Positions 1 through 64,000 of a stretch of 64,000 nucleotides of DNA are shown here, piece after piece; position 1 is the first letter of the stretch, and every line of letters starts with the position of its first letter. The position numbers and the translations under genes were made by a program. The notes below the pieces were generated by a model. It searched no databases. It saw only the letters and a program-made list of their open reading frames with translations, and was not told the origin of the DNA. The DNA comes from Hydnum rufescens UP504. Taxonomy: Eukaryota > Basidiomycota > Agaricomycetes > Cantharellales > Hydnaceae. The DNA lies in the NCBI GenBank assembly GCA_014904985.1, contig MU128949.1, positions 157,323 to 221,322 on the forward strand. The letters are read 5' to 3'.

Positions 1-404
1 CTCTGCCAACTGGAAACCCACAACCCTGCCAAATGAAAACACGTGACCCTGCAGAGCAAAACATGGGGCCCATAGATAGATGTGTATAATATATATAATA
101 ATAAATTAATAATTATCCATGAGAATAAACAATAATAAATAAATAATCATAGTTGCTGATAAGCCCATTTGGCCTGTTGACCCACTTGGGGCATTCCCAG
201 GCTTGCTGGGACCTATCCTGATACCCCCAGCCAAATATATCCATGTGCTTCTGTTCACAGTGTTATTTGAGCTGTGGGGCAGACAGACCTAAGGTCACCC
301 TCTTGAGATTATTTGATATCAAAGGATTTTGATGCCCATTAGGCTTTTGATTTGATGCAGTTTGACCTACCTATTGAGGCCCCTCTAAGTGGCTGACCAA
401 GGTG
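1..404. mobile_element. hAT-like element 0, right-end fragment
   Basis: The stretch resembles the outer right arm of element 1: an exon-like CCAAATGAAAAC/ACCCTGCC segment, then an AT-rich ATA/TAA run (about 90-170), then a terminal block. The reverse complement of its end starts CACCTTGGTCAGCCACTTAG, closely matching the left terminus of element 2 (CACCTTGGTCAGTCATCTAA). The likely end is base 404 and the following 8 bases (CAAACCAT, 405-412) would be the target duplication, but its partner lies outside the window. The cassettes themselves are not in view. Confidence 0.6.
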
Positions 405-412
405 CAAACCAT

Positions 413-928
413 CGGTAGCAGTGGCAAGTGCCAATCCCTGACTCTAAAGCCATTGGGATGGTCCGGATGGTGGGGGCGATGCATTGGGATGTACTGATGG
501 TTTAGGAGAGAGGCACCTTAATCCTTACTGTGTATCATGCAGTTCAAGAGTTGTGTTGTTTCATCCAAGATTTTCTTTGTAGCTGGGTTCAAGGCTTTAG
601 GTTGGGTTTACTGATGTCAAAATAATGGCATTCATGGCCATTGGATGATGATGTAAACTTTGCAATGGATACATGAAGAGATGTGTATAAACTGAGCAAC
701 AATTTCTCATGCTTATTTGATGAATTGCAAAGCAAAGTCTGAGTCAAGACAGAATTCACTGATCCACTGCCTCTTGAACGTAGTCAATCATCCTCTAAAG
801 ATTCAGCTCTGATTGTCATTATAGCAACACTCTTGATGAGGGCCACAAATATGAACCCTTCCCATCTCCATCTCACTGTCCAATGTCCCCCAAACACATT
901 CTGGATACTCTTTAGGTGCATGGTCATT
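413..928. other. Unique spacer between elements 0 and 1
   Basis: No convincing ORF. The segment joins directly to 6277 onward if element 1 is removed, and minus-strand reading across the join gives short open stretches only. Nothing else recognised. Confidence 0.5.
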
Positions 929-936
929 CATCCTGA
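929..936. repeat. 8-bp target-site duplication of element 1 (left)
   Basis: CATCCTGA immediately precedes the element and is repeated exactly at 6269-6276 after its right end. Eight base pairs is the hAT superfamily length. Confidence 0.88.
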
Positions 937-1355
937 CAAACCAGTCAGCCATAATTGTATATCTAGTTAGGCCCTTTTGCCTTGCTTTTATTCAATCTAA
1001 GAGTGGGTTTTTAGGTGGGGGCCCCTGGGGCCCACTGGGTGATTTCATGGCATGAGACAAGGGGCCCCTCTCACCTTAGACTGGGACTTAGAGATTCTCA
1101 GACAATGGCAAGAAGTCACGGTCTTTCAGTCTGACTTAGAGATTCTCAGACTTGCAGGACAGCAGGCCATACAGGCTTATCAGGGATAGTATGTTCCATT
1201 TATAATTATTTATTTATTATCACTATATTATACTTATGCTACCCCAGGTCAGCAGGGTTTCATTCAGCAGTCCCATTATTCTTATTATTTATTTATTTAA
1301 ATACTGTATCTGTGGTACTCAGTAGAAATCCAAAGAAAAAACACTACTTAGTAGC

Positions 1356-3564
1356 ACCACACACCCACTCTAGCGGGTGTGTGGTACTGTCCATAGAAAT
1401 AAAAGAACACAAAAATTAAAATAAAAACTATCTAGTAGCACCACACACCCGCTTGGGCGGGTGTGTGGTACCGGGGGTGTGGCTTGGCACTTCACAGGTG
1501 GGCATGGGTTGTGGGTTGCCATTGGGGTGGGTCGTTGTTTTGGATCCTAGAATCATAGTGTATATTAGTAAAAAAATTCAAAGTAACACAAAAGGAGCAG
1601 CTTGTGCTGCTCCTTTGGTGCAGTTGTACTTATAGAGGGCAAATACTTACTTTAAAAATTATCACACCCGCCGAAGCAGGTGTGGGGTTCATCCGGGGCT
1701 TCTGTGGCCTCGCGTCGTGTTCTGTCGTTTGCGGGTTTCATTTGGGGGATGGGTTGCTGTTGTTGCGTATTTATTCGGCGGGGTCGTGAGTCTTGATTGA
1801 GGGTTTAGAAGAATACCTATGATAATAAGTAATAAGTTAGTAAAAAAAGAAAAACCATGCAAAAGGAGCAGCACATGCTGCTCCTTTTGCGCGGTCGTAC
1901 TTAAACAGTAAATACTTACGTTAAAAATTATTATCACACCCGCTGAAGTGGGTGTGGGCTTCATCTGGGGCTTCTGTGGCCTCGCGTGTTCTGTCATTTG
2001 CGGGTCTCATTTGGGGGGTGGGGGTAGATCAAAACCTAGGATAAGGAATACTATGTTAGTAAAAAAAAACAAAAAGAAAAGCTACACCAAAGGAGCAGCA
2101 TACGCTGCTCCTTTGGTGCGGTCATATTTATTTACCTTAAAATTACCACACCCGCCGAAGCGGGTGTGGTTCATCTTGGGGTTCCGTGGTCTCGCGTCGT
2201 GTGTTACCGTTCACAGGATTCGTCTGGTGGGTGTCCCTTGGCCAGTCATCGTTGGCGGGCTTCGTTCGGCATTGGTTTTGGTGGCTTGGCGGGTCACATT
2301 GTCATTTCCGGGGGGGAGGGGGTTCGTGTGGTGGGTGGTGAGGTGATAACCTAGAATAAATAAATTGTGGGTTAGTTAAAAAATTAAAATGAATGCAAAA
2401 AGAGCAGCTTTCGCTGCTCTTTTTGCGCTGTTGGGGGTGCATTACATACTGAGTATAGAACCACACACCCGCAGTAGCGGGTGTGTGGTTCGTCTCTTTG
2501 TGTGGTGTGTCGTCATTCGCAGATCCCCTTTGCGGGTGTTACAGTTCTGGGGGGACTTGTTTCATGGGGCTTCATTTGTGGCAATACCTAGAATAAGCGA
2601 TTATTAGTTAAAAAATTAAAAGTGACGCAAAAAGAGCAGCTTTCACTGCTCTTTTTGTGTCGTCGGGGGTACAACACCTTGTATAGAACCACACACCTGC
2701 TACTGCGGGCGTGTGGCTCTTCTCATCGTGTGGCACGTCACCATTCGCGTGTTGTTGTTCTGGGGGGGGCTTGCTTCGCGGGTTTTCATTTGTGATGATC
2801 CCTAGAATAAAAAAATAATGAGTTAAAAAATTAAAAGCAATGCAAAAAGAGCAGCTTTCGCTGCTCTTTTTGCGTCGTGTTGGGGGTACACTACACACCT
2901 TGTATAGAACCACACACCCGCTACTGCAGGTGTGTGGCTCTTCTCTTCGTGGCACGTCATCGTTCGTGGGGGTGTTGTTGTCCTGGGGGGGGCTTACTTC
3001 ACGGGTGTTCATTTGTGACAATACCTAGAATAAAAAATAATTAGTTAAAAAATTAAAAGCAACGCAAAAAGAGCAGCTTTCGCTGCTCTTCTTGTGTCGT
3101 TAGGGGTACATACCAAGTATAGAACCACACACCCGCTACTGCGGGTATGTGGTTCATCTCTTCGTGTGGCGCACCATTTGCGGATCCCCTTTGTGGGTGT
3201 GTTGGGGTTGCTTCGCGGGTCTTCATTTGTGGCAATACCTAGAATAAAATATTATTAGTTAAAAAATGTAAAGCGACACAAAAAGAGCAGCTTTCACTAC
3301 TCTTTTTGTGTGGCTGTATCTATTGGGGGGGGGGGACTCACCTTAAATAGTACCACACCCGCCACAGCGGGTGTGGTTCCTGGGGCCACTCATTGGGCAG
3401 CCTGTCATTTGTTTTGGTTTTGATCTGGAATAATAAAGGCTACGTTAGTATAAAGATTCACGGCGGCACAAAAAGAGTAGCTTGCGCTACTCTTTTTGCA
3501 CTACTGTAGGTACTGAGACAAAACTTACCTTATGACCACACACCCACATCAGCGGGTATGTGGT
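1356..3564 (-). repeat. Left-arm exon/intron cassette array, element 1 (nine hairpin introns)
   Basis: Read on the minus strand, introns lie at about 3528-3425, 3341-3239, 3113-3025, 2898-2802, 2677-2588, 2449-2351, 2135-2036, 1919-1817 and 1650-1547. Each has a good 5' site (GTAAGT, GTGAGT, GTATGT, GTGTGT, GTGTTG, GTAAAT), a TACTAA(C/T) or AACTAAT branch point and a 3' site of TCTAG, CCTAG, ATAG or CCAG. Each contains one hairpin: arms GCAAAAAGAGCAGC in the six inner introns, GCAAAAGGAGCAGC-type in the three outer ones. Each exon ends, about 8-15 nt before the 5' site, in another palindrome (arms ACCACACACCCGC or ACCACACCCGC). Exon palindromes start near 1356, 1440, 1663, 1935, 2145, 2460, 2690, 2909, 3124, 3352 and 3535. 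Exons are rich in CCAAACGA/CAAATGAA words. Splicing is inferred, not shown. Confidence 0.78.
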
Positions 3565-3594
3565 CGTGTGGCCGTGGTCGTGCGCTGGGGCTGC

Positions 3595-3626
<32 letters not shown>

Positions 3627-3785
3627 TTGCTGTGTTGCTGTTGCTGTTGTGTCATGGTCGTGCGGTCGCCTTTCTGTTGCAGGGTGTGGCTGCGTAGTTG
3701 CAAAATTCAACACCGGCAATTGCCGATACTCAAGAAGCGCCCAAGCGCTGGTGCTACAAGCATGGCACACATCCATAGCAAGCAT
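3549..3785 (-). CDS. First exon of left-arm transcript, element 1 (hypothetical, polyQ)
   Basis: On the minus strand an ATG at 3785 opens a 78-codon frame starting MLAMDVCHACSTSAWALLEY, with a Cys-rich start, then a TTQPHPATERRPHDHDTT stretch and a glutamine run encoded by the CTG/CAG tract. It stops (TGA) inside the exon palindrome about 20 nt before the GTAAGT splice donor at 3528. The matching frame in element 2 has no stop and runs open to the donor, and the right-arm copy (4274-4453) encodes a near-identical start. Three copies keeping the same frame suggest it was once translated. I recognise no domain; function unknown. The TGA here may be decay. Confidence 0.45.
3585..3652. repeat. 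CTG/TTG trinucleotide tract
   Basis: An interrupted (CTG)n/(TTG)n run on the plus strand, i.e. CAG/CAA on the coding minus strand. A shorter homologous tract is at about 24671-24715 in element 2, where the frame reads partly as alanine/threonine instead. The right arm of element 1 lacks it. Confidence 0.8.
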
Positions 3786-3948
3786 GTAGATATGGAATAA
3801 ATAGTATATAATAAATATTTGTCCAATAAAATGCAAAGAAAAAGAAGATAATGGGTCAGAGCTCAATAAGGCATGATATGGTTAATTGCAAAGTGGATTG
3901 GGCCAGTTCTATGCATCAGGATTAGCCCAAATTTAAATATAGTGATGG

Positions 3949-3956
3949 TATATATA
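3949..3956 (-). promoter_or_regulatory. TATA-like motif, left arm
   Basis: TATATATA mirror-placed to 4103-4110 about the palindrome axis, about 165 bp upstream of the minus-strand ATG at 3785. Position and duplication are suggestive only. Confidence 0.3.
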
Positions 3957-4102
3957 CACCCTACACGGGTGATTAATTATCTCGGACGATTCTCGCATTT
4001 TCCAAGTTTTCACGCCTTCAATTCCCTATTTAGGGAATTGAAGGCGTGAAAACTTGGAAAATGCGAGAATCGTCCGAGATAATTAATCACCCATGTAGGG
4101 TG

Positions 4103-4110
4103 TATATATA
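4103..4110 (+). promoter_or_regulatory. TATA-like motif, right arm
   Basis: TATATATA about 165 bp upstream of the plus-strand ATG at 4274; mirror copy at 3949-3956. A second AT-rich block (TTATTATATACTATTTATT) lies 20-35 bp upstream of the ATG and is an equally good core-promoter candidate. Confidence 0.3.
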
Positions 4111-4273
4111 CCATCACTATATTTAAATTTGGGCTAATCCTGATGCATAGAACTGGCCCAATCCACTTTGCAATTAACCATATCATGCCTTATTGAGCTC
4201 TGACCCATTATCTTCTTTTTCTTTGCATTTTATTGGACAAATATTTATTATATACTATTTATTCCATATCTAC

Positions 4274-4453
4274 ATGCTTGCTATGGATGTGTGCTGTGCT
4301 TGTAGTGCCTGTGCTTGGGCGCTTCTTGAGTATCAGCAATTGCTGGCATTGAATTTCTCATCTTCCTTTTCCTCTCTGCAACCACAACAGGCTATCACCC
4401 GGAAAGGCAAGCGTGCGACCACACACCTGCCACTGCGGGTGTGTGGTCATAAG
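4274..4453 (+). CDS. First exon of right-arm transcript, element 1 (hypothetical)
   Basis: The ATG at 4274 opens MLAMDVCCACSACAWALLEY and stays open for 60 codons to the GTGTGT donor at 4454, ending HLPLRVCGHK. It corresponds to the left-arm exon at 3549-3785 but lacks the CAG tract. The exon palindrome itself encodes the final TTHLPLRVCG. Joining phase 0 to the next exon at 4558 keeps the frame open for about 60 more codons, into the 26-bp minisatellite. No domain recognised; a signal peptide is not obvious. Confidence 0.45.
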
Positions 4454-6022
4454 GTGTGTTTTTTTGCTTGTAGATACAACGGCGCAAAAAGAGCAGCATA
4501 AGCTGCTCTTTTTGTGCTTCTTTGAATCTTTTACTAACATATCATGTATTCTTCTAGATTGAGGCCTGGGGTCCAAGGCACGACAAAAACCCGCGAAACA
4601 AGGGCCCAAACAGCAACGCCCCAAACGAAGACGCACCAAATGATGCGACATATAGCACCGCGCCAACAACACGACGTACGGCACCATGCCAACGACGTGA
4701 CGTATGGCACCACGCCAACGACGTGACGTACAGCACCACGCCAACAATGTGACATACGGCACCACGCCAACAACGTGACATACAGCACCACGCCAATGAC
4801 GTGACACACGGCACCGCGCCAACGACACGACGTACGGCACCACGCCAATGACGCGACATACAGCACTGTGCCAACGACACGACATACAGCACCCCGCCCA
4901 CAACACGACGCGCGAGAACCCCCGTAACCCCACCCATCGACACCCAAACAACGGGCCCATGGGCTGGAGTACAGCCCCAGTACCCCACACCCACTGCAGC
5001 GGGTGTGGGGTACTACAAAGTAAGACTTCTTTTTTCTTTTTTATTCTTGTGGCGCAAAAAGAGCAGCGTAAGCTGCTCTTTTTGCGCTGCTTTGGAATAT
5101 TTTACTAATATCTTTATTTATTTCAGATTGAGGCCTCATCCAACAATGAGAGCCCAAACAGCAATGCAATGCACGGAAATGCAACACGGCAACGCGATAT
5201 ATGGCAACGCAACACACAGCAACGCGCCACCCCATCGCGCCAAACCCCAACGTGCCAATGACGCAACATACGGCACCGCACCAAACGAGGGCGCAACTGC
5301 GTCAAATAACGCCCCAGGAATCACACACCCGCCATGGCAGGTGTGTGGTTCTATACTAGGTGAGTTCCTGCCCCCCCCAGTACCTACAGCCACACAAAAA
5401 GAGCAGCAAAAGCTGCTCTTTTTGTGTGATGTTTAATTTTTAACTAATTTAAATGTCGTCTTGTCTAGGTCTTGAGTCCTCCTGCAAACGAATACCAACG
5501 CAAAACCCCTTGCCACCCCACTTATCGATGCCCAAATGACGGGGCACAGAGAAGACCTGTATGAACGGTCGTACGGATGACCTGGAGTCCACGGCCCAAG
5601 TACCCCACACCCCCGCAGTGGGTGTGGGGTACTACAAGGTATGTTTGATTTTTTATTTTTATTCCTTATTCTTGTGGCACAAAAAGAGCAGCATGAGCTG
5701 CTCTTTTTGTGCTGCATTCATGTTTAACTAACTCATTAACTACTTCTCTAGATATTGGACCAGAACCCGCACGGACCCCCAGCCACAGACCTGCCAAACG
5801 ACATGCCCCAAACGAAAACTGGGAACGAAACCGCGCACAACCGCACAAACAAAAACTGGGAACGAAGCCATGAAGGCCTGCATGAACAAAAACTGTGAGC
5901 AACACCCCCTTGAGGGATCACCCAAATGGACCCCACGCCTGGACTGGGGTGAATTCCAGGTAAGTGCTTTTTCTTTAGCTACACTTGCACAAGAAGAGCA
6001 GCCTCTGGCTGCTCTTCTTGGG
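4454..6022 (+). repeat. Right-arm exon/intron cassette array, element 1 (five hairpin introns)
   Basis: Plus-strand introns: 4454-4557 (GTGTGT, TACTAAC, TTCTAG), 5020-5126 (GTAAGA, TACTAAT, TTTCAG), 5360-5468 (GTGAGT, AACTAAT, GTCTAG), 5639-5751 (GTATGT, AACTAAC, CTCTAG), and a fifth donor at 5960 (GTAAGT) whose acceptor I cannot place. Each contains the hairpin with arms GCAAAAAGAGCAGC (or a close variant; the fifth has AAGAAGAGCAGC at 5991-6021). Exon palindromes with arms close to CCCCACACCCGC precede the donors at about 4418, 4982, 5321 and 5603. Exons run 4558-5019, 5127-5359, 5469-5638 and 5752-5959. Introns of 104-113 nt fit fungal norms. Confidence 0.78.
4636..4915 (+). repeat. 26-bp minisatellite inside a cassette exon
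   Basis: About ten copies of a 26-nt unit of the form CCAACGACRYGACGTAYGGC plus ACCACG. Because 26 is not a multiple of three, the reading frame rotates through all three phases. Units with GTGACG create TGA stops in one phase; units with ACGACG do not, so CpG decay could have closed an originally open exon. Confidence 0.88.
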
Positions 6023-6059
6023 CACAGGGTGAGCCCCACTGGGCAAGCCTATGGATGTA

Positions 6060-6112
6060 TATACTAATATAATAATAATAACAATAAATTAATAATAATA
6101 ATAAATTAATAA
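6060..6112. repeat. AT-rich (ATA/TAA)n tract near right end of element 1
   Basis: Low-complexity TAATAATAA-type run, matched in position by 90-170 in element 0 and 30905-31000 in element 2, so it is a family feature. Confidence 0.8.
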
Positions 6113-6268
6113 TGCATAATCTGGCAGGGGCCCCTGGGCTGCTTGGGGGGCCCCTTGATTGTATTGCAGGGGCCCCTGGGGGCCCCCACATGTAAAGACC
6201 TAGTTAGATATGATAAATGCAATGCTCATGATATCTAATATGATGTGGAAAAGTGACTGACCAGCCTG

Positions 6269-6276
6269 CATCCTGA
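6269..6276. repeat. 8-bp target-site duplication of element 1 (right)
   Basis: CATCCTGA, identical to 929-936. Confidence 0.88.
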
Positions 6277-7400
6277 AACTCAGGAAGTTTTAGACAACGG
6301 AATGGCCATATTCTTTCACGGTTTGTCTTCCTTTCATCTCTCATGCAAATGGCTACTGCATTGTCTCCTTGGAGATCATGCTCCAATGTCGAATCCAGCA
6401 ACTTCACAAAGTTCAAAGCTGGAGAACCTCCCTATCCAATCCCAAATCCAAAGACCACATCCATGCAATGATAATGGTAGCACTCTCATTTCAAAGACAA
6501 GAGTTGGGATCACAGGTAGGTGGACCACATACCTCTAGCCTGGATGGACCATGTACATCCCTGCCACTCTGGATGTTTGAAATACTCAGTCTTCATGCCT
6601 GGAACACCATGCTTGTCTATAAAATTTTTGAGGTATTCTGCATCCTGTAACAGAGTTGGCTTGGATAGGATGCAAATCTGTGGTATGACAGGCAAGCCTC
6701 ATGACATCCATCAACAGGCTGTGTTTATTTCTGTCATCCTCCCTGTCCTGTTGCATGTCCTGCTGAGCCTGGTGAATTTACTCACTGGGCATTCAAGAGC
6801 AGTCAGATCAATTTGACAGAGGCAGTGCCAGTTCCTCTAATCAAAGTGTGGCACAGACCACGGTCCAAAACTCTACTGAAGTACAACAGAACCCCTTGGC
6901 ATCTAGTCAAAGTTCAGTTGTCTCATCCATGTCTGTGTCCTCTGTTCATACTGCTGGCATGGCACAGGCACAAACCAGACCCTCTAATCCAACACCCTCG
7001 CCTTTTGTCCCACGCAATCCTCTGTCACAAACCCAAGTCGAGAATACAAGTCCACAACCTGGAAATTCTTCGCTCACCCCACCCAATGGCAGACCAAAAT
7101 CTCTCGAACCCTTCCCATCTCATCATCCAGTCCCTCTGACCAGGATATGATGTGGACTTCCATGCGAATATGACCATATTCTTTCACAGTTCATCTTCCT
7201 TTCATCTCTTGTGCAAACAGCTACTGGATGTGCATTTACCAGCAGTATACATTTACTCGGGCCATGCTGTTGCCTCTGTCATCCTCCCCACTCTGTTGCA
7301 TGTATTCACTCTTTGTCCTGCCAAGCCTGGTGAATTTACTCATCTTGCTGTCATTGTCAGTACATTGATTTCACTTCATCTATAAGGGGGAGACCAAGAA
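6277..7400. repeat. Degenerate duplicated low-copy region
   Basis: Blocks recur as direct repeats: 6302-6365 resembles 7170-7225 (ATATTCTTTCAC, CTTCCTTTCATCTCT), and 6720-6790 resembles 7270-7345 (TCATCCTCCC, GTTGCATGT, CTGGTGAATTTACTCA). Only short frames are open. It looks like decayed pieces of a dispersed gene or transposon family. Confidence 0.55.
6815..7147 (+). pseudogene. Fragment of a dispersed Ser/Thr/Pro-rich gene family
   Basis: The plus-strand frame reads ...QTTVQNSTEVQQNPLASSQS... and continues Pro/Ser-rich (SSVHTAGMAQAQTRPSNPTP). The same peptide series, slightly diverged, is encoded on the minus strand at 50793-51177, so this is a dispersed repeat of coding origin. It is low complexity, probably disordered, with no recognisable domain. 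Flanking coding sequence is missing, and nearby segments are duplicated noise. Function unknown. Confidence 0.45.
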
Positions 7401-7844
7401 GTGATTTGAAGTTCTCCATAATGATGTCATCAGATGCCTTGCTTCTGTAGAGGCCCTTATTGTGTTTGGTCTGCTCACAGGCATCTGAGGGCCGACTCAA
7501 GAGTTCAATGTCTTTTGACTTGGGCTAGGATCTTGCTTTTTTGGCAGACAGAAGAATCAGTTGTGAGCCCTCTCCTCACCTCCCAGGAGACACTTAATCC
7601 CTGCATCACACATGAATCTTTGTTCAATCCCATGTGCAGGTTTGTCATCTGAAACAAAGTAGAGACAGCCAAGGATGTTTTCTGATTTGCAATGATTTCA
7701 TGTAGGTAGTGTACATAGTTCTTCTTGTCATCTTCCAATGCTAAGTTCTGTGTTTTCTTCTTCATACTTGTTTTAATCATCTGATTTTTTCCAACTGTCT
7801 TCAGCAGCAAGGTGTGTCCCATGGAAGTTCACTGTACACCATTC

Positions 7845-8225
7845 ACCTTTACAGATGGTGGCTGGTGAGTCAAATTTGGGAGGGACATTGCCCTTGTGCT
7901 GTGTTTCCTTTGCCCAAGCTCAAAATTTTTTCCATTGCTTCTGTCTTTTTTTCTTCTGTTCATAATCATATAGCACTTCTGCTTGAATTTCATCCAAGTC
8001 CTTGTTGTCCTCATCTTCGGAAGTCCACTATAGATGGGTTATCTTTACAGATCATGAGTGAGAAATTTTTTGGATTGACATTATGCTTATGCTGTCTCTC
8101 TTTTGCCCAAGCCTGGAGCTTTCTTATAAACTCTTGTTTCTTCTTCTTTTGTTCATAGTCATGTAGCACATGAGCCCAGATTTGTTCTAAGCTCCTATTG
8201 TTTTTGGTTGGGAGTTTGGGGGCTT
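7845..8225 (-). repeat. Two tandem units (about 185 bp) encoding a charged helical segment
   Basis: On the minus strand two adjacent units encode similar peptides of the kind HVLHDYEQKKKKQEFIRKLQ ... AWAKERQHKHNV, with the second copy at 7829-8014. The duplicates have drifted, and the outer one is out of frame in places. The Lys/Glu-rich composition suggests a coiled helix. No family recognised. Confidence 0.5.
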
Positions 8226-8401
8226 TAAAAATGATCAAGGATGAACTTGAGGAGACAATTGTAATAATACTTGATTAGGAATTCTTACATGTAGTTTCTT
8301 TAGGACAAAATTGAATAGGTAAGATGTGGTGCATCATGGTATTCCAGTGTAGAAGAAAAGATGTGCTAGGTTAGAATATTACATAATCACAGGGATCTTG
8401 G

Positions 8402-8710
8402 TCATCTAGGTTCCACTATCCCCACCACCTTTGCCAAATTTCTTTGTTGCTCTCTTATAGATGTCACCAAGAAGGGCCATAAGTTGTCCCATAACCTTGG
8501 TGAAGGAGCTCTTGGCAGTGGAAAGCTCATGGAAGACAGTGTTGAAGATGACATTGTTTCATCTGAAATGGCCATCATTGGATGAGGTTCCGAAATTAGA
8601 GAGTCATCAGTCAATCTGTCAACAGAACAAGAAATGGAGATACCATTGATTTCGGATGTTACTATGCATCTGTTCATAGATCCTTGTTTCCAACCATGAC
8701 CTGATTTCAT
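8402..8710 (-). pseudogene. Hypothetical minus-strand fragment (dispersed family)
   Basis: An open frame of about 100 codons ending GIVEPR. The LWPFL-containing part is related to minus-strand sequence near 48080-48130 (AGAAGGGCCATAAG on plus in both), so it belongs to a dispersed family. A 50-bp piece (8605-8655, CAGTCAATCTGTCAACAGAA) recurs at 10933-10985. No domain recognised. Confidence 0.4.
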
Positions 8711-9015
8711 TCAGGCATCATGACTCTCGACAAGGAAGAAGGTGTCAAGGAATGGGGCTTTGGGGGCAATGAAATATGCTGTGGTCATTATTTTGTCATT
8801 TGTAATTTTGATTGTTGATGGAAACTGTGGCATTTTCATCATTGGATCACTGAGCTGAGGCAATAGTTTCTTGTCATGTCATATCTTCTCATATGGGATG
8901 GGCGATAACTGCATTGAACTTGGGGTCTGCTTGAGCAAGTTGGAAAGTGACTGTCAGGAGGATGAGCTGCAGATCACACAAAGGTTTGTCAGCTCGAGAA
9001 AAGAAGAAAGTTGGG

Positions 9016-9651
9016 TCAAGCACCATTGTTCATTTGCTTTTCAATTTCACCTATCATGCCTTCATAGGTATCAACTATATCCTTATGGAGTTTCTTGGCA
9101 TGATTTGTTAGAGAATTGGGCAGGCACTGAAGGAACGGGATAAAATCAACAAGATTGGATACAGGACCAGAGTAGTTCCTAGGCTGTGATGGTTTTGTCA
9201 GTATATAAAGGGCTTGAAAGGGCTCATGGGAATTTGGATAGGATACTGACATGAATTCAACCAACAACCTGAGAGCATGAGTAACAAGGGGGTGCTTGAG
9301 GGTGTCCATGCAAATACCAAAAATGATAGTCAGCATGGTATTGAGTGAACATCGACCAGCATGAGGCTGTAAATGATCAGTATGGAGGACATATGGGAAA
9401 AAATAGCACTTGGGAGATTGACAACTTATGGGTAGATTTGGTGAAATCAATCAATGCTGAGCCTTCCCCTTGAGGACATCCATAGATTTTATCAAGGACA
9501 GACTGGGGGAAAGATTTGAGGCATCCTTGAGGCTATATTTAAAAAAGTATCTGTCCTCTGTCTTCAGGCCATACTCAATGTGTGCAAGGCTGATGCAGTG
9601 AAGGACATACATCACATAAATGAACAAGTACAACTCATGCGGAAGGTCCAA
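9016..9651 (-). pseudogene. Hypothetical membrane-like or helical protein fragment
   Basis: Minus-strand frame with one in-frame TGA (near 9450) separating LHELYLFIYVMYVLHCISL-type N-terminal sequence from a 144-codon downstream part that ends at 9016. The N-terminal part is strongly hydrophobic. An inverted, diverged copy lies at 10233-10935 on the plus strand, keeping the same TGA and similar residues, which supports a shared coding ancestor already carrying the stop. No domain recognised. Confidence 0.4.
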
Positions 9652-9851
9652 TTTATGGGCAAGTGGTGATGATGAGCAATGTCAGATATGCATGGTATGA
9701 CAGTATGTCCTTTTTCTAGGATAAGGAAAGGCATCAAGTGGGTAAGGGCTGGACCTTGCTTGCTTCATGCTTTAGGCATGAGATCATCTGTTGTTGATGG
9801 TTGAGATGTACTAGTTACTCTGAAGTACAGGTGAAGCCGAAGCTGCACTGC

Positions 9852-9908
9852 CATGGAAGCACAGTCATGGATGCACAGCCATGGATGCACAGCCATGGAT
9901 GCACAGCC
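9852..9908. repeat. 14-bp minisatellite
   Basis: About four copies of CATGGATGCACAGC (first copies CATGGAAGCACAGT). A related GGATGCACAGCCAAGAAGG block recurs at about 10064-10085, so a larger duplication of roughly 170 bp is also present. Confidence 0.75.
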
Positions 9909-10232
9909 AAGAAGGAATACAAGGACCAGTCATCGCAAAGCCATTGGGGACAAAGGTTGAGCTCAAGGCATCTAAATCTTTTGGATGGGCTACAACATCC
10001 CCAAGGTGCAACATATGTCTGAGATGGTCAGGCAATGAGCAGACTCTAGATCCCAGCTAAGCCCTGGATGCACAGCCAAGAAGGAATACAAGATCTATCA
10101 CATACTGAGATCCAAAGGAGTCATTGAGGGCTCCAGTGTTGTGGTCGACAAAGTGCCCTCAGGTTGTCTTTTGTCCCAAGCTCAGTAGTGTGTTTCTGGC
10201 AGTTCCCTAGTACTGATTTTTCTTTTCAGTCT

Positions 10233-10935
10233 CAAGAGAATATCCTGCATGAATTGTACTTGTTCATTTATGTGATGTATGTCCTTCACTGCATCAGCCT
10301 CACACACATTGAGTATGGCCTGAAGACAGAGAACAGATACTTTTTTAAATATAGCCTTGAGGACACCTCAAATCTTTCCCCCAGTCTCTCCTCAATAAAA
10401 TCTATGGATCTGCCTGCATCTCCCTGCGAATCTACAATGCATTCCACCATAGAATCTTGCTGCAGACAGGTGTTTCGCAAAACCCCCATTATGGCAACAG
10501 CCAACAACAAGCATGATCTTTAAGCAACAGTGCATGTCTATCCTATCTGAAATATGTCTTCTCTCTTTGTAGGCTCTACAGGCACCAGGCACTTGGATGC
10601 CTACACCTTCACATGCATTATCTCTTCTTGTAAACGTATAAAGGGATGGGGTGCTGTCAAAGCAAGAACAAAGTTCAGTATTCCTGTTGTCATCCCTATT
10701 CACCCAAGCATTTATGGCACTCCGATCTCCTTAACTTGCTCTTATCCACTTTAGTCCTCAAGGGGGAGGCTCAACATTGATTGATTTCACCAAATTTACC
10801 CACAAGTTGTCAATCTCCCAAGTGCTATTTTTTCCTGTATGTCCTCCATACTGATCGTTTACAGTCTCATGCTGGTTGATGTTCACTCAATACCATGCTG
10901 ACTATCATTTTTGGTATTCACACGGACACCCTCAG
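10233..10935 (+). repeat. Inverted partner of 9290-9655
   Basis: 10240-10412 matches the reverse complement of 9466-9655 at high identity, and 10755-10935 matches the reverse complement of about 9290-9465. The two halves are separated here by about 340 bp (10413-10754) absent from the other copy, either an insertion or an intron lost in the other. 10413-10754 itself shows no clear ORF. Confidence 0.7.
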
Positions 10936-11134
10936 TCAATCTGTCAACAGAACAAGGAATGGAGGTACCATTGATTTCGGATGGGGTGCTGCAGATATTC
11001 TCCGACTTGCATCTTCACATGTGAACCTCCTCCTACTTGATATCTCATCTATCCTCAGTGTTTGACAAAGCCTTGGACCTTCCAAAGACAGTCCTTCATG
11101 ATCTTAAAGCATCCCACTCTTTTGAAAACACACC

Positions 11135-11139
11135 ATAAT
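11135..11139. repeat. 5-bp target-site duplication of Gypsy-1 (left)
   Basis: ATAAT, repeated exactly at 32524-32528. Confidence 0.85.
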
Positions 11140-13198
11140 TGTTAGTGGTGTGTAAGCCCAGCAGGCACATGGCTTTACCAACAATTCATAACTCACTGTA
11201 TTTACTCATCCTTTTCCTTTTATTTCTCCTTTTACTCCTTTCCTACACAACTGGTGTAAGCAAGAGAAAAAGGGGGAATCTCTGCCACAGTCCGCGATAT
11301 GGAATCGAGAACGAAGAACGGGGGCCACCAAAATAATCCGAATGTTCAGGTCCGAGTGTAGGAGGGTCTTTAGGATAGAAGATAATCCGCTGTCAGCAGT
11401 AGTTGCCCAAGCAGATGAATAAAGGGGAAATTATGCCACAAATCCCACACTCCAAGGTCCTAGTCTTGTGGCCTTAGACAAAGTGTAGTAGTAGCAATGT
11501 CCTCAGATGGAATTCGCCCGGGAATCCAGCAGCAATACTTCAGTGCTTCAGACTGGGGAGGGGGAAGACAATGGAATTTTCAACACAATTCGCTTAATAT
11601 ACAACCCGGCTATGAGATCAAATATCCGATGGAAGCAGGGGGATAGGGGAAATATGTAGAAAAAGGAATCAAGTCAAAAGCTTCAAAACTGACAGAGATA
11701 TTCAATTTACAAGTCTGGGGACAGGATAGAGCATAAAATGACTATTTCTCCTTCCCTTTTGGACTGATTCCCTTGAGGAATGGTGGAATGAGTCGTCCTG
11801 AACGTCCTATCCTTCGGATATAAGGCTGCCGGACAATATTCAATATTTGAAAATTGGAAGGGGGAATGATGTTCTCCTGAGACAAGGGGAAATTCGTATG
11901 TAGAACACCGAGTTCTTCTTCGTTCGCTGCGCCCTTCGTACCTCTGGATGGGCATTTTCAATACCTTTCTAGGCGCGGTCGTTTCATGCAAATCCGATCA
12001 AAACTGACGGAGAAATTCGAAAAATACACCTTCTTATTATGAATGAGCAGGTGAAATCGTTCCAGAAGCCTCAGTTCTGATCCGATGAACACGTAATCGG
12101 TATCATTCGATAGGTATTGATCACATCTTTCAGGGCGCTATATTTACGAGTCGATCGGATATGAATTGACTTCGAAAAGCGGAAAATACTCCTTAAGAGC
12201 ATGGATTCCATAGTAAAATCGTTCTAGAACGTGCAGTTTTCATCGGATTGACTCGTACTTGGTATCGTCGGATAGGTATGAATCGTATCTTTCTGGGCGC
12301 TACTTTCCCGAGCCGATCCGATCAAAACTGACGGAGACATTCAACGAATACTCCTTGAGAGTGCCGCATTTGCCCCTATTTGATTATGTAATGCATCCGC
12401 GAGTAGGAATGAAGGCCCGGGTGTGTAATCCATCGTATTACATAATCACCATTCGTTAGGATTGCCCTTAAGGCAGCAAGATCCATATGAGCAGATTGAA
12501 GGAGAATTCAAGACGATATACAGAAGGGCAAGTTGAATTGCCGGGTCCACCATATCATGGCTTATGGTAGGGCATAAATGAATACAGTCCCTGTGGCCTG
12601 TTGAAGACCCCGGGAGATTGACTCGTGTACAAGGAAATGAGCATTCCATTTACATCTTTTCAGGCATATGGAATTCATGCTCATCCATGAACAGACGAAA
12701 GGCTTGATATTGGAACAACATATTGGTACATTTTTAATTCGTTCATCGGAAAATTCGACGCTGAAATGGAACTCTATGTGGTAGGGATTTTTCCCTCCAA
12801 CACCGGTGGAAAGCTTCTCCCATGGGGAGTTTGGTGCTGCCCCAGATTTAGCTATCCTTCTGCTTACTTAATAGTGTAGCGGTTTAGTAGCCAATTTGGG
12901 TCCACCTGAATGCATCTTTTTTCCATTCACTCAGTCTGCTATTCACAGTGCACTGGACTGTGCACTGTGACCTACATACTGCATGATGCTAGTCATGAAC
13001 ATCTTTGGTCCTACTGAACCCAGGAATACATCTGTCACATCCATTACCATCCACCCAGCTGTTCCCAGATGACATTCTCTTCTACCTGACTTGTTCGCTC
13101 CATCGTCTGATGAAGCTAATAGTCATAAGCCCAATCTGGAGCCTCCTCCTCAAGTCACATGTCGCAATAACCTTAGTTTGGACATGACCGAACTAACA
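11140..13198 (+). repeat. Gypsy-1 5' LTR (LTR-A), split by LTR-B
   Basis: Begins TGTTAGTGGTGTGTAAGCC, ends CGAACTAACA. Without the insertion and one duplicated 4-mer it is 507 bp, equal to the 3' LTR; the two differ by scattered substitutions, many of them C/T or G/A. Confidence 0.9.
11255..12802 (-). mobile_element. Solo LTR, family B, copy 1
   Basis: On the minus strand it starts TGTTGGAGGGA and ends TTGCTTACA, matching the ends of copies 2 and 3. Flanking 4-mers are CTGG (11251-11254) and CCGG (12803-12806). At 1548 bp it is longer than the others (1221 and 1380 bp), because an internal unit of about 170 bp with TCTTTC(A/T)GGGCGC and GATCAAAACTGACGGAG is present in more copies (about 12000, 12150 and 12310). 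No ORF of note. Confidence 0.88.
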
Positions 13199-15687
13199 TT
13201 GGTGGAGTGTGTAAGAACCCAATCACAGGGTTCTGTACTCAACCTTTCTGGCCTCGACTGGGCTCTCAAGAACCTTGTTGAAGAAACACCTAGCCCCCTC
13301 TCGTACAGGATGGACACCTCAAGAGGGGTGGGTACTCCCCCAAAAAATTGTATGACTCAAGGTCTTGACTGGGCCCAAGGGGCTGAGCCTAGAACCGAGT
13401 CTGTTTCCAGTTCTGTTTCCACAGCCTCTAGCCTCATGAGTACTGTGTGGAAACCGGGCCACTTAGCATGGCAGACTACCTCAACCTCATGGCCAGGCAT
13501 ACCTGGGACCTTACTTAAGGTGTTCCCTTCGACTCCCAAACTTCCCTCCTTATGACAAGGGTACGTCATGCCTGTGTCCTGCAGCACACCTAGGGACCCC
13601 CAATGAGATACTTCGATGGCCATGTCCACACCCTCTGAGGGCACCCAATCCTCGAGCAATGAGGCCCGTGCGAGTGCCCAACCAGTTGATCAGGAAATGT
13701 TGCGTTGCAGGGCCCTACTAGTGTCCATAGCTGACTCTGTCCAATGTGAACAGGGGACTAATGCAGCTGCCGACGTACATTTAATTAATACATCCCTGTA
13801 CCACCTGGCATACAATCTTGATGTCGAATCCCTGGCTTTCACCAACACTATCGTACGAGTAGATCATCCGGGTCAACCTACCGTCTACAAGCCCAATGTA
13901 GAGTTCTGTCTCACCCTGCTACAATGCGGCCAGATTCTACAGGACTCTGCAGCAGAGATGGCCAAGCACTATTTCCTAACTGTACTGGATCTGTACCTGT
14001 TCGATCCCGGAAATGTACTATCCATACACTTAGAAGCAGGAGTCGCCTCAGAGAATAAGGTCTCTCAACTTGTGGCCCTAGCCCTACATCAACTATGTTC
14101 AGGTCTAAAGGTCATCGCGCAAATTCAAAGTGTCGATGAAAACGAGTCAGTAGCATACACGACCAACTCCAACGCCCAGGGATACGCTACCAGGGTCCTG
14201 GAGGACACTTCTAGGACAGTTTCGCCACTGGCTGCATACTCAGTACATGAAAATGAGTTAGCCTGGCATAACCAGGAGGCCCCCATGCCCGGGACCCTCA
14301 TTAGTGACGAAGGCACCCAACTGCCACGACCCCAATTTGAGACCCAACGACCTCGTCCTTCGGTGGATCCCCTATGACAACCTACCCAGGCGAGCCATTT
14401 CTTGATACCTAGGGCCCCCAGAATGGAGACCCACGATCATAGGACGGAATCCATTCCCAGGCCTGTGGTGTTGCCTCCTGTAGGATGAATGCCGCCTCCA
14501 CAGGGAGGTTCTAATGGACAGAGGTGGAACCTCCCCAGTGGAGGGCCCCCTGATGATGACGGGATGAGCCATGGTGGAAGAGGGTCACCCAGGGGAGGCC
14601 CACCGCTGCACTGCTGACAGCCAGGGGATCTTAGGAATGGATTCCCAAGTAGGGGAGCACCAGATGGAGGTCCACCAGGTTCAGGACCCCCAGAGGGTGG
14701 ACCAGCACCAATTGGTACACCAGGGCCACCAGAGGGGCCCTACAACCCAAATGCATACTATGAGCCAAAGTTTAAGCTCGAATTCCGACCCAGCGACTTG
14801 CCAGAATACGACAGGTCTGACAACTCCTTCGTAACATGGACAGAGGACTTGGACCAGTATGCCGCAGGCAGCCAGCATATGCATGAGCAACTTGCCTTTG
14901 CGGCCACCATGTGGTTTACCAAACATGCTGACGTCTGGTGGTGAAGCCTACCCAGTGCCACCAAGAGCCAAGCCAGCCAGAACTGGGATTCCCTGAAACA
15001 TGTTATGCGGACACGACTACTGGGTAACCGTTGGTATGACAAGCAAGTCACTATTTATGATGAAATGCATTATTGCAACCGGGGCATGAAAAGGAAACCC
15101 CCATGGAATGGCTGATGTGGAAGGTATGAGCCAGACATGTACTACACCTGCCACCCAAGGCCTTCAACCCCACCTTCGATTCGTTGGAAGTAGGCACTAT
15201 CATGGAACATGCTCCCCCTTCCTGGTGGGTGTACATGGACGTGGACCTGTGTCACAACACTGATGCCTTATTCACTAGGGTCAAGGATCAGGAAGACGCC
15301 TTATTGGCGATATCCAATCTGGCCCACTCCCGTCAAGCCGAGGACATTGCCGAAGACATTCTGAGACGAGTATGGGAGGATCTCAGGCGTAACCATTATT
15401 GCACTTCCACCATGGTGGCTAGTCCCAGTGCCACAAATTTGGGGTTCCGGTACGAAGTCAGTGATGTCAAATCTAAGAGAAAGCCTATTCGGCCCTGCCA
15501 TCACTGCAGTAGTGAATGGCATTACAACTATGACTGCAGTTCCTACAAGAAAGATCCCAACCGGGCCAGGCCAGCTGCTAGTACGAAATGCGAGACCGCC
15601 TATTGGAAGGCCTATGTGGCCATGTCTTCTGGATCCGAAGGAAGCATACCAGTCAGCCATGATGGTGGCTCACAAGGCCCTCAGTAG
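13091..15687 (+). pseudogene. Gypsy-1 Gag (decayed)
   Basis: Frame 2 is open from an ATG inside the LTR (13091), through the PBS (ELTLVEC), and on to about 15095, broken only by TGA codons (13553, after 13597, 14375, and others near 14486, 14611 and 14942). A one-base shift near 15095 moves it to frame 1, which ends at TAG 15687. The C-terminal part has a canonical CX2CX4HX4C zinc knuckle (15496-15537, C-HH-C-SSEW-H-YNYD-C). The mid region (14770-15230) has the helical, Trp-containing character of a retrotransposon capsid. A proline/glycine-rich linker lies at about 14500-14740. Gypsy-2 encodes a homologous N-terminal part. The LTR-located start is supported by conservation of the frame in Gypsy-2. 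Confidence 0.8.
13200..13217 (+). other. Primer-binding-site candidate of Gypsy-1
   Basis: TGGTGGAGTGTGTAAGAA begins one base after the LTR; its reverse complement ends in CCA as a tRNA 3' end should. Gypsy-2 has the same sequence in the same place (below 44252, minus strand). I cannot name the tRNA. Confidence 0.6.
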
Positions 15688-17036
15688 TGGGGAGGAAGAG
15701 GAGACTGACATTCTGTTTGTTGTACCCAATGAATTGCCCGTTGAGGGAGCTGCCTGTTACATCTCTCTGAGCAAGGGTGGACTGTCCCCCAACCTGAACA
15801 CTGATGAACCTACTGTTCCCCTCAAGGAAGTATACACACCTGAGCCCATTACTAAGAGACCCCCAGGGCTAGCCAGCCTTGGAATGGATGCCTTTAAGTT
15901 GGAATGTTGTATAAACAACCCCGAGGGGTCTATTGTTGAAGTAGTCACCGATTCAGGGGCCACAGCCATGTTGGTATTGGCCCATTGTTTAAGGTCCCTA
16001 GGAGACTGTGCCCCTGTCATTAAGCAAGGGCTGAAACTGAGGCTCTTACACCTCACAGGTGAGGCGAAATGCCTGGGGTATGTCGTACTCGACCTGTACT
16101 TCCATAGTCAATTGGGACCTGTACTGTTACAAGGAGTCGAAGCCTATGTGGTAGAAGGAATGAATGCCAACCTCCTAATCGGCGAAGACACTCATCGAGC
16201 ATGGCAACTACATACCATGAGGCCCGAGCATGATGCCTACTGGCAAGTAGGAACCAGTCAGCACCGTATCCCAGCCATCTGGGTAGCATGAAACTGAGAA
16301 GCCTTTGCCACCTCCTGGTTGCCGGGGACTGAGCACCTCAATAAAACAACTGATCCAGGTCATCAGGACTCCTGCCCCCCAGCCCCGCTACATATGGGAA
16401 AAGGGAGGGTGATTGCCACCGAGGACATTTGTATACTGGGAGGGCACATAGCCCAGGTATGAGTAGAAGGAAACTACGACCGCCATAATGGTCTACGACT
16501 GATAGAAAAGCATATATTATGGAGGGACCGTCATAGCTTCCTGGCTTCTGTCAACTGTATAGTAGACACCGCCGAGGAAATTACCCTACCAGTTGCCAAC
16601 CCCACGCCAACACCCAGGATGGTATGAAAGGGGGAAGAGCTAGGATATATGTTGGACCCGCACGAATGTCTCAGCCAAGCCTCAGACCTAAGCCCTGATT
16701 GTAGGACACTGTTTGACCAAAGGGCCCACTTCGTATGAGCCTTAGTGGAAGGCTCCCTTAACAAATGAGAGTTGGATCGCACAAGGAGTGACGAGGAGTT
16801 CCAGAGGCAAAAGGACATCCCACCGACTGAAACAGTGGGATCCAAAGACTGGGGTCCCAAAACCGCTGAACCAGGGGATGTAGAGGAGTTAAAGTCCCAA
16901 GACCTCAAAAAACTGATCGATGTGGACCCCTCCTTGTCTGCAGAGCAGAAGGCCCAAGTTTACAAGGTTCTGAGGGAACACCAGATGGCCTTTGGATTCG
17001 ATGGGTGTCTAGGTAAACATCCCATGAAGGTACATA
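15688..17036 (+). pseudogene. Gypsy-1 protease and linker to RT
   Basis: Pol continues in frame 2, overlapping the end of gag (+1 relative to the gag frame), so the original element used either frameshifting or a separate ORF. The aspartic protease active site is VVTDSGATAML, with DSGA at 15950-15961, followed about 75 residues later by NLLIGED, the usual hydrophobic-Gly motif. The frame then runs through several TGA codons (16289, 16295, about 16460, 16627, 16737, 16766) to 17036, where a small indel shifts it to frame 0. Confidence 0.8.
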
Positions 17037-17900
17037 GAACTGGTTCCAGGTACAAAGCCCATCTCAGCCATGCCGCACATCACCTCGCCAGCAAAAAGAG
17101 AGCTCATCAACAAACAGCTTGACCTATGGCTGAGGCAAGGAGTAATTGAACCATCAAACAGTCCTTGGGGGGCACCTGTCCTAATAGTCCACAAGAATGG
17201 CAAGGACCGTCTATGTGTGGACTGGAGAAAACTGAATGCAGCTACAGTGTTGGACCAGTTTCCCATACCTAGGCAAAGCGATATACTCCAAGCCCTATCC
17301 GGAGCCCAATACCTGTCTTCCTTTGATGCCTTAGCAGGGTTCACCCAACTCGAGTTTGATGACATCTCCCAACCTTACATGGCCATGAGGACCCACCACG
17401 GACTACACCAGTTTGCACGAATGCCTTTTGGATGGAAAAACAGTCCTCCCATTTTCCAACATGTGATGCAGGAAATCCTGTCTCCCTACCTATGGATATT
17501 CATGTTGGTGTACATTGACGACATAGTGGTCTACTCACACACATTCGACGAGCACCTAAGCCATATTGCCATAGTCCTGGAAGCCATCAGAAAGTCTGGT
17601 ATTACCCTAGCGCCCCACAAATGTCATGTGGGCTATCGTAGCATACAATTATTGGGTCAGAAGGTATCACGGCTGGGGTTGTCTACCAACGCCGAGAAGA
17701 TATGGGCCGTCACAGCCTTAGCTACCCCACGCCATCACAAGGACTTGGAAACATTCTTGGGCATGGCTGTATACTTTGCAGTGTACATTTCATGATTCTC
17801 CGGCATCGCCACTCCACTGTTTGCATTACTAAGAAAGGGCATGCCTTGGTTATGGAAGGCTGAGCACAATGAGGCATACAGTATGATGAAACAAGCACTG
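17037..17900 (+). pseudogene. Gypsy-1 reverse transcriptase
   Basis: After the shift the frame reads VPGTKPISAMPHITSP, the conserved entry to Ty3/Gypsy RT. The order then is GVIEPSNSPWGAPVLIV, DWRKLNAATV, FDALAGFTQLEF, FGWKNSPPIFQHVM and the catalytic VYIDDIVVYS (YIDD at 17511-17522), followed by LGQKVSRLG and FLGMAVYF. All catalytic aspartates are present. One in-frame TGA occurs after YIS (about 17793). The upstream frameshift and the TGAs elsewhere mean no functional polyprotein. Confidence 0.93.
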
Positions 17901-18500
17901 ACATCCACACCAGTACGAGGGCACCCTATTCAGGGCCAAGGGTACAGGCTGTACACAGATGCCTCTGATGTAGCCCTCGCCAGCGCTCTGCAACAGATCC
18001 AGCCAATACTCATCAAAGACCTACGCCAGATGAAAGTCTATGAATGACTCCAAAGGGCATTCAAGGAGGGAGGTCCTGTACCTGATTTGACATTAAAGCT
18101 TTCAGACACACATGACGACCGCCCCCCCCCAAGTACTTGGGGCAATGCCTTCAAAGACACCCTTGTCCACATAGAGAGGGTTATCGCTTACTGGAGTCAT
18201 ACTTGCAAGCCCGCCAAGACCCATTACTCAGCCACTGAACAAGAAGCCCTAGCTGCTAAGGATAGTCTAATAAGATTTCTGCCATTTATTGAGGGCAAAC
18301 AAATCCTTCTCATGACAGATCATGCCGCCCTACAATGGGCCAAAACTTATGAGAATGCCAACCATCAGCTTAGTGCCTGGGGTGTGGTTTTCGCAGCCTT
18401 CCTGGGAATGACAATCGTTCACCAACCAGGGCGAGTCCATTCCAACATGGACCCCCTATCGTGGCTGTTGCAAACCCCAGAAGTAGTATCACCCCAAGAT
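17901..18500 (+). pseudogene. Gypsy-1 RNase H domain
   Basis: Starts with YTDASDVALASAL (17952 onward) and continues to EQEALAAKDSL (catalytic Glu) and LMTDHAALQW (Asp at about 18318), the three acidic positions expected. A stretch of about 40 codons between the first two blocks (18040-18150), with a TGA at 18045, looks like an expansion relative to compact gypsy RNases H. Ends PLSWLLQTPE. Confidence 0.88.
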
Positions 18501-19930
18501 CAGGATATCCCAAGACTCATCATAAACGATGAAAGCCAAGCTAAGGGATGGAACTGGGCCACCCACAATTCCAGTTTGGGCAAAGCGACATTCGTGTCAA
18601 CACGAGCCCAGAAGGCTGCACGAGAGGGAGCCAAGATGACTGACAGGGAACTGAATCCAATCCCTACTGACAGTCACAAACCACCCCCACTAGACCGACC
18701 TCCCCCAGGGCTGAACCTGTTCATCTCCCCCAAAACAGTACACCGGTTCTGGGAAGGGTACAACCAAGACCCCGAATTCAGGACTGTATGGACACAAATG
18801 GAAGCCATGCCCACCGACAGCCCTCCTCAGGAGCATAAAGTCAATATTGAATGATTCCAGCAATTCTCTAAGGGCAGCAATGGGCTACTCCTCTTTAAAG
18901 ATGCCGATAATCGCACAAGGTTGTGTGTCCCCACTAAAGAGCAACTCACCCTTATTAAGGAAGCCCACGACTCCCCCCACGAATCTGCCCATGGCTGGTG
19001 GGGAAAAACACTGGAATCCCTACGACAGGGGTTTTATTGGAAAACTATGCGAAAGGACATGCTAAACTACTGCAAAACATGCGACATCTGCCAGAAAACC
19101 AAGCATGACCGATTAGGGCCTAAAGGATACCTACGGCCCATTGGTATACCCAAACTACCCTTCAAGGTCATAAGTATGGATTTCGTGACAGGCCTCCCCG
19201 AGTCGAGAGGACAAAATGCCATACTAGTTGTTGTAGACAAACTCACAAAATATGGCATCTTCATACCGACCACAACCCAAGTCTCAGCAAACAGAGTGGC
19301 AGCATTACTGCACAGAGAAGTATACAAACACTTTGGGTTGCCCAAATGAATTGTAAGTGATCATGACCCCCAATTCGTAAGCAGCTTCTGGCACGCCCTG
19401 GCAGATTACTTTGACACTTGACTAGCCATGTCTACCTCGCACCACCCCCAGACAGATGGACAAACCAAAGTCATGAACCAACACTTGGAAACTATGATAT
19501 GGTGCTACGTCAATGCAGACCGAACCAACTGGGCTGAATGGTTGGACATACTGGCATCAGCCTACAACAGAGCCGCCCATTCTGCCACACAGACCTCACC
19601 TGCTGTGCTCCTGTTTGGTTATATGCCCCGCATGCCTCTATGCCTACTACAAGAGTCCGCAGGGCTAGTGCTCACAGACAACCCATTAGCAGATGACCGT
19701 ATCAGTGCCCTACACATCTGCAGAGACCTAGCTCGGGATGCTATCATTCATGCTGCCAACACACAAGCCTATCTATATGACAAGAAGCAAAGGGCTGTAC
19801 TCTACAAAGTAGGCAATGAAGTACTATTGAATCCCCACTTGTTAGAACTTGTCAACATCAAAGGGACAGGACACAAACTTATGCAATGATGAATAGGCCC
19901 CTTTGAAATTACAGAAGTTATTAACCCTAC
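18501..19930 (+). pseudogene. Gypsy-1 integrase (zinc, core, start of GPF/Y)
   Basis: After a linker of about 130 codons comes the HHCC zinc module: EAHDSPHESAHGWWGKT, then CKTCDICQ (18960-19095). The catalytic core has MDFVTGLP (first Asp, about 19178), VSDHDPQFV (second Asp) and HHPQTDGQTKVMNQHLE (Glu about 19488). In-frame TGAs occur after GLPK (19348), at DT-LAMST (about 19420) and as a pair just before IGPFEI (19888-19893). The GPF/Y module (IGPFEITEVINP) is interrupted by the LTR-D insertion at 19931 and resumes at 20778 with MAYRLRLPDMM. Confidence 0.92.
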
Positions 19931-20777
19931 TGTCAGGGTGACACTGCTGTTGAAGCCACAAACAGAAAGAGGAAAGAGATTAATTAACCACACACTATTG
20001 CAGTGGGAATCCTGAGTATACACCACACAACAAGGGACACACAAGTCTTGCACCTATCGCAGTGGGAATCCTGAGAGATCGAAACTGGTGATCCCCCAAC
20101 TGCAAAGGGCTATAAATACTATGTCCTGCACACAGCCTCCAATCTTCCAGAGCCTTCCGCAGTCTTCCATAACCTTCCGGATCCTCCTAGAATGCCGGCT
20201 CCACAGCCCATCAGTCAGCCTCCACAGCCACCATCACTAAGCCTCACTAAGCTGATGCAGCCATGTTATGAATCCTGTGTGCACCTCCACATGGCTATGC
20301 CCCAACTTCCATATGTATCCCCCTTAGCATATGTACTTCCAAGGCAGTGTACGCCTGGGTACTCCAAAGGTGTCCAAAGTGTCAAAGGACCGTAATGATG
20401 TGGATGGAGTACAGATTGGGACAGGTGATGTGGATTCAGGGACTGGGGGTAGAGGAGGAGGAGGGGGAGTCTGGATTGGCAACTCCATGGACTCACGTGG
20501 GGAGTGAGGGAATGACAGGTGCTGACAAGGGCGCCAATGCTGCCACTGGTTGACTACCCTGCCCATAGCCCACTGGCCAAGGCCTGATGGAACAAGGGCA
20601 ATAATAATAAGAGAAATGCCAATAATGGCAAGGATGACAATAACCCCCATAGTGAATGGAGGGATAGAGGAGACAAGAGCATTTGAGGAAGTAGGTGCCA
20701 TATGATAGGGTTGATGAAGAATGATACTCTGATGGGTAAGTCCTTAGGCGGAAGCAAATGTCAATTTGATCCTGACA
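19931..20777 (+). mobile_element. Solo LTR, family D, inside integrase
   Basis: 847 bp with perfect 7-bp terminal repeats TGTCAGG...CCTGACA and flanking CCTAC (19926-19930) / CCTAT (20778-20782). Removing it and one 5-mer rejoins the integrase frame seamlessly (VINPMAYRLRL). A TATA box is at 20111, and a direct repeat CAGTGGGAATCCTGAG occurs at about 20000 and 20059 upstream of it. No coding potential is needed to explain it. Confidence 0.9.
20111..20117 (+). promoter_or_regulatory. TATA box of LTR-D
   Basis: TATAAAT in GGGCTATAAATACTATG, placed in the first quarter of the LTR as expected at a U3/R boundary. Confidence 0.55.
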
Positions 20778-21080
20778 CCTATGGCCTACAGGTTAAGACT
20801 CCCAGATATGATGCCAATGCACAACGTAGTCAACCTGGAACACCTCACCCTATACAAGCGTTCCCAGGATAAGGACTGGCCTACAATGGTTGACCCGTGA
20901 TGAGACCTACAGGCTTCCGAGGAATACGAAGTGGAAGACATCATAGATTCTAGGTACAATAAAAAGAAACGTGCCACAGAGTTCCTAGTACATTGGTGAG
21001 GATATGGGCCCGAACATGACTCTTGGCAATCCAGCTGCGACCTTTGCAATGCCCCAGAGGTACTAAAGGAGTTCCATAAT
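20778..21080 (+). pseudogene. Gypsy-1 integrase C-terminus and chromodomain
   Basis: YRLRLPDMMPMHNVVNLEHL completes the GPF/Y module. Then, after two TGAs, comes a chromodomain: EEYEVEDIIDSRYNKKK, TEFLVHW-TGA-GYGPEHDSWQ, CNAPEVLKEFH (20919-21075). The aromatic positions (Tyr of EYEVE, Trp of VHW, Trp of DSW) are present. The TGA sits where chromodomains usually have Lys or Arg. Such chromodomains direct integration to particular chromatin in chromoviruses. Confidence 0.9.
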
Positions 21081-22180
21081 TGTGCTAAACAGCGCACAGC
21101 CACAAACTCCACACCTCTGCTGGCCCTACTGACAGTATTAGCCGAAGTCCAAGACTCCTCGCCTTTTCCTGACACCAACATGAGATCGCTTACTGACTTC
21201 AAGGACCACAGCCCAGCCCACTATGTAGGCAATGCCCACTATGGATACACCTTCCACGAAGTGTTGCATAACATGTTTACACCACCCATCGCATGGCTTA
21301 CTCACACTGGACACATGGGAATCCTCGACATCCTAGGCCAAAGACCATCATACGAACTAGTCACCTCGGCAAAGCCCCTCAGTCTACTTGCGGCTTTCAT
21401 CCCCACCTTCCTGCAGCCGATCTGCGATGTCAGAGATGTGAACAAGCAATTTTTCATTTGAAATGAAAGCTTGGATGCACTACAGACCTCCTGGGACTAT
21501 GCTTGGGCCCAGGCTGACAAACTTGAACGTGGCTCCAGGTTCCTAATCCCCATGTTCATTAGAGCAGTGCAGTATCGGATCGATGCACCTGATCAAACCT
21601 GATTCAAGAATCTATTCAAGCCCTGGTACTGCATCAAAGCGCTACATGCCCATTACCTACAAATTACATGAGTAATAGCCGTATTACTAGCTTATGCCAA
21701 CTACATGGTGGCCCACCAACTGTTCATCAACACCCACCCCCCATACAAATGCTTAGAGGATTTTCCCAGAGTGCCCTGGCACCTCAGCGCGCCTGTCGAC
21801 TTTGTTTGGAATAAGCCAACTGAGGACACCGACAATCCTCTCCTCTGGAAACAGTTGCACACATACTGACTTCACACATTCACAGACTCGGCCCACACGA
21901 TAGACTCTGTAGAAGCTCTGCCTGAGGCTCAACAAGTCCTACTTGATGGCAACTACTTCGCCACAGACGAAGCCCGGCAACAAGAGCCCTTACTCCTTTG
22001 TGCTACCTTCGAAGGCGATGCCCCTCCCTTCCCAGGAGAAGACAATCACAAGAGCTACAAATGGGAAGATGTCTTCCCAGGGCCGCCCCCTCACCCCGAC
22101 AATTTTGACATCCTAGATAACGCCACAAGGCAACTGTACATGATATCGTACTATTGACCAGATGGGACCTTCATGACAGC
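21081..22180 (+). pseudogene. Gypsy-1 C-terminal extension after the chromodomain, part 1
   Basis: Most chromoviral pol proteins stop soon after the chromodomain. Here frame 0 continues for about 365 codons, interrupted only by TGA (about 21460, 21600, 21670, 21867 and 22155), with a clear protein-like composition (for example YGYTFHEVLHNMF, PWYCIKALHAHYL). It is cut by element 2 and resumes at 31160 in the same frame. I recognise no domain. It could be an extra C-terminal domain or a fused third ORF. Confidence 0.7.
22173..22180. repeat. 8-bp target-site duplication of element 2 (left)
   Basis: ATGACAGC; repeated exactly at 31152-31159, inside Gypsy-1 coding sequence. Confidence 0.92.
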
Positions 22181-22510
22181 CACCTTGGTCAGTCATCTAA
22201 GCCTACCTAGTTAGGTACCACTTCCGGGGCAGATAATGGTACCTAAGTAGGTCCCATCACTATTTCGGCCGAAATGGCCATTTTTATGATTTCACCTCCT
22301 GAACCAGAATTGGCCGAAATGGCCGAAAATTGGCCGAAACTGGGACTTGGAGAATCTCAGACTTGCAGCAGGCCATACAGGCTTATCGGGGATAATATCT
22401 TCCATTTATAATTATTTATTTATTATCACTATATTATACTTATGCTACCCTGGGTCAGTGGGGTTTCATTCAGGAGTCCCATGTTTTATTCTTATTATTT
22501 ATTTATTTAT

Positions 22511-24641
22511 TTAAAATTATACCACACACCCACTCTGGTGTGTGGTACTCTGTAGAAATAAATTAAAAAAAAGACTACTTAGTAGCACCACACACCCACT
22601 CTAGCGGGTGTGTGGTACTGTCCATGTGAATCAAAGAACAAAAAAATTAAAATAACAACTATCTAGTATCTAGTAGCACCACACACCTGCTTGGGCGGGT
22701 GTGTGGTACTGGGGACATTATTTCGCGCTTCACCATTGGGGTTCCCCCTCACCCATGGTCGTGTGTTTTCACTCGGCGGGGTCGTGGCTTCGGTTGGGGG
22801 ATGCAGGTTCAGAAGAATACCTATGATAATAAATAATAAGTTAGTTAAAAAAAGAAAAAACCAGGCAAAAGGAGCAGCCCCTGCTGCTCCTTTTGCATAG
22901 TCGGACATGTACATATATACTTACCTTAAAGATTACCACACCCGCCGAAGTGGGTGTGGGGTTCATCCGGGGCTTGCGTCGTGGTTTCAACTCGTTGCCA
23001 TTCGCGGGATTTGTTTGGCGAGTGGGTCATCGTTCTCCTGTGTTCATTCAGCAGGGTTGCAGGTGTTGGGTCCAAATGACAAAATAAAATAATAAATAAT
23101 ACATTAGTAAAAAAAAAAACAAGGAAAGCCACGCAAAAGGAGCAGCATATGCTGCTCCTCTTGCACGGTTGTACTCACCTTAAAATTACCACACACCTGC
23201 CGAAGTGGGTGTGGGGTTCGTCCAGGGCTTGCATCAGGGTTTCGACTCGTTGCTGTTTGCGGGATTCGTTTGGCGGGTGGGTCGTCATTCTCTTGTGTTC
23301 ATTTGGCGGGGTCACGGGTGTTAGGTCCAGATGACAAAATAAAATAATAAATAATACGTTAGTAAAAAAAAAAAACAAGAGAAGCCATGCAAAAGGAGCA
23401 GCATACGCTGCTCCTCTTGCGCGGTTGTACTCACCTTAAAATTACCACACACCCGCCGAAGCAGGTGTGTGGTACTCTCTTGGGTTTGGTCTGGCCAGTC
23501 ATCATTGGCATGTTTCGTTTGGCATGTGTTGTTTTGGTGGGTCGCATCATCATTCCCAGGGGGGAGTTGGGTGGGTTCGTTTGGCGGGTTGTCATTTTGC
23601 TTGACCATCTAGAATAGTAAATATGTTAGTAAAAGAAAAAAAAGAAGAGCCACGCAAAAGGAGCAGCGTACGCTGCTCCTTTTGCGTGGTTGTATTTACC
23701 TTAGAATTATCACACACCCGCTTCAGCGGGTGTGGTTCGTCTGGGGTCCCTGGGGCCCCGCGTCGTGCATTCTCGGTCCCGGGTTTCGTCTGGGGGTGTT
23801 CCTTGGGGTGTTGTGTTGTCATTTCCCAGAGAGGGGGTTCGTTTGGCGGGTGGTTCAGGCGATAGCCTAGAATAATAGAGAATCTATTAGTTAAAAATTA
23901 AAACAAACGCAAAAAGAGCAGCAAGGGCTGCTCTTTTTGCATTGGTGAGGGGGGGGGTGCACTAATTACTTATCTTGTATAGAACCACACACCCGCTACC
24001 ACGGGTGTGTGGTTCGTGGCTTCGTTTGGCACATTGTCGCTCACGGGTCTTGTTTTGTGGGAGTTTGATCTCAGGGGGGGGGGGCTCGCTCCATGGGTCT
24101 TCATTTGTGGTGATACCTAGAATAAAACATTATCAGTTAAAAAATTAAAACCAGCGCAAAAAGAGCAGCATTTGCTGCTCTTTTTGCGCCGTTGGGGGTG
24201 CACAAGATTACTTACATTGTATAGAACCACACACCTGCCACAGCGGGTGTGTGGTTCGCGTGGCCACCTCTTGTGTTTTCGCTTGGCATTGTTTTGTTGG
24301 GTGTGGTGTGGTTTCATTGGGTTTGGTGTGGGGTTGGGCATCGTTTCATTTGGCTTCGTTTCGTTTTGTTTCGCATGGTTTTGCATATTTCCACTGGGGC
24401 CCTGGCCAATCAGGAGACTCACCTTAAATAGGACCACACCTGCTGCAGCGGGTGTGGTTCCTGGGGCCACTCATTGGGTGGCCTGTCATTTGTTTTGGTT
24501 TTGGTCTGGAATAATAAAGGCTATGTTAGTATAAAAATTCACAGCAGCACAAAAAGAGTAGCTTGTGCTACTCTTTTTGCGCTATTGTATGTATTGAGAC
24601 AAAACTTACCTTATGACCATGCACCCGCCTCAGCAGGTGTG
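22511..24641 (-). repeat. Left-arm cassette array, element 2
   Basis: Hairpin introns on the minus strand end (5' site) or start (3' site) at about 24609-24506, 24215-24117, 23983-23867, 23699-23609, about 23435-23330, about 23178-23080 and 22924-22821. The inner three carry the GCAAAAAGAGCAGC arm and the outer four the GCAAAAGGAGCAGC arm, the same order as element 1. The intron ending at 23983 has ATAAGT instead of GTAAGT, and two outer introns have lost the CTAG acceptor (CTAGA to CCAAATGA/CCAGATGA). A GTGAGT donor near 24422 follows an exon palindrome but has no hairpin intron after it. Exon palindromes lie at about 22511, 22592, 22679, 22935, 23190, 23447, 23709, 23983, 24224, 24435 and 24614. 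Confidence 0.75.
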
Positions 24642-24849
24642 TGGTCATGTGGTCGTGGTTGTGCGCTAGGGCTGCTGCTGTTGCTGCTGTTGCTGCTGTT
24701 GCTGTTGCTGTTGTGTCATGGTTGTGCGGTCGCCTTTCTGTTGCTGGGTGTGGCTGTGTAGTTGCGAAATTCAACGCTGGCAATTGCCGATATTCAAGAA
24801 GTGCCCAAGTGCTGGCACTACAAGCACAGCACACATCAATAGCAAGCAT
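24610..24849 (-). CDS. First exon of left-arm transcript, element 2 (hypothetical)
   Basis: ATG at 24849 opens MLAIDVCCACSASTWALLEY, then NFATTQPHPATERRPHNHDT, an Ala/Thr run from the CTG-type tract, and ends VHGHK exactly at the GTAAGT donor (24609), 80 codons with no stop. It is the best-preserved of the three copies (others 3549-3785 and 4274-4453). Phase 0 at the donor. No domain recognised. Confidence 0.5.
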
Positions 24850-25169
24850 GTAGATATGGAATAGATAATATATAATAAATATTTATCCAATAAAATGCAA
24901 AGAAGAAGAAAATAAAGAGTCAGAGCTCAATAAGGCATGAGATGGCTAATTGCAGAGTGGATTGGGCCACTTCTATGCATCAGAATTGGCCCAAATTTAA
25001 ATATAGTAATTTTATATATACACTCTACGTGGGCGATTGATTATCTCGGATGATTCTCACATTTTTCAATTTTTCACGCCTTCAATTCCCTATTTAGGGA
25101 ATTGAAGGCGTGAAAAATTGAAAAATGCAAGAATCATCCGAGATAATCAATCGCCCACGTAGAGTGTAT
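24767..25169. repeat. Central palindrome of element 2 (right arm cut by gap)
   Basis: Axis between 25093 and 25094, with CAATTCCCTA / TAGGGAATTG as in element 1. The right arm matches perfectly for about 75 bp up to the N run (25170) and is then lost; a diverged continuation appears at about 27700-27790. Confidence 0.85.
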
Positions 25170-25194
25170 NNNNNNNNNNNNNNNNNNNNNNNNN
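25170..25194. other. Assembly gap (25 N)
   Basis: Placed in the right arm of the palindrome, a structure that commonly breaks assemblies. Confidence 1.
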
Positions 25195-28100
25195 ATGAAA
25201 AGAAGAGAAGAGAAAAAGTAGAATCTCGTCAGAGGAATTGGAAGCAGCGGTACGCCTCTCAATCTCTATATACGTGGTTGCATACTCCTTGATTGAACTT
25301 CCATGGAGTCCTCCCCTTCAGGTAAGCTGTGTTGGTGATGGTCTCATCTGCAACTATAAGGGGCGCGGCGTTCCCGGGCTGTTTTTCTCTCTTGAACTTG
25401 GCGCATTCATTCTGTCTCGGAGGGATGATGTATCGTTCTTCGCGGGACCTGCTCTCTATTGTCCATTTCTAGTCATTCGAGAAAGAGTGGACTGTCGATT
25501 TCAGGGCGTGGCTGGGTATGGCGTCAGAAAGAGATAGTTAGTATTAAACGAAGGGAAGATTTATTGATTGCAAAGAGAGAGATATTTAAACGAAAATCAA
25601 GCAGGATGCAGCTAATGTCTGCTCTGGGATCAGATACGTTACGTTTATTGGTGTGATTTGTTATTGAGGCATAGAATGGAATGGATATACTCTAGTCATT
25701 AATTCTTGGTGTATTGTTTTAAATACATGACAACATCACCTCGCTTTTAGCTCGTCTGCTTGGTCGTGTGGTATTATCGAAAGTCGCGGGTACTGATTTT
25801 GTGTCCATGTTCAGCTCATTCTGGCATACTTCCTCTTTTTTCGTTGTATTTTATCTCGTTGGTTGTGTTTGTGTGTTGTGTGTGTGCTCCTCCAGTCATT
25901 CATTTTTTATACCTATGAAAAAAATTATCAGTTAAAAAATTAAAACCACGCATAGAAAGTAGGAGTCAGCATTTGCGCCGATAGGTGCTTCTTGAGATTA
26001 AGCGCTCTTTGCTGGGCGCGCGAAGATGTGCAAACGCAGGTAGTTCATGGGCTATCCAGCGAACGGGGTAGTCGGAAGGAAGCACATCGCGCGCTCCAAG
26101 CGACGATGTTGTTTTGTGTTGGACTACTGCGGTTCCGTCTCGGTCGGCGTGGTTTTCTCGGCGTTTGGATGTTGTTCGGGTTTTGTGTAGTCGTGTAGTG
26201 GTATGGATTTAAGAGTGCATGAGTGCCGGTTGTGGTAGGGATGATTGTGCTATAGGTATGGTGGCGTCGAGTAGAAAGTTCGATTGGTTGTCATAGTGTT
26301 TCGTTCGGATTCTGGTGCGGAGCCATTTGTCTACGTACTTAACTGGGTGTCCATTTGCCAATCTGGGTAAAGAAATATTACACACCGGCTCGACAGGCGG
26401 CGGGGGTCAGGTCCATAGGGTCGCACGTAATTTTTTCAGGTACCTTTTTTTATGTTTCGGGGGCATGAAGTAAATAATGGTACCGGCTTATATGTATGAG
26501 GATCCTCGCACAGAACCTATTTCATCCCAGGCCAGGAATACATAGCTGCAAATTGCTCATTTGTACAATATTTGTTGATTGTTGTTTTTTTTTTTGGGGC
26601 CGCACATTCTTAACTCCAGTATGGCACCACATCTGTCACTTGCGCTTCGTGCAGGCTTAAGATTGGTGTTATGGTGTTCTGTTTATTGGTCGTTTTACTA
26701 TTGATTTGTTTACTCACTTTATGGTATTGATTCTCTGGCGGCTTTTCTTATCCTCATGCTAGTTACTCAATTCTTTTATTTACGTAGTATTTTATATTTC
26801 GTTGTACACCTATATTTCTTCATCGAATTCAACGCATTCAAGTGCCGAGTTATAATTTTCCAACCCGGAACCCCAACCCCTGGGGTTTGCGCTTACCTTT
26901 GACCACACGCGGGGGCACACATTCAAGATGCATCATGAGATGATGAGTAGATTAATATATGGTAAGATTCATAGCACAGGAGCACGGACGCTGCCATATT
27001 ATTTTACCACACACACCACGGACCCCAGAATGATGCAGAGGGGTGAGGTCAGTTTCAAGAAATAGCAGCCATTGAGGAGGCTCAGAGATGCGAGACGTGA
27101 TTGGGCCACGTTGGTCTTGTTCACTTTATTGCGCGCAGGGAATTTTGCCTAAATTGGGGGAGCTTTAAGGATTTTGTCGTAATCGTTTATTAGGATAGCA
27201 CCGGTTTGTTCGCGTTTGTCGTTTGCGGCGCGTCCATTCGGCGGGTTGTGGTTGCAGGCACTTATATTCGTTTGCTCAGGCGAGTTTTTGGGGACTTATC
27301 AGGATTCTTAGAGGATTTTCATTTAAAATGAAGGGCTATTGTTTTGATACTAGTCATTTTTTTTCGACGCGGCATTTATTTCAATTATCCGCTTAGACAG
27401 GGAGCTTATGCTGCTCTTTTTGCGGCCAACGAACTGGAAAGGAATTTATTAAAATACGGGAAGGAATCATTAGAAAAGGAGATGAAAGAAATACCTAATG
27501 AACCTTGTTGGTAGAGGTATTTAGCTGATAACACCAACCACGGCACAGCTGGCATGGCGGAGTTAGTTCGGGTACTGAGGCCGCTGTTTTATAAATCGGG
27601 TCGATACTGCCTTTGGAAGTGCAGTAGGATGCAGGTGCTGCTGATAATAGGTTTATCCATTCCTCAGGCGGTTTCTTCGTGAGTGGGTGTGTATCAGGTC
27701 TCTTACTCTTATTTTCTTCTTCTTTGCATTTTATTGGATAATATATTTATTATATATTATCTATTCATATCTACATCCTTGGCTTTGGAGGGTGGGTCAG
27801 GCGCTCGCTCGTTGCTCGAGTTACCGCTTGTTCCTGTGCGTGTTTGGTATTGGCATTCTGCGCTTCTTTTTTCATTCCCTCAACACATACAACGAGGGTT
27901 CCAGGAAATTCAAGCTGGTGCGGTGGATCTGCCACAGGATTAGAGAAATATCACCCGCCATATCGTGTGTGTTTGGAGGCTCAATTTATAAGTATGATAT
28001 TTGATTATTTTGTTGGGCTTGTAATAAACAGCGAGCAAGCAGTAGCGGGCGACTAAAGCATCTATCGGACAGCGCACGTTTAGATTGTGGTCGACTCTGT

Positions 28101-28689
28101 GGAATCGATTTATACTACATAATAGTATAATACCTAATTCTTCAGTTTGTAGTGTGAGGCCGGGCTGCTAACAGGCCCACGGACAGTAGCATAGCACGGC
28201 TGAGGATAGTCGCGCGGTACTGGGCAAGCATAACCTCTCGAGACGAAGTAGCACTCACCCAGAGACGGTTTTTGTAGCGGAGTCAGTTCACCCCTAAGGA
28301 CACTGATGGCGGTCCACCACACAACATTTTTATCGGGCATTGGCACCAATTTGATGTGGCCGACATAGGTTTTAGCAGCGGGATCCAGGGGGTTACGCCC
28401 ACGGTGTGTCGGGGGATATGGTCATCGCATCGTACATGGCCACGAAGAAGTTAAAACGACGCTTAGCTAATAGAAAGGATTACTAGCGACAATCAACGTG
28501 GCTGAGATGGTTTTTAAACTGGCATACACATTTTTGGATCACGACCACGCCAACGGACACACAACGGCAATTTTCGCCAAACGGCGCGGATAGCACGGTC
28601 AACCGCCAACGGGACCGGATTACCGGCACGCCGCCAAATGGGAGGACGTGTGACATCGTAATGCTGCGCCAAACGAGGACGCGACCACG
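25195..28689. other. Scrambled, low-fidelity copy of array sequence
   Basis: Recognisable but badly degraded echoes of the left array occur in order: 25915-25990 resembles 24115-24185 (TATCAGTTAAAAAATTAAAACCA, then a broken GCAAAAAGAGCAGC), 26100-26200 resembles 24280-24370, 26340-26420 resembles 24395-24480, and 27700-27785 resembles the palindrome arm 4205-4290. 28540-28690 resembles the CCAACGACACG exon. Substitutions and indels are dense and random, unlike the C/T-biased decay elsewhere. No gene is supported here. It is either uncorrected long-read sequence or a very old copy. Confidence 0.6.
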
Positions 28690-29436
28690 CCATATGAGGG
28701 CCCCAGGAACCACACACCTGCCATGGCGGGTGTGTGGTCCTATTTAAGGTGAGTCACCGCCCCCATAGCTACAACCACGCAAAAAGAGCAGCGAAAGCTG
28801 CTCTTTTTGCATGGTGTTTAAACCTCAACTAATTTATAACTTTCTATTATAGGTCTTTACTTCTCGCACCAACGAATACCGACGCAACCCCCCCCCTCCT
28901 GACCCTGCCTATTGACACCTGAATGACGGGGTCCTGGGGGGACCTGCACAAACCGCCATACATGAGCCAGAGTACGGTCCCAGTACCCCACACCCGCTGC
29001 AGCAGGTGTGGGGTACTACAAGGTATTTTTATTATTTTATTTCTTATTCTCGTGGCGCAAAAAGAGCAGCATATGCTGCTCTTTTTGCGTTGCATTCATT
29101 CATTTTTTACTAACCTATTATTATTTCTCTAGATCCTGGCCAGAACCCGCCCGAACCCCCGACCATAAACCCACGGAACGACACACCACGAATGAAACCT
29201 GCGAACGACCCCCCACAAACGAAAACTGCAGGGAGGACCTATACAACCCGCCGTATGTATGACCCGGAGTACAGGGCCTCAGTACCCGACACCTGCTGCA
29301 GCGGGTGTGGGGTACTGCAAGGTCAGTTTTCTTTTCCTTTTTATTTTTTATTCTTGTGGCGCAAAAAGAGCAGCATAAGCTGCTCTTTTTGCGCTGCATT
29401 ACTGTTCAACTAACCTTTCATTTTAAATTCCTCTAG
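28690..29436 (+). repeat. Right-arm cassette array, element 2 (three hairpin introns)
   Basis: Introns 28749-28852 (GTGAGT, AACTAAT, TTATAG), 29023-29132 (GTATTT, TACTAAC, CTCTAG) and 29322-29436 (GTCAGT, AACTAAC, CTCTAG), each with the GCAAAAAGAGCAGC hairpin. Exon palindromes at about 28710, 28987 and 29290. Exons 28853-29022 and 29133-29321. The exon ends encode PHTRCSRCGVLQ and PDTCCSGCGVLQ in one frame. Sequence quality is high again from here. Confidence 0.78.
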
Positions 29437-29517
29437 ATCCTGAACCTGAACTCGTGTACACCCCCAACCACAAACCTGCCGAATGATGCGCCACAAACGA
29501 AAACTGCGAACAAGCGC

Positions 29518-30738
29518 TGTTGGAGGGATAAATCCCTACACCATAGAAATCCTCATCCGAGGCCATTTTCCCTACGAACGAATCAATTATATGTCACCGC
29601 ATTCATTTAATTTTATCGCCATTCATTTATTCAAGAAATCAATTGGATTCCTACCCCTTTCCAACCCATAATATCGCCTCATTCCTTTACCATGTCTACC
29701 AGTCAATTTATTGACTATCCGTCGGACTTCAACAGTCCTCATCAAAAAGGGGCAGTTTATGCCCTACTTCAAGTCCATTTTCTTTGGACAAGGCAATTCA
29801 ACTTGCCATCTTTCTTCAAGACTGGGTGACTTGCCTGCTCTTCCAAGTCATCCTACTGCCTTAAGGGTGACAGATTGTGATTATGTAACAACGCGGACCA
29901 GGCCTAGTTCCAATTCTGGACTCGCAGATCCATCACATGATCCAGATAGGGGCTGCACTACTCTGAAGGAGTATTTTTCGAATTTCTCCGTCAGTTTTGA
30001 TCGGATCGACTCGAAACGACCATGCCCTGAAAGCTTTTAAAAATGCGCATCGAACGGTACTAAGGGCAAAACGAGCGGACACGAACTCCATTTTTCACAA
30101 GACAACTCCCTCCCCATGACTCCCCCTTTGCTCCACCATTCAAAATAGCGAATTACTTCCGGCCCTCTTATGTCCGATGGAGAAGACCCTCAGGGCGACC
30201 TATTCCACTTTTCCTTAAGGGAACTTGTCCAGGTTTGAAGGAGGAATAGCATGTAATGTGTCAATCTCCCCTTTTATCTTGAAATTGGAATATCTCCATC
30301 AGTTTTGAAGATTTTAACTTCATTTCTTTTTCTCTGTGTGTCCCTTAAGTCCGACTTTTTCACTTTCTATTGAGTCGAAGTCTGGATTGTATATTAGGTG
30401 CAGCTAGCACACAAATTCAGTAGTTCTCCCCCTCCCTCCAGTTTGAAGCTCCTTGAACAGCTGCTGGTCCCTGGGTGATTTCTCACTACAAAAAGCGAAT
30501 TCTAACTACACTTTGACTAAGGTCTCAAGAAGAGATTCTTAGGGTGTGGTAATTTGACTGAAAGACACATTCTCACTTAATTGCTTGGGCTTTGTTGGCT
30601 CACTGCAATTTCCCCTGTTCAAAAGACCTTCCCCCACTCGAACCTGAACATCCGGATTAGATCTGTGATCCCCTCTTTCGTCCCCGGCTCAACATCATGG
30701 ACAGTAGTTGGATTGGTTCAATAACCATCCTGCTTACA
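29518..30738 (+). mobile_element. Solo LTR, family B, copy 2
   Basis: TGTTGGAGGGATAAATCCC ... CATCCTGCTTACA, 1221 bp, exact flanking GCGC (29514-29517 and 30739-30742). It sits in the last right-arm exon of element 2. Highly similar to 42268-43647, with a shorter internal repeat region. ORFs within are short and not convincing. Confidence 0.92.
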
Positions 30739-30742
30739 GCGC

Positions 30743-31080
30743 CCACGAACAAAAATCCACTCCCCCGAGGGAGCACCCAAATGGACCCGGCCCCGACCAG
30801 GGCATATGGACCCACCCGCTGCAGTGGGTGTGGTGGGTATATGCAGGTGTGTGGCCTGCATGAACTATGCCCCCCCCTGTGGTGGCAAACCCCAGGGGGG
30901 GGGGATAATATGTATATAGCATAATATGTATATAATAATAGTAGTAATAATAATAATAATAATAAATAGTAAACAAACAATAGTAAATAAACAAATAATC
31001 TAGCACAGCCATGGATTGGCTGATAGATGGCCAAAAAAACTGAATTGGAATGGCTTGATTTCGGCCGAAAGGTCTGGGGG
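30743..31080 (+). other. Terminal exon remnant and AT-rich tail of element 2
   Basis: Continues the exon interrupted by LTR-B: GAGGGAGCACCCAAATGGACCC matches element 1 around 5910. An exon palindrome with arms close to ACCCACCCGC is at about 30812-30838, followed by an (ATA)n run 30905-31000. No hairpin intron follows. Confidence 0.6.
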
Positions 31081-31151
31081 ACCTCTTAGGTACCATTTTC
31101 TGCCCCGAAAGTGGTACCTAAATTAGGTCCCCTATGTGACTGACCAGCCTG

Positions 31152-31159
31152 ATGACAGC
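31152..31159. repeat. 8-bp target-site duplication of element 2 (right)
   Basis: ATGACAGC, identical to 22173-22180. Confidence 0.92.
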
Positions 31160-31988
31160 GGCTGAATGAAAAGTAGTCAACGCCGGTCCTATACCCATGG
31201 AAAACACAGATGGACCAACTAGCCTGCAGCCCAATGTCCACATGGCCTCACTAACCTGGGGAGACGATCCCCAACCCACCAAGACCTCCAGAAGTACTTT
31301 GAGGAGTGACATTGACAGAGATAATTGGTGGGAGGGACTACCTAATCAGGCGAGTCTGCCTACAACAGTGCACCCTGACTCCATCCGGACTTGCGCTGAC
31401 TATGAACCACACCCGAGGTCACAAGGACGCCCATGAGACCCCCGCATGGGACCCAACCGCATCGCTGGAGTCCTAGAAGAAGACCGACACTGGCGACCAA
31501 GAGAGGAAGACCCACCTAGGTCGGACAGCTCATACCGGTCTAGCTCCTCATGACAACCCTATTCTCCTGAACGTCGCACCTGTGCTTGAGATTCAACGAC
31601 CAATGACCACAAAATGCGACAGTCTCCCCCTCCATGGGCCTTGGAACGATACCACCCCCCTCCTCCACCCAACCAAGCAGACTTCTACACAGCAGGTGAG
31701 GCAATCCTGCCTCCCTGGCCCCAGATTGTGGGCCACACACCCTTCATAAATGCTGCAGACAGGTCATGGCAAGTAGCGCCTATCATCCAATTAGGCACCC
31801 CCACGGACAGGCCAGATCACCTCCAGCCACACGACTGAGCCGAACTCGAAATGGCCCACGCAGGTACCAGTGGATCTCGACACCAGGCCATATGCTCAGA
31901 AGTCCACTGCGACCAATACCGCAGCGTGCAGGACAGTGATGAGGACTTGTATCCCGACACTTGCCGAGGACACTCATCATGACGTTAA
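31160..31988 (+). pseudogene. Gypsy-1 C-terminal extension, part 2
   Basis: Frame 0 resumes directly after element 2 and runs about 275 codons to TAA 31986-31988, with TGA stops only. Content is hydrophilic, Pro/Arg/Ser-rich (for example REEDPPRSDSSYRSSS, YHPPPPPNQADF). Together with 21081-22180 the extension is about 640 codons. The end lies 28 bp before the 3' LTR, so it uses all available internal sequence. Confidence 0.68.
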
Positions 31989-31997
31989 AGCCTTGCA

Positions 31998-32016
31998 CTG
32001 CAGGACTGGGGGGCAA
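31998..32016 (+). other. Polypurine-tract candidate of Gypsy-1
   Basis: GGACTGGGGGGCAA abuts the 3' LTR. Gypsy-2 has GGACTGGGGGGCTG in the same place (minus strand, ending at 34924). Confidence 0.65.
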
Positions 32017-32523
32017 TGTTAGTGGTGTGTAAGCCGGGCAGGCACACAGCTTTACTGACAATTCATAACTCGCTGTATTTACTCATCCTTTTCCTTTTAT
32101 TTCTCCTTTTACTCCTTTCCTACACAACCAGTGGAAAGCTTCTCCCACAGGGAGTTTGGTGCTGCCCCGGATTTAGCTATCCTTCTGCTTACTTAATAGT
32201 GTAGCAGTTTAGTAGCCAATCTGGGTCCACCTGAATGCATCTTTTTTCCATTCACTCAGTCTGCTATTCGCAGTGCACTGGACTGTGCACTGTGACCTAC
32301 ATACTGCATGACACTAGTCATGAACATCTTCGGTCCTACTGAACCTGGGAATACATCCGTCACATCCATTACCATCCACCTGGCTGTTCCCAGATGACAT
32401 TCTCTCCTACCCAACTTGTTCGCTCCATCGTCCAATGAAGCTAATAGTCATAAGCCCAATCCAGAGCCTCCTCCTCAAGTCACATGTCACAATAACCTTA
32501 GTTCAGACATGACCGAACTAACA
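32017..32523 (+). repeat. Gypsy-1 3' LTR (LTR-A), intact
   Basis: 507 bp, TGTTAGTGGTGTG ... CGAACTAACA, followed by TSD ATAAT (32524-32528). Confidence 0.93.
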
Positions 32524-32528
32524 ATAAT

Positions 32529-34443
32529 CTCATCACCAGATACTCTATTATCAGATGTATTTCAAAAGATGACCACACCAATATTGTTCTCGCTGGGGAA
32601 TGTAGAGTAGCTTAACTGGATTTCAGTTGTTAGGTCTGCTTGTAAGGGGCAAACATAACATACAGCAATGTTAGGTGGTCCCCAATAACATTGTTTATCA
32701 GCTGGGTCCTACTGCAAGAGCTCAGCATCCAGTACCTAAACATCCTTGACCTCAAGCAATTGAAGGGTAGCTCATTTATAGATTAGAAGTGAACTTGCAT
32801 CAATGGATTCACCTGTGGATTTTGAAATATTAGCATTGTTCTATCACTCTAACTCATCATCTTTGAAGACAAGGGTGATATTGGTGCTCCATCTGAGCAT
32901 GTTGCCACAAGGGTCAGGGTAAAATTCATAATAAGTACATACATCCAAAATGAGAAGGGGAATGGAGGAAGCATATTTGGGAAATCATTGGGTCATGATT
33001 TATTTTTTGGGGCCCACTTTGCGTTTGCCTTTTTGATGTCCAAATTTCCTTCATTGTCAATAGTGATTGGATGTTTTTCATTGTTATCATCATTTGAGTG
33101 ATGGGATCATTTAGTTTTGTTGGAAGAGGGAGGTGTGGATTTGTGGTTGTGCATGGTGACATCCATGTTATTGAAGTCCAAATTCCAGGGGAAGGAGAAT
33201 GAGCTGTGGGAACAATGGAAGTGGACAGTTGGGAGAGGATGTCAGCTGCAGATTTGATAAGAGCTTGAACACTGTCAGTGTCCCAGGAATTGAAGATCTT
33301 GTAGTCAGCAGTTGGGAGTCTGGGGTAATACCAATTTTGGTACCTGGGATCTTGTTCTCCAAGGCACTTTCATTTAGTGTTTTGTAAAACAATATTTGAT
33401 TTCATATTGGATGCAGTGCTTTGTATTTTGGGCTATCATGGAATAGGAATGGAGATTAGGTGTTGAGTCTTTGTGTATATATGGAAAGTCTTACCATAGA
33501 CAGGTGGCCAATTGTGAGAATTTCCTGAGGAATCATCACCATTTCGTATCCACTAGAGGTTTTAGTAGCTTCCACTTCTGCAATGATGAGAACATCGCCA
33601 CATTGTAAGCTATCAATTCCTTCAAATTGGATGGGTTTGAATCTGTCTGGTGTCTGCCGAAGAAAGGATGGGTGGCCAGGTTTGACAATCCAGACATTTG
33701 ATTCACTAGCAAGTGAATTCACTGCAGCTTGAATCACTGTTGGATGTGCAGGGAGTGATGTAGCTTTGAGGTGGCAATATTTCCAGTGCTGGGAAGATTT
33801 GATGAAAAGGTTATGTGAAATCGAGTAGGTCAATCTTCCCAGAGTCAGGTTGTTCCAATCTTTCTGGGTAGCAGATACAGATGCAGGGTCCTCATTGATA
33901 TTGAATTGTGTATTGGCATCAAACTGTGGTATGAGCTTGAATTGGTTTTCAATTTCCTATGTTTGTTATCAGAGATCCAGATTAGGAGTATGGTGTGATA
34001 TGAATTTATACCAAAAGGTCCTGTCATAGGTGTGATCCAGTCACCATGATGTATATTTTGCAGCAATATTCAGGGTGTCCATATCTAGGGATATATGAAA
34101 GAGGAAGGATTATGAGAAGTAGTTTTGGGGAGATTTGATGCTGACTAACACAGTGACATCTGACATCAAACCAGAAGGACATGGTCCTTCATTTTTGTAC
34201 CAAAAATTTCCTTGAGGAGATGCAGCACAGGAATGGATAACAGACACAAATGAGATCACAATTGATTCATTGTCCATATTTCCAGAAGTCTTGTGAGTAT
34301 GTATGAGCTATAATGATCAAAAATAATTAGGGTATATGTATGATTGATATGAGAGTTAGGTTCAAGATATTTTCAATCTTTTCCAGGCATGACATGGAAT
34401 TTTCCCAGAGGTTCAGAGACACAGCATGATTGAGCAATGGTGG
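32529..34443 (-). other. Interrupted pre-insertion sequence with minus-strand open frames
   Basis: This was contiguous with 11134 before Gypsy-1 and with 44733 before Gypsy-2. Minus-strand frames are open at 33456-33833 (about 125 codons, including FEGIDSLQCGDVLIIAEVEA), 33845-34066, 33168-33392 and 32926-33162, in different phases. They look like exons or decayed pieces of one gene, but I recognise no family and could not fix the splice sites. Confidence 0.4.
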
Positions 34444-34448
34444 CAAGC

Positions 34449-34923
34449 TGTTAATTCAGTAGTATCTGAATTAAGGAGTGGGGAGGGACTGGAGGATGGA
34501 GGAGGTTCTGGTTCCAATGGATTAGTTCAGTCTGTGGGACTGAGACCATTCTGCCTAGCCTGACAGGCTAGCAGTTCCTGGAGGGTTAGGGTTTCTATGC
34601 CCACTAGGGCAAAGTAAGAAGGTTTAGTCATAAAGCTGGGAGTCACACAGTGTGTAGTGCATAATCAACAGGTCTGTGGCTCTATGAGACAGACAGTTGA
34701 TGGTGGTAGAAAAGATACATTCCCCAGGTATTGCCACAGCTCTTTCCATACAGGCAGTATGACTAAGGGAGACTATGTAAAGAAAAGGGACAATTCCCAG
34801 GGCAGCACCAAACTCCTCTGTGAGGAGAAGCTTTCCACTGGTTTGGATTTAGAAAGCTATGGTAAACCTGTCTAAAAGAATGAAGTCACCTCATGGCTTA
34901 AGGGATCTATAACACCACTAACA
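34449..34923 (-). repeat. Gypsy-2 3' LTR
   Basis: 475 bp, nearly identical to 44253-44727 (scattered differences, for example TCAGTAGTATCTG versus TCGGTAGTATCCA), so insertion was fairly recent relative to Gypsy-1. Confidence 0.92.
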
Positions 34924-37900
34924 CAGCCCCCCAGTCCCTTTGGCCATGAAGGGGTAATAGGTCACAAGACAGGGCATGGACCCTTGCACTAGTCCTTCAG
35001 CCTGAGAATAATGGACTTCAAGCCTAAGGACATCTTTGATCATGGTAGAGTGATGAATTCCCTGGAATCCCATACATATCCAGAGTTCCACAGTAGCAAA
35101 CTCATTAGGTAGTCAGTCTGGAGAGAGCTTTGGGGTACTACCACTTAGAATTTCAGTCAACACTCATTGGCTGGACCACCCTTGGTTACTCTTGTATGAC
35201 CATGAGGGCCTGACATTATCGATATCAGGTGCTTGGTTCTCTTGTAGTGTTATCGTGGGGAATATCGATGATGAGTCCAGGTTCATAGTTTTGCCAGGCC
35301 CATTCCTTTCATGAATGAGTGGAAGCTGTGTTTCTGGACCAGCAATGAGCATGACCCTTGGTACTGAATTGTATTCATTCCAATAAAGAGATCCCGTGTC
35401 ATTGTACCCAAGGGCCATTCACATTTGACCAGGGATCTGAGCCATTGCCATGAACCAATCATACAGAACAAGTAGTTTCCCAGCCCCGGGAGAGACTGTA
35501 AGGCCCCACTGCAACTCACAAAAACAGTCCTTTACAGTGGGATTTGAAACTGTGTCGGGGAAACCAGATCTCTTAAGAGGCACCCCCCTGCTATCCAGTG
35601 TGCTCTGATTGCACCCTTGTAGACATGGGGGTCTGGTCCTTCTTTGATATGGATTCCCTTTGCTCCTCAGGGTGATTTCAATGACAGGCCCAACACCATT
35701 CTTATTGTCCCTGAAACCGTTTTCAGGCTTGAACCTCCCTTTGGTTCCTGTCTTGCCTGCACTGGAGATATTTCCCTTCGTTACCTCTCGGTGGTTTATG
35801 CAATCTAGAGGTTGGAGCCCATTCTGCTGGAGTGACTCCCTTCATGAAGGTGGTTGTGCCCCTCTACTGCTCCATTCTATCCTTGGGTGGCAACTTCGTG
35901 GGAGGTATTCATCCCTTTGGTCTACCGAAATGCTTGTGACAGTGACAGGATGTTTAGGTGGTGCAGCCTTTTCCGCTAGTCCAAGTTTGACAGTCCCAGG
36001 TGGGTCAATCATCCTATGAATTGTAGTGGCTCTGACTGATCTGGTTACACTGCAAGGAGGTGCAGTGGACTCATTCACATAGTGTCTTTGGTCTTTGACC
36101 ATGGCAGAGCCTGAATGGTCTTTCATTCCGAGGCCTGGCCTTGGGTTCACAGTAAACTCAGTCACAGGATATTTGGTACAGTTCGGTGGCATGTTGTGTC
36201 CTTTCATGTGAACTGAGACCTGGAGTCCATTCTGCTGCAACAGATCTACTCACAGTGGTTGCTGCACTGCGCTGCCCCTTTGTCCTATCTGTGGATGGTA
36301 ACCCCATGGTGAGTACTCATCCCCTTTCATTCTGACTAGTGATGGATGGACCATGTTACCTCAACACTCTTCTCAATATACTAATGCCTGGTATTCTGGT
36401 AGTATCCTTGATTGCCAACCTGTATGGACCTCAACATGGTTTAGAATCATAATGAGTCCATTGAATGTTCTTGACCCAAAACTCACTTCCGTACAGGCCC
36501 CATCATGTGTGACCTCTGCTCCCCCCAAACTTGGAGAGCCGACTCGGTTCTGCCAAGTTATGCAAGGGACTCCTGCCTTCCATGGAACCATACTAGTTCC
36601 AATACCTTTGTTTATGATGTTTGGTTCAGCCAGAGCACACACATAGGTTATTCCCCTGGACAGGGTCCCTCCCATGGAAGCTGGTCTTCCCGTAGTAGGT
36701 TTCTGTCGAAGGCCTTGAAGGGTAAACTCCAGTGCTGATTTCACTTTTCATATACCATGAATGGGCACCTCCTTGGCATATATCAGGGTTCATTGATAAG
36801 ACCTTGTACACAGACCAGTGTTTAAATTAGTTTTATAGATTTCCATTCATCACCAACCATTCTCACCTGGGTAGGGGTATCCTCTGTCATCATCAGACCT
36901 CTTGATTCTTTGTAATTGGTCAAGGGTTTCTATTATTGACATGACCCAACCACATGGCCTGAGTGTTAGCCAGACTCTGAGGTGTATGACCTTTAGTGAG
37001 GTTTTGCATGATTGGTTCTTAACCCCTCTCATGGGTACGACCAGGTGACAACACTTCTCAGTTCTTGTTGTAAACTGGCCTGATACAGATATTGGTTCTG
37101 AAGATTCAGACATGCCCTTAGAAGGGTTATCGACATTGACAACAAGCATGTCACTGATGGGGAGCTTAAACTCACACTCATCAAAGACTCTAACAAGGCC
37201 ACACGAGATACGGTACTCAATGATGGTTCCAGCATATTCTTCCTTATTTCCCACAGCATCAGGTATATCAGTACCACCTGGCATGAGTTCAATATGGATC
37301 ATTCCACCGGACTGATCTTCAGTGATGGTGAATGCTTTGAAGATGGGATTGGAAGTGTTGCTCTTCAGGATCCAGGGCACACCATGAAAGAGGTCTGTAA
37401 CAGTGTTTTTGAGGTCAAGGAGTGCTATCCATTTTTCCAGGATCATCTTGTAAGAACTGGTGATGAAGTAGACATCCGAGAATCATCAATGGAAGATGAC
37501 CCAAGCAAGACATTTCCTGATGAGTTTAGAGTGCTTTCCCAGAGTCATTTGCTTAGTAGGCTTCATATGAGGTCTGGACCATTTGGCCACAGCCAGGGTT
37601 TTTTGTCAGGGTCTGAACAAGCTTTTGCCTACTGTACTTTGGGTACTTGTAAGGGTTGTGAACTGAAATCCATTCTGCTGTGCCATGTCCATTTGTGGAG
37701 GTGGTGGGGTTACATCATTACTCCATTCTGTTTGCAGGTAACAGTCTTTTGGAGTGTGCTTATTCTTTCCAGCTGTAGGAATGCAGACAATCACGACAGA
37801 ACATGAGAACCATGGGGATCTCATCTTGGGTTCAGGAATGTCATTCCTAAATACCATACCAACACTCACTTCATGGGTGGATGGGGCCCTGAACAGCTTG

Positions 37901-40900
37901 GTTGCATTGTACAGAGGCACTGTGGATTCAATTGGTCACAGAGGCAGCTGTGTAATGGGACCCGTAGGCAGTACATCTTGAAACCCATCCTTGTAGTGGT
38001 TCTGGGCTATGGCAAAGCTCAGATGACCATGCATATTGTCTTGAATCAGGTTGCTGAGCTTGAAACCTCATTTAGGTTTGGTGTTGTATGTCCTCAGGAT
38101 GTCATTGCCTATTGTATCTTGACTGTTTGTACAAATTGGGACCTGGAGTTTATGGCTAGGTGGGAGAACCATGGTTGCTTTTAGGAGTGATCTGTAATTT
38201 TGTTCCTCTTCCTTGTTTGCAATAGAGCTTGAGTTCAGGGTACTGTCTTGCAATATATACTTATCCTTCTTGGCTGAAATGGTACTTGTAATCACCATGG
38301 AATGTTCAGGTCACAAGAATCCCTCTATGCCCACTCTGCGAGTTGTAGGTGCTATGATCAGTTTGGACACATCACACTGAGGCCCCATGGCCTCATTACC
38401 ATTCATGAACAGGACCTCTGTGGTCACCTCAGTAGTCATATAGGCTCCAACTGATCCTGTTCCCTTGTATGGAGGCTCCATAATCATGTTTGATTGCAGG
38501 CCTATGTGGGCATTGGCATGTCATAGGACCATAGCACAGGCAACCTCTTTGCTAGTAGCAATATTTAGTAGCTTGTGTGGTCTGCTTCCTTCAAATGTTT
38601 GGAACCCTTTGACAGGATATAAGGTTCATATTCCATGTTCTTCCAGACTTGCATTTCCACTGAGAGCAGGCATGCAGCTTATTCTTTTGGACATAGCTTG
38701 TCCTACAGATGTTGTTTCCTCTGCAACAAGTCCCAATCCCAGGCCTTGGACCAATTTGAACATGGGGACCCCAGTTTCTTGCGACTCCATTGATACAGAA
38801 TTTTGAGTGATGAACTTTGTACTAGGCTTGAGTTTGGTCCTTTGTTTGGGTCTGATCCCACAGGCATTGGAGCTACCTTGCATGGTTGTATACTGAATGC
38901 TTGCACGATTGGACATTTGGAATGTGTTCCTCTGGAACAGGTCCATTTGCACATGATGACTTCGCAGTGTAGGTCCATCCCTTCCATTTGTGTCAACTTC
39001 CACATTCATGGTCAGGTCTGACAACTGGTCCCTACTGAACCCTTGGGCATTGCTGTAAGGCCTCATTTGCAGGCCCATGTGGGTATCTGTGCCATGTGGA
39101 ATCATGACAAATGCATTGTTGCATGCTCCTTCAAGCCAATGGCAAGGTGGTCCTGGTCTGGGAGGCCTATCATATGCAACCTCCATTCCCCCCAAGTTTG
39201 GAGGGCCAACTCAGTTCATCCAAGTTTTGTGGAGGGCTCTTGTTCCTTTGCTCATACTGTGTTCGAGGGCACTTCTTGACAAAGCTGAAATGAAGTCTTG
39301 CATGATGGACTCTTCCCCAATCCTTAGTCCAGGTCTCCATCAGGATCCAATCTTACAGGCACTGGGATGACCTCAGGCTGTTGTATTTCAAGCATTTGTA
39401 TGACATGGAACTTGGAGCATGATCCATTGGAGTAGGTCCACTTGTGGGGACAACTGCTGTATGTTGTCACTGTTCATAGCACTGGCAGGGTAGCTAATTT
39501 GCATGAACCCAGTTTGAACAGGTCCTACAGGTGACTCAAAATTGAGGTCCAGTGGAGTGATGGGGTCATCCCCTCTGGTCCTTTTTCCTGACTCAGATAT
39601 GGCTACTTTGCCATTTGTGAGGACAATTTCCTGGATTAAGTCAGTAGTTGTGTTGGCATCAATCCATCTTGTTATGTTGTATGGAAGCCCCATAGTTTCA
39701 CTTGATTGTGGACCTTCAAGTTGGTGACAAGAAGATTCAGGAATGTTTCAGGCAAGGAGCTCTATGCTATATCTGAGTCTGATCCTCTGTTTAGGCCTAG
39801 CCTTGTGGGCATTGGGGCCCTGGAGCAAGTTCACTTGTGGAGGTGTTTGCACTACACCATAACTCCCGACTTTGGTTCTTGTAACCCTCTCATCAATGGT
39901 ATAGGGTTTTCTGGGCTTGACAATGCCATAGCCAGGCTCCAGGGTTTCATTCATAAAGGTGGCTGCATCGGGCTGCCCTGATTCACTCGTTAATGTCAGG
40001 GGAGACTTCAAGACTTTAGCTCAAGTTCATTGGCGAGTCAACTCTTGTACATTTTCATGTGTTCAAGAGAGCTTAGTGTGGCCAGGGTCGAATTGAGGAC
40101 AGCTCTGCAACACTATTTCATAATGGAAGTAGGATTCCTGGGAGTGGTTTTGTTCCTCTTCCTCATTCATGACCATGTTCAAGTTTGAGGGACTGTTTTG
40201 TGGCATATACTCATTCCTCCTGGTTACGAAAGTGCTCACAGTTGCAACAGAATGTTCAGGTCACGAGGACCTCTGTATCCACTTGGGTTTTGAGATCCTG
40301 GTCAAGTTGAGCATTCAGTGAGTCATAGGAGTCTTGGTATCAATGGTTTCACTGTCTCAGTCTGTTATGGTGCTCAAGTTTGAAGGGCTGGCACCATTTC
40401 CAAAGGGAAGACCATCTGTTCCTTTCCAAGTTCCCCAGAGGTGTGTTGAGAGTTTGTGTTTTCCGACAGCGATAGTACTTGTAATTACATCCCAACCTTC
40501 AACTCATATGGATTTTACCATCAACTTGAGTTTCACAGACACAAACATCCTAACTAGCTTGTCTTTGTTTAGTTTGAGTTTTGGGGCACTATCACAAGGT
40601 TTTCTTGTCCCGATGATTGAGAAGCTACACCCAGTATTGGCAGTTTTACTGTCCGGTAGATCTACAGTGTAGTCTGTTTGACAGTAGTGGGCTTCACCTC
40701 TAACCAGTGCAATCCTTTGGTGTAGTTTACAGTCTTGTTTATCATGATTGTCCCTAATGGGATTTGAGCTTGTTGTGTTGTGTGGATGCCCCTCAAGATT
40801 GGACTGAGGACCAGCAGGTGATATGGCCTTCTGACCATACAGGCATGTTAACCATATGCTCTGTGCTAGGGGTTCAAGATGTCTTGTGCCCTCAGGAGAA

Positions 40901-41566
40901 ACAGTCCTTAATAGATCCATGTCAGCTTTGATGGTTTCACTAGCGACATTTGTCTAGGTTTGCCAATGAGGTCCCAGTAATCTTTCAATCTTTCATGACA
41001 CTATCGACACAGGGTTTTGGGCAATAGGTTCTATGCTAGGTCCAAGTCCAGGCCTTCATCTAGTTCCAACCTCATGGGTCTTAGAACAGCCTTGATTGGT
41101 CATACCCAGGATGTTGGTGTGACTTGGATCTTGTAACATGTTCCACTGGGGCAGGCCCACTTGTGGGGGTGACCACCATACATCATTGTCTGATTCCATA
41201 GCAGGGGCCTGACTGACCATTGTGAAGTCTGCTTGTGAATAACAGTTTTGTAATGACCATCCTTCCCTTCCAATGGTGGAAATGTGCATGATCAGGGTTT
41301 GAGTGTCTGGATGATATGGAATTTGGAGCCTGCACCATGAAGTCGGGCCTAGGTGCAATTGCAAGTACATTGTACTATTTCTGTGTGCAGTGTGAGTGCC
41401 CATTTGGCAAGTTGTAGCTGCTCTGGTCAGCTCAGTTATGCTGCATGACCATCATGTGAGTCTTATCACAGATTCGAGTCTTGCAGGTATAGATGGATCA
41501 AACCATTCATTGAACCCCAAAGTACGACTATGAGGCTGCCTTGTCTTGATTACCCTGGGCTCATCC
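34924..41566 (-). pseudogene. Tandem-like repeated coding modules inside Gypsy-2
   Basis: On the minus strand a peptide of type PPQVDLLQWN recurs with variation at about 41160, 39840, 39445, 38950, 37695, 36250 and 35835 (variants PPQVGLPQWN, PPQVNLLQGP, SPQVDLLQWI, HVQMDLFQRN, PPQMDMAQQNG, LLQQNGLQ). A second motif, EHS(M/V)-x-V/I-TST ... (D/N)EY-x-PQ, recurs upstream of some of them, and a third, HxGLQ, between them. Copies are strongly diverged and frames broken. The longest open frame is 36850-37446 (198 codons). No domain was recognised, and no gypsy pol motif found. It may be an amplified gag-derived or captured segment. Confidence 0.5.
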
Positions 41567-42267
41567 TTAGTCAGAATTCCAGGGTTTGAGTTCCCACTTA
41601 GGTCCTGTGATCTGTGGTAGGTCGCCCTGCTGCGCAACAGGCTCCTGGAAAAGGACAGCATGGAATGTGCACTCTATCTGGGAGTCCCTCCAAAGGGAAC
41701 CATGAGAACCTAGTGTATGATCCATTTGTCGGGTGTTGAGAATTCTAACTGCAGGGGGTTTTGAATGGAAGGCTATTATGTTCAGGGCTTCTCTGAGGTG
41801 CAGCTGCACTTGCAAGACTATATACCAGAGCTTGTCCAAGGAGCATGACCCATTTATGAGGTCTGAGTACTCAAGGTCGCTCAAACTGACTTTGTGCCCT
41901 GCACACAATGTTACTCCATGAAATTGTACAGTTTCCTGTACTACCTCCTGTAGTACATATCCACATTGCGAGATTGGGTGTACTAGTACCATATCCAGTT
42001 TGTAACAAACTGAATCCCTGGAGGACTCATGCACAATCTGACTAAGGAAACAACTTGAGTCCACATTTAGGTCGTAGAGTAGCCAGTTGAGCCATGTAGA
42101 AATAAGATTCATGGCTTTACAGAAGTTGAACTTATTGCTTCGATGCAGTGAAGCCCAGATAGTCTTGTAGGGTGGGAAAGACAGATTACAAATCCCAGAA
42201 CTGTAGTCATGGCTCAAGGGGGTGACTTCATTAACAGAATGACAGAACTGAGTCTTGTGAAGTGCAT
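41567..42267 (-). pseudogene. Gypsy-2 Gag fragment, middle
   Basis: The minus-strand frame (42217-41567) is homologous to Gypsy-1 Gag around 13790-14110: LLYDLNVDSSCFLSQIV here corresponds to LAYNLDVESLAFTNTIV there, with CGYVLQEVVQETVQF / CGQILQDSAAEMAKH following. It connects to the N-terminal piece across LTR-B copy 3 and loses homology below 41700. Confidence 0.65.
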
Positions 42268-43647
42268 TGTTGGAGGGATAAATCCCTACACCATAGAATC
42301 CTCATCTGAGGCCCATTTTCCCTATGAATGAATCAATTATATGTCACCACACTCATTTAATTTTATCGCCATTCATTTATTCAAGAAGTCAATTGGATTC
42401 CCACCCCTTTCCAACTCATAATATCGCCTCATTCCTTTACCATGTCCACCAGTCAATTTATTGACTATCCTTCAGACTTCAACAGTCCTCATCAAAAAGG
42501 GGCAGTTTATGCCCTACTTCAGTCCATTTTCTTTGGACAAGGCAATTCAACTTGCCATTCTTCCTCAAGACTGTATGGCTTGACTGTCTTTCCAAGCCAT
42601 CCTACTGCCTTAAGGGCAACAGATTGTGATTATGTAACAACATGGACCAGGCCTAGTTCCGATTCTGGACTCGCGGATCCATCACATGATCCAGATAGGG
42701 GCTGCACTACTCTGAAGGAGTATTTTTCAAATTTCTCCATCAGTTTTGATCGGATCGACTCGAAACGACCGCGCCCAGAAAGATACAAATCGTACCTATC
42801 GAATGGTACCAAACACGAAACGAACGGATCAAAAATGCAGTCCCTGTAACAATATCTTTCCATGATTCATACTCTGAAGGAGTATTTCTTGATTTTCGAA
42901 GCCAATTCTTATCGGATTCGTTCGCGAGTACCATGCCCTAAAAGCTGTTGAAAATGCGCATCGAACGGTACCAAGGAAAAAATGAGCGGATGTGAACTCC
43001 ATTTTTCACAAGACAACTCCCTCCCCATGACTCCCCCTTTGCTCCACCATTCAAAATAGCGAATTACTTCCGGCCCTCTTATGTCCGATGGATAAGACCC
43101 TCAGGGCGACCTATTCCACTTTTTCTTAAGGGAACTTGTCCAGGTTTGAAGGAGGAATAGCATGTAATGTGTCAATCTCCCCTTTTATCTTGAAATTGGA
43201 ATATCTCCATCAGTTTTGAAGATTTTAACTTCATTTCTTTTTCTCTGTGTGTCCCTTATGTTCGACCTTTCCACTTTCTATTGAGTCGAAGTCTGTATTG
43301 TATATTAGGTGCAGCTAGCACACAAATTCAGTAGTTCTCCCCCTCCCTCCAGTTTGAAGCTTCTTGAACAGCTGCTGGTCCCTGGGTGATTTCTCACTAC
43401 AAAAAGCGAATTCTAACTACACTTTGACTAAGGTCTCAAGAAGGGATTCTTAGGGTGTGGTAATTTGACTGAAAGACACATTCTCACTTAATTGCTTGGG
43501 CTTTGCTGGCTCACTGCAATTTCCCCTGTTCAAAGACCTTCCCCCACTCGAACCTGAACATCCAGATTAGCTCTGTGATTCCCTCCTTCATCCCCAGCTC
43601 AACTTCGCAGACAGTAGTTGGATTGGTTAATAACCATCCTGCTTACA
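42268..43647 (+). mobile_element. Solo LTR, family B, copy 3
   Basis: TGTTGGAGGGATAAATCCC ... CATCCTGCTTACA, 1380 bp. Flanking 4-mers are GCAT (42264-42267) and GTGT (43648-43651); both are one CpG-decay step from GCGT. Inserted in Gypsy-2 gag in the opposite orientation. It contains the AAACTGA(C/T)GGAG-type internal unit in about two copies. Confidence 0.85.
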
Positions 43648-44435
43648 GTGTTCCCCAACCAGGTGGTTCTCGAGGCCTTGTTTGACTGGTAGTTAGATAC
43701 TGTGGAGGGAGCAGGACATGAGCCTGTATTATAGCCAGAATGAACTTGGCAATGGCCCAAGGATTGCATGTCATGACACAAATTTAGGGGAGTGACCACC
43801 CTTCTTGAGGTATCCACCCTGTTCAAGAGGGGGCTAAGAGTTCCGTCTATGAGTGGGTTGTGGGCTTGTCTGGAAACAGAAGTTCCAGGAGACTGATCCT
43901 TGAAGGATGGGAGAGCTACGTTTGCATCCATAAGAACATTGTAAGGCCTAGGATGAGATGAGTGTGAGCCATTGGTGATCCTTATGAGGCTAGGGTCACC
44001 ATATTTTTTAAGGGGAGTGGCCACCCTTCTTGAGGTATCCACCCTGCAAGGCAGGGGGCTAGGCAACCAATTCCCACAAGTGGATGAGGACATTAGATGT
44101 TGAGCTGTCGAGGATCTGGAGGCACTCTTGCCAACATTCAAATCATGAATAATTGCATCTGAGGGTGTACAGAAGGAGGATGAGGGTGCCAAGTTCAAAC
44201 CATGGGCAGTCCTGTAGGGACCCACCAATGGAGTTCTTACACACTCCACCAGTGTTAATTCGGTAGTATCCAAATTAAGGAGTGGGGAGGGACTGGAGGA
44301 TGGAGGAGGTTCCAGTTCCAATGGATTAGTCCAGTCTGTGGGACTGAGACCATTCTGCCTAGCCCGACAGGCTAGCAGTTCCTGGAGGGTTAGGGTTTCT
44401 ATGCCCACTAGGGCAAAGTAAGAAGGTTTAGTCAT
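43648..44435 (-). pseudogene. Gypsy-2 Gag N-terminal part, starting in the LTR
   Basis: The minus-strand frame opens at 44435, inside the 5' LTR, and crosses the LTR end with TTELTLVECVRT, matching MTELTLVECVRT in Gypsy-1. It continues with two copies of (V/M)DTSRRV(A/V)TPL, also matching MDTSRGVGTPP in Gypsy-1. About 260 codons without a stop before LTR-B interrupts it. Gag identity comes only from comparison with Gypsy-1. Confidence 0.65.
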
Positions 44436-44727
44436 AAAGCTGGGAGTCGCACAGTGTGTAGTGCATAATCAACAGGTCCATGGCTCTATGAGACAGACAG
44501 TTGATGGTGGTAGAAAAGATACATTCCCCGGGTATTGCCACAGCTCTTTCCATACAGGCAGTATGACTAAGGAAGACTATGTAAAGAAAAGGGGCAACTC
44601 CCAGGGCAGCACCAAACTCCTCTGTGAGGAGAAGCTTTCCACTGGTTTGTATTTAGAAAGCTATGGTAAACCTGTCTAAAAGAATGAAGTTGCCTCATGT
44701 CTTAAGGGATCTATAACACCACTAACA
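44253..44727 (-). repeat. Gypsy-2 5' LTR
   Basis: 475 bp; the minus-strand start TGTTAGTGGTGTTATAGATC is at 44727. TSD CAAGT follows at 44728. Confidence 0.92.
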
Positions 44728-44732
44728 CAAGT

Positions 44733-45447
44733 GGAGCAGTGTCTGGTATTGGGTAATGGATGTAATGTGCAACAATCTGATCCAATTCTTTTGATGACAT
44801 TGAGGGTGATTTGGATGGACCAATGTAATGAGAGATGGAGGTTTTAGTGAAGGTTGTGGAAGAAGAAAGTATGGAGGTATTATAATGATTGGTCGGTGAA
44901 GGTTATGTCAATGATGTCATGATGAATTTGTATGATTCCTGAGAGCATGTACGACTTTGGTTGCCATATAGGATTTAAAGATGAGTAGTGTTTTGGTCTT
45001 TCAAAGGTCATGTTCTACTCCCTCTTTCCCAATTTCATTCATTGTACATTTGTTTAGGTACAGGTTTTCACCACTTAATGGTTTTCACCACTGAATGGTT
45101 GTTTCCATCATTTCTCCTTCAATAGTCATCCAAATCCTTAGTGCTTTGGCATGTATATTAGGCTATATATGACACCCTCAGATCCCAAATTTGATGAGAA
45201 TTGGAGAAAAATTGAAGGAGAGAGGGCCAAATCATGTATAAAAAGTGTACTTGCTCAGTCGACTCAATTGCAAAATATAGGTTCAAGCATTCTCAGCCTC
45301 CTCCTGTTGCCAGAGCCTTTCCCTGGTCCTTGTAAGGTCCTCTCAAAAATTTCACGTGCACCCTGCTGTTTGTTTTGACAGTAGAGGGTGTTTACTTTGG
45401 GTGATTTTCATCCGATTTCGGCAGAACTCCCGGCCTCATTCTTCAAC
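44733..45447. other. Spacer upstream of the Pogo-like element
   Basis: No ORF of note. ACACCCTCAGATCCCAAATT at 45171 and AGAGGGTGTTTACTTTGG at 45385 are a loosely inverted pair that might be transposon-terminal sequence, but no partner downstream of 47711 was found. Confidence 0.4.
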
Positions 45448-47711
45448 ATGGCAAGGCATGCACTCTCAATACAGTCCAAGAAGCATCAGTTAGCACACGA
45501 AAAGGAAGCTCTCATTCAGGCCACAATACAAAGCTTCACTAAAGACACGCTCAAGGCCAAGGCCACCGGCAAAATGCCACCTGCCCAAACTGCCTATGTG
45601 ATGAAATGTGGTATCCCCATAACCACATTCAAATGCCGGCTAGCAGGGGGGATGAGCTGAGGAAAGGGTTCAGAGAAAAAAAGCTGGCTAAATCAGGTGG
45701 AGACCGACACCCTTGTGGACTTTCTGCTGCAGATGGCTGACCGAGGCTTCCCTGCTACATGCTCAAGAATTAATTAATATGCACTCAAGATGGTCCAGGT
45801 CCATCATCCAGATGTCAAGAGCCTGGGGAAGAACTGGGTCAACTGATTTGTTAGCCGGAATATGGAGCACATCAATATGAAGTGGACAACAAACCTCGAA
45901 ACAATTCGTGCAGCGGCTGTCAATCCTGCAACCATTGAACACTGGTTCAAGCTTGTAGAGGCCCAGTTCAATCAATATCACTTCGAGCCACAAAATATAT
46001 ATGGGATGGATGAGAGTGGCTTTCCATTCGGGACTGGACAGCCAGTTAAAGTGGTGACCAGGAAAACAAGAAAGTGTCAGCACATCCAGCGTGATGGTAA
46101 TCACAAAAATGTCAGTGTGATTGTGACAATCTGTGCCAATGATACTTCACTTCCGCCGACAGTAATCTTCCAAGCATGGGAGGTGAAAGATGATTGGCAT
46201 ATTGGTGATCCTCTCAAGGCTTCGTGAGTAACAGGCATGGCTTCAAAGAAAACAACTCTACTCACTAGCCACAGAGTCTGCATTACTGAAAATGGTTGGA
46301 CAAATACAGACATTGCCATCGACTGGCTCAATGATTTCAACAATTGTACAGAGACAAAGGCAGCTGGGGCTCCATGACTTCTAGTGGTGGACAGACACAA
46401 CTCACACTGGAGTATCGAGTTTATTCACCTGGCATGAGAAAAAAATATCATCATCCTTTGCTATCCAGCCCATGCGACTCACATCCTCCAAGGTCTGGAT
46501 GTTGTAGCATTTGCAGCACTGAAGGCTGCATGGATGACAGCTAGGGATGCCTGGAATGCGAAGAACTGGCCAAAAACCCTCAACAAGGACACCTTTTTAC
46601 AAGTATATGGTGCAGCACATGTACAAGCATTAATGAAAGAGACAATCCTCTCATCATTCGCAAAGACTGGCATCTGGCCATTCAATCCGGACATCATATC
46701 CCCCGAGCAGCTTGCACCAAGCATTGAGCACTCAACATCTGCACAGCTTCCATTGCCAGTCCCCAGCCCCATAAAGCGAGTGATGTACCTTCACAATCAG
46801 CTCATGTCCCAGCACTTTGAACACGAAAACTCACCAGATGACTTTGATGAGTCCCAGGACATACACATGCATGAATGCGATGATAGTGGCATCATCCTTG
46901 ACCCCGCACTTGGTCCTAGACTTGATCCCACACTCCACACACCTGTAACACCTACTAGAGATCAGGCAATGCCACCTGCCTTTGCTCGGGCCCAAAGGAG
47001 GGCAGTAGATGCTCTCAAGAGCTCATTTTCATTCTCCTCATCATCTAGTTTCATAGTGTCATCATCACCCCTTCAGTCAACCTTCAAACTCCCAGAGCAT
47101 GCTTATGGTCGAGTAGCTGATTTACCGAAGGTCGATTGGAGTCTGACTAAGACACCAACAAAGCCATGGCGAAGTCAAAAGGAAGTGGAGGAGAGTGAGA
47201 GTGCGGTTCGGGCTCAGTTGAAGGCAGCAGAGGAGTGAGAGGTGGCAGCAGTATGGGCACTTGATGCCCTCAATGCACAGCTAGCACTGAGTGGCATGGT
47301 ACAGACGCGAGCTCGGAATCAGCTAGCATCCCAGGAGGAACGAAAGAACAAACCAAAGACTCGCTGTATTAAAAACTCATTTGGCCGACTTATCACCCAT
47401 GAGGCTTTTGAAAGTGTGTAGCTGAGAATACAGAACAAATTGCAAGCAAAGAGAAGTCAACAAAGAAGAAGAGGGAGGTGGCAAAGGAATGGAAGAAATT
47501 TAAGGGCATCCAAGATGCCATGCTCACCAAGTGGCAGGAGGAAAAGGCTCAGCATAAGGCTGCAAGGGAGCTGATACCAAAAGCACCAAAGGTGGTGTTA
47601 AAAAAGGATTGGATGAGGGAGAAATACCCAGAGATGCTTATAGAGTTGACAGCAGGGGGATCTGGGAATGGTGACAGGAGTGAAGGTGAGGATGAGGAGA
47701 TGGAAGCTTGA
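45448..47711 (+). pseudogene. Pogo/Fot1-type DDE transposase (decayed)
   Basis: One frame from ATG 45448 to about 47420, then a shift into a Lys/Glu-rich tail ending 47711. N-terminal psq/CENP-B-type DNA-binding part (ALIQATIQSFTKD ... AYVMKCGIPITTFKCRLAGG, then LGKNWVNxFVSRN). DDE_1 core: YGMDESGFPFG (first Asp), LLVVDRHNSH (second Asp; usual Gly replaced by Arg), HATHILQGLDVVAF (third Asp). Then the typical AFAKTGIWPFNPD segment and a coiled, charged C-terminus. In-frame stops: TGA at about 45658, 45847, 46226, 46376, 46435 and 47236, and one TAA at about 45775. At several of these the family normally has Arg. No terminal repeats identified. Confidence 0.85.
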
Positions 47712-48978
47712 TGTTTGAGTGCTGTCACAGCTTAGTCACATCCGACCATTCAGTGGTGATATGCAATTTTAAGGACCCCTCATGACTTCACAGCCTATGC
47801 CATTAAAACTCCTTATTTTGGCCCATGTCTTTGGCTTTAGAATCTTAGGATGGCCCCTTAGGACATCCAATAATAAGGATACCACAAAGATTAAAGTAGC
47901 TGGCTAGAAACACAGATGAATAGTTTAGCAGCCATTAAGTGGTGAATACCTGTAATAGGGGTCAATCTGAGTCATAACAGATATTGAGAAAGGTATAGAT
48001 TCAGTTGTGTATATACATTATAGGGTTCAAGACTCGAGCTGTTCCCATCCCCATCACCTGCAACAGTAGAAGGGTCACTATCAGCCAAGAAGGGCCATAA
48101 GCTGTCCACTGTGAGGCAGATATTGTGTTGGTGGGCTCATCATTGGTTTCCACATTGGTGATGTGCTACATAATCTCTTCATGCACTCCTGCTCAATGTA
48201 CAGCTGTTTCTCTTTGCACTTACATTGATTGAGCAAGCTTTGGTAACCATTGACAGAGCTGATAGAGGATGCAGAATCCAGTATGAGATCCAGCCTCTGT
48301 TGTCATGCAGCATGACACAGTGCCAGAATGAGCTGACCCTGGCTTGGTGATTGTATCTGAGGATGGTTTATGCTCAAGGTCAGGAGCCAACAATACTCTA
48401 CTCTATCCTGGTAGTACTATTTGTATCTATAATATTACTCTAAATGGTCCAAGGTCAAAGTGTCACTTGGATGTGGAGTATGTAATGAAGTGACCAATTT
48501 CCATTGCACACTATCTGGTATTGGTGGTTCTCTCAAAGAGCCAGATGATTTGGCAGATTTTGCGGTGCAGTTGATGACCAGGATTTGTATGGGAGAGGGA
48601 GGCAGAGGATGTGCCTGCTGCTTCAAGGGAGTTCTGGTAGTAATGGATACTTTGCACCACTCAGGCATCCCTGACACAGCAGATCACGCCAAAGCAGTGA
48701 ATGATGGTTGAGGAGCAGCCTTGGATTTGCTTTTGAAAACCCAAGAGTCGAAGACACGATTGACATAGTTGATGCGGTATAGAAGAAGGGTTGGGAGCTC
48801 CGATGACTGTCAAATAAAAATCTGGTTCAGCCAGTGTGTAGATGGGAGACTGTATTTCAGTTGTTATTCATTGGGTTGGTTTGCTTCAATGGTTGATCAC
48901 ACTCTGCAAGATGTGTATGGTGTTCAGTGGAGAATAGGAAGGGATATGGACTAGCTGTAGTCAATGATATATTGTTTG
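47712..48978. other. Non-coding and dispersed-repeat sequence
   Basis: A minus-strand piece near 48060-48130 (LWPFLADS) is related to 8402-8500. A minus-strand frame at 48435-48677 (80 codons, Ser/Thr/Pro-rich) is open but unrecognised. Otherwise nothing seen. Confidence 0.4.
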
Positions 48979-49130
48979 GGATGCTTGTAGAAAGGCTTAT
49001 ACATTGGGGATGCTTATAGAAAGGCTTATACATCTGGGATGCTTGTGGAAAGGCTTATATGTCATGTGGGATGCTTATAGAAAGGTTTATATGTCTGGGA
49101 TGCTTGTGGAAAGGCTTATATGTCATTCGT
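48979..49130 (+). repeat. Minisatellite, about 30-bp unit, five copies
   Basis: GGGATGCTTGTAGAAAGGCT followed by TATAYRT; unit length varies between 29 and 32. Confidence 0.9.
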
Positions 49131-49559
49131 GTTGTGTTGGTCTGTTTACTGATATTTGTGTATTCTTGTTTACGTTCTCCTGGTCAAAATGCGGATATCT
49201 GTGGGTTATAGACTGGTCAGTGCTTGGTTAGTCTTGTTAGTATGTTTCTTTCTTCTTTCTTCAAAACCTGATATGTATTTCATTATGCTTACTTTTCCTT
49301 GGATGTCCAGCAACTCTAACCTTAGGTCCTGCAACTATCCTTGGCTTTAGTGATTTGCATAGAGGGCTACCAGTGGCTTTGTCTCAACAACCTTGAAGAT
49401 GACTTAGCTCCAGATGGCTTATAGACTGTTCTTTTGAGGCAAGCAGAAAAGTTGACAGTGGTTGACAGTGATGATTTCCAGAGAGGAGATGATGGGGGGA
49501 TACAGGAAATCTACCAGCTTTTATACCTTTCTGAAGGTGGCTGTGTTTAAGAAATATGA

Positions 49560-49760
49560 CTCCCTCATGGGTGAGTCATATGTGAGTCATAGGTGAGAAC
49601 AAAAGAAAAATAACAAGATGATGTCATAATGTGGTCATAGCTGAGTCACGCATAAGGAGAACAAAAGGAATCATGAGGGGGTGATGTCATAATGATGTCA
49701 TTCATAAAGAGAACAAAAGGAATCATGAGGGGGGGTGATGTCACCAATTTGCTGAGCATG
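49560..49760 (+). repeat. GTGAGTCATA / GATGTCATAATG repeat cluster
   Basis: Short direct repeats: GTGAGTCATA three times near 49572-49600, and AGAACAAAAGGAATCATGAG with GGGGGTGATGTCA twice (about 49650-49695 and 49698-49745). Confidence 0.75.
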
Positions 49761-49959
49761 TGGAATGCTTGGAGCATGAGGTCACTGACCATATGGAGCA
49801 TTCTGGAGGTGAATGAAAGGATATCTCTGGGTTTTGGAGATTAATTTGAGCATAGTCCAATGGTTAAGGTGTTTTGTTGTTGGTTGATAATGGGGACAAG
49901 TGCATAGGATGGGATTTGATGCAGAAACAGCAGTTTGCATCTGTAATAGACATTCTTGG

Positions 49960-50370
49960 TATCATTAGATGCAGATTTTTAACAGGTTTCTGGGCACAGT
50001 GGTTCTGAGCAGATCTGGTGTAAACTGACAGAGAAATTTGTTTTATACTGATGGGTGTTGATTCTGATAGTAATATCGTTCTGTAGAGTTCAGTTTTAAT
50101 CTGTTCTTCATGTGCTCAGTACCATTGGATGCAGATTTTTATATCTTTCTAGGCACAGTTGTTCTGAGGAGATTGGATGCGATCTAAGGGAGAAATTCAT
50201 TTTTACTGGAAATCCCAGATTTTGGTAGTAAAATTGGCCTGGAGAGTGCAGTTTTGGTCCGTTTGACTTATGTTTGGTACTGTTCGAAAGGTGTGAATCG
50301 TAGCTTTCTAAGTGTTATATGGGCGTACCTCTCTGATCAAAACTGATGGAGTTATAGAATGAATTCAATT
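49960..50370 (+). repeat. Relic copies of the LTR-B internal unit
   Basis: Two to three diverged repeats with ATCGTTCTGTAGAGTTCAGTTTT, TATCTTTCTAGGCACAGTTG and GATCAAAACTGATGGAG, matching LTR-B copy 1 around 12010-12340 (same strand as the minus-oriented copy 1). CpGs of the intact unit (GGGCGC, CTGACGGAG) are mostly TG or CA here. Confidence 0.65.
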
Positions 50371-50592
50371 TCTGCATGTAGCTGTAATTAATTTCATAAT
50401 TGGTCATGTGATTGTCCAAAGGCTGGGAGTGGTGTGATTTTGCATTTTCTGATACTGGATGTTTTTATCTTCCACAGCAGCCAATGTCCATCATGGTCTT
50501 ACTTCAGTGGGAACAGTGAGGCCTAGAGAATGACTTCCACCACCCTTTGCATTGCTACTGGAAGCATTAGACATGGCAGATGTAGTGCGCCC

Positions 50593-51177
50593 TCATAATG
50601 ATACAGTGGAGGGAGCAGTGTTGAATATTGTTGATGCATCGCTGTTATTTGACACCTGCAAATGTGGCTGTGACAGGGGTGATGGTGCAGAAAGGTTGGT
50701 GGGGGTTTTTGGCACTAATGACACTCTCACCTTCCCGAAAGTTGACATTGTTGAAGTCCCTGATTGCATGCTTGACACAGAGTGGACTGATGCTATGGAT
50801 GGAGTGAGAAATTTTGGTCTGCCATTGGGTGGGGTGAGTGAAGAATTTCCAGATTGTGGACTTGTATTCTCAACTCGGGTTTGTGGTGGAGGATTGTGTG
50901 GGATAGAAGGTGAGGGTGTTGGATTAGAGGGTCTGGTTCATGCCTGTGCCATTCCAGCAGTATGAACAGAGGACACAGACATGGATGAGGCAACCAAACT
51001 TTGACTAGATGCCAAGGGGTTCTGTTGTGCTTCAGTAGAGTTTTGGACCATGGTCTGCACCACACTTTGATTAGGGGCAGCATTGTTCTTGGCCTGGAGA
51101 AACAGAGTAAATGCATGAAGCACCATTGGGTTGGACATCAAAGTACTGTGCAAGGAATGAAGGGGGAGCATGAGCAT
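50593..51177 (-). pseudogene. Minus-strand member of the dispersed Ser/Thr/Pro-rich family
   Basis: Reads ...VVQTMVQNSTEAQQNPLASS..., matching 6815-7147, with one TGA after AGMAQA, then Pro/Ser-rich sequence to about 50593. Upstream, 51071-51418 encodes ALKTAKSIRAWLNDFKDLFD and probably belongs to the same gene. No domain recognised; predicted disordered. Confidence 0.45.
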
Positions 51178-51694
51178 GGATTATTGCTGAGAAGATATAC
51201 ATATCAGGAAGAGCACCAAAAAACAGAGGGGATGACAATTTTCTTGGACCTTTGTGACCCCAGAGGAAATGCTCTTTGGCATGGTCAAACAGGTCCTTGA
51301 AGTCATTCAGCCATGCTCTGATGGATTTAGCAGTTTTCAACGCCATGGCAGACCCAGCAGGGGGAGGTGCAGACATCTGCGGTAGTGAGGAATACCTCTT
51401 GGCCCAAGTGAGATGCAAATAGGAAGACAGTGCAGATTGACTTCACAAAACCAGGTGAACACGAGGCGGTGGTAGCTTGAGCTGCCCTGATATACAGATA
51501 AATGATGGGGGAAGGGACACACAACCTATGATAGGGTGGTAGTAATGGAGAACAAGCTGAGGAAAAGGCAGGAGATAGAGGCAAATATATCTGCAATCAT
51601 CTCATAGCCTCAAATGGATCACTCTATTGCTTCAAGAAGGGATCAGCTCCAATCAAGAGGAAGTATAAAACACACCATAAGAAAACAAAGGAAC

Positions 51695-52160
51695 TCACCA
51701 TGAGCAGTCATCAGAGCTCATCCCATGCAATTCATTCTTTGCAGCGACAAGGAATAGCACATCCTTTGCTCTGGTACTAGTTCCAATTTTAACAAGGCAG
51801 AATTGCTGCTGGTTTTCAATAAATACACGGTGTTCCTCCGCAATATCAGCAGCAGCCAGTGCCTCTTCCTTGTATAGATTGTTCGCACTTGATGTCAGCA
51901 CTGAAATTGGCCAGGAAAGACTGGCCATGGGAGATGAGCAGGCAGACATTGGCATGATAGGTGAGCAGATATTGTGGGATGAGGGTGGATTGCAATCATC
52001 ATGCAATGGGTTTCTGGTCATTTCATCAATGGGGGGTGGGCAAGAAAGGGGAGTGGATGCACTACCATTCTCCAGAAAGTCAATCCAAGAGGGTGGCCTT
52101 TCAGCCAGATTTTTGGAAGATGGAAGGGGTGTAGGGGCCAGAGTGGGGGGGATAGTATCC
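51695..52160 (-). pseudogene. Hypothetical exon upstream of the same gene
   Basis: Open on the minus strand from a CTAG acceptor near 52170 to a GTGAGT donor at about 51695. It encodes a Pro-rich start and then EEALAAADIAEEHRVFIENQ, a helical acidic segment. Likely the same gene as 50593-51418, separated by an intron whose acceptor I could not fix. Function unknown. Confidence 0.4.
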
Positions 52161-52350
52161 TGATCCTAGATGGAATTCAGTAAGAGGGGGTATCTTGAGT
52201 CTTAATGGTGGTCCAGGGCTCCCAGGACTAGCTGGAGAGAACATCCCTGGTGTCCACTTTTGAGTGTTTGTCTGGGTGAAAACCAGCTCAGTCTGAAGTT
52301 CAAGGAGTCATTGAGCAAGATCATGAGGAGCAGGGACATGAGAAGTATTG

Positions 52351-52827
52351 TTAGTGGTGTGCAAAGTGACACAGTGATGAGAAAAGTTGGTTATGAAATA
52401 CAGAGGTGATCTTGGAGTTCTTCTTGTACAGAGTGTGATGTGGTAGAGAACAAATAGACTTTTGAGCTTTGAGTGCTGTAGGGATCGCCTTGGCTAAGGG
52501 TATATCATCATCATCATCATCCTCAGATGTATCAGATGATAGCCTAGTAGATAATAATGATGGATTGACTGAAGGAGTGTGTTGCCATCTTGAATTGTTG
52601 TGGGCCATGGGACAACTGATGAGTCTGGGGCTGACTACAGCAGGCCTTGGGGCCATCATTCCCCATAGATGAATCATAGTTGGACTCAGACAAGGATGTC
52701 TTGCCATGATAAAAGCCAGGGGAAGAATATCCACCAGTATTCGAGAGTTCAGTGAGGAGCTGAGGGGTTCGTCTAATTGTTGAATTTCCCAGGTCAAGAG
52801 GCCCATCCAACTATGTGAAAGGGGCAA
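52351..52827 (-). pseudogene. Hypothetical Ser-rich ORF with acidic run
   Basis: 158 open codons including SSDTSEDDDDDDIPLAKA, ending in CHFAHH just at 52351. Possibly the 5' exon of the gene below it. No domain recognised. Confidence 0.35.
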
Positions 52828-53176
52828 TGAGGTGTGAATCCAGAATGGAAGCTTAAAGAGAGGGGGAATAGGAACAACTGAATCACAGATGTCATCTTAT
52901 TCTTGTGGCTTTTTTCAGAGGCTGGGTATGGTGTATTGATGCTGAAATTCTGAGACTGCCTGCAGAAACAGCACCATGGGATCGATGGTGCAAGCCCTTG
53001 TGTGAGAATTTTGGGTGGAAGTGTTGGAGAGGGACATTATTAAGTTGGTGGTAGAGAAGGCATGCACCTCCTTGTCTTTTCAGGGGATGTTATGGGAGCC
53101 TGGGAAAAAATTGGGCAGGGGGAGGGTGAATGGGATGGAATGAGAACAAGGAATTGTGTAATTGTGTGACTGAGTG

Positions 53177-54100
53177 TCACACATGGATGTCGTGAAGAAC
53201 ATATACCAATATATAGGCCTTATTCCCATATAAAGTTTGAAGTCTACTTGTGTCCATATCCAGTTGCCCATCATATATTGCCATACCACCATTCCTTTGG
53301 CCATCATAAGCCCACACTTTGTTGTTTTGGGTGATAAATCTAGAAGTAAAATGGGCATGTCCAAAATACATAATGGAGGCCAAATTATATTTTATAGGTG
53401 CATTTGTTTCAATAAGTAATCCAGAAATTGTTAATGCTGGACAGAGGGAATCATATTTGTCAATGTCAACATGGAGAAATGGAGGAGTATGCACAAAAGT
53501 GACATTCATTCTCCATGACCTATCAGTATTACAAGAATCACAATTCATTGGTAGACTATTGATGGTGCTTGATGCTAATGAAGACATCAACAACCCAAGA
53601 TACCAGTCAGTCCATTGAATTTGACATATGTTAAAAGTTAGTGAATCACTGGGAGAAGTTTGAAGTTCATGTGCTTTTTTAACAGCATCATATACAGCAA
53701 AGTCTGATAGTCATTGTGGCATAGTCAAAGTGATTTGTTGTTCACAGTTTGTACATTGCATGGTTGAGAACACTATGGGTTGTGAATTCTCAGTTAAAGC
53801 TTGCCATACTGCAAGTATGGAAGCTAATGCATTTCCAGTCCTAACAATTGTATGGGGATCTTGAAAGTGGAGTTGGTCATGTAAATAATCCTGGAAGGTA
53901 TGAAGTGCAGTTTGATCAGGGTTGGATGTACTTGATTCCCAAGTCTTTATCCAAGTCAAGATTTGATTTGGCAGAATTCCCAATTCACTGAAGGTGTTTT
54001 GCCAGTGAGGAGATTGTTCACACACTAAGTGGAATAGGGGGACAATGACAGAATCATATGCATATGACCAGCTGCTTGCATCCCAGCAACATCCAAGCAT
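53177..54100 (-). pseudogene. Helitron C-terminal domain (protease-like fold suspected)
   Basis: After a TAA at 54101-54103, which separates it from the helicase in the same frame, the sequence has CCWDASSWSYAYDS, CTNCEQQ, then CDSCNTDRSWRMNV, and finally MYFGHAHFTSRFIT with KVWAYDG. A catalytic-looking Cys/Ser near the start and a His in FGHAHF are arranged as in the peptidase C-like domains that follow Rep/helicase in many basidiomycete Helitrons. I infer a ubiquitin-hydrolase-like fold; not certain. One TGA at 53711-53713. Confidence 0.6.
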
Positions 54101-56833
54101 TTATTCACTTTGTTCAAATGGTTGTGTTACATTCAACTTTCTATGTTTTGATTGAGGGAGTGATTTTTCTAGTGACTTTCTTTTCTTTGTGGGTTGAAGA
54201 TTTTCAATAAAGTTTACATGAGGGTTATGTTCTTTCAATTTTCCTTCAGGATCTATTACAGGCAACATTGCCTGAGATGAAAATCCATGGAGAATCAAAG
54301 TGTTGTGTTCAAGTGTTTTTAATTGTTCTATTTCTTGTACAATATGACAATCAAGTGGTCTGTTCAACTGACTCAGAGATTGTATTTCTTTGGTAATTGC
54401 TAAACCATAACATGTTCTGGCCCTAGAAACTGCTACATATGCACCTGCCCCACCTGCAGTTATGTCTGTTACAATGCTGGGCAAAGTCTTTCCCTGTCCA
54501 GAATGACCAGTGACAGCAAAACCAGCTTGAATTGGCACTTGATAGTGCACAACTTCAAATTTGAATTTCTGACCAGTAGCAGGATTGATCATTATTTGAG
54601 ACACAGGGCAGGAAATGGGCTCTAATGGAAAATAGCCTTTTGGCAGTGTAGAAGAGTTTTATGGGTGAGGTTGTATGACCACAGAACTCTGAGGGCAAGC
54701 TGTCCAACTCAAGCCTCAGTCTTAGTCAGTGAGAATGGTGCAAGGTTTCACAGGATGCTCTAAGTACACAAGGTGTAGCTAGAAGCTATAGGAAGGTGGG
54801 AGAGGTATGCAGGAACTGCACGCTACTGAGGTGGAATGATATTAATACCTTACAACTTGCAAGCTGCAGACTTGGACAAGAAGGCACAATAGAGGTCCTC
54901 AGGGAGAAGTAGTATGACTCTGAGTCAAGTCAAGGAAGGATGAGATGAACTGGAAATGTAGTGGTCTAGTGTTGTAAGAGAGTAATGGCCTGTAGTGCTA
55001 TGTCAATTGTGTCAATATCCGCATATTATGTAATCAAAGGTTCTGGCTACTTGGAGTCTGGGTGAGAGGTTGTATCAGGTTGCTATGCCTGTATTGGATA
55101 TGCAGTATTTACCGGATCACTATGCCTGGGTTTAGATTCAGATTCAGATACAAGTGAGCTTTAACTATAGTGGGCTATTCTACAACTAGTGGGACTACAC
55201 ATGTTCCATTCACTAGCTGGACCACACCAGAGGTACTTAATTGTACTGGCAAGGTGAATTTACAAGGCTTGATACCAGGAAACAGTCAATCACTATGATT
55301 CAGAGGAAGCTATCTATGAGACAAACTTCTACTAGCTAGTCCTAGTGTTGGATTTGTTGTTCTACCACACCAGATTACAGGGATATTTATACCCTTAAGG
55401 ACCCATTCTAGAACATTCTATCATCCCTCCCTCTAACTTCCTTACCATTCTAGAGGTTTCTATTGCAATCTAATATTCCATCCCTTGTTCTTTCTAGGAC
55501 TTTCTCCGCTTTTCTGATCATGTGATTCTTTTCACAGCCATGTTTCCTAGACCCCTAAATGCGTAAATCAGATCCTCTCTTTTACTTTATCCTTCTACAG
55601 GCAGGTCATTAAGCTCAACTGGACTGTCAGGAAACTCCACTAGTACTAGGCTGGCAAAAAATTCTCCAGGATATATTTCCTCAAGTTCAACAGCCCTAAG
55701 AAAGCCTTGACTTCCATTTGAAATCCATAGTTCTTGACATACATTTTTATTCCAAAGAATAACTGGTGCACCTATGTATAGTTCTAATTTTGGTGGAAGT
55801 TCAATATCAACATCATTGTATTTGAGGTGCATATGTTCAGATTCCTGAACAATCTGCCTTCCTTTGTTGGTAGTCTTACCTTTGTAGACATGTTTTGCAA
55901 CACATATAATTAGGGATGTATGATCATGTCTTGTATTTGCTTTGGCTTTCTCAGAATTCAACAAGAATCGAGTTTTGTTTTGTTCAACAATTGCAGTTGT
56001 GTCAGAATGTTTGGGATTGCCCAAATCAACACCATTTGGGTTGAGTGATGATTTGACTAACCTTGAGTTGAAGAGTTGAAGGTCATGTAAATCACAACTT
56101 CTTTCTCTCATATGCAGTACAGCTTGACCATATTCAGGATCTTCCTCCATGTGTTTTTGTTCAGAGAGTTCTATAATGGTGTCTACTTGCTTCCAAGCCA
56201 TCTGCCCATATTGAGCTTTTTCTTCAGTTTAGACTGTCTGGATTTCCTGGAAGTGATTGGAATATATAAAGATTGAGCTCTTACTGGAGGGAACTGGTAA
56301 AAGTCTCCACTGAATATAATATTAATACCACCAAACCAATCATCACATTCTTGAGCATAACAGAGAACTGCATCCAACTCACAAAGAAGTTCTGCACTCA
56401 TCATAGAGACTTCATCTATCAGAAGAAAGTCAACATTTTTCCATTCTGCTCTTAATTCCTCTTTCTTATGAAATGGTATTTGAACATTGAGATCTTTGCC
56501 ATATTTGTCACTGTTGTCTGTTCCCTTGGTGTAAATTTTGATTCCTAGTCCTGTGTGGATTGTCTCACCACCAATTAATCCAGCAGCTCCTCCAGTTGGT
56601 GCCAAAAAATGAATTCTGTGTCCACAATGATACACTGTCATGAGTTCTTTAAGAGCATTTACAACATGAGTTTTTCCAGTGCCACCTGGGCCTGTCAAAA
56701 ACATCTGAAGTGGCTTTGATTTCATTAATCCTGTTTTAGATTCTATTAAAATTGTTTGAAACTGCTTGGCTGCTATTTTAAATGCAACAAGTTGTTTTTC
56801 ATTTAGCTTCCATTGGACTTCAATATCATTCAC
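54101..56833 (-). pseudogene. Helitron Pif1-family helicase domain, split by LTR-C
   Basis: Walker A GPGGTGKT (56669-56692), LAPTGGAAGLIGG (motif Ia), Walker B LLIDEVSMM (about 56402-56425), FSGDFYQFPPV (motif III), then, after a one-base shift near 56205, AWKQVDTIIELSEQ, LYIGAPVILWNKN, and, after LTR-C, AGFAVTGHSGQGKTLP and AYVAVSRARTCYG (motifs V-VI). All core motifs are present. Helicase activity would unwind DNA during rolling-circle transposition. Removing LTR-C plus GGCAG rejoins NDLPKGYFPLEP in frame. Confidence 0.92.
54647..55599. mobile_element. Solo LTR, family C, inside the Helitron helicase
   Basis: 953 bp, TGTAGAAGAG ... TCCTTCTACA, with exact 5-bp duplications GGCAG (54642-54646, 55600-55604). 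Excision restores the helicase frame. No ORF. Confidence 0.9.
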
Positions 56834-56839
56834 TGTATC

Positions 56840-57699
56840 ATCCCATGTTTGGAAATATCAGTTGTTGGATGGATATTGTGTGTATCAGGTATCTCATTAT
56901 GTGTCATAGGGTGATCAAAAATCAATGTTCCATCAGAAGTAGATGTTGCATGGGGTTCTGAATAATCAGATGTCTGCCTTGTTGGGTCAAGATTTGATCA
57001 TTGTTTATTGGCAATAAGTTTTTCTTGATCTTTGATTTGTTTTTTCCATGAATGCATCAAGGGAGTCATCTTTCCTATTGAGGGGAATGGTAAATTATGG
57101 GCCCTATTTTGGACACCTGAGTTGGTGTTTGAAGCTTGCATCCAATTTCCTTCCATTAAAGCTATTTTTGTTTGAAGAGAAGCATTATCTAGTAAACTGC
57201 AGTCAGAGTTCAATGAGGCTGCCTGGAAAGCAGATGGATCATTCAGGTATTCAAGAGGTAGTTCTTCTTGACTAAACTTCATATTATTTTTTGTTTTCTT
57301 AATGGAATAATCCTTTTTCCAGAGTCATTCTGCATCTCTTTCATCTTCACATTCATGAATTGCATCCCAGTTTCTCATCACTTCCATGGACCAGAATGTG
57401 AAAATTGATGATTCAAATGTTGCTTGTAGACTTCCATTTATCAAAGAAATAGGATTTTTAGCAGAGAAAGGAAGAAAATGTGCAAGCATGAAGATAAAAT
57501 AGTATTGTTCATTATGTGATCTCCAAGGAATTGAAGAACCAATAACTCAAGGGATTTTTCCTTTTGTGGGCTGTTTGTTCTTTGGATCTGTAACTTCAAG
57601 CAGCATGTGTGACTTGTGTTGAGAATGGGGTTCCAATAGATTGTAGCATGTGTAATAGCCACCTTCTTCCTTGAACTTGCCCCCATGATGTTTCTCTTT
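56840..57699 (-). pseudogene. Helitron linker between Rep and helicase domains
   Basis: Frame 0 continues from the Rep domain through TGA stops: GGYYTCYNLLEP, then SIPWRSHNEQYYFIFML with HFLPFSAKNPI, a pattern usual just before Helitron helicases, and the open frame at 56998-57282. A frameshift near 56850 connects it to WDDTVNDIEVQW at the start of the helicase. Confidence 0.7.
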
Positions 57700-59610
57700 T
57701 CAATAGCAGCAGATGAAATCATAGAAATTTGTTTCAGCTAATTGATCATCTTGATAAATGTAATCATCTACTTGGTCACATTGATAAAGGTTTCCATCCT
57801 TGTCTGTTGTGATACAAACTTCTACTGCTTCAGTATCAGAATCATCATTGTCTTGCTCATCAAGATTTATGTCCTTACTTTGATCCCAATTATTAAGAGT
57901 CAAGTTAATATTTTCAATTGTTGTCAGGCTTTGTCTAAGATAAGCTGTTATTCGATTGGACAGCATTGGGACTGAGGAGTGTGACTTCATACCATCATCA
58001 AAGCCACAGAGATAATGAACTGCTTGTTGTGCATGTACACTCTGCATTTGAATCATTGCAGCCAAGCATTTATGTAAGAGAGTACATGCTTTGTGGGTAG
58101 CAGGTCCTTGAGAATCAGGAGGAGGACATGCTGCCACTGCTTTTGACAGCATAGTAAGAACCTGATGCATCTTCTCATCATTTTTGGTAATGTAGTCAGA
58201 AATATAGAACATAGCAGCCTTTGCACTCTTTCCTGATAATATGCATTTCAGATCATGGTTATGATGACAGAACACAAGAAGATAGGGATTGAAATAATTC
58301 ACTGTTCCATCAAGACACTTTAGTATAATTGAATTTGTGGTGTCATCAAAGTAAGATTGTTCTACCACTTCATGGGGACAAAGGAAGCAACAGTCATCTA
58401 GATGTCCATACTTGTGGCACACTTCCCTACATGTATGATGCTGTAGTGTCTCACCACACAATTTAATTTGAGCAATAAAATCAGCATTAAAAGTAGGTTC
58501 ATCTGGGTGTGGTGGTCTTTCAGCATGAGGTTCATAGTTTGGCAAAATCTCATCATCTGTTTCAGGTAAGTGATGATGTATGATATTTTCAAAGAAGTCA
58601 AAAAACTGTGCTTTCCATTGAGTGTTTGATTTCATTTTGGCATGTACATTTGAGGGGTTTAGACCTCCCTCCAACCAAATCAAGAAGTGCCCATGCAATT
58701 GGCCATGCTCTGTAAATTCAGCTGTTCCATAGTAAGCTTGAAGTTTTCCAAAAATTCCACCTGAGTGTGTACCTTTTTGCTTTTGATGGTCCCATCCAAG
58801 AAGATGCTTGAATGTGTTTTCAATGGAGAAATCAAAGAAATCAGCACCAGCAACAGGATCTTGAGCAAGTCAGATTGCATGCTGTGCAGCATCAACCAAT
58901 TGTGGAGATTGTAAAGACAGGTCCACCAGATCATCTCCATACATAGCCTGGAAAATGGGACTGTGACTGACATTTGGGTTCAAAGTCATGTAGAGATGAG
59001 GTAGACCAAAGTACCCCATATAAGCACAAATTTCATTCCAGACTTGAAGTTTTGATGCAGATGAACCAGGGATTTTTGCAGAAACAATGTTGACTTGTTT
59101 CAAAAGTGTCATTACATTCTTTTCTTGGGTAGTCAGGTCACTGATCTTCCCTTCATTTTCAATGTGTTTAGCCACTCTTTGAATTAATTCAGGACTGAGG
59201 GATACTAGCTTCTGAGCTATGTAGTCATAATTTGATTTCTTCACTGTAAGGGCACTGTGCAGGTGTGAAGCATGGTGTTGGTAGATATTCAAAGCTATGA
59301 ACATGAATGAGCAGTGATACTGGAATGTTCAGTCTTTCAAATCAAAATAATAGTTTACTTGAGCCTGTAGAGATATAGGTATTTCTCGAGTTTCATCTTC
59401 AAAGCCTCCAATTCCAAAAGGGTACAGTGTAGGGAACATTCCTGGGAACGAGTTTGGGTTATTGTATTCTTGAATAGGATCTGCACTTCAATGTATGTAT
59501 AAGTCAGCAGTATCTTTGGATACATTATGAAGTGCTGATTCAAGAATAGTCCATGCAGGTATAGAGGCACCATCAGGATCACAAATTCCTGTTGATTCTA
59601 ACATCACATG
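57700..59610 (-). pseudogene. Helitron Rep (Helitron-like N) domain
   Basis: Starts NNPNSFPGMFPTLYPFG, then PISLQAQVNYYF, KLQVWNEICAYMGYFGLP and LYMTLNPNVSHSPIF. The HUH motif is within EHGQLHGHFLIWL (about 58665-58700; the two His flank Gly). The tyrosine motif is FYISDYITK, with Tyr codons at 58204-58206 and 58192-58194. These are the nuclease residues that cut and join single strands. In-frame TGAs at about 58870 and 59330, both where Arg fits the family. The tail before 57700 is acidic (DEQDNDDSDTEAVE). Confidence 0.92.
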
Positions 59611-59958
59611 CATTGACATGTTTGGATTTGCTTCTTCTTGGGAATTATAGAGCTGAGAAGCAGGATGAGCAGCTACACCAGCAGTGTCTTGTTCAAAGAT
59701 TTCCTGTGCATGATCTGTCTGATTAAAGATAACATGATTTTCAATGCCTGGCAGAGCATCATCATCATCATATTGGTCAAAAATGGATTCATCAATGGTA
59801 AAGCCCTGGTACAGTAGATTGTTGACAACCAGCCATTGTAGGAAGCTTCAAACTTTCTCTTTTTGAATCTGGAAGATATTCTTTAAACAAGATTTAGGCA
59901 CAGTAGTCCCAGGGCCAACAAAAACAACAGACAACATATCATTAATATCAGCTGGGGT

Positions 59959-60600
59959 TCATGGAAGCACAGTAGCTGTAGATATTACATTCTGAGAATG
60001 GGCACAGGTGTTTCCATGAAAAATGTAAGGATTTCGTGGATCATCTGAATGATACAGTTTTGTCACATAGGCAGAAGCTTGGTAAATGGCACAAACCTTC
60101 TCTTCAATCCATGTGATGTCTTTAAATTCATCAGGAAAGTGCCCATGATAAAGTTTATTTTTGAGAGCAAACTTTGGAAGTTTGGGATATGGCTTTGATG
60201 AAAGAGCTGTATGGCATTGATCACAAACTTGGATGGTAGTATCACAAGAATTAAAGTCTATTTGTATACCAGATGCCACAAGCATAAGTGAATTTATAGC
60301 TTGATTACCAAACACAAACTCATATGAAGACTGAGTGATGGTTTGGTCTGTTGCTTGCAAGAGATCTAAACCATAACCAGGCTTAACAGCATCCCCAGAG
60401 ACATAGTACTTCCATATAGTTGCATCCCTATGTTCACAGCCACATACTGCACAACATGGTGGTTGTTCCCACATGGTTCCATCTCGAAAGTTCTTGCAAC
60501 ATTGCATCTTGATCTCAATGGGAACTTTCTGTGGCCATATATCATCTTTTTCATTATCATGTTTATGAACTTCATAATAACCAATAATAATCATCATCAT
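59959..60600 (-). pseudogene. Helitron N-terminal zinc/DUF6570-like domain
   Basis: Open frame with PPCCAVCGCEHRDATIW and, about 80 residues on, VCDQCHTALSSKPYPKLPKF, ALKNKLYHGHFPDEF and LTWIEEKVCAIYQAS-like sequence. The Cys pairs and the P-x-ALKN-x-L-x-G-x-P-DE pattern match the DUF6570 domain common at the start of fungal Helitron proteins. It runs into the Rep domain in the same frame through 59610-59958, which shows no clear motif. Confidence 0.72.
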
Positions 60601-60849
60601 GTAGAATCATATACAAGGGATAATATGGAGATCAGTACAGTAAAGAGTCATCATGCAACCATACTCACTTGCTGGTCCTGAGTGGGTTGAATCTGGGGAG
60701 AAGGACAGATCATTAGTTCTCCACACATTAAAAGGAGGAGGTAGATGATTGTCTTCATCCCCATTGATCTCTGGAGCTGAATAATATTCAGATTTAGTTC
60801 ATATGAGAGAAGAGGACTGGTACAAACAATTTTTGAAGGGAAATAAACT

Positions 60850-61262
60850 TTTTTTAGACACTGCTGCCTTGCATTCTCAATCCCATTGCTTATGCATATC
60901 TTCATGTCTCTTAACCTCTTCAGCATTCAGAGGGGGTGGGGCAAGATACTTTTTCTTATTGTGTCCTGGGGTCAAGTTACAGTCAGGATTAAATCTGTCA
61001 ACCACATGGGCAAAGATAAATGCCATTTCTTATGTATAGCTGCATTCTGGACTCGATCCCATTGTTTACACATAGCTTCTTGTGTCTTAACCTCTTCAGC
61101 ATTCAGAGAGAGTGGGGCAAGATTCCCCTTTTTCTTATTGTGCCCTGGGGTCAAGTTACAGTCAGGATTAAATCTGTCAACCTCATGGGCAAAGATAAAT
61201 GCCATTTCTTACATATAGTTGCATTCTGGACTCGATCCCATTGTTTGTGCATAGCTTCTTGT
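60850..61262 (-). repeat. About 2.3 tandem copies of a 180-bp coding unit in the Helitron 5' part
   Basis: A period of about 179-180 bp (for example CATTTCTTATGTATAGCTGC at 61022 and CATTTCTTACATATAGTTGC at 61201). One minus-strand frame encodes repeating 60-residue units with LAPLSLNAEEVKTQEAMCKQ, which resemble the basic leader peptides before DUF6570. 180 is divisible by three, so frame is kept. The last copy is cut by element 3. Confidence 0.82.
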
Positions 61263-61270
61263 GTCTTAAC
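61263..61270. repeat. Presumed 8-bp target-site duplication of element 3 (left)
   Basis: GTCTTAAC, just before CAGGCTGG. The uninterrupted neighbouring tandem unit (about 61082-61100) shows the sequence continuing GTCTTAACCTCTTCAGC, so the partner should be GTCTTAAC before CTCTTCAGC beyond the window. Confidence 0.6.
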
Positions 61271-61609
61271 CAGGCTGGTCAGCCATATAGCCTTAGCTCA
61301 AAAGGAGTACCATTTTGACATGTTGTCTGGGCCTGAGAGGCTTAAATTGGGGTTGATGTCAAATGATGATCAAAAACTGAATTTTGACCTCAGATGGATG
61401 ATTTTGACATCAAATTTGACATTAACCAATGTCAATGGCCTCAACCTCAAAGACTTAACAAGATGGAGTTCAACACAAGGGCTATACACATTAAAGGATA
61501 AGATTTCAAGTACATTAATCTTCACTATCTATGAGGGCTCTATATAGACATGACCAAGGGCCTCTACTTCACAATCCCAAGTGATTGTCTGGGGTGTTGT
61601 AAATATATT

Positions 61610-62410
61610 TCATAGATCCAGGTGAACAAGACAAATCCAACAAGCCCATGAATGCCCAAGTGGGGCAAGATATGAGGGATATTGAGTGGGAGGGGAGGAG
61701 GAGATGAGGAACAGTGAGACCAAAAATTGTCAGAACACCTTGAGAGTGGGGGTGTTGAAAAGCTGTGATTTGGGCACATAGAATGCACCCACACACAGCT
61801 TGAACAACAACCCCCTTCCCCTTGGGGGACTACATGAGGGCAGGGGGAGAGGATCAAGATGGCGAGATGAGGAGTGATTGGACTGTTTTGTAAATAGGCT
61901 TGAAAGATGTGGATGAATGAGGCAATTCCAACAAGCCTACAAACACCCAGTTTGGTTAAGATTTGAGGATTCCAGGTGATGTTGAGTGGGAGGGCAGGAG
62001 GAGATGAGGAACAGCATGGCCAAAAATTGTTGGGCCACCTTGAGAGTGGGGGTGTTGAAAAGCTGTGATTTGGGCACATAGCATGCACCCACACACAGCT
62101 TGAACAACAACCCCCTTCCTCCTGGGGGACCACATGAGGGCAGGGGGAGAGGATGGAGATAGTGAGATGAGGAATGATCAGATTGCTTTGTAAATAGGCT
62201 TGAATAATGTGGACAAACAGGACAAATCCAGCAAGCCTGAGAGCTCCTGAAATGGCCAATATTTGGTCATCCCAGCTGCTGTTGAGTGGAAGGTGAAGTG
62301 AATGTGGTCATGGATTCTCTTGAGGTAGGCTTGTTGGACAGCTGAGATTTGGGCACACAGAATGTGCCCACACTCAGCCTGTCTGACAAAGCCATGGCCC
62401 TGGTGGGACC
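61610..62410. repeat. 300-bp tandem repeat, about 2.7 copies, in element 3
   Basis: GAAAAGCTGTGATTTGGGCA at 61757 and again at 62057 (period 300), with a shorter, more diverged third copy at about 62340. Each unit has AATCCAACAAGCC, a purine-rich block and AACAACCCCCTTCC. Minus-strand frames are open across it but composition is repeat-like; not called as a gene. Confidence 0.88.
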
Positions 62411-63188
62411 TGGGACTGTCCCATTTGAAGTACAGTGAGTGTTGAAACAGTGGACTCAACACTGGCAGTTGCCACAGTCAGCAAAGTGCCCATGTACACA
62501 GTTGTGCAGCAATATTGCTAGCATTAATGTTGGTGATTCCATTGTCACATTGTGTTTTTCCTCTTTATGTCCATCTACCTATTTTGGTGTGCAGCATTAC
62601 TGTGTATGCATATATGTATGTATACTGTACTCTTGTAACCAACTATTCCCAATTTTGGAGCATGACACAGAAATTTGCATCTGGGGCCCCCCCAGGACCA
62701 TTCACAACACAATGTGATGTGTGACATGAGGCAAATTCATTCATTCTGGGACATCTCAGCAATTAGGGGCATAGCCTCTCAACTGGTACTGGTCAAGCAG
62801 GAACAAAGATCTTATTGATTCCCATCACCTAGGCCATGTAAGGCTACTAGTACATGGGGCTCTTCCCTTGGGGTTCTCAATGAGTGTGACCATGCCCCCA
62901 AAGCCAGTTTACACCTTGTGTGATGTGTGACAATGACCAGATTTGGTTCAATTCACAGGGGTGTGTGACTGTGTGACTGAATAGTTGGTCATAAGGTAGT
63001 ATTAGCCTCCAGACCTCTTCCTCAGGTCTTTCCCCAATGTCTATTTCAATATGTACAGGACATGTACTGCCATTATGTACATTCCTGCAGCCATGGGGCA
63101 GGGACAATATTTTAAATGAGATATATATATATTAGAAGATGGGAGGCCACCAGCAGTAGTCAAGGCTCCACTGAGTGGTGAAGAAATG
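62411..63188. other. Inner arm sequence of element 3
   Basis: No convincing ORF, intron or repeat seen apart from a short (AT)n run at about 63121-63133. Confidence 0.45.
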
Positions 63189-64000
63189 GACTTATTTATA
63201 TTTTCTCAGAGACAATGGAGTGGCAGTTGCCCTCCACTCTGGGAGACCATCTGAATAACATGATTCCAGCAAGACCTGAATACTCAGACATTGGGAGCAG
63301 ATTCACTATGCCTATCACAACCAGGTTTGTTCTTTTCTCCACAACAAATGTTGTATCAGGCTCTAGTACAATCTGGATATGGGGATAGTATCCACCTTCA
63401 GTCATGTGAGCACATATCCTCAATGAGATCCAAGCCTTGTCACATGTCACACAATCCCATGAACTGAGTTTCAGAGATATGGGGAGGTCACCCAATATTA
63501 AAGCACCCCTGGATCTGAGTGCCTCTATGCATTAGGAAATCCCCAATAGCTCTTACACTGGATTTCTGGATGTTCTTTTGAGTGCTCAATATTTAAATAT
63601 TGAGCACTCAAAAGAACATCCAGAAATCCAGTGTAAGAGCTATTGGGGATTTCCTAATGCATAGAGGCACTCAGATCCAGGGGTGCTTTAATATTGGGTG
63701 ACCTCCCCATATCTCTGAAACTCAGTTCATGGGATTGTGTGACATGTGACAAGGCTTGGATCTCATTGAGGATATGTGCTCACATGACTGAAGGTGGATA
63801 CTATCCCCATATCCAGATTGTACTAGAGCCTGATACAACATTTGTTGTGGAGAAAAGAACAAACCTGGTTGTGATAGGCATAGTGAATCTGCTCCCAATG
63901 TCTGAGTATTCAGGTCTTGCTGGAATCATGTTATTCAGATGGTCTCCCAGAGTGGAGGGCAACTGCCACTCCATTGTCTCTGAGAAAATATAAATAAGTC
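63189..64000. repeat. Perfect palindrome, arms at least 406 bp, reaching the window end
   Basis: Axis between 63594 and 63595 (CAATATTT/AAATATTG). Every position I compared mirrors exactly: 63189-63200 against 63989-64000, and identical 99-residue frames at 63495-63196 (minus) and 63694-63993 (plus). Those mirrored frames have no recognised domain. Confidence 0.95.

Follow-up and report, generated by a model that had tools for sequence, protein, structure and literature searches.

Foldback elements and MITEs are non-autonomous, possess inverted repeats and are bordered by target-site duplications, and MITEs usually stay under about 800 bp. An introner becomes a single intron within a host gene and has a sequence resembling a splice site at its end (PMC9860276, PMC12403724). 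The sequence-similar fungal stwintrons with near-terminal inverted repeats are described as nested in host genes, with the stem near the ends (PMC12403724). Zipper stems occur in introns of Saccharomyces cerevisiae, for which the cited work gives as criteria a distance of at least 10 nt from the 5' site, at least 20 nt from the branch point, and linkers of 42-85 nt (PMC12350175). As for transposons of the Kyakuja-Dileera-Zisupton (KDZ) type, Kyakuja elements are reported to have 7-bp duplications and to lack terminal inverted repeats (PMC12730594). For Cryptococcus it is described that poorly spliced transposon RNA feeds RNAi (PMC5851062), and that intron number and position alter the mRNA level cumulatively (PMC3744415).

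Here we consider a locus of the hedgehog mushroom Hydnum rufescens UP504 that shares some feature with several of these systems. The window, that is, the whole stretch of DNA analysed, has 64,000 nucleotides. In our opinion it is rather probable, judging from the sequence comparisons described below, that the locus holds a non-autonomous transposon, likely moved by a KDZ transposase, whose cargo would be outward-directed intron arrays, with a palindrome as their likely double promoter and with RNAs that are predicted to be spliced and are likely noncoding.

The element, its copies and its ends

A mobile DNA element occupies exactly positions 937-6268 of the window. It is flanked by the same eight letters, CATCCTGA, at 929-936 and at 6269-6276. 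The left terminal repeat, CAAACCAGTCAGCCA (937-951, plus strand), is identical or near-identical across full copies, and the right one (6254-6268, minus strand) reads CAGGCTGGTCAGTCA as the reverse complement of the right end; the two agree at 10 of 15 positions, and all five mismatches are transitions. The terminal motif CARVCYRGTCAGYCA is found at 1,021 sites genome-wide, against 1 for the reversed control, and the element has hundreds of relatives in the host genome. Eleven copies were obtained from end to end, and their lengths range from 4.6 to 9.0 kb. Eight of the eleven (the window copy and seven others) have perfect 8-bp duplications, each of them different, which bears out the earlier note's claim of a mobile element with such duplications; three (C134, C346 and C7) have none. 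One of the seven other copies with a perfect duplication lies inside the window as its second element, at 22181-31151. A Pfam scan of ten ORFs of the window returned reverse transcriptase and RNase H only.

We disagree with the earlier note's description of the element as hAT-like. The 8-bp duplications would agree with it, yet they are not specific to hAT. The genome does contain 90 matches to the hAT dimerisation domain, and one of the 39 KDZ-type right ends described below has a hAT match 497 bp inside. However, none of the 99 terminal-motif sites compared (of 100 listed, out of 1,021) has a hAT match within 4 kb inside, and the terminal motif, with up to two mismatches allowed, is absent from the 12 best hAT loci of the 90, taken with about 1.5 kb on each side. 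The right end, on the contrary, is common to a KDZ-encoding family. The right subterminal region with GGGGCCCC repeats (6168-6268, the end of the match being approximate) is homologous to the right end of that family, and agrees in 80 of 103 alignment columns (E=2e-17) with the right end of L066, a locus that encodes CxC1 and KDZ domains. Of 65 listed right-end matches, 39 were used, since 26 were partial or matched internal repeats; at least seven of the 39, the source included, have a KDZ domain 1,834-1,897 bp inside in the same relative orientation. Among the KDZ matches listed, a transposase domain lies no more than 4 kb inward from at least four of the 99 terminal-motif sites, each time in the same relative orientation. 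Given the absence of hAT domains at the 99 sites, the absence of the terminal motif from the 12 best hAT loci, and the KDZ right end, we reject hAT membership, which in our judgement is very improbable.

It is likely that the element is moved by a transposase of the KDZ type; this assignment rests on one end and on the duplication length. Delimiting the KDZ partner by shared homology gave a boundary that is no terminal repeat, and did not reach the partner's left end. No KDZ gene was found inside the element itself, its sole ORF of at least 150 aa being one of 210 aa on the minus strand over the 26-bp repeat. Among the KDZ matches listed, for which 150 of 584 candidates were scored, none falls on C41, the contig of the window.

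Predicted introns and their hairpins

Fourteen predicted introns point outward from a central palindrome, nine on the minus strand and five on the plus strand, in agreement with the mirror-image arrays described in the earlier note. In the left array (minus strand) they lie, beginning with the one nearest to the palindrome, at 3425-3528, 3239-3341, 3025-3113, 2802-2898, 2588-2677, 2351-2449, 2036-2135, 1817-1919 and 1547-1650, the last being the outermost full unit. The right array (plus strand) starts with the unit at 4454-4557 and continues with 5020-5126, 5360-5468, 5639-5751 and an atypical last unit at 5960-6127. The distal left array has, in addition, two exon-type hairpins without an intron hairpin (1353-1471, minus strand). 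A GT..AG pair can be placed in all 14 units. The sites were chosen by a script, which took the GT of highest score and the nearest YAG that follows the branch point; because the script selected them, GT and AG as such are no independent evidence. Twelve units are regular, with a length of 89-113 nt and a CTAAY branch point. The earlier note's claim that the units have their splice signals in the right order is supported. Two units depart from the regular form: the unit at 2802-2898 has its hairpin (2844-2871) without a CTAAY branch point, and that at 5960-6127 has a 5' splice site and a hairpin without an exon hairpin, and extends over 168 nt up to the selected AG.

The genome search with the oriented hairpin-plus-branch-point pattern that the earlier note had proposed gave 4,745 matches (2306 + 2439) against 0 for the reversed control, the total including some double counts because the 5' end ATTAG/GT read backwards yields CTAAT. 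Folding as RNA likewise exceeds chance, five units of the window reaching z-scores between -5.1 and -12.1. In the 26 pieces with a mapped centre, 215 of 217 units are oriented outward. A CTRAY branch point stands behind the hairpin in 212 of 233 units, compared to 21 of 233 on the opposite strand. A consensus-like GT is found no more than 30 nt from the exon hairpin in 224 of the 233, and for 186 of these the distance is exactly 7, 9 or 11 nt. A 5' GTRNGT, a branch point and an AG follow each other in order and with proper spacing in 208 of the 233 units having an exon hairpin, where the 5' and 3' sites were script-selected and the branch point was controlled against the opposite strand. The 15 longest pieces have 10-21 intron hairpins each, some including parts of neighbouring copies. 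Hairpins with neither an exon hairpin nor a branch point were dropped from the signal and base-pair counts, and 14 of 295 units were of ambiguous strand and were retained with one strand chosen. The units carry the signals of U2-type spliceosomal introns, and we predict that they are spliced.

In its pattern of change the intron hairpin resembles a stem in outward-strand RNA. Read on that strand, 64 distinct cores, among which related units are not independent events, have 45 G-U pairs and 8 A-C pairs (p=2e-7), whereas equivalent changes outside the stems are almost balanced (45:35; Fisher p=0.0006). By piece, 27 of 31 are G-U-rich, one is A-C-rich and three are equal, and the bias is present on each contig strand (27:7 and 24:3). 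Both sides have changed in 10 of 14 pairs, which none of 500 shuffles reached, in an alignment (A1) of 59 of the 64 cores, restricted to 4-nt loops and without one of the loci. The bias of the exon hairpin is much weaker (40:22 without two CpG pairs), with 15 pieces G-U-rich, 10 A-C-rich and 6 equal.

The central palindrome, coding capacity and rival explanations

The arrays are separated by a palindrome of 668 bp, with arms of 333 nt each at 3696-4028 (outward reading on the minus strand) and 4031-4363 (plus strand), 96% complementary and divided by a 2-nt gap. The arm motif has 474 matches in the genome. Long palindromes of this kind are generally unstable, and the arms are nevertheless kept alike in the 23 examined copies having both (96.8% likeness within one copy, compared to 89.3% between copies), which for this reason is a second puzzle. 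The right arm has a TATA block and CCAAT-like blocks with a putative promoter role, and these are kept in a divergent subfamily too. The palindrome likely acts as a double promoter from which the arrays would be transcribed outward; the outward starts are an assumption, because the CCAAT-like blocks are placed outside the TATA block and this order would also fit an inward start crossing the centre. Together, the conserved TATA and CCAAT-like blocks and the conserved splice signals would fit the single central promoter with two spliced RNAs that the earlier note proposed.

It could be argued that the transposon carries genes and not RNA, the arrays being a pair of protein genes, perhaps in decay, whose numerous short exons encode low-complexity repeats. 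Indeed, each arm has an ATG with a leader frame close to MLAIDVCCACSASTWALLEYRQLPALNF behind it, and no stop is found among its 52 distinct changes, where about 2 would be expected. Exon frames are open slightly more often than in shuffles (90 of 193, compared to 66 +/- 7), the copy C346 has a spliced frame of 321 aa across four junctions, and 14 deposited H. rufescens gene models match stretches of the arrays as proteins. However, synonymous changes in the leader frame are 14 of 52 (27%), inside the 22-30% expected under neutrality, and the exons divide among all three length phases (63/58/72). In the right array, exon 2 consists for the greater part of a 26-bp tandem repeat (4595-4932, plus strand), 26 not being a multiple of 3. 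Spliced frames other than that of C346 stop after 25-159 aa, in the window right arm after 124. The deposited gene model P0133, which belongs to the second window element, agrees in part with the predicted splicing: it coincides with the prediction at 2 of 7 5' splice sites and at 5 of 6 3' splice sites, and for five of its seven introns it takes a different donor. The exons show no coding constraint. On the neutral synonymous share, the phase-free exon lengths and the short spliced frames we reject protein coding as the main function, and regard the explanation by genes as rather improbable.

The arrays might also be passive, tandem-duplicated introns and exons of a non-autonomous transposon without present use. 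The number of intron hairpins does vary between pieces, exon lengths differ between copies, and decay is frequent in transposon copies. Against this, subfamilies that diverge by about 25-30% from the window copy retain the splice-site motifs, the branch points and the stems, and decay would not prefer G-U to A-C solely within the stem, so we think passive arrays unlikely, though to be taken seriously. The stems, which are near-perfect, and the 668-bp palindrome could instead give rise to double-stranded or small RNA, as a decoy or for self-regulation, and the fold z-scores of the five window units given above would agree with this. The palindrome centre even gives sub-threshold matches to miRNA models, but these are uninformative because any long hairpin is expected to give them, and within window positions 1-8000 no match to Rfam attains the gathering score of its family. 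Moreover, RNAs starting outside the centre would not contain both arms, and the unit stems are short for Dicer; a role of this kind appears distinctly unlikely. Finally, the hairpins might work in DNA, as cruciforms or protein-binding palindromes, with incidental splice signals. Both hairpin types are near-perfect DNA palindromes, and strand bias is slight in the exon hairpin (117 G-U, 86 A-C). Yet the branch points are strand-specific and the G-U/A-C bias of the intron stem tracks the outward strand on both contig strands, for which reason a DNA-only role of the intron hairpin is rejected and the explanation as a whole is scarcely credible.

Proposed role and comparison with known systems

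We return to the reading we prefer, that of a KDZ-moved transposon with noncoding intron arrays as cargo. Each array would be transcribed outward from the central palindrome and spliced many times. The stacked hairpin introns may raise the amount of the element's RNA and may keep it off stalled spliceosomes, which in another basidiomycete feed RNAi, and RNA raised and protected in this way would leave the copies transcribed and reachable for the transposase. A bolder version, which we hold only tentatively, makes splicing itself the cargo: mirrored, self-multiplying introns with selected zipper stems and a gene-converted promoter palindrome would give RNAi-resistant high expression and open chromatin, and the element would represent a class that depends on the host spliceosome instead of encoding protein. 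If the reading we prefer is true, we are dealing with a transposon that multiplies introns within itself and not in host genes, and one could test whether a mobile element is expressed more strongly through the number of its introns alone, and whether transposons that are spliced efficiently are protected against RNAi coupled to the spliceosome.

In the open-licence literature, judged by titles and abstract openings, no description of a mirrored intron-array transposon was found, which agrees with the earlier note's view of the layout as undescribed. Like Foldback elements and MITEs, the element is non-autonomous and has inverted repeats and target-site duplications, but its long inverted repeat is central and not terminal, and with 4.6-9.0 kb its both-ended copies are far longer than MITEs. 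It shares 8-bp duplications with Zisupton and ends that start with CA and finish with TG with Kyakuja, as these are described (PMC12730594), and its right end is common to KDZ-encoding elements of the host genome; unlike KDZ transposons, it was found without a KDZ gene and has a palindrome and intron arrays instead, at a length of 4.6-9 kb. Introners, according to the cited accounts, are likewise intron-like sequences that resemble each other, have been dispersed in large numbers by DNA transposition and have target-site duplications (PMC9860276, PMC12403724). An introner, however, is as a whole a single host intron, whereas the element has 14 internal predicted introns, 9 + 5 on opposite strands, with exons of its own. 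Stwintrons are also multicopy fungal introns in which an RNA stem joins intron parts (PMC12403724), but the element's arrays lie inside a transposon and the stem is located between donor and branch point. The spacing is similar to that of the zipper-stem introns of S. cerevisiae (PMC12350175), though its medians lie at the limit of the strict yeast values (27 nt and 20 nt, sum 46 nt), and only 91 of 222 units fall within all of them. While the yeast stems are described from single host introns (PMC12350175), the element has one stem type in thousands of copies, and it is mobile.

The window element and its relatives in the genome

The element at window 937-6268 lies between two copies of CATCCTGA (929-936 and 6269-6276), and its termini read CAAACCAGTCAGCCA and, reversed, CAGGCTGGTCAGTCA. 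At its centre, two 333-nt arms with 96% complementarity and 2 nt between them form a palindrome, from which nine minus-strand units on the left and five plus-strand units on the right face outward; the mirror-image layout described in the earlier note is thus confirmed. In transcript order (the slash marks the splice site), a regular unit has an exon hairpin CCACACACCCGC..GCGGGTGTGTGG, mostly 7-11 nt, the donor AG/GTRAGT, about 30 nt, an intron hairpin AAAAAGAGCAGC..GCTGCTCTTTTT, about 21 nt, the branch point TACTAAY, about 20-24 nt and finally TATTCTAG at the 3' splice site. That every unit carries these signals in order, as had been claimed, is correct for the regular units; two of the 14 are irregular, one being without CTAAY and the other the last of the right array. 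RNA folds of five window units gave z-scores of -5.1 to -12.1. We are highly confident of this structural reading of the element.

Perfect 8-bp duplications, which had been named beforehand as a test, border eight of the 11 copies having both ends, with a different sequence at each copy (the window element, a second window element at 22181-31151, and copies on contigs C63, C19, C381, C310, C193 and C169); the copies on C134, C346 and C7 have none. As far as sequence can establish it, the window element and its family have transposed in the past. The second window element is 8,971 bp long, with ATGACAGC as TSD on both sides; it has seven units on the minus strand and three on the plus strand, and the right arm of its palindrome is mostly gone. 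Terminal motifs also occur at window 61271-61285 and 15645-15659 (0 and 1 mismatch), possibly as remnants of related elements, and window 17070-18851 encodes two retrotransposon domains, reverse transcriptase and RNase H.

The host genome comprises 63 Mb in 539 contigs; its search for palindromes scored forty candidates. With up to 3 mismatches allowed, a 35-nt motif of the arm occurs at 474 sites (none in the control), which allows at most about 237 whole palindromes. The search with the hairpin-plus-branch-point pattern, as proposed in the earlier note, returned 4,745 sites, with some double counting, and none in the control. One extracted piece, L060 on contig C26, starts with another left end and contains 21 intron hairpins; a 4,544-bp stretch in it lies between two inverted CACCTTGGTCAGTCA ends, apparently in a nested arrangement.

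Assignment to a transposase group

The terminal motif occurs at 1,021 genome sites (one for the reversed control). The element had been called hAT-like. We reject this assignment, since a hAT dimerisation domain was found within 4 kb inside none of 99 such sites (99 of the 100 listed, of 1,021) and the right end is of the KDZ type. Among the matches listed, a KDZ domain lies within the same distance at 4 of the 99 sites, always antiparallel. The genome piece L066 (contig C13) bears CxC1 and KDZ domains, and its right end matches that of the window element in 80 of 103 columns (E=2e-17). Among the matches listed, the right end typical of the L066 family, CAGGCTGGTCAGCCAATTATC followed by GGGGCCCC repeats, is present at no fewer than 39 separate places; seven of the 39 (L066 included) have a KDZ domain 1,834-1,897 bp inside, in identical orientation, and one has a hAT match. 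The 8-bp duplication has the length reported for Zisupton, whereas 7 bp is reported for Kyakuja (PMC12730594). Given the right end of L066 type, the absence of hAT domains from the 99 sites and the duplication length, we would class the window element, on its sequence, as a non-autonomous element of probable KDZ type. KDZ transposase domains abound in the genome, with at least 154 matches (150 of 584 candidates scored).

Constraint on the intron units

Thirty-one pieces of the family contain 295 intron hairpins. Among the 217 units that have an exon hairpin and belong to one of the 26 pieces whose centre was mapped, 215 face outward; both exceptions are in one copy. Of 233 units, 224 show a consensus-like GT no more than 30 nt from the exon hairpin, a count that alone is weak evidence because the script chose the best GT; the distance is exactly 7, 9 or 11 nt in 186 of the 224. 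A CTRAY branch point follows 10-40 nt past the hairpin in 212 of 233 units, compared with 21 of 233 when the opposite strand is read. The 3' site was defined as the first YAG past the branch point, which dictates its AG but not the preceding TATTCT. The predicted introns have a median length of 104 nt. We consider these patterns to establish that the putative splice signals are under constraint. Of 265 junctions, 62% have G as the first base past the 3' site and 80% have T as the second, hence many read AG/GT, like a new donor, possibly a trace of unit multiplication or of splicing in steps.

RNA tolerates a G-U pair, and the identical change on the opposite strand reads A-C. The 12 core pairs of the intron hairpin hold 81 G-U and 10 A-C (210 distinct hairpins). 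Among 64 distinct cores the ratio is 45:8 (p=2e-7), and outside stems, in ten left halves, changes of the two types stand at 45:35 (Fisher p=0.0006 against stems), both p-values being indicative only, as related units are not independent. By piece, G-U is ahead in 27 of 31 and A-C in one, with three equal; whichever contig strand bears the hairpin, the bias holds (27:7 and 24:3). The two outer pairs of these hairpins sum to 82:69. Both sides change in 10 of 14 pairs (59 cores), with 51 such cells where shuffles average 18.6, and none of 500 shuffles reaches this. Such changes establish RNA-like constraint on the predicted intron hairpin. The exon hairpin has 117 G-U and 86 A-C, mostly at two CpG pairs, and 40:22 in distinct cores without these; 15 pieces are G-U-rich, 10 A-C-rich and 6 equal. 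Given so slight a bias, it may serve as DNA or RNA.

The exons could be protein-coding, as deposited gene models would have it. Indeed, spliced translations of the units match 14 such models (13 from one search and two from another, one common to both), all from Hydnum rufescens UP504. One of them, P0133, itself a deposited prediction, corresponds to the left array of the second window element and is identical to window 24849-24610 over 80 aa; its exon borders agree with our predictions there at 2 of 7 5' sites and 5 of 6 3' sites. All three phases are represented among the exon lengths (63, 58 and 72 of 193 exons). An open frame is present in 90 of 193, a mild excess over 66 +/- 7 in shuffles, and the low T content of 14.5% suffices alone to make stops rare. 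The leader frame is close to MLAIDVCCACSASTWALLEYRQLPALNF in both arms; 14 of its 52 distinct changes are synonymous, the share that unconstrained sequence would give, and none creates a stop (about 2 expected). After splicing, the frame is 321 aa long in a single copy; in the other copies it ends after 25-159 aa. In our opinion, the exons are probably not coding.

Proposed working and comparison with known systems

The two arms within a copy are on average 96.8% identical (93.4-99.7; 24 left-right comparisons, one copy giving two), against 89.3% between copies, and 25 of 47 arms have their closest relative within their own copy. Some process, most simply gene conversion, holds them alike. A divergent subfamily of three copies retains a palindrome and blocks that include a TATA-like TGTATATAYA as well as two CCAAT-like motifs. 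We read the palindrome as a back-to-back pair of putative promoters; the block order would also allow inward starts crossing the centre. With back-to-back promoters, the arrays would be transcribed outward from the centre and their transcripts spliced.

The earlier note knew of no described transposon with this layout, and likewise we found no description of one in the open-licence literature (titles and abstract starts), nor do we know of mirror-image intron arrays described as transposon cargo. The mode of movement is known; this cargo is, as far as the searched literature shows, new.

In the basidiomycete Cryptococcus, intron number and position alter mRNA level cumulatively, and intron removal lowers mRNA for most tested genes (PMC3744415); siRNA is made there from badly spliced transposon RNA (PMC5851062). 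Based on these effects, an array of efficient introns would give more RNA and less siRNA, and so serve the transposon both ways. That the arrays function in this manner is a tentative suggestion, which we regard as somewhat doubtful. The intron stem may be compared with the zipper stem, an RNA stem between donor and branch point of yeast introns: by the spacing in PMC12350175 it stands at the limit (medians 27 and 20 nt), and 91 of 222 units fall within all the zipper-stem spacing criteria given there.
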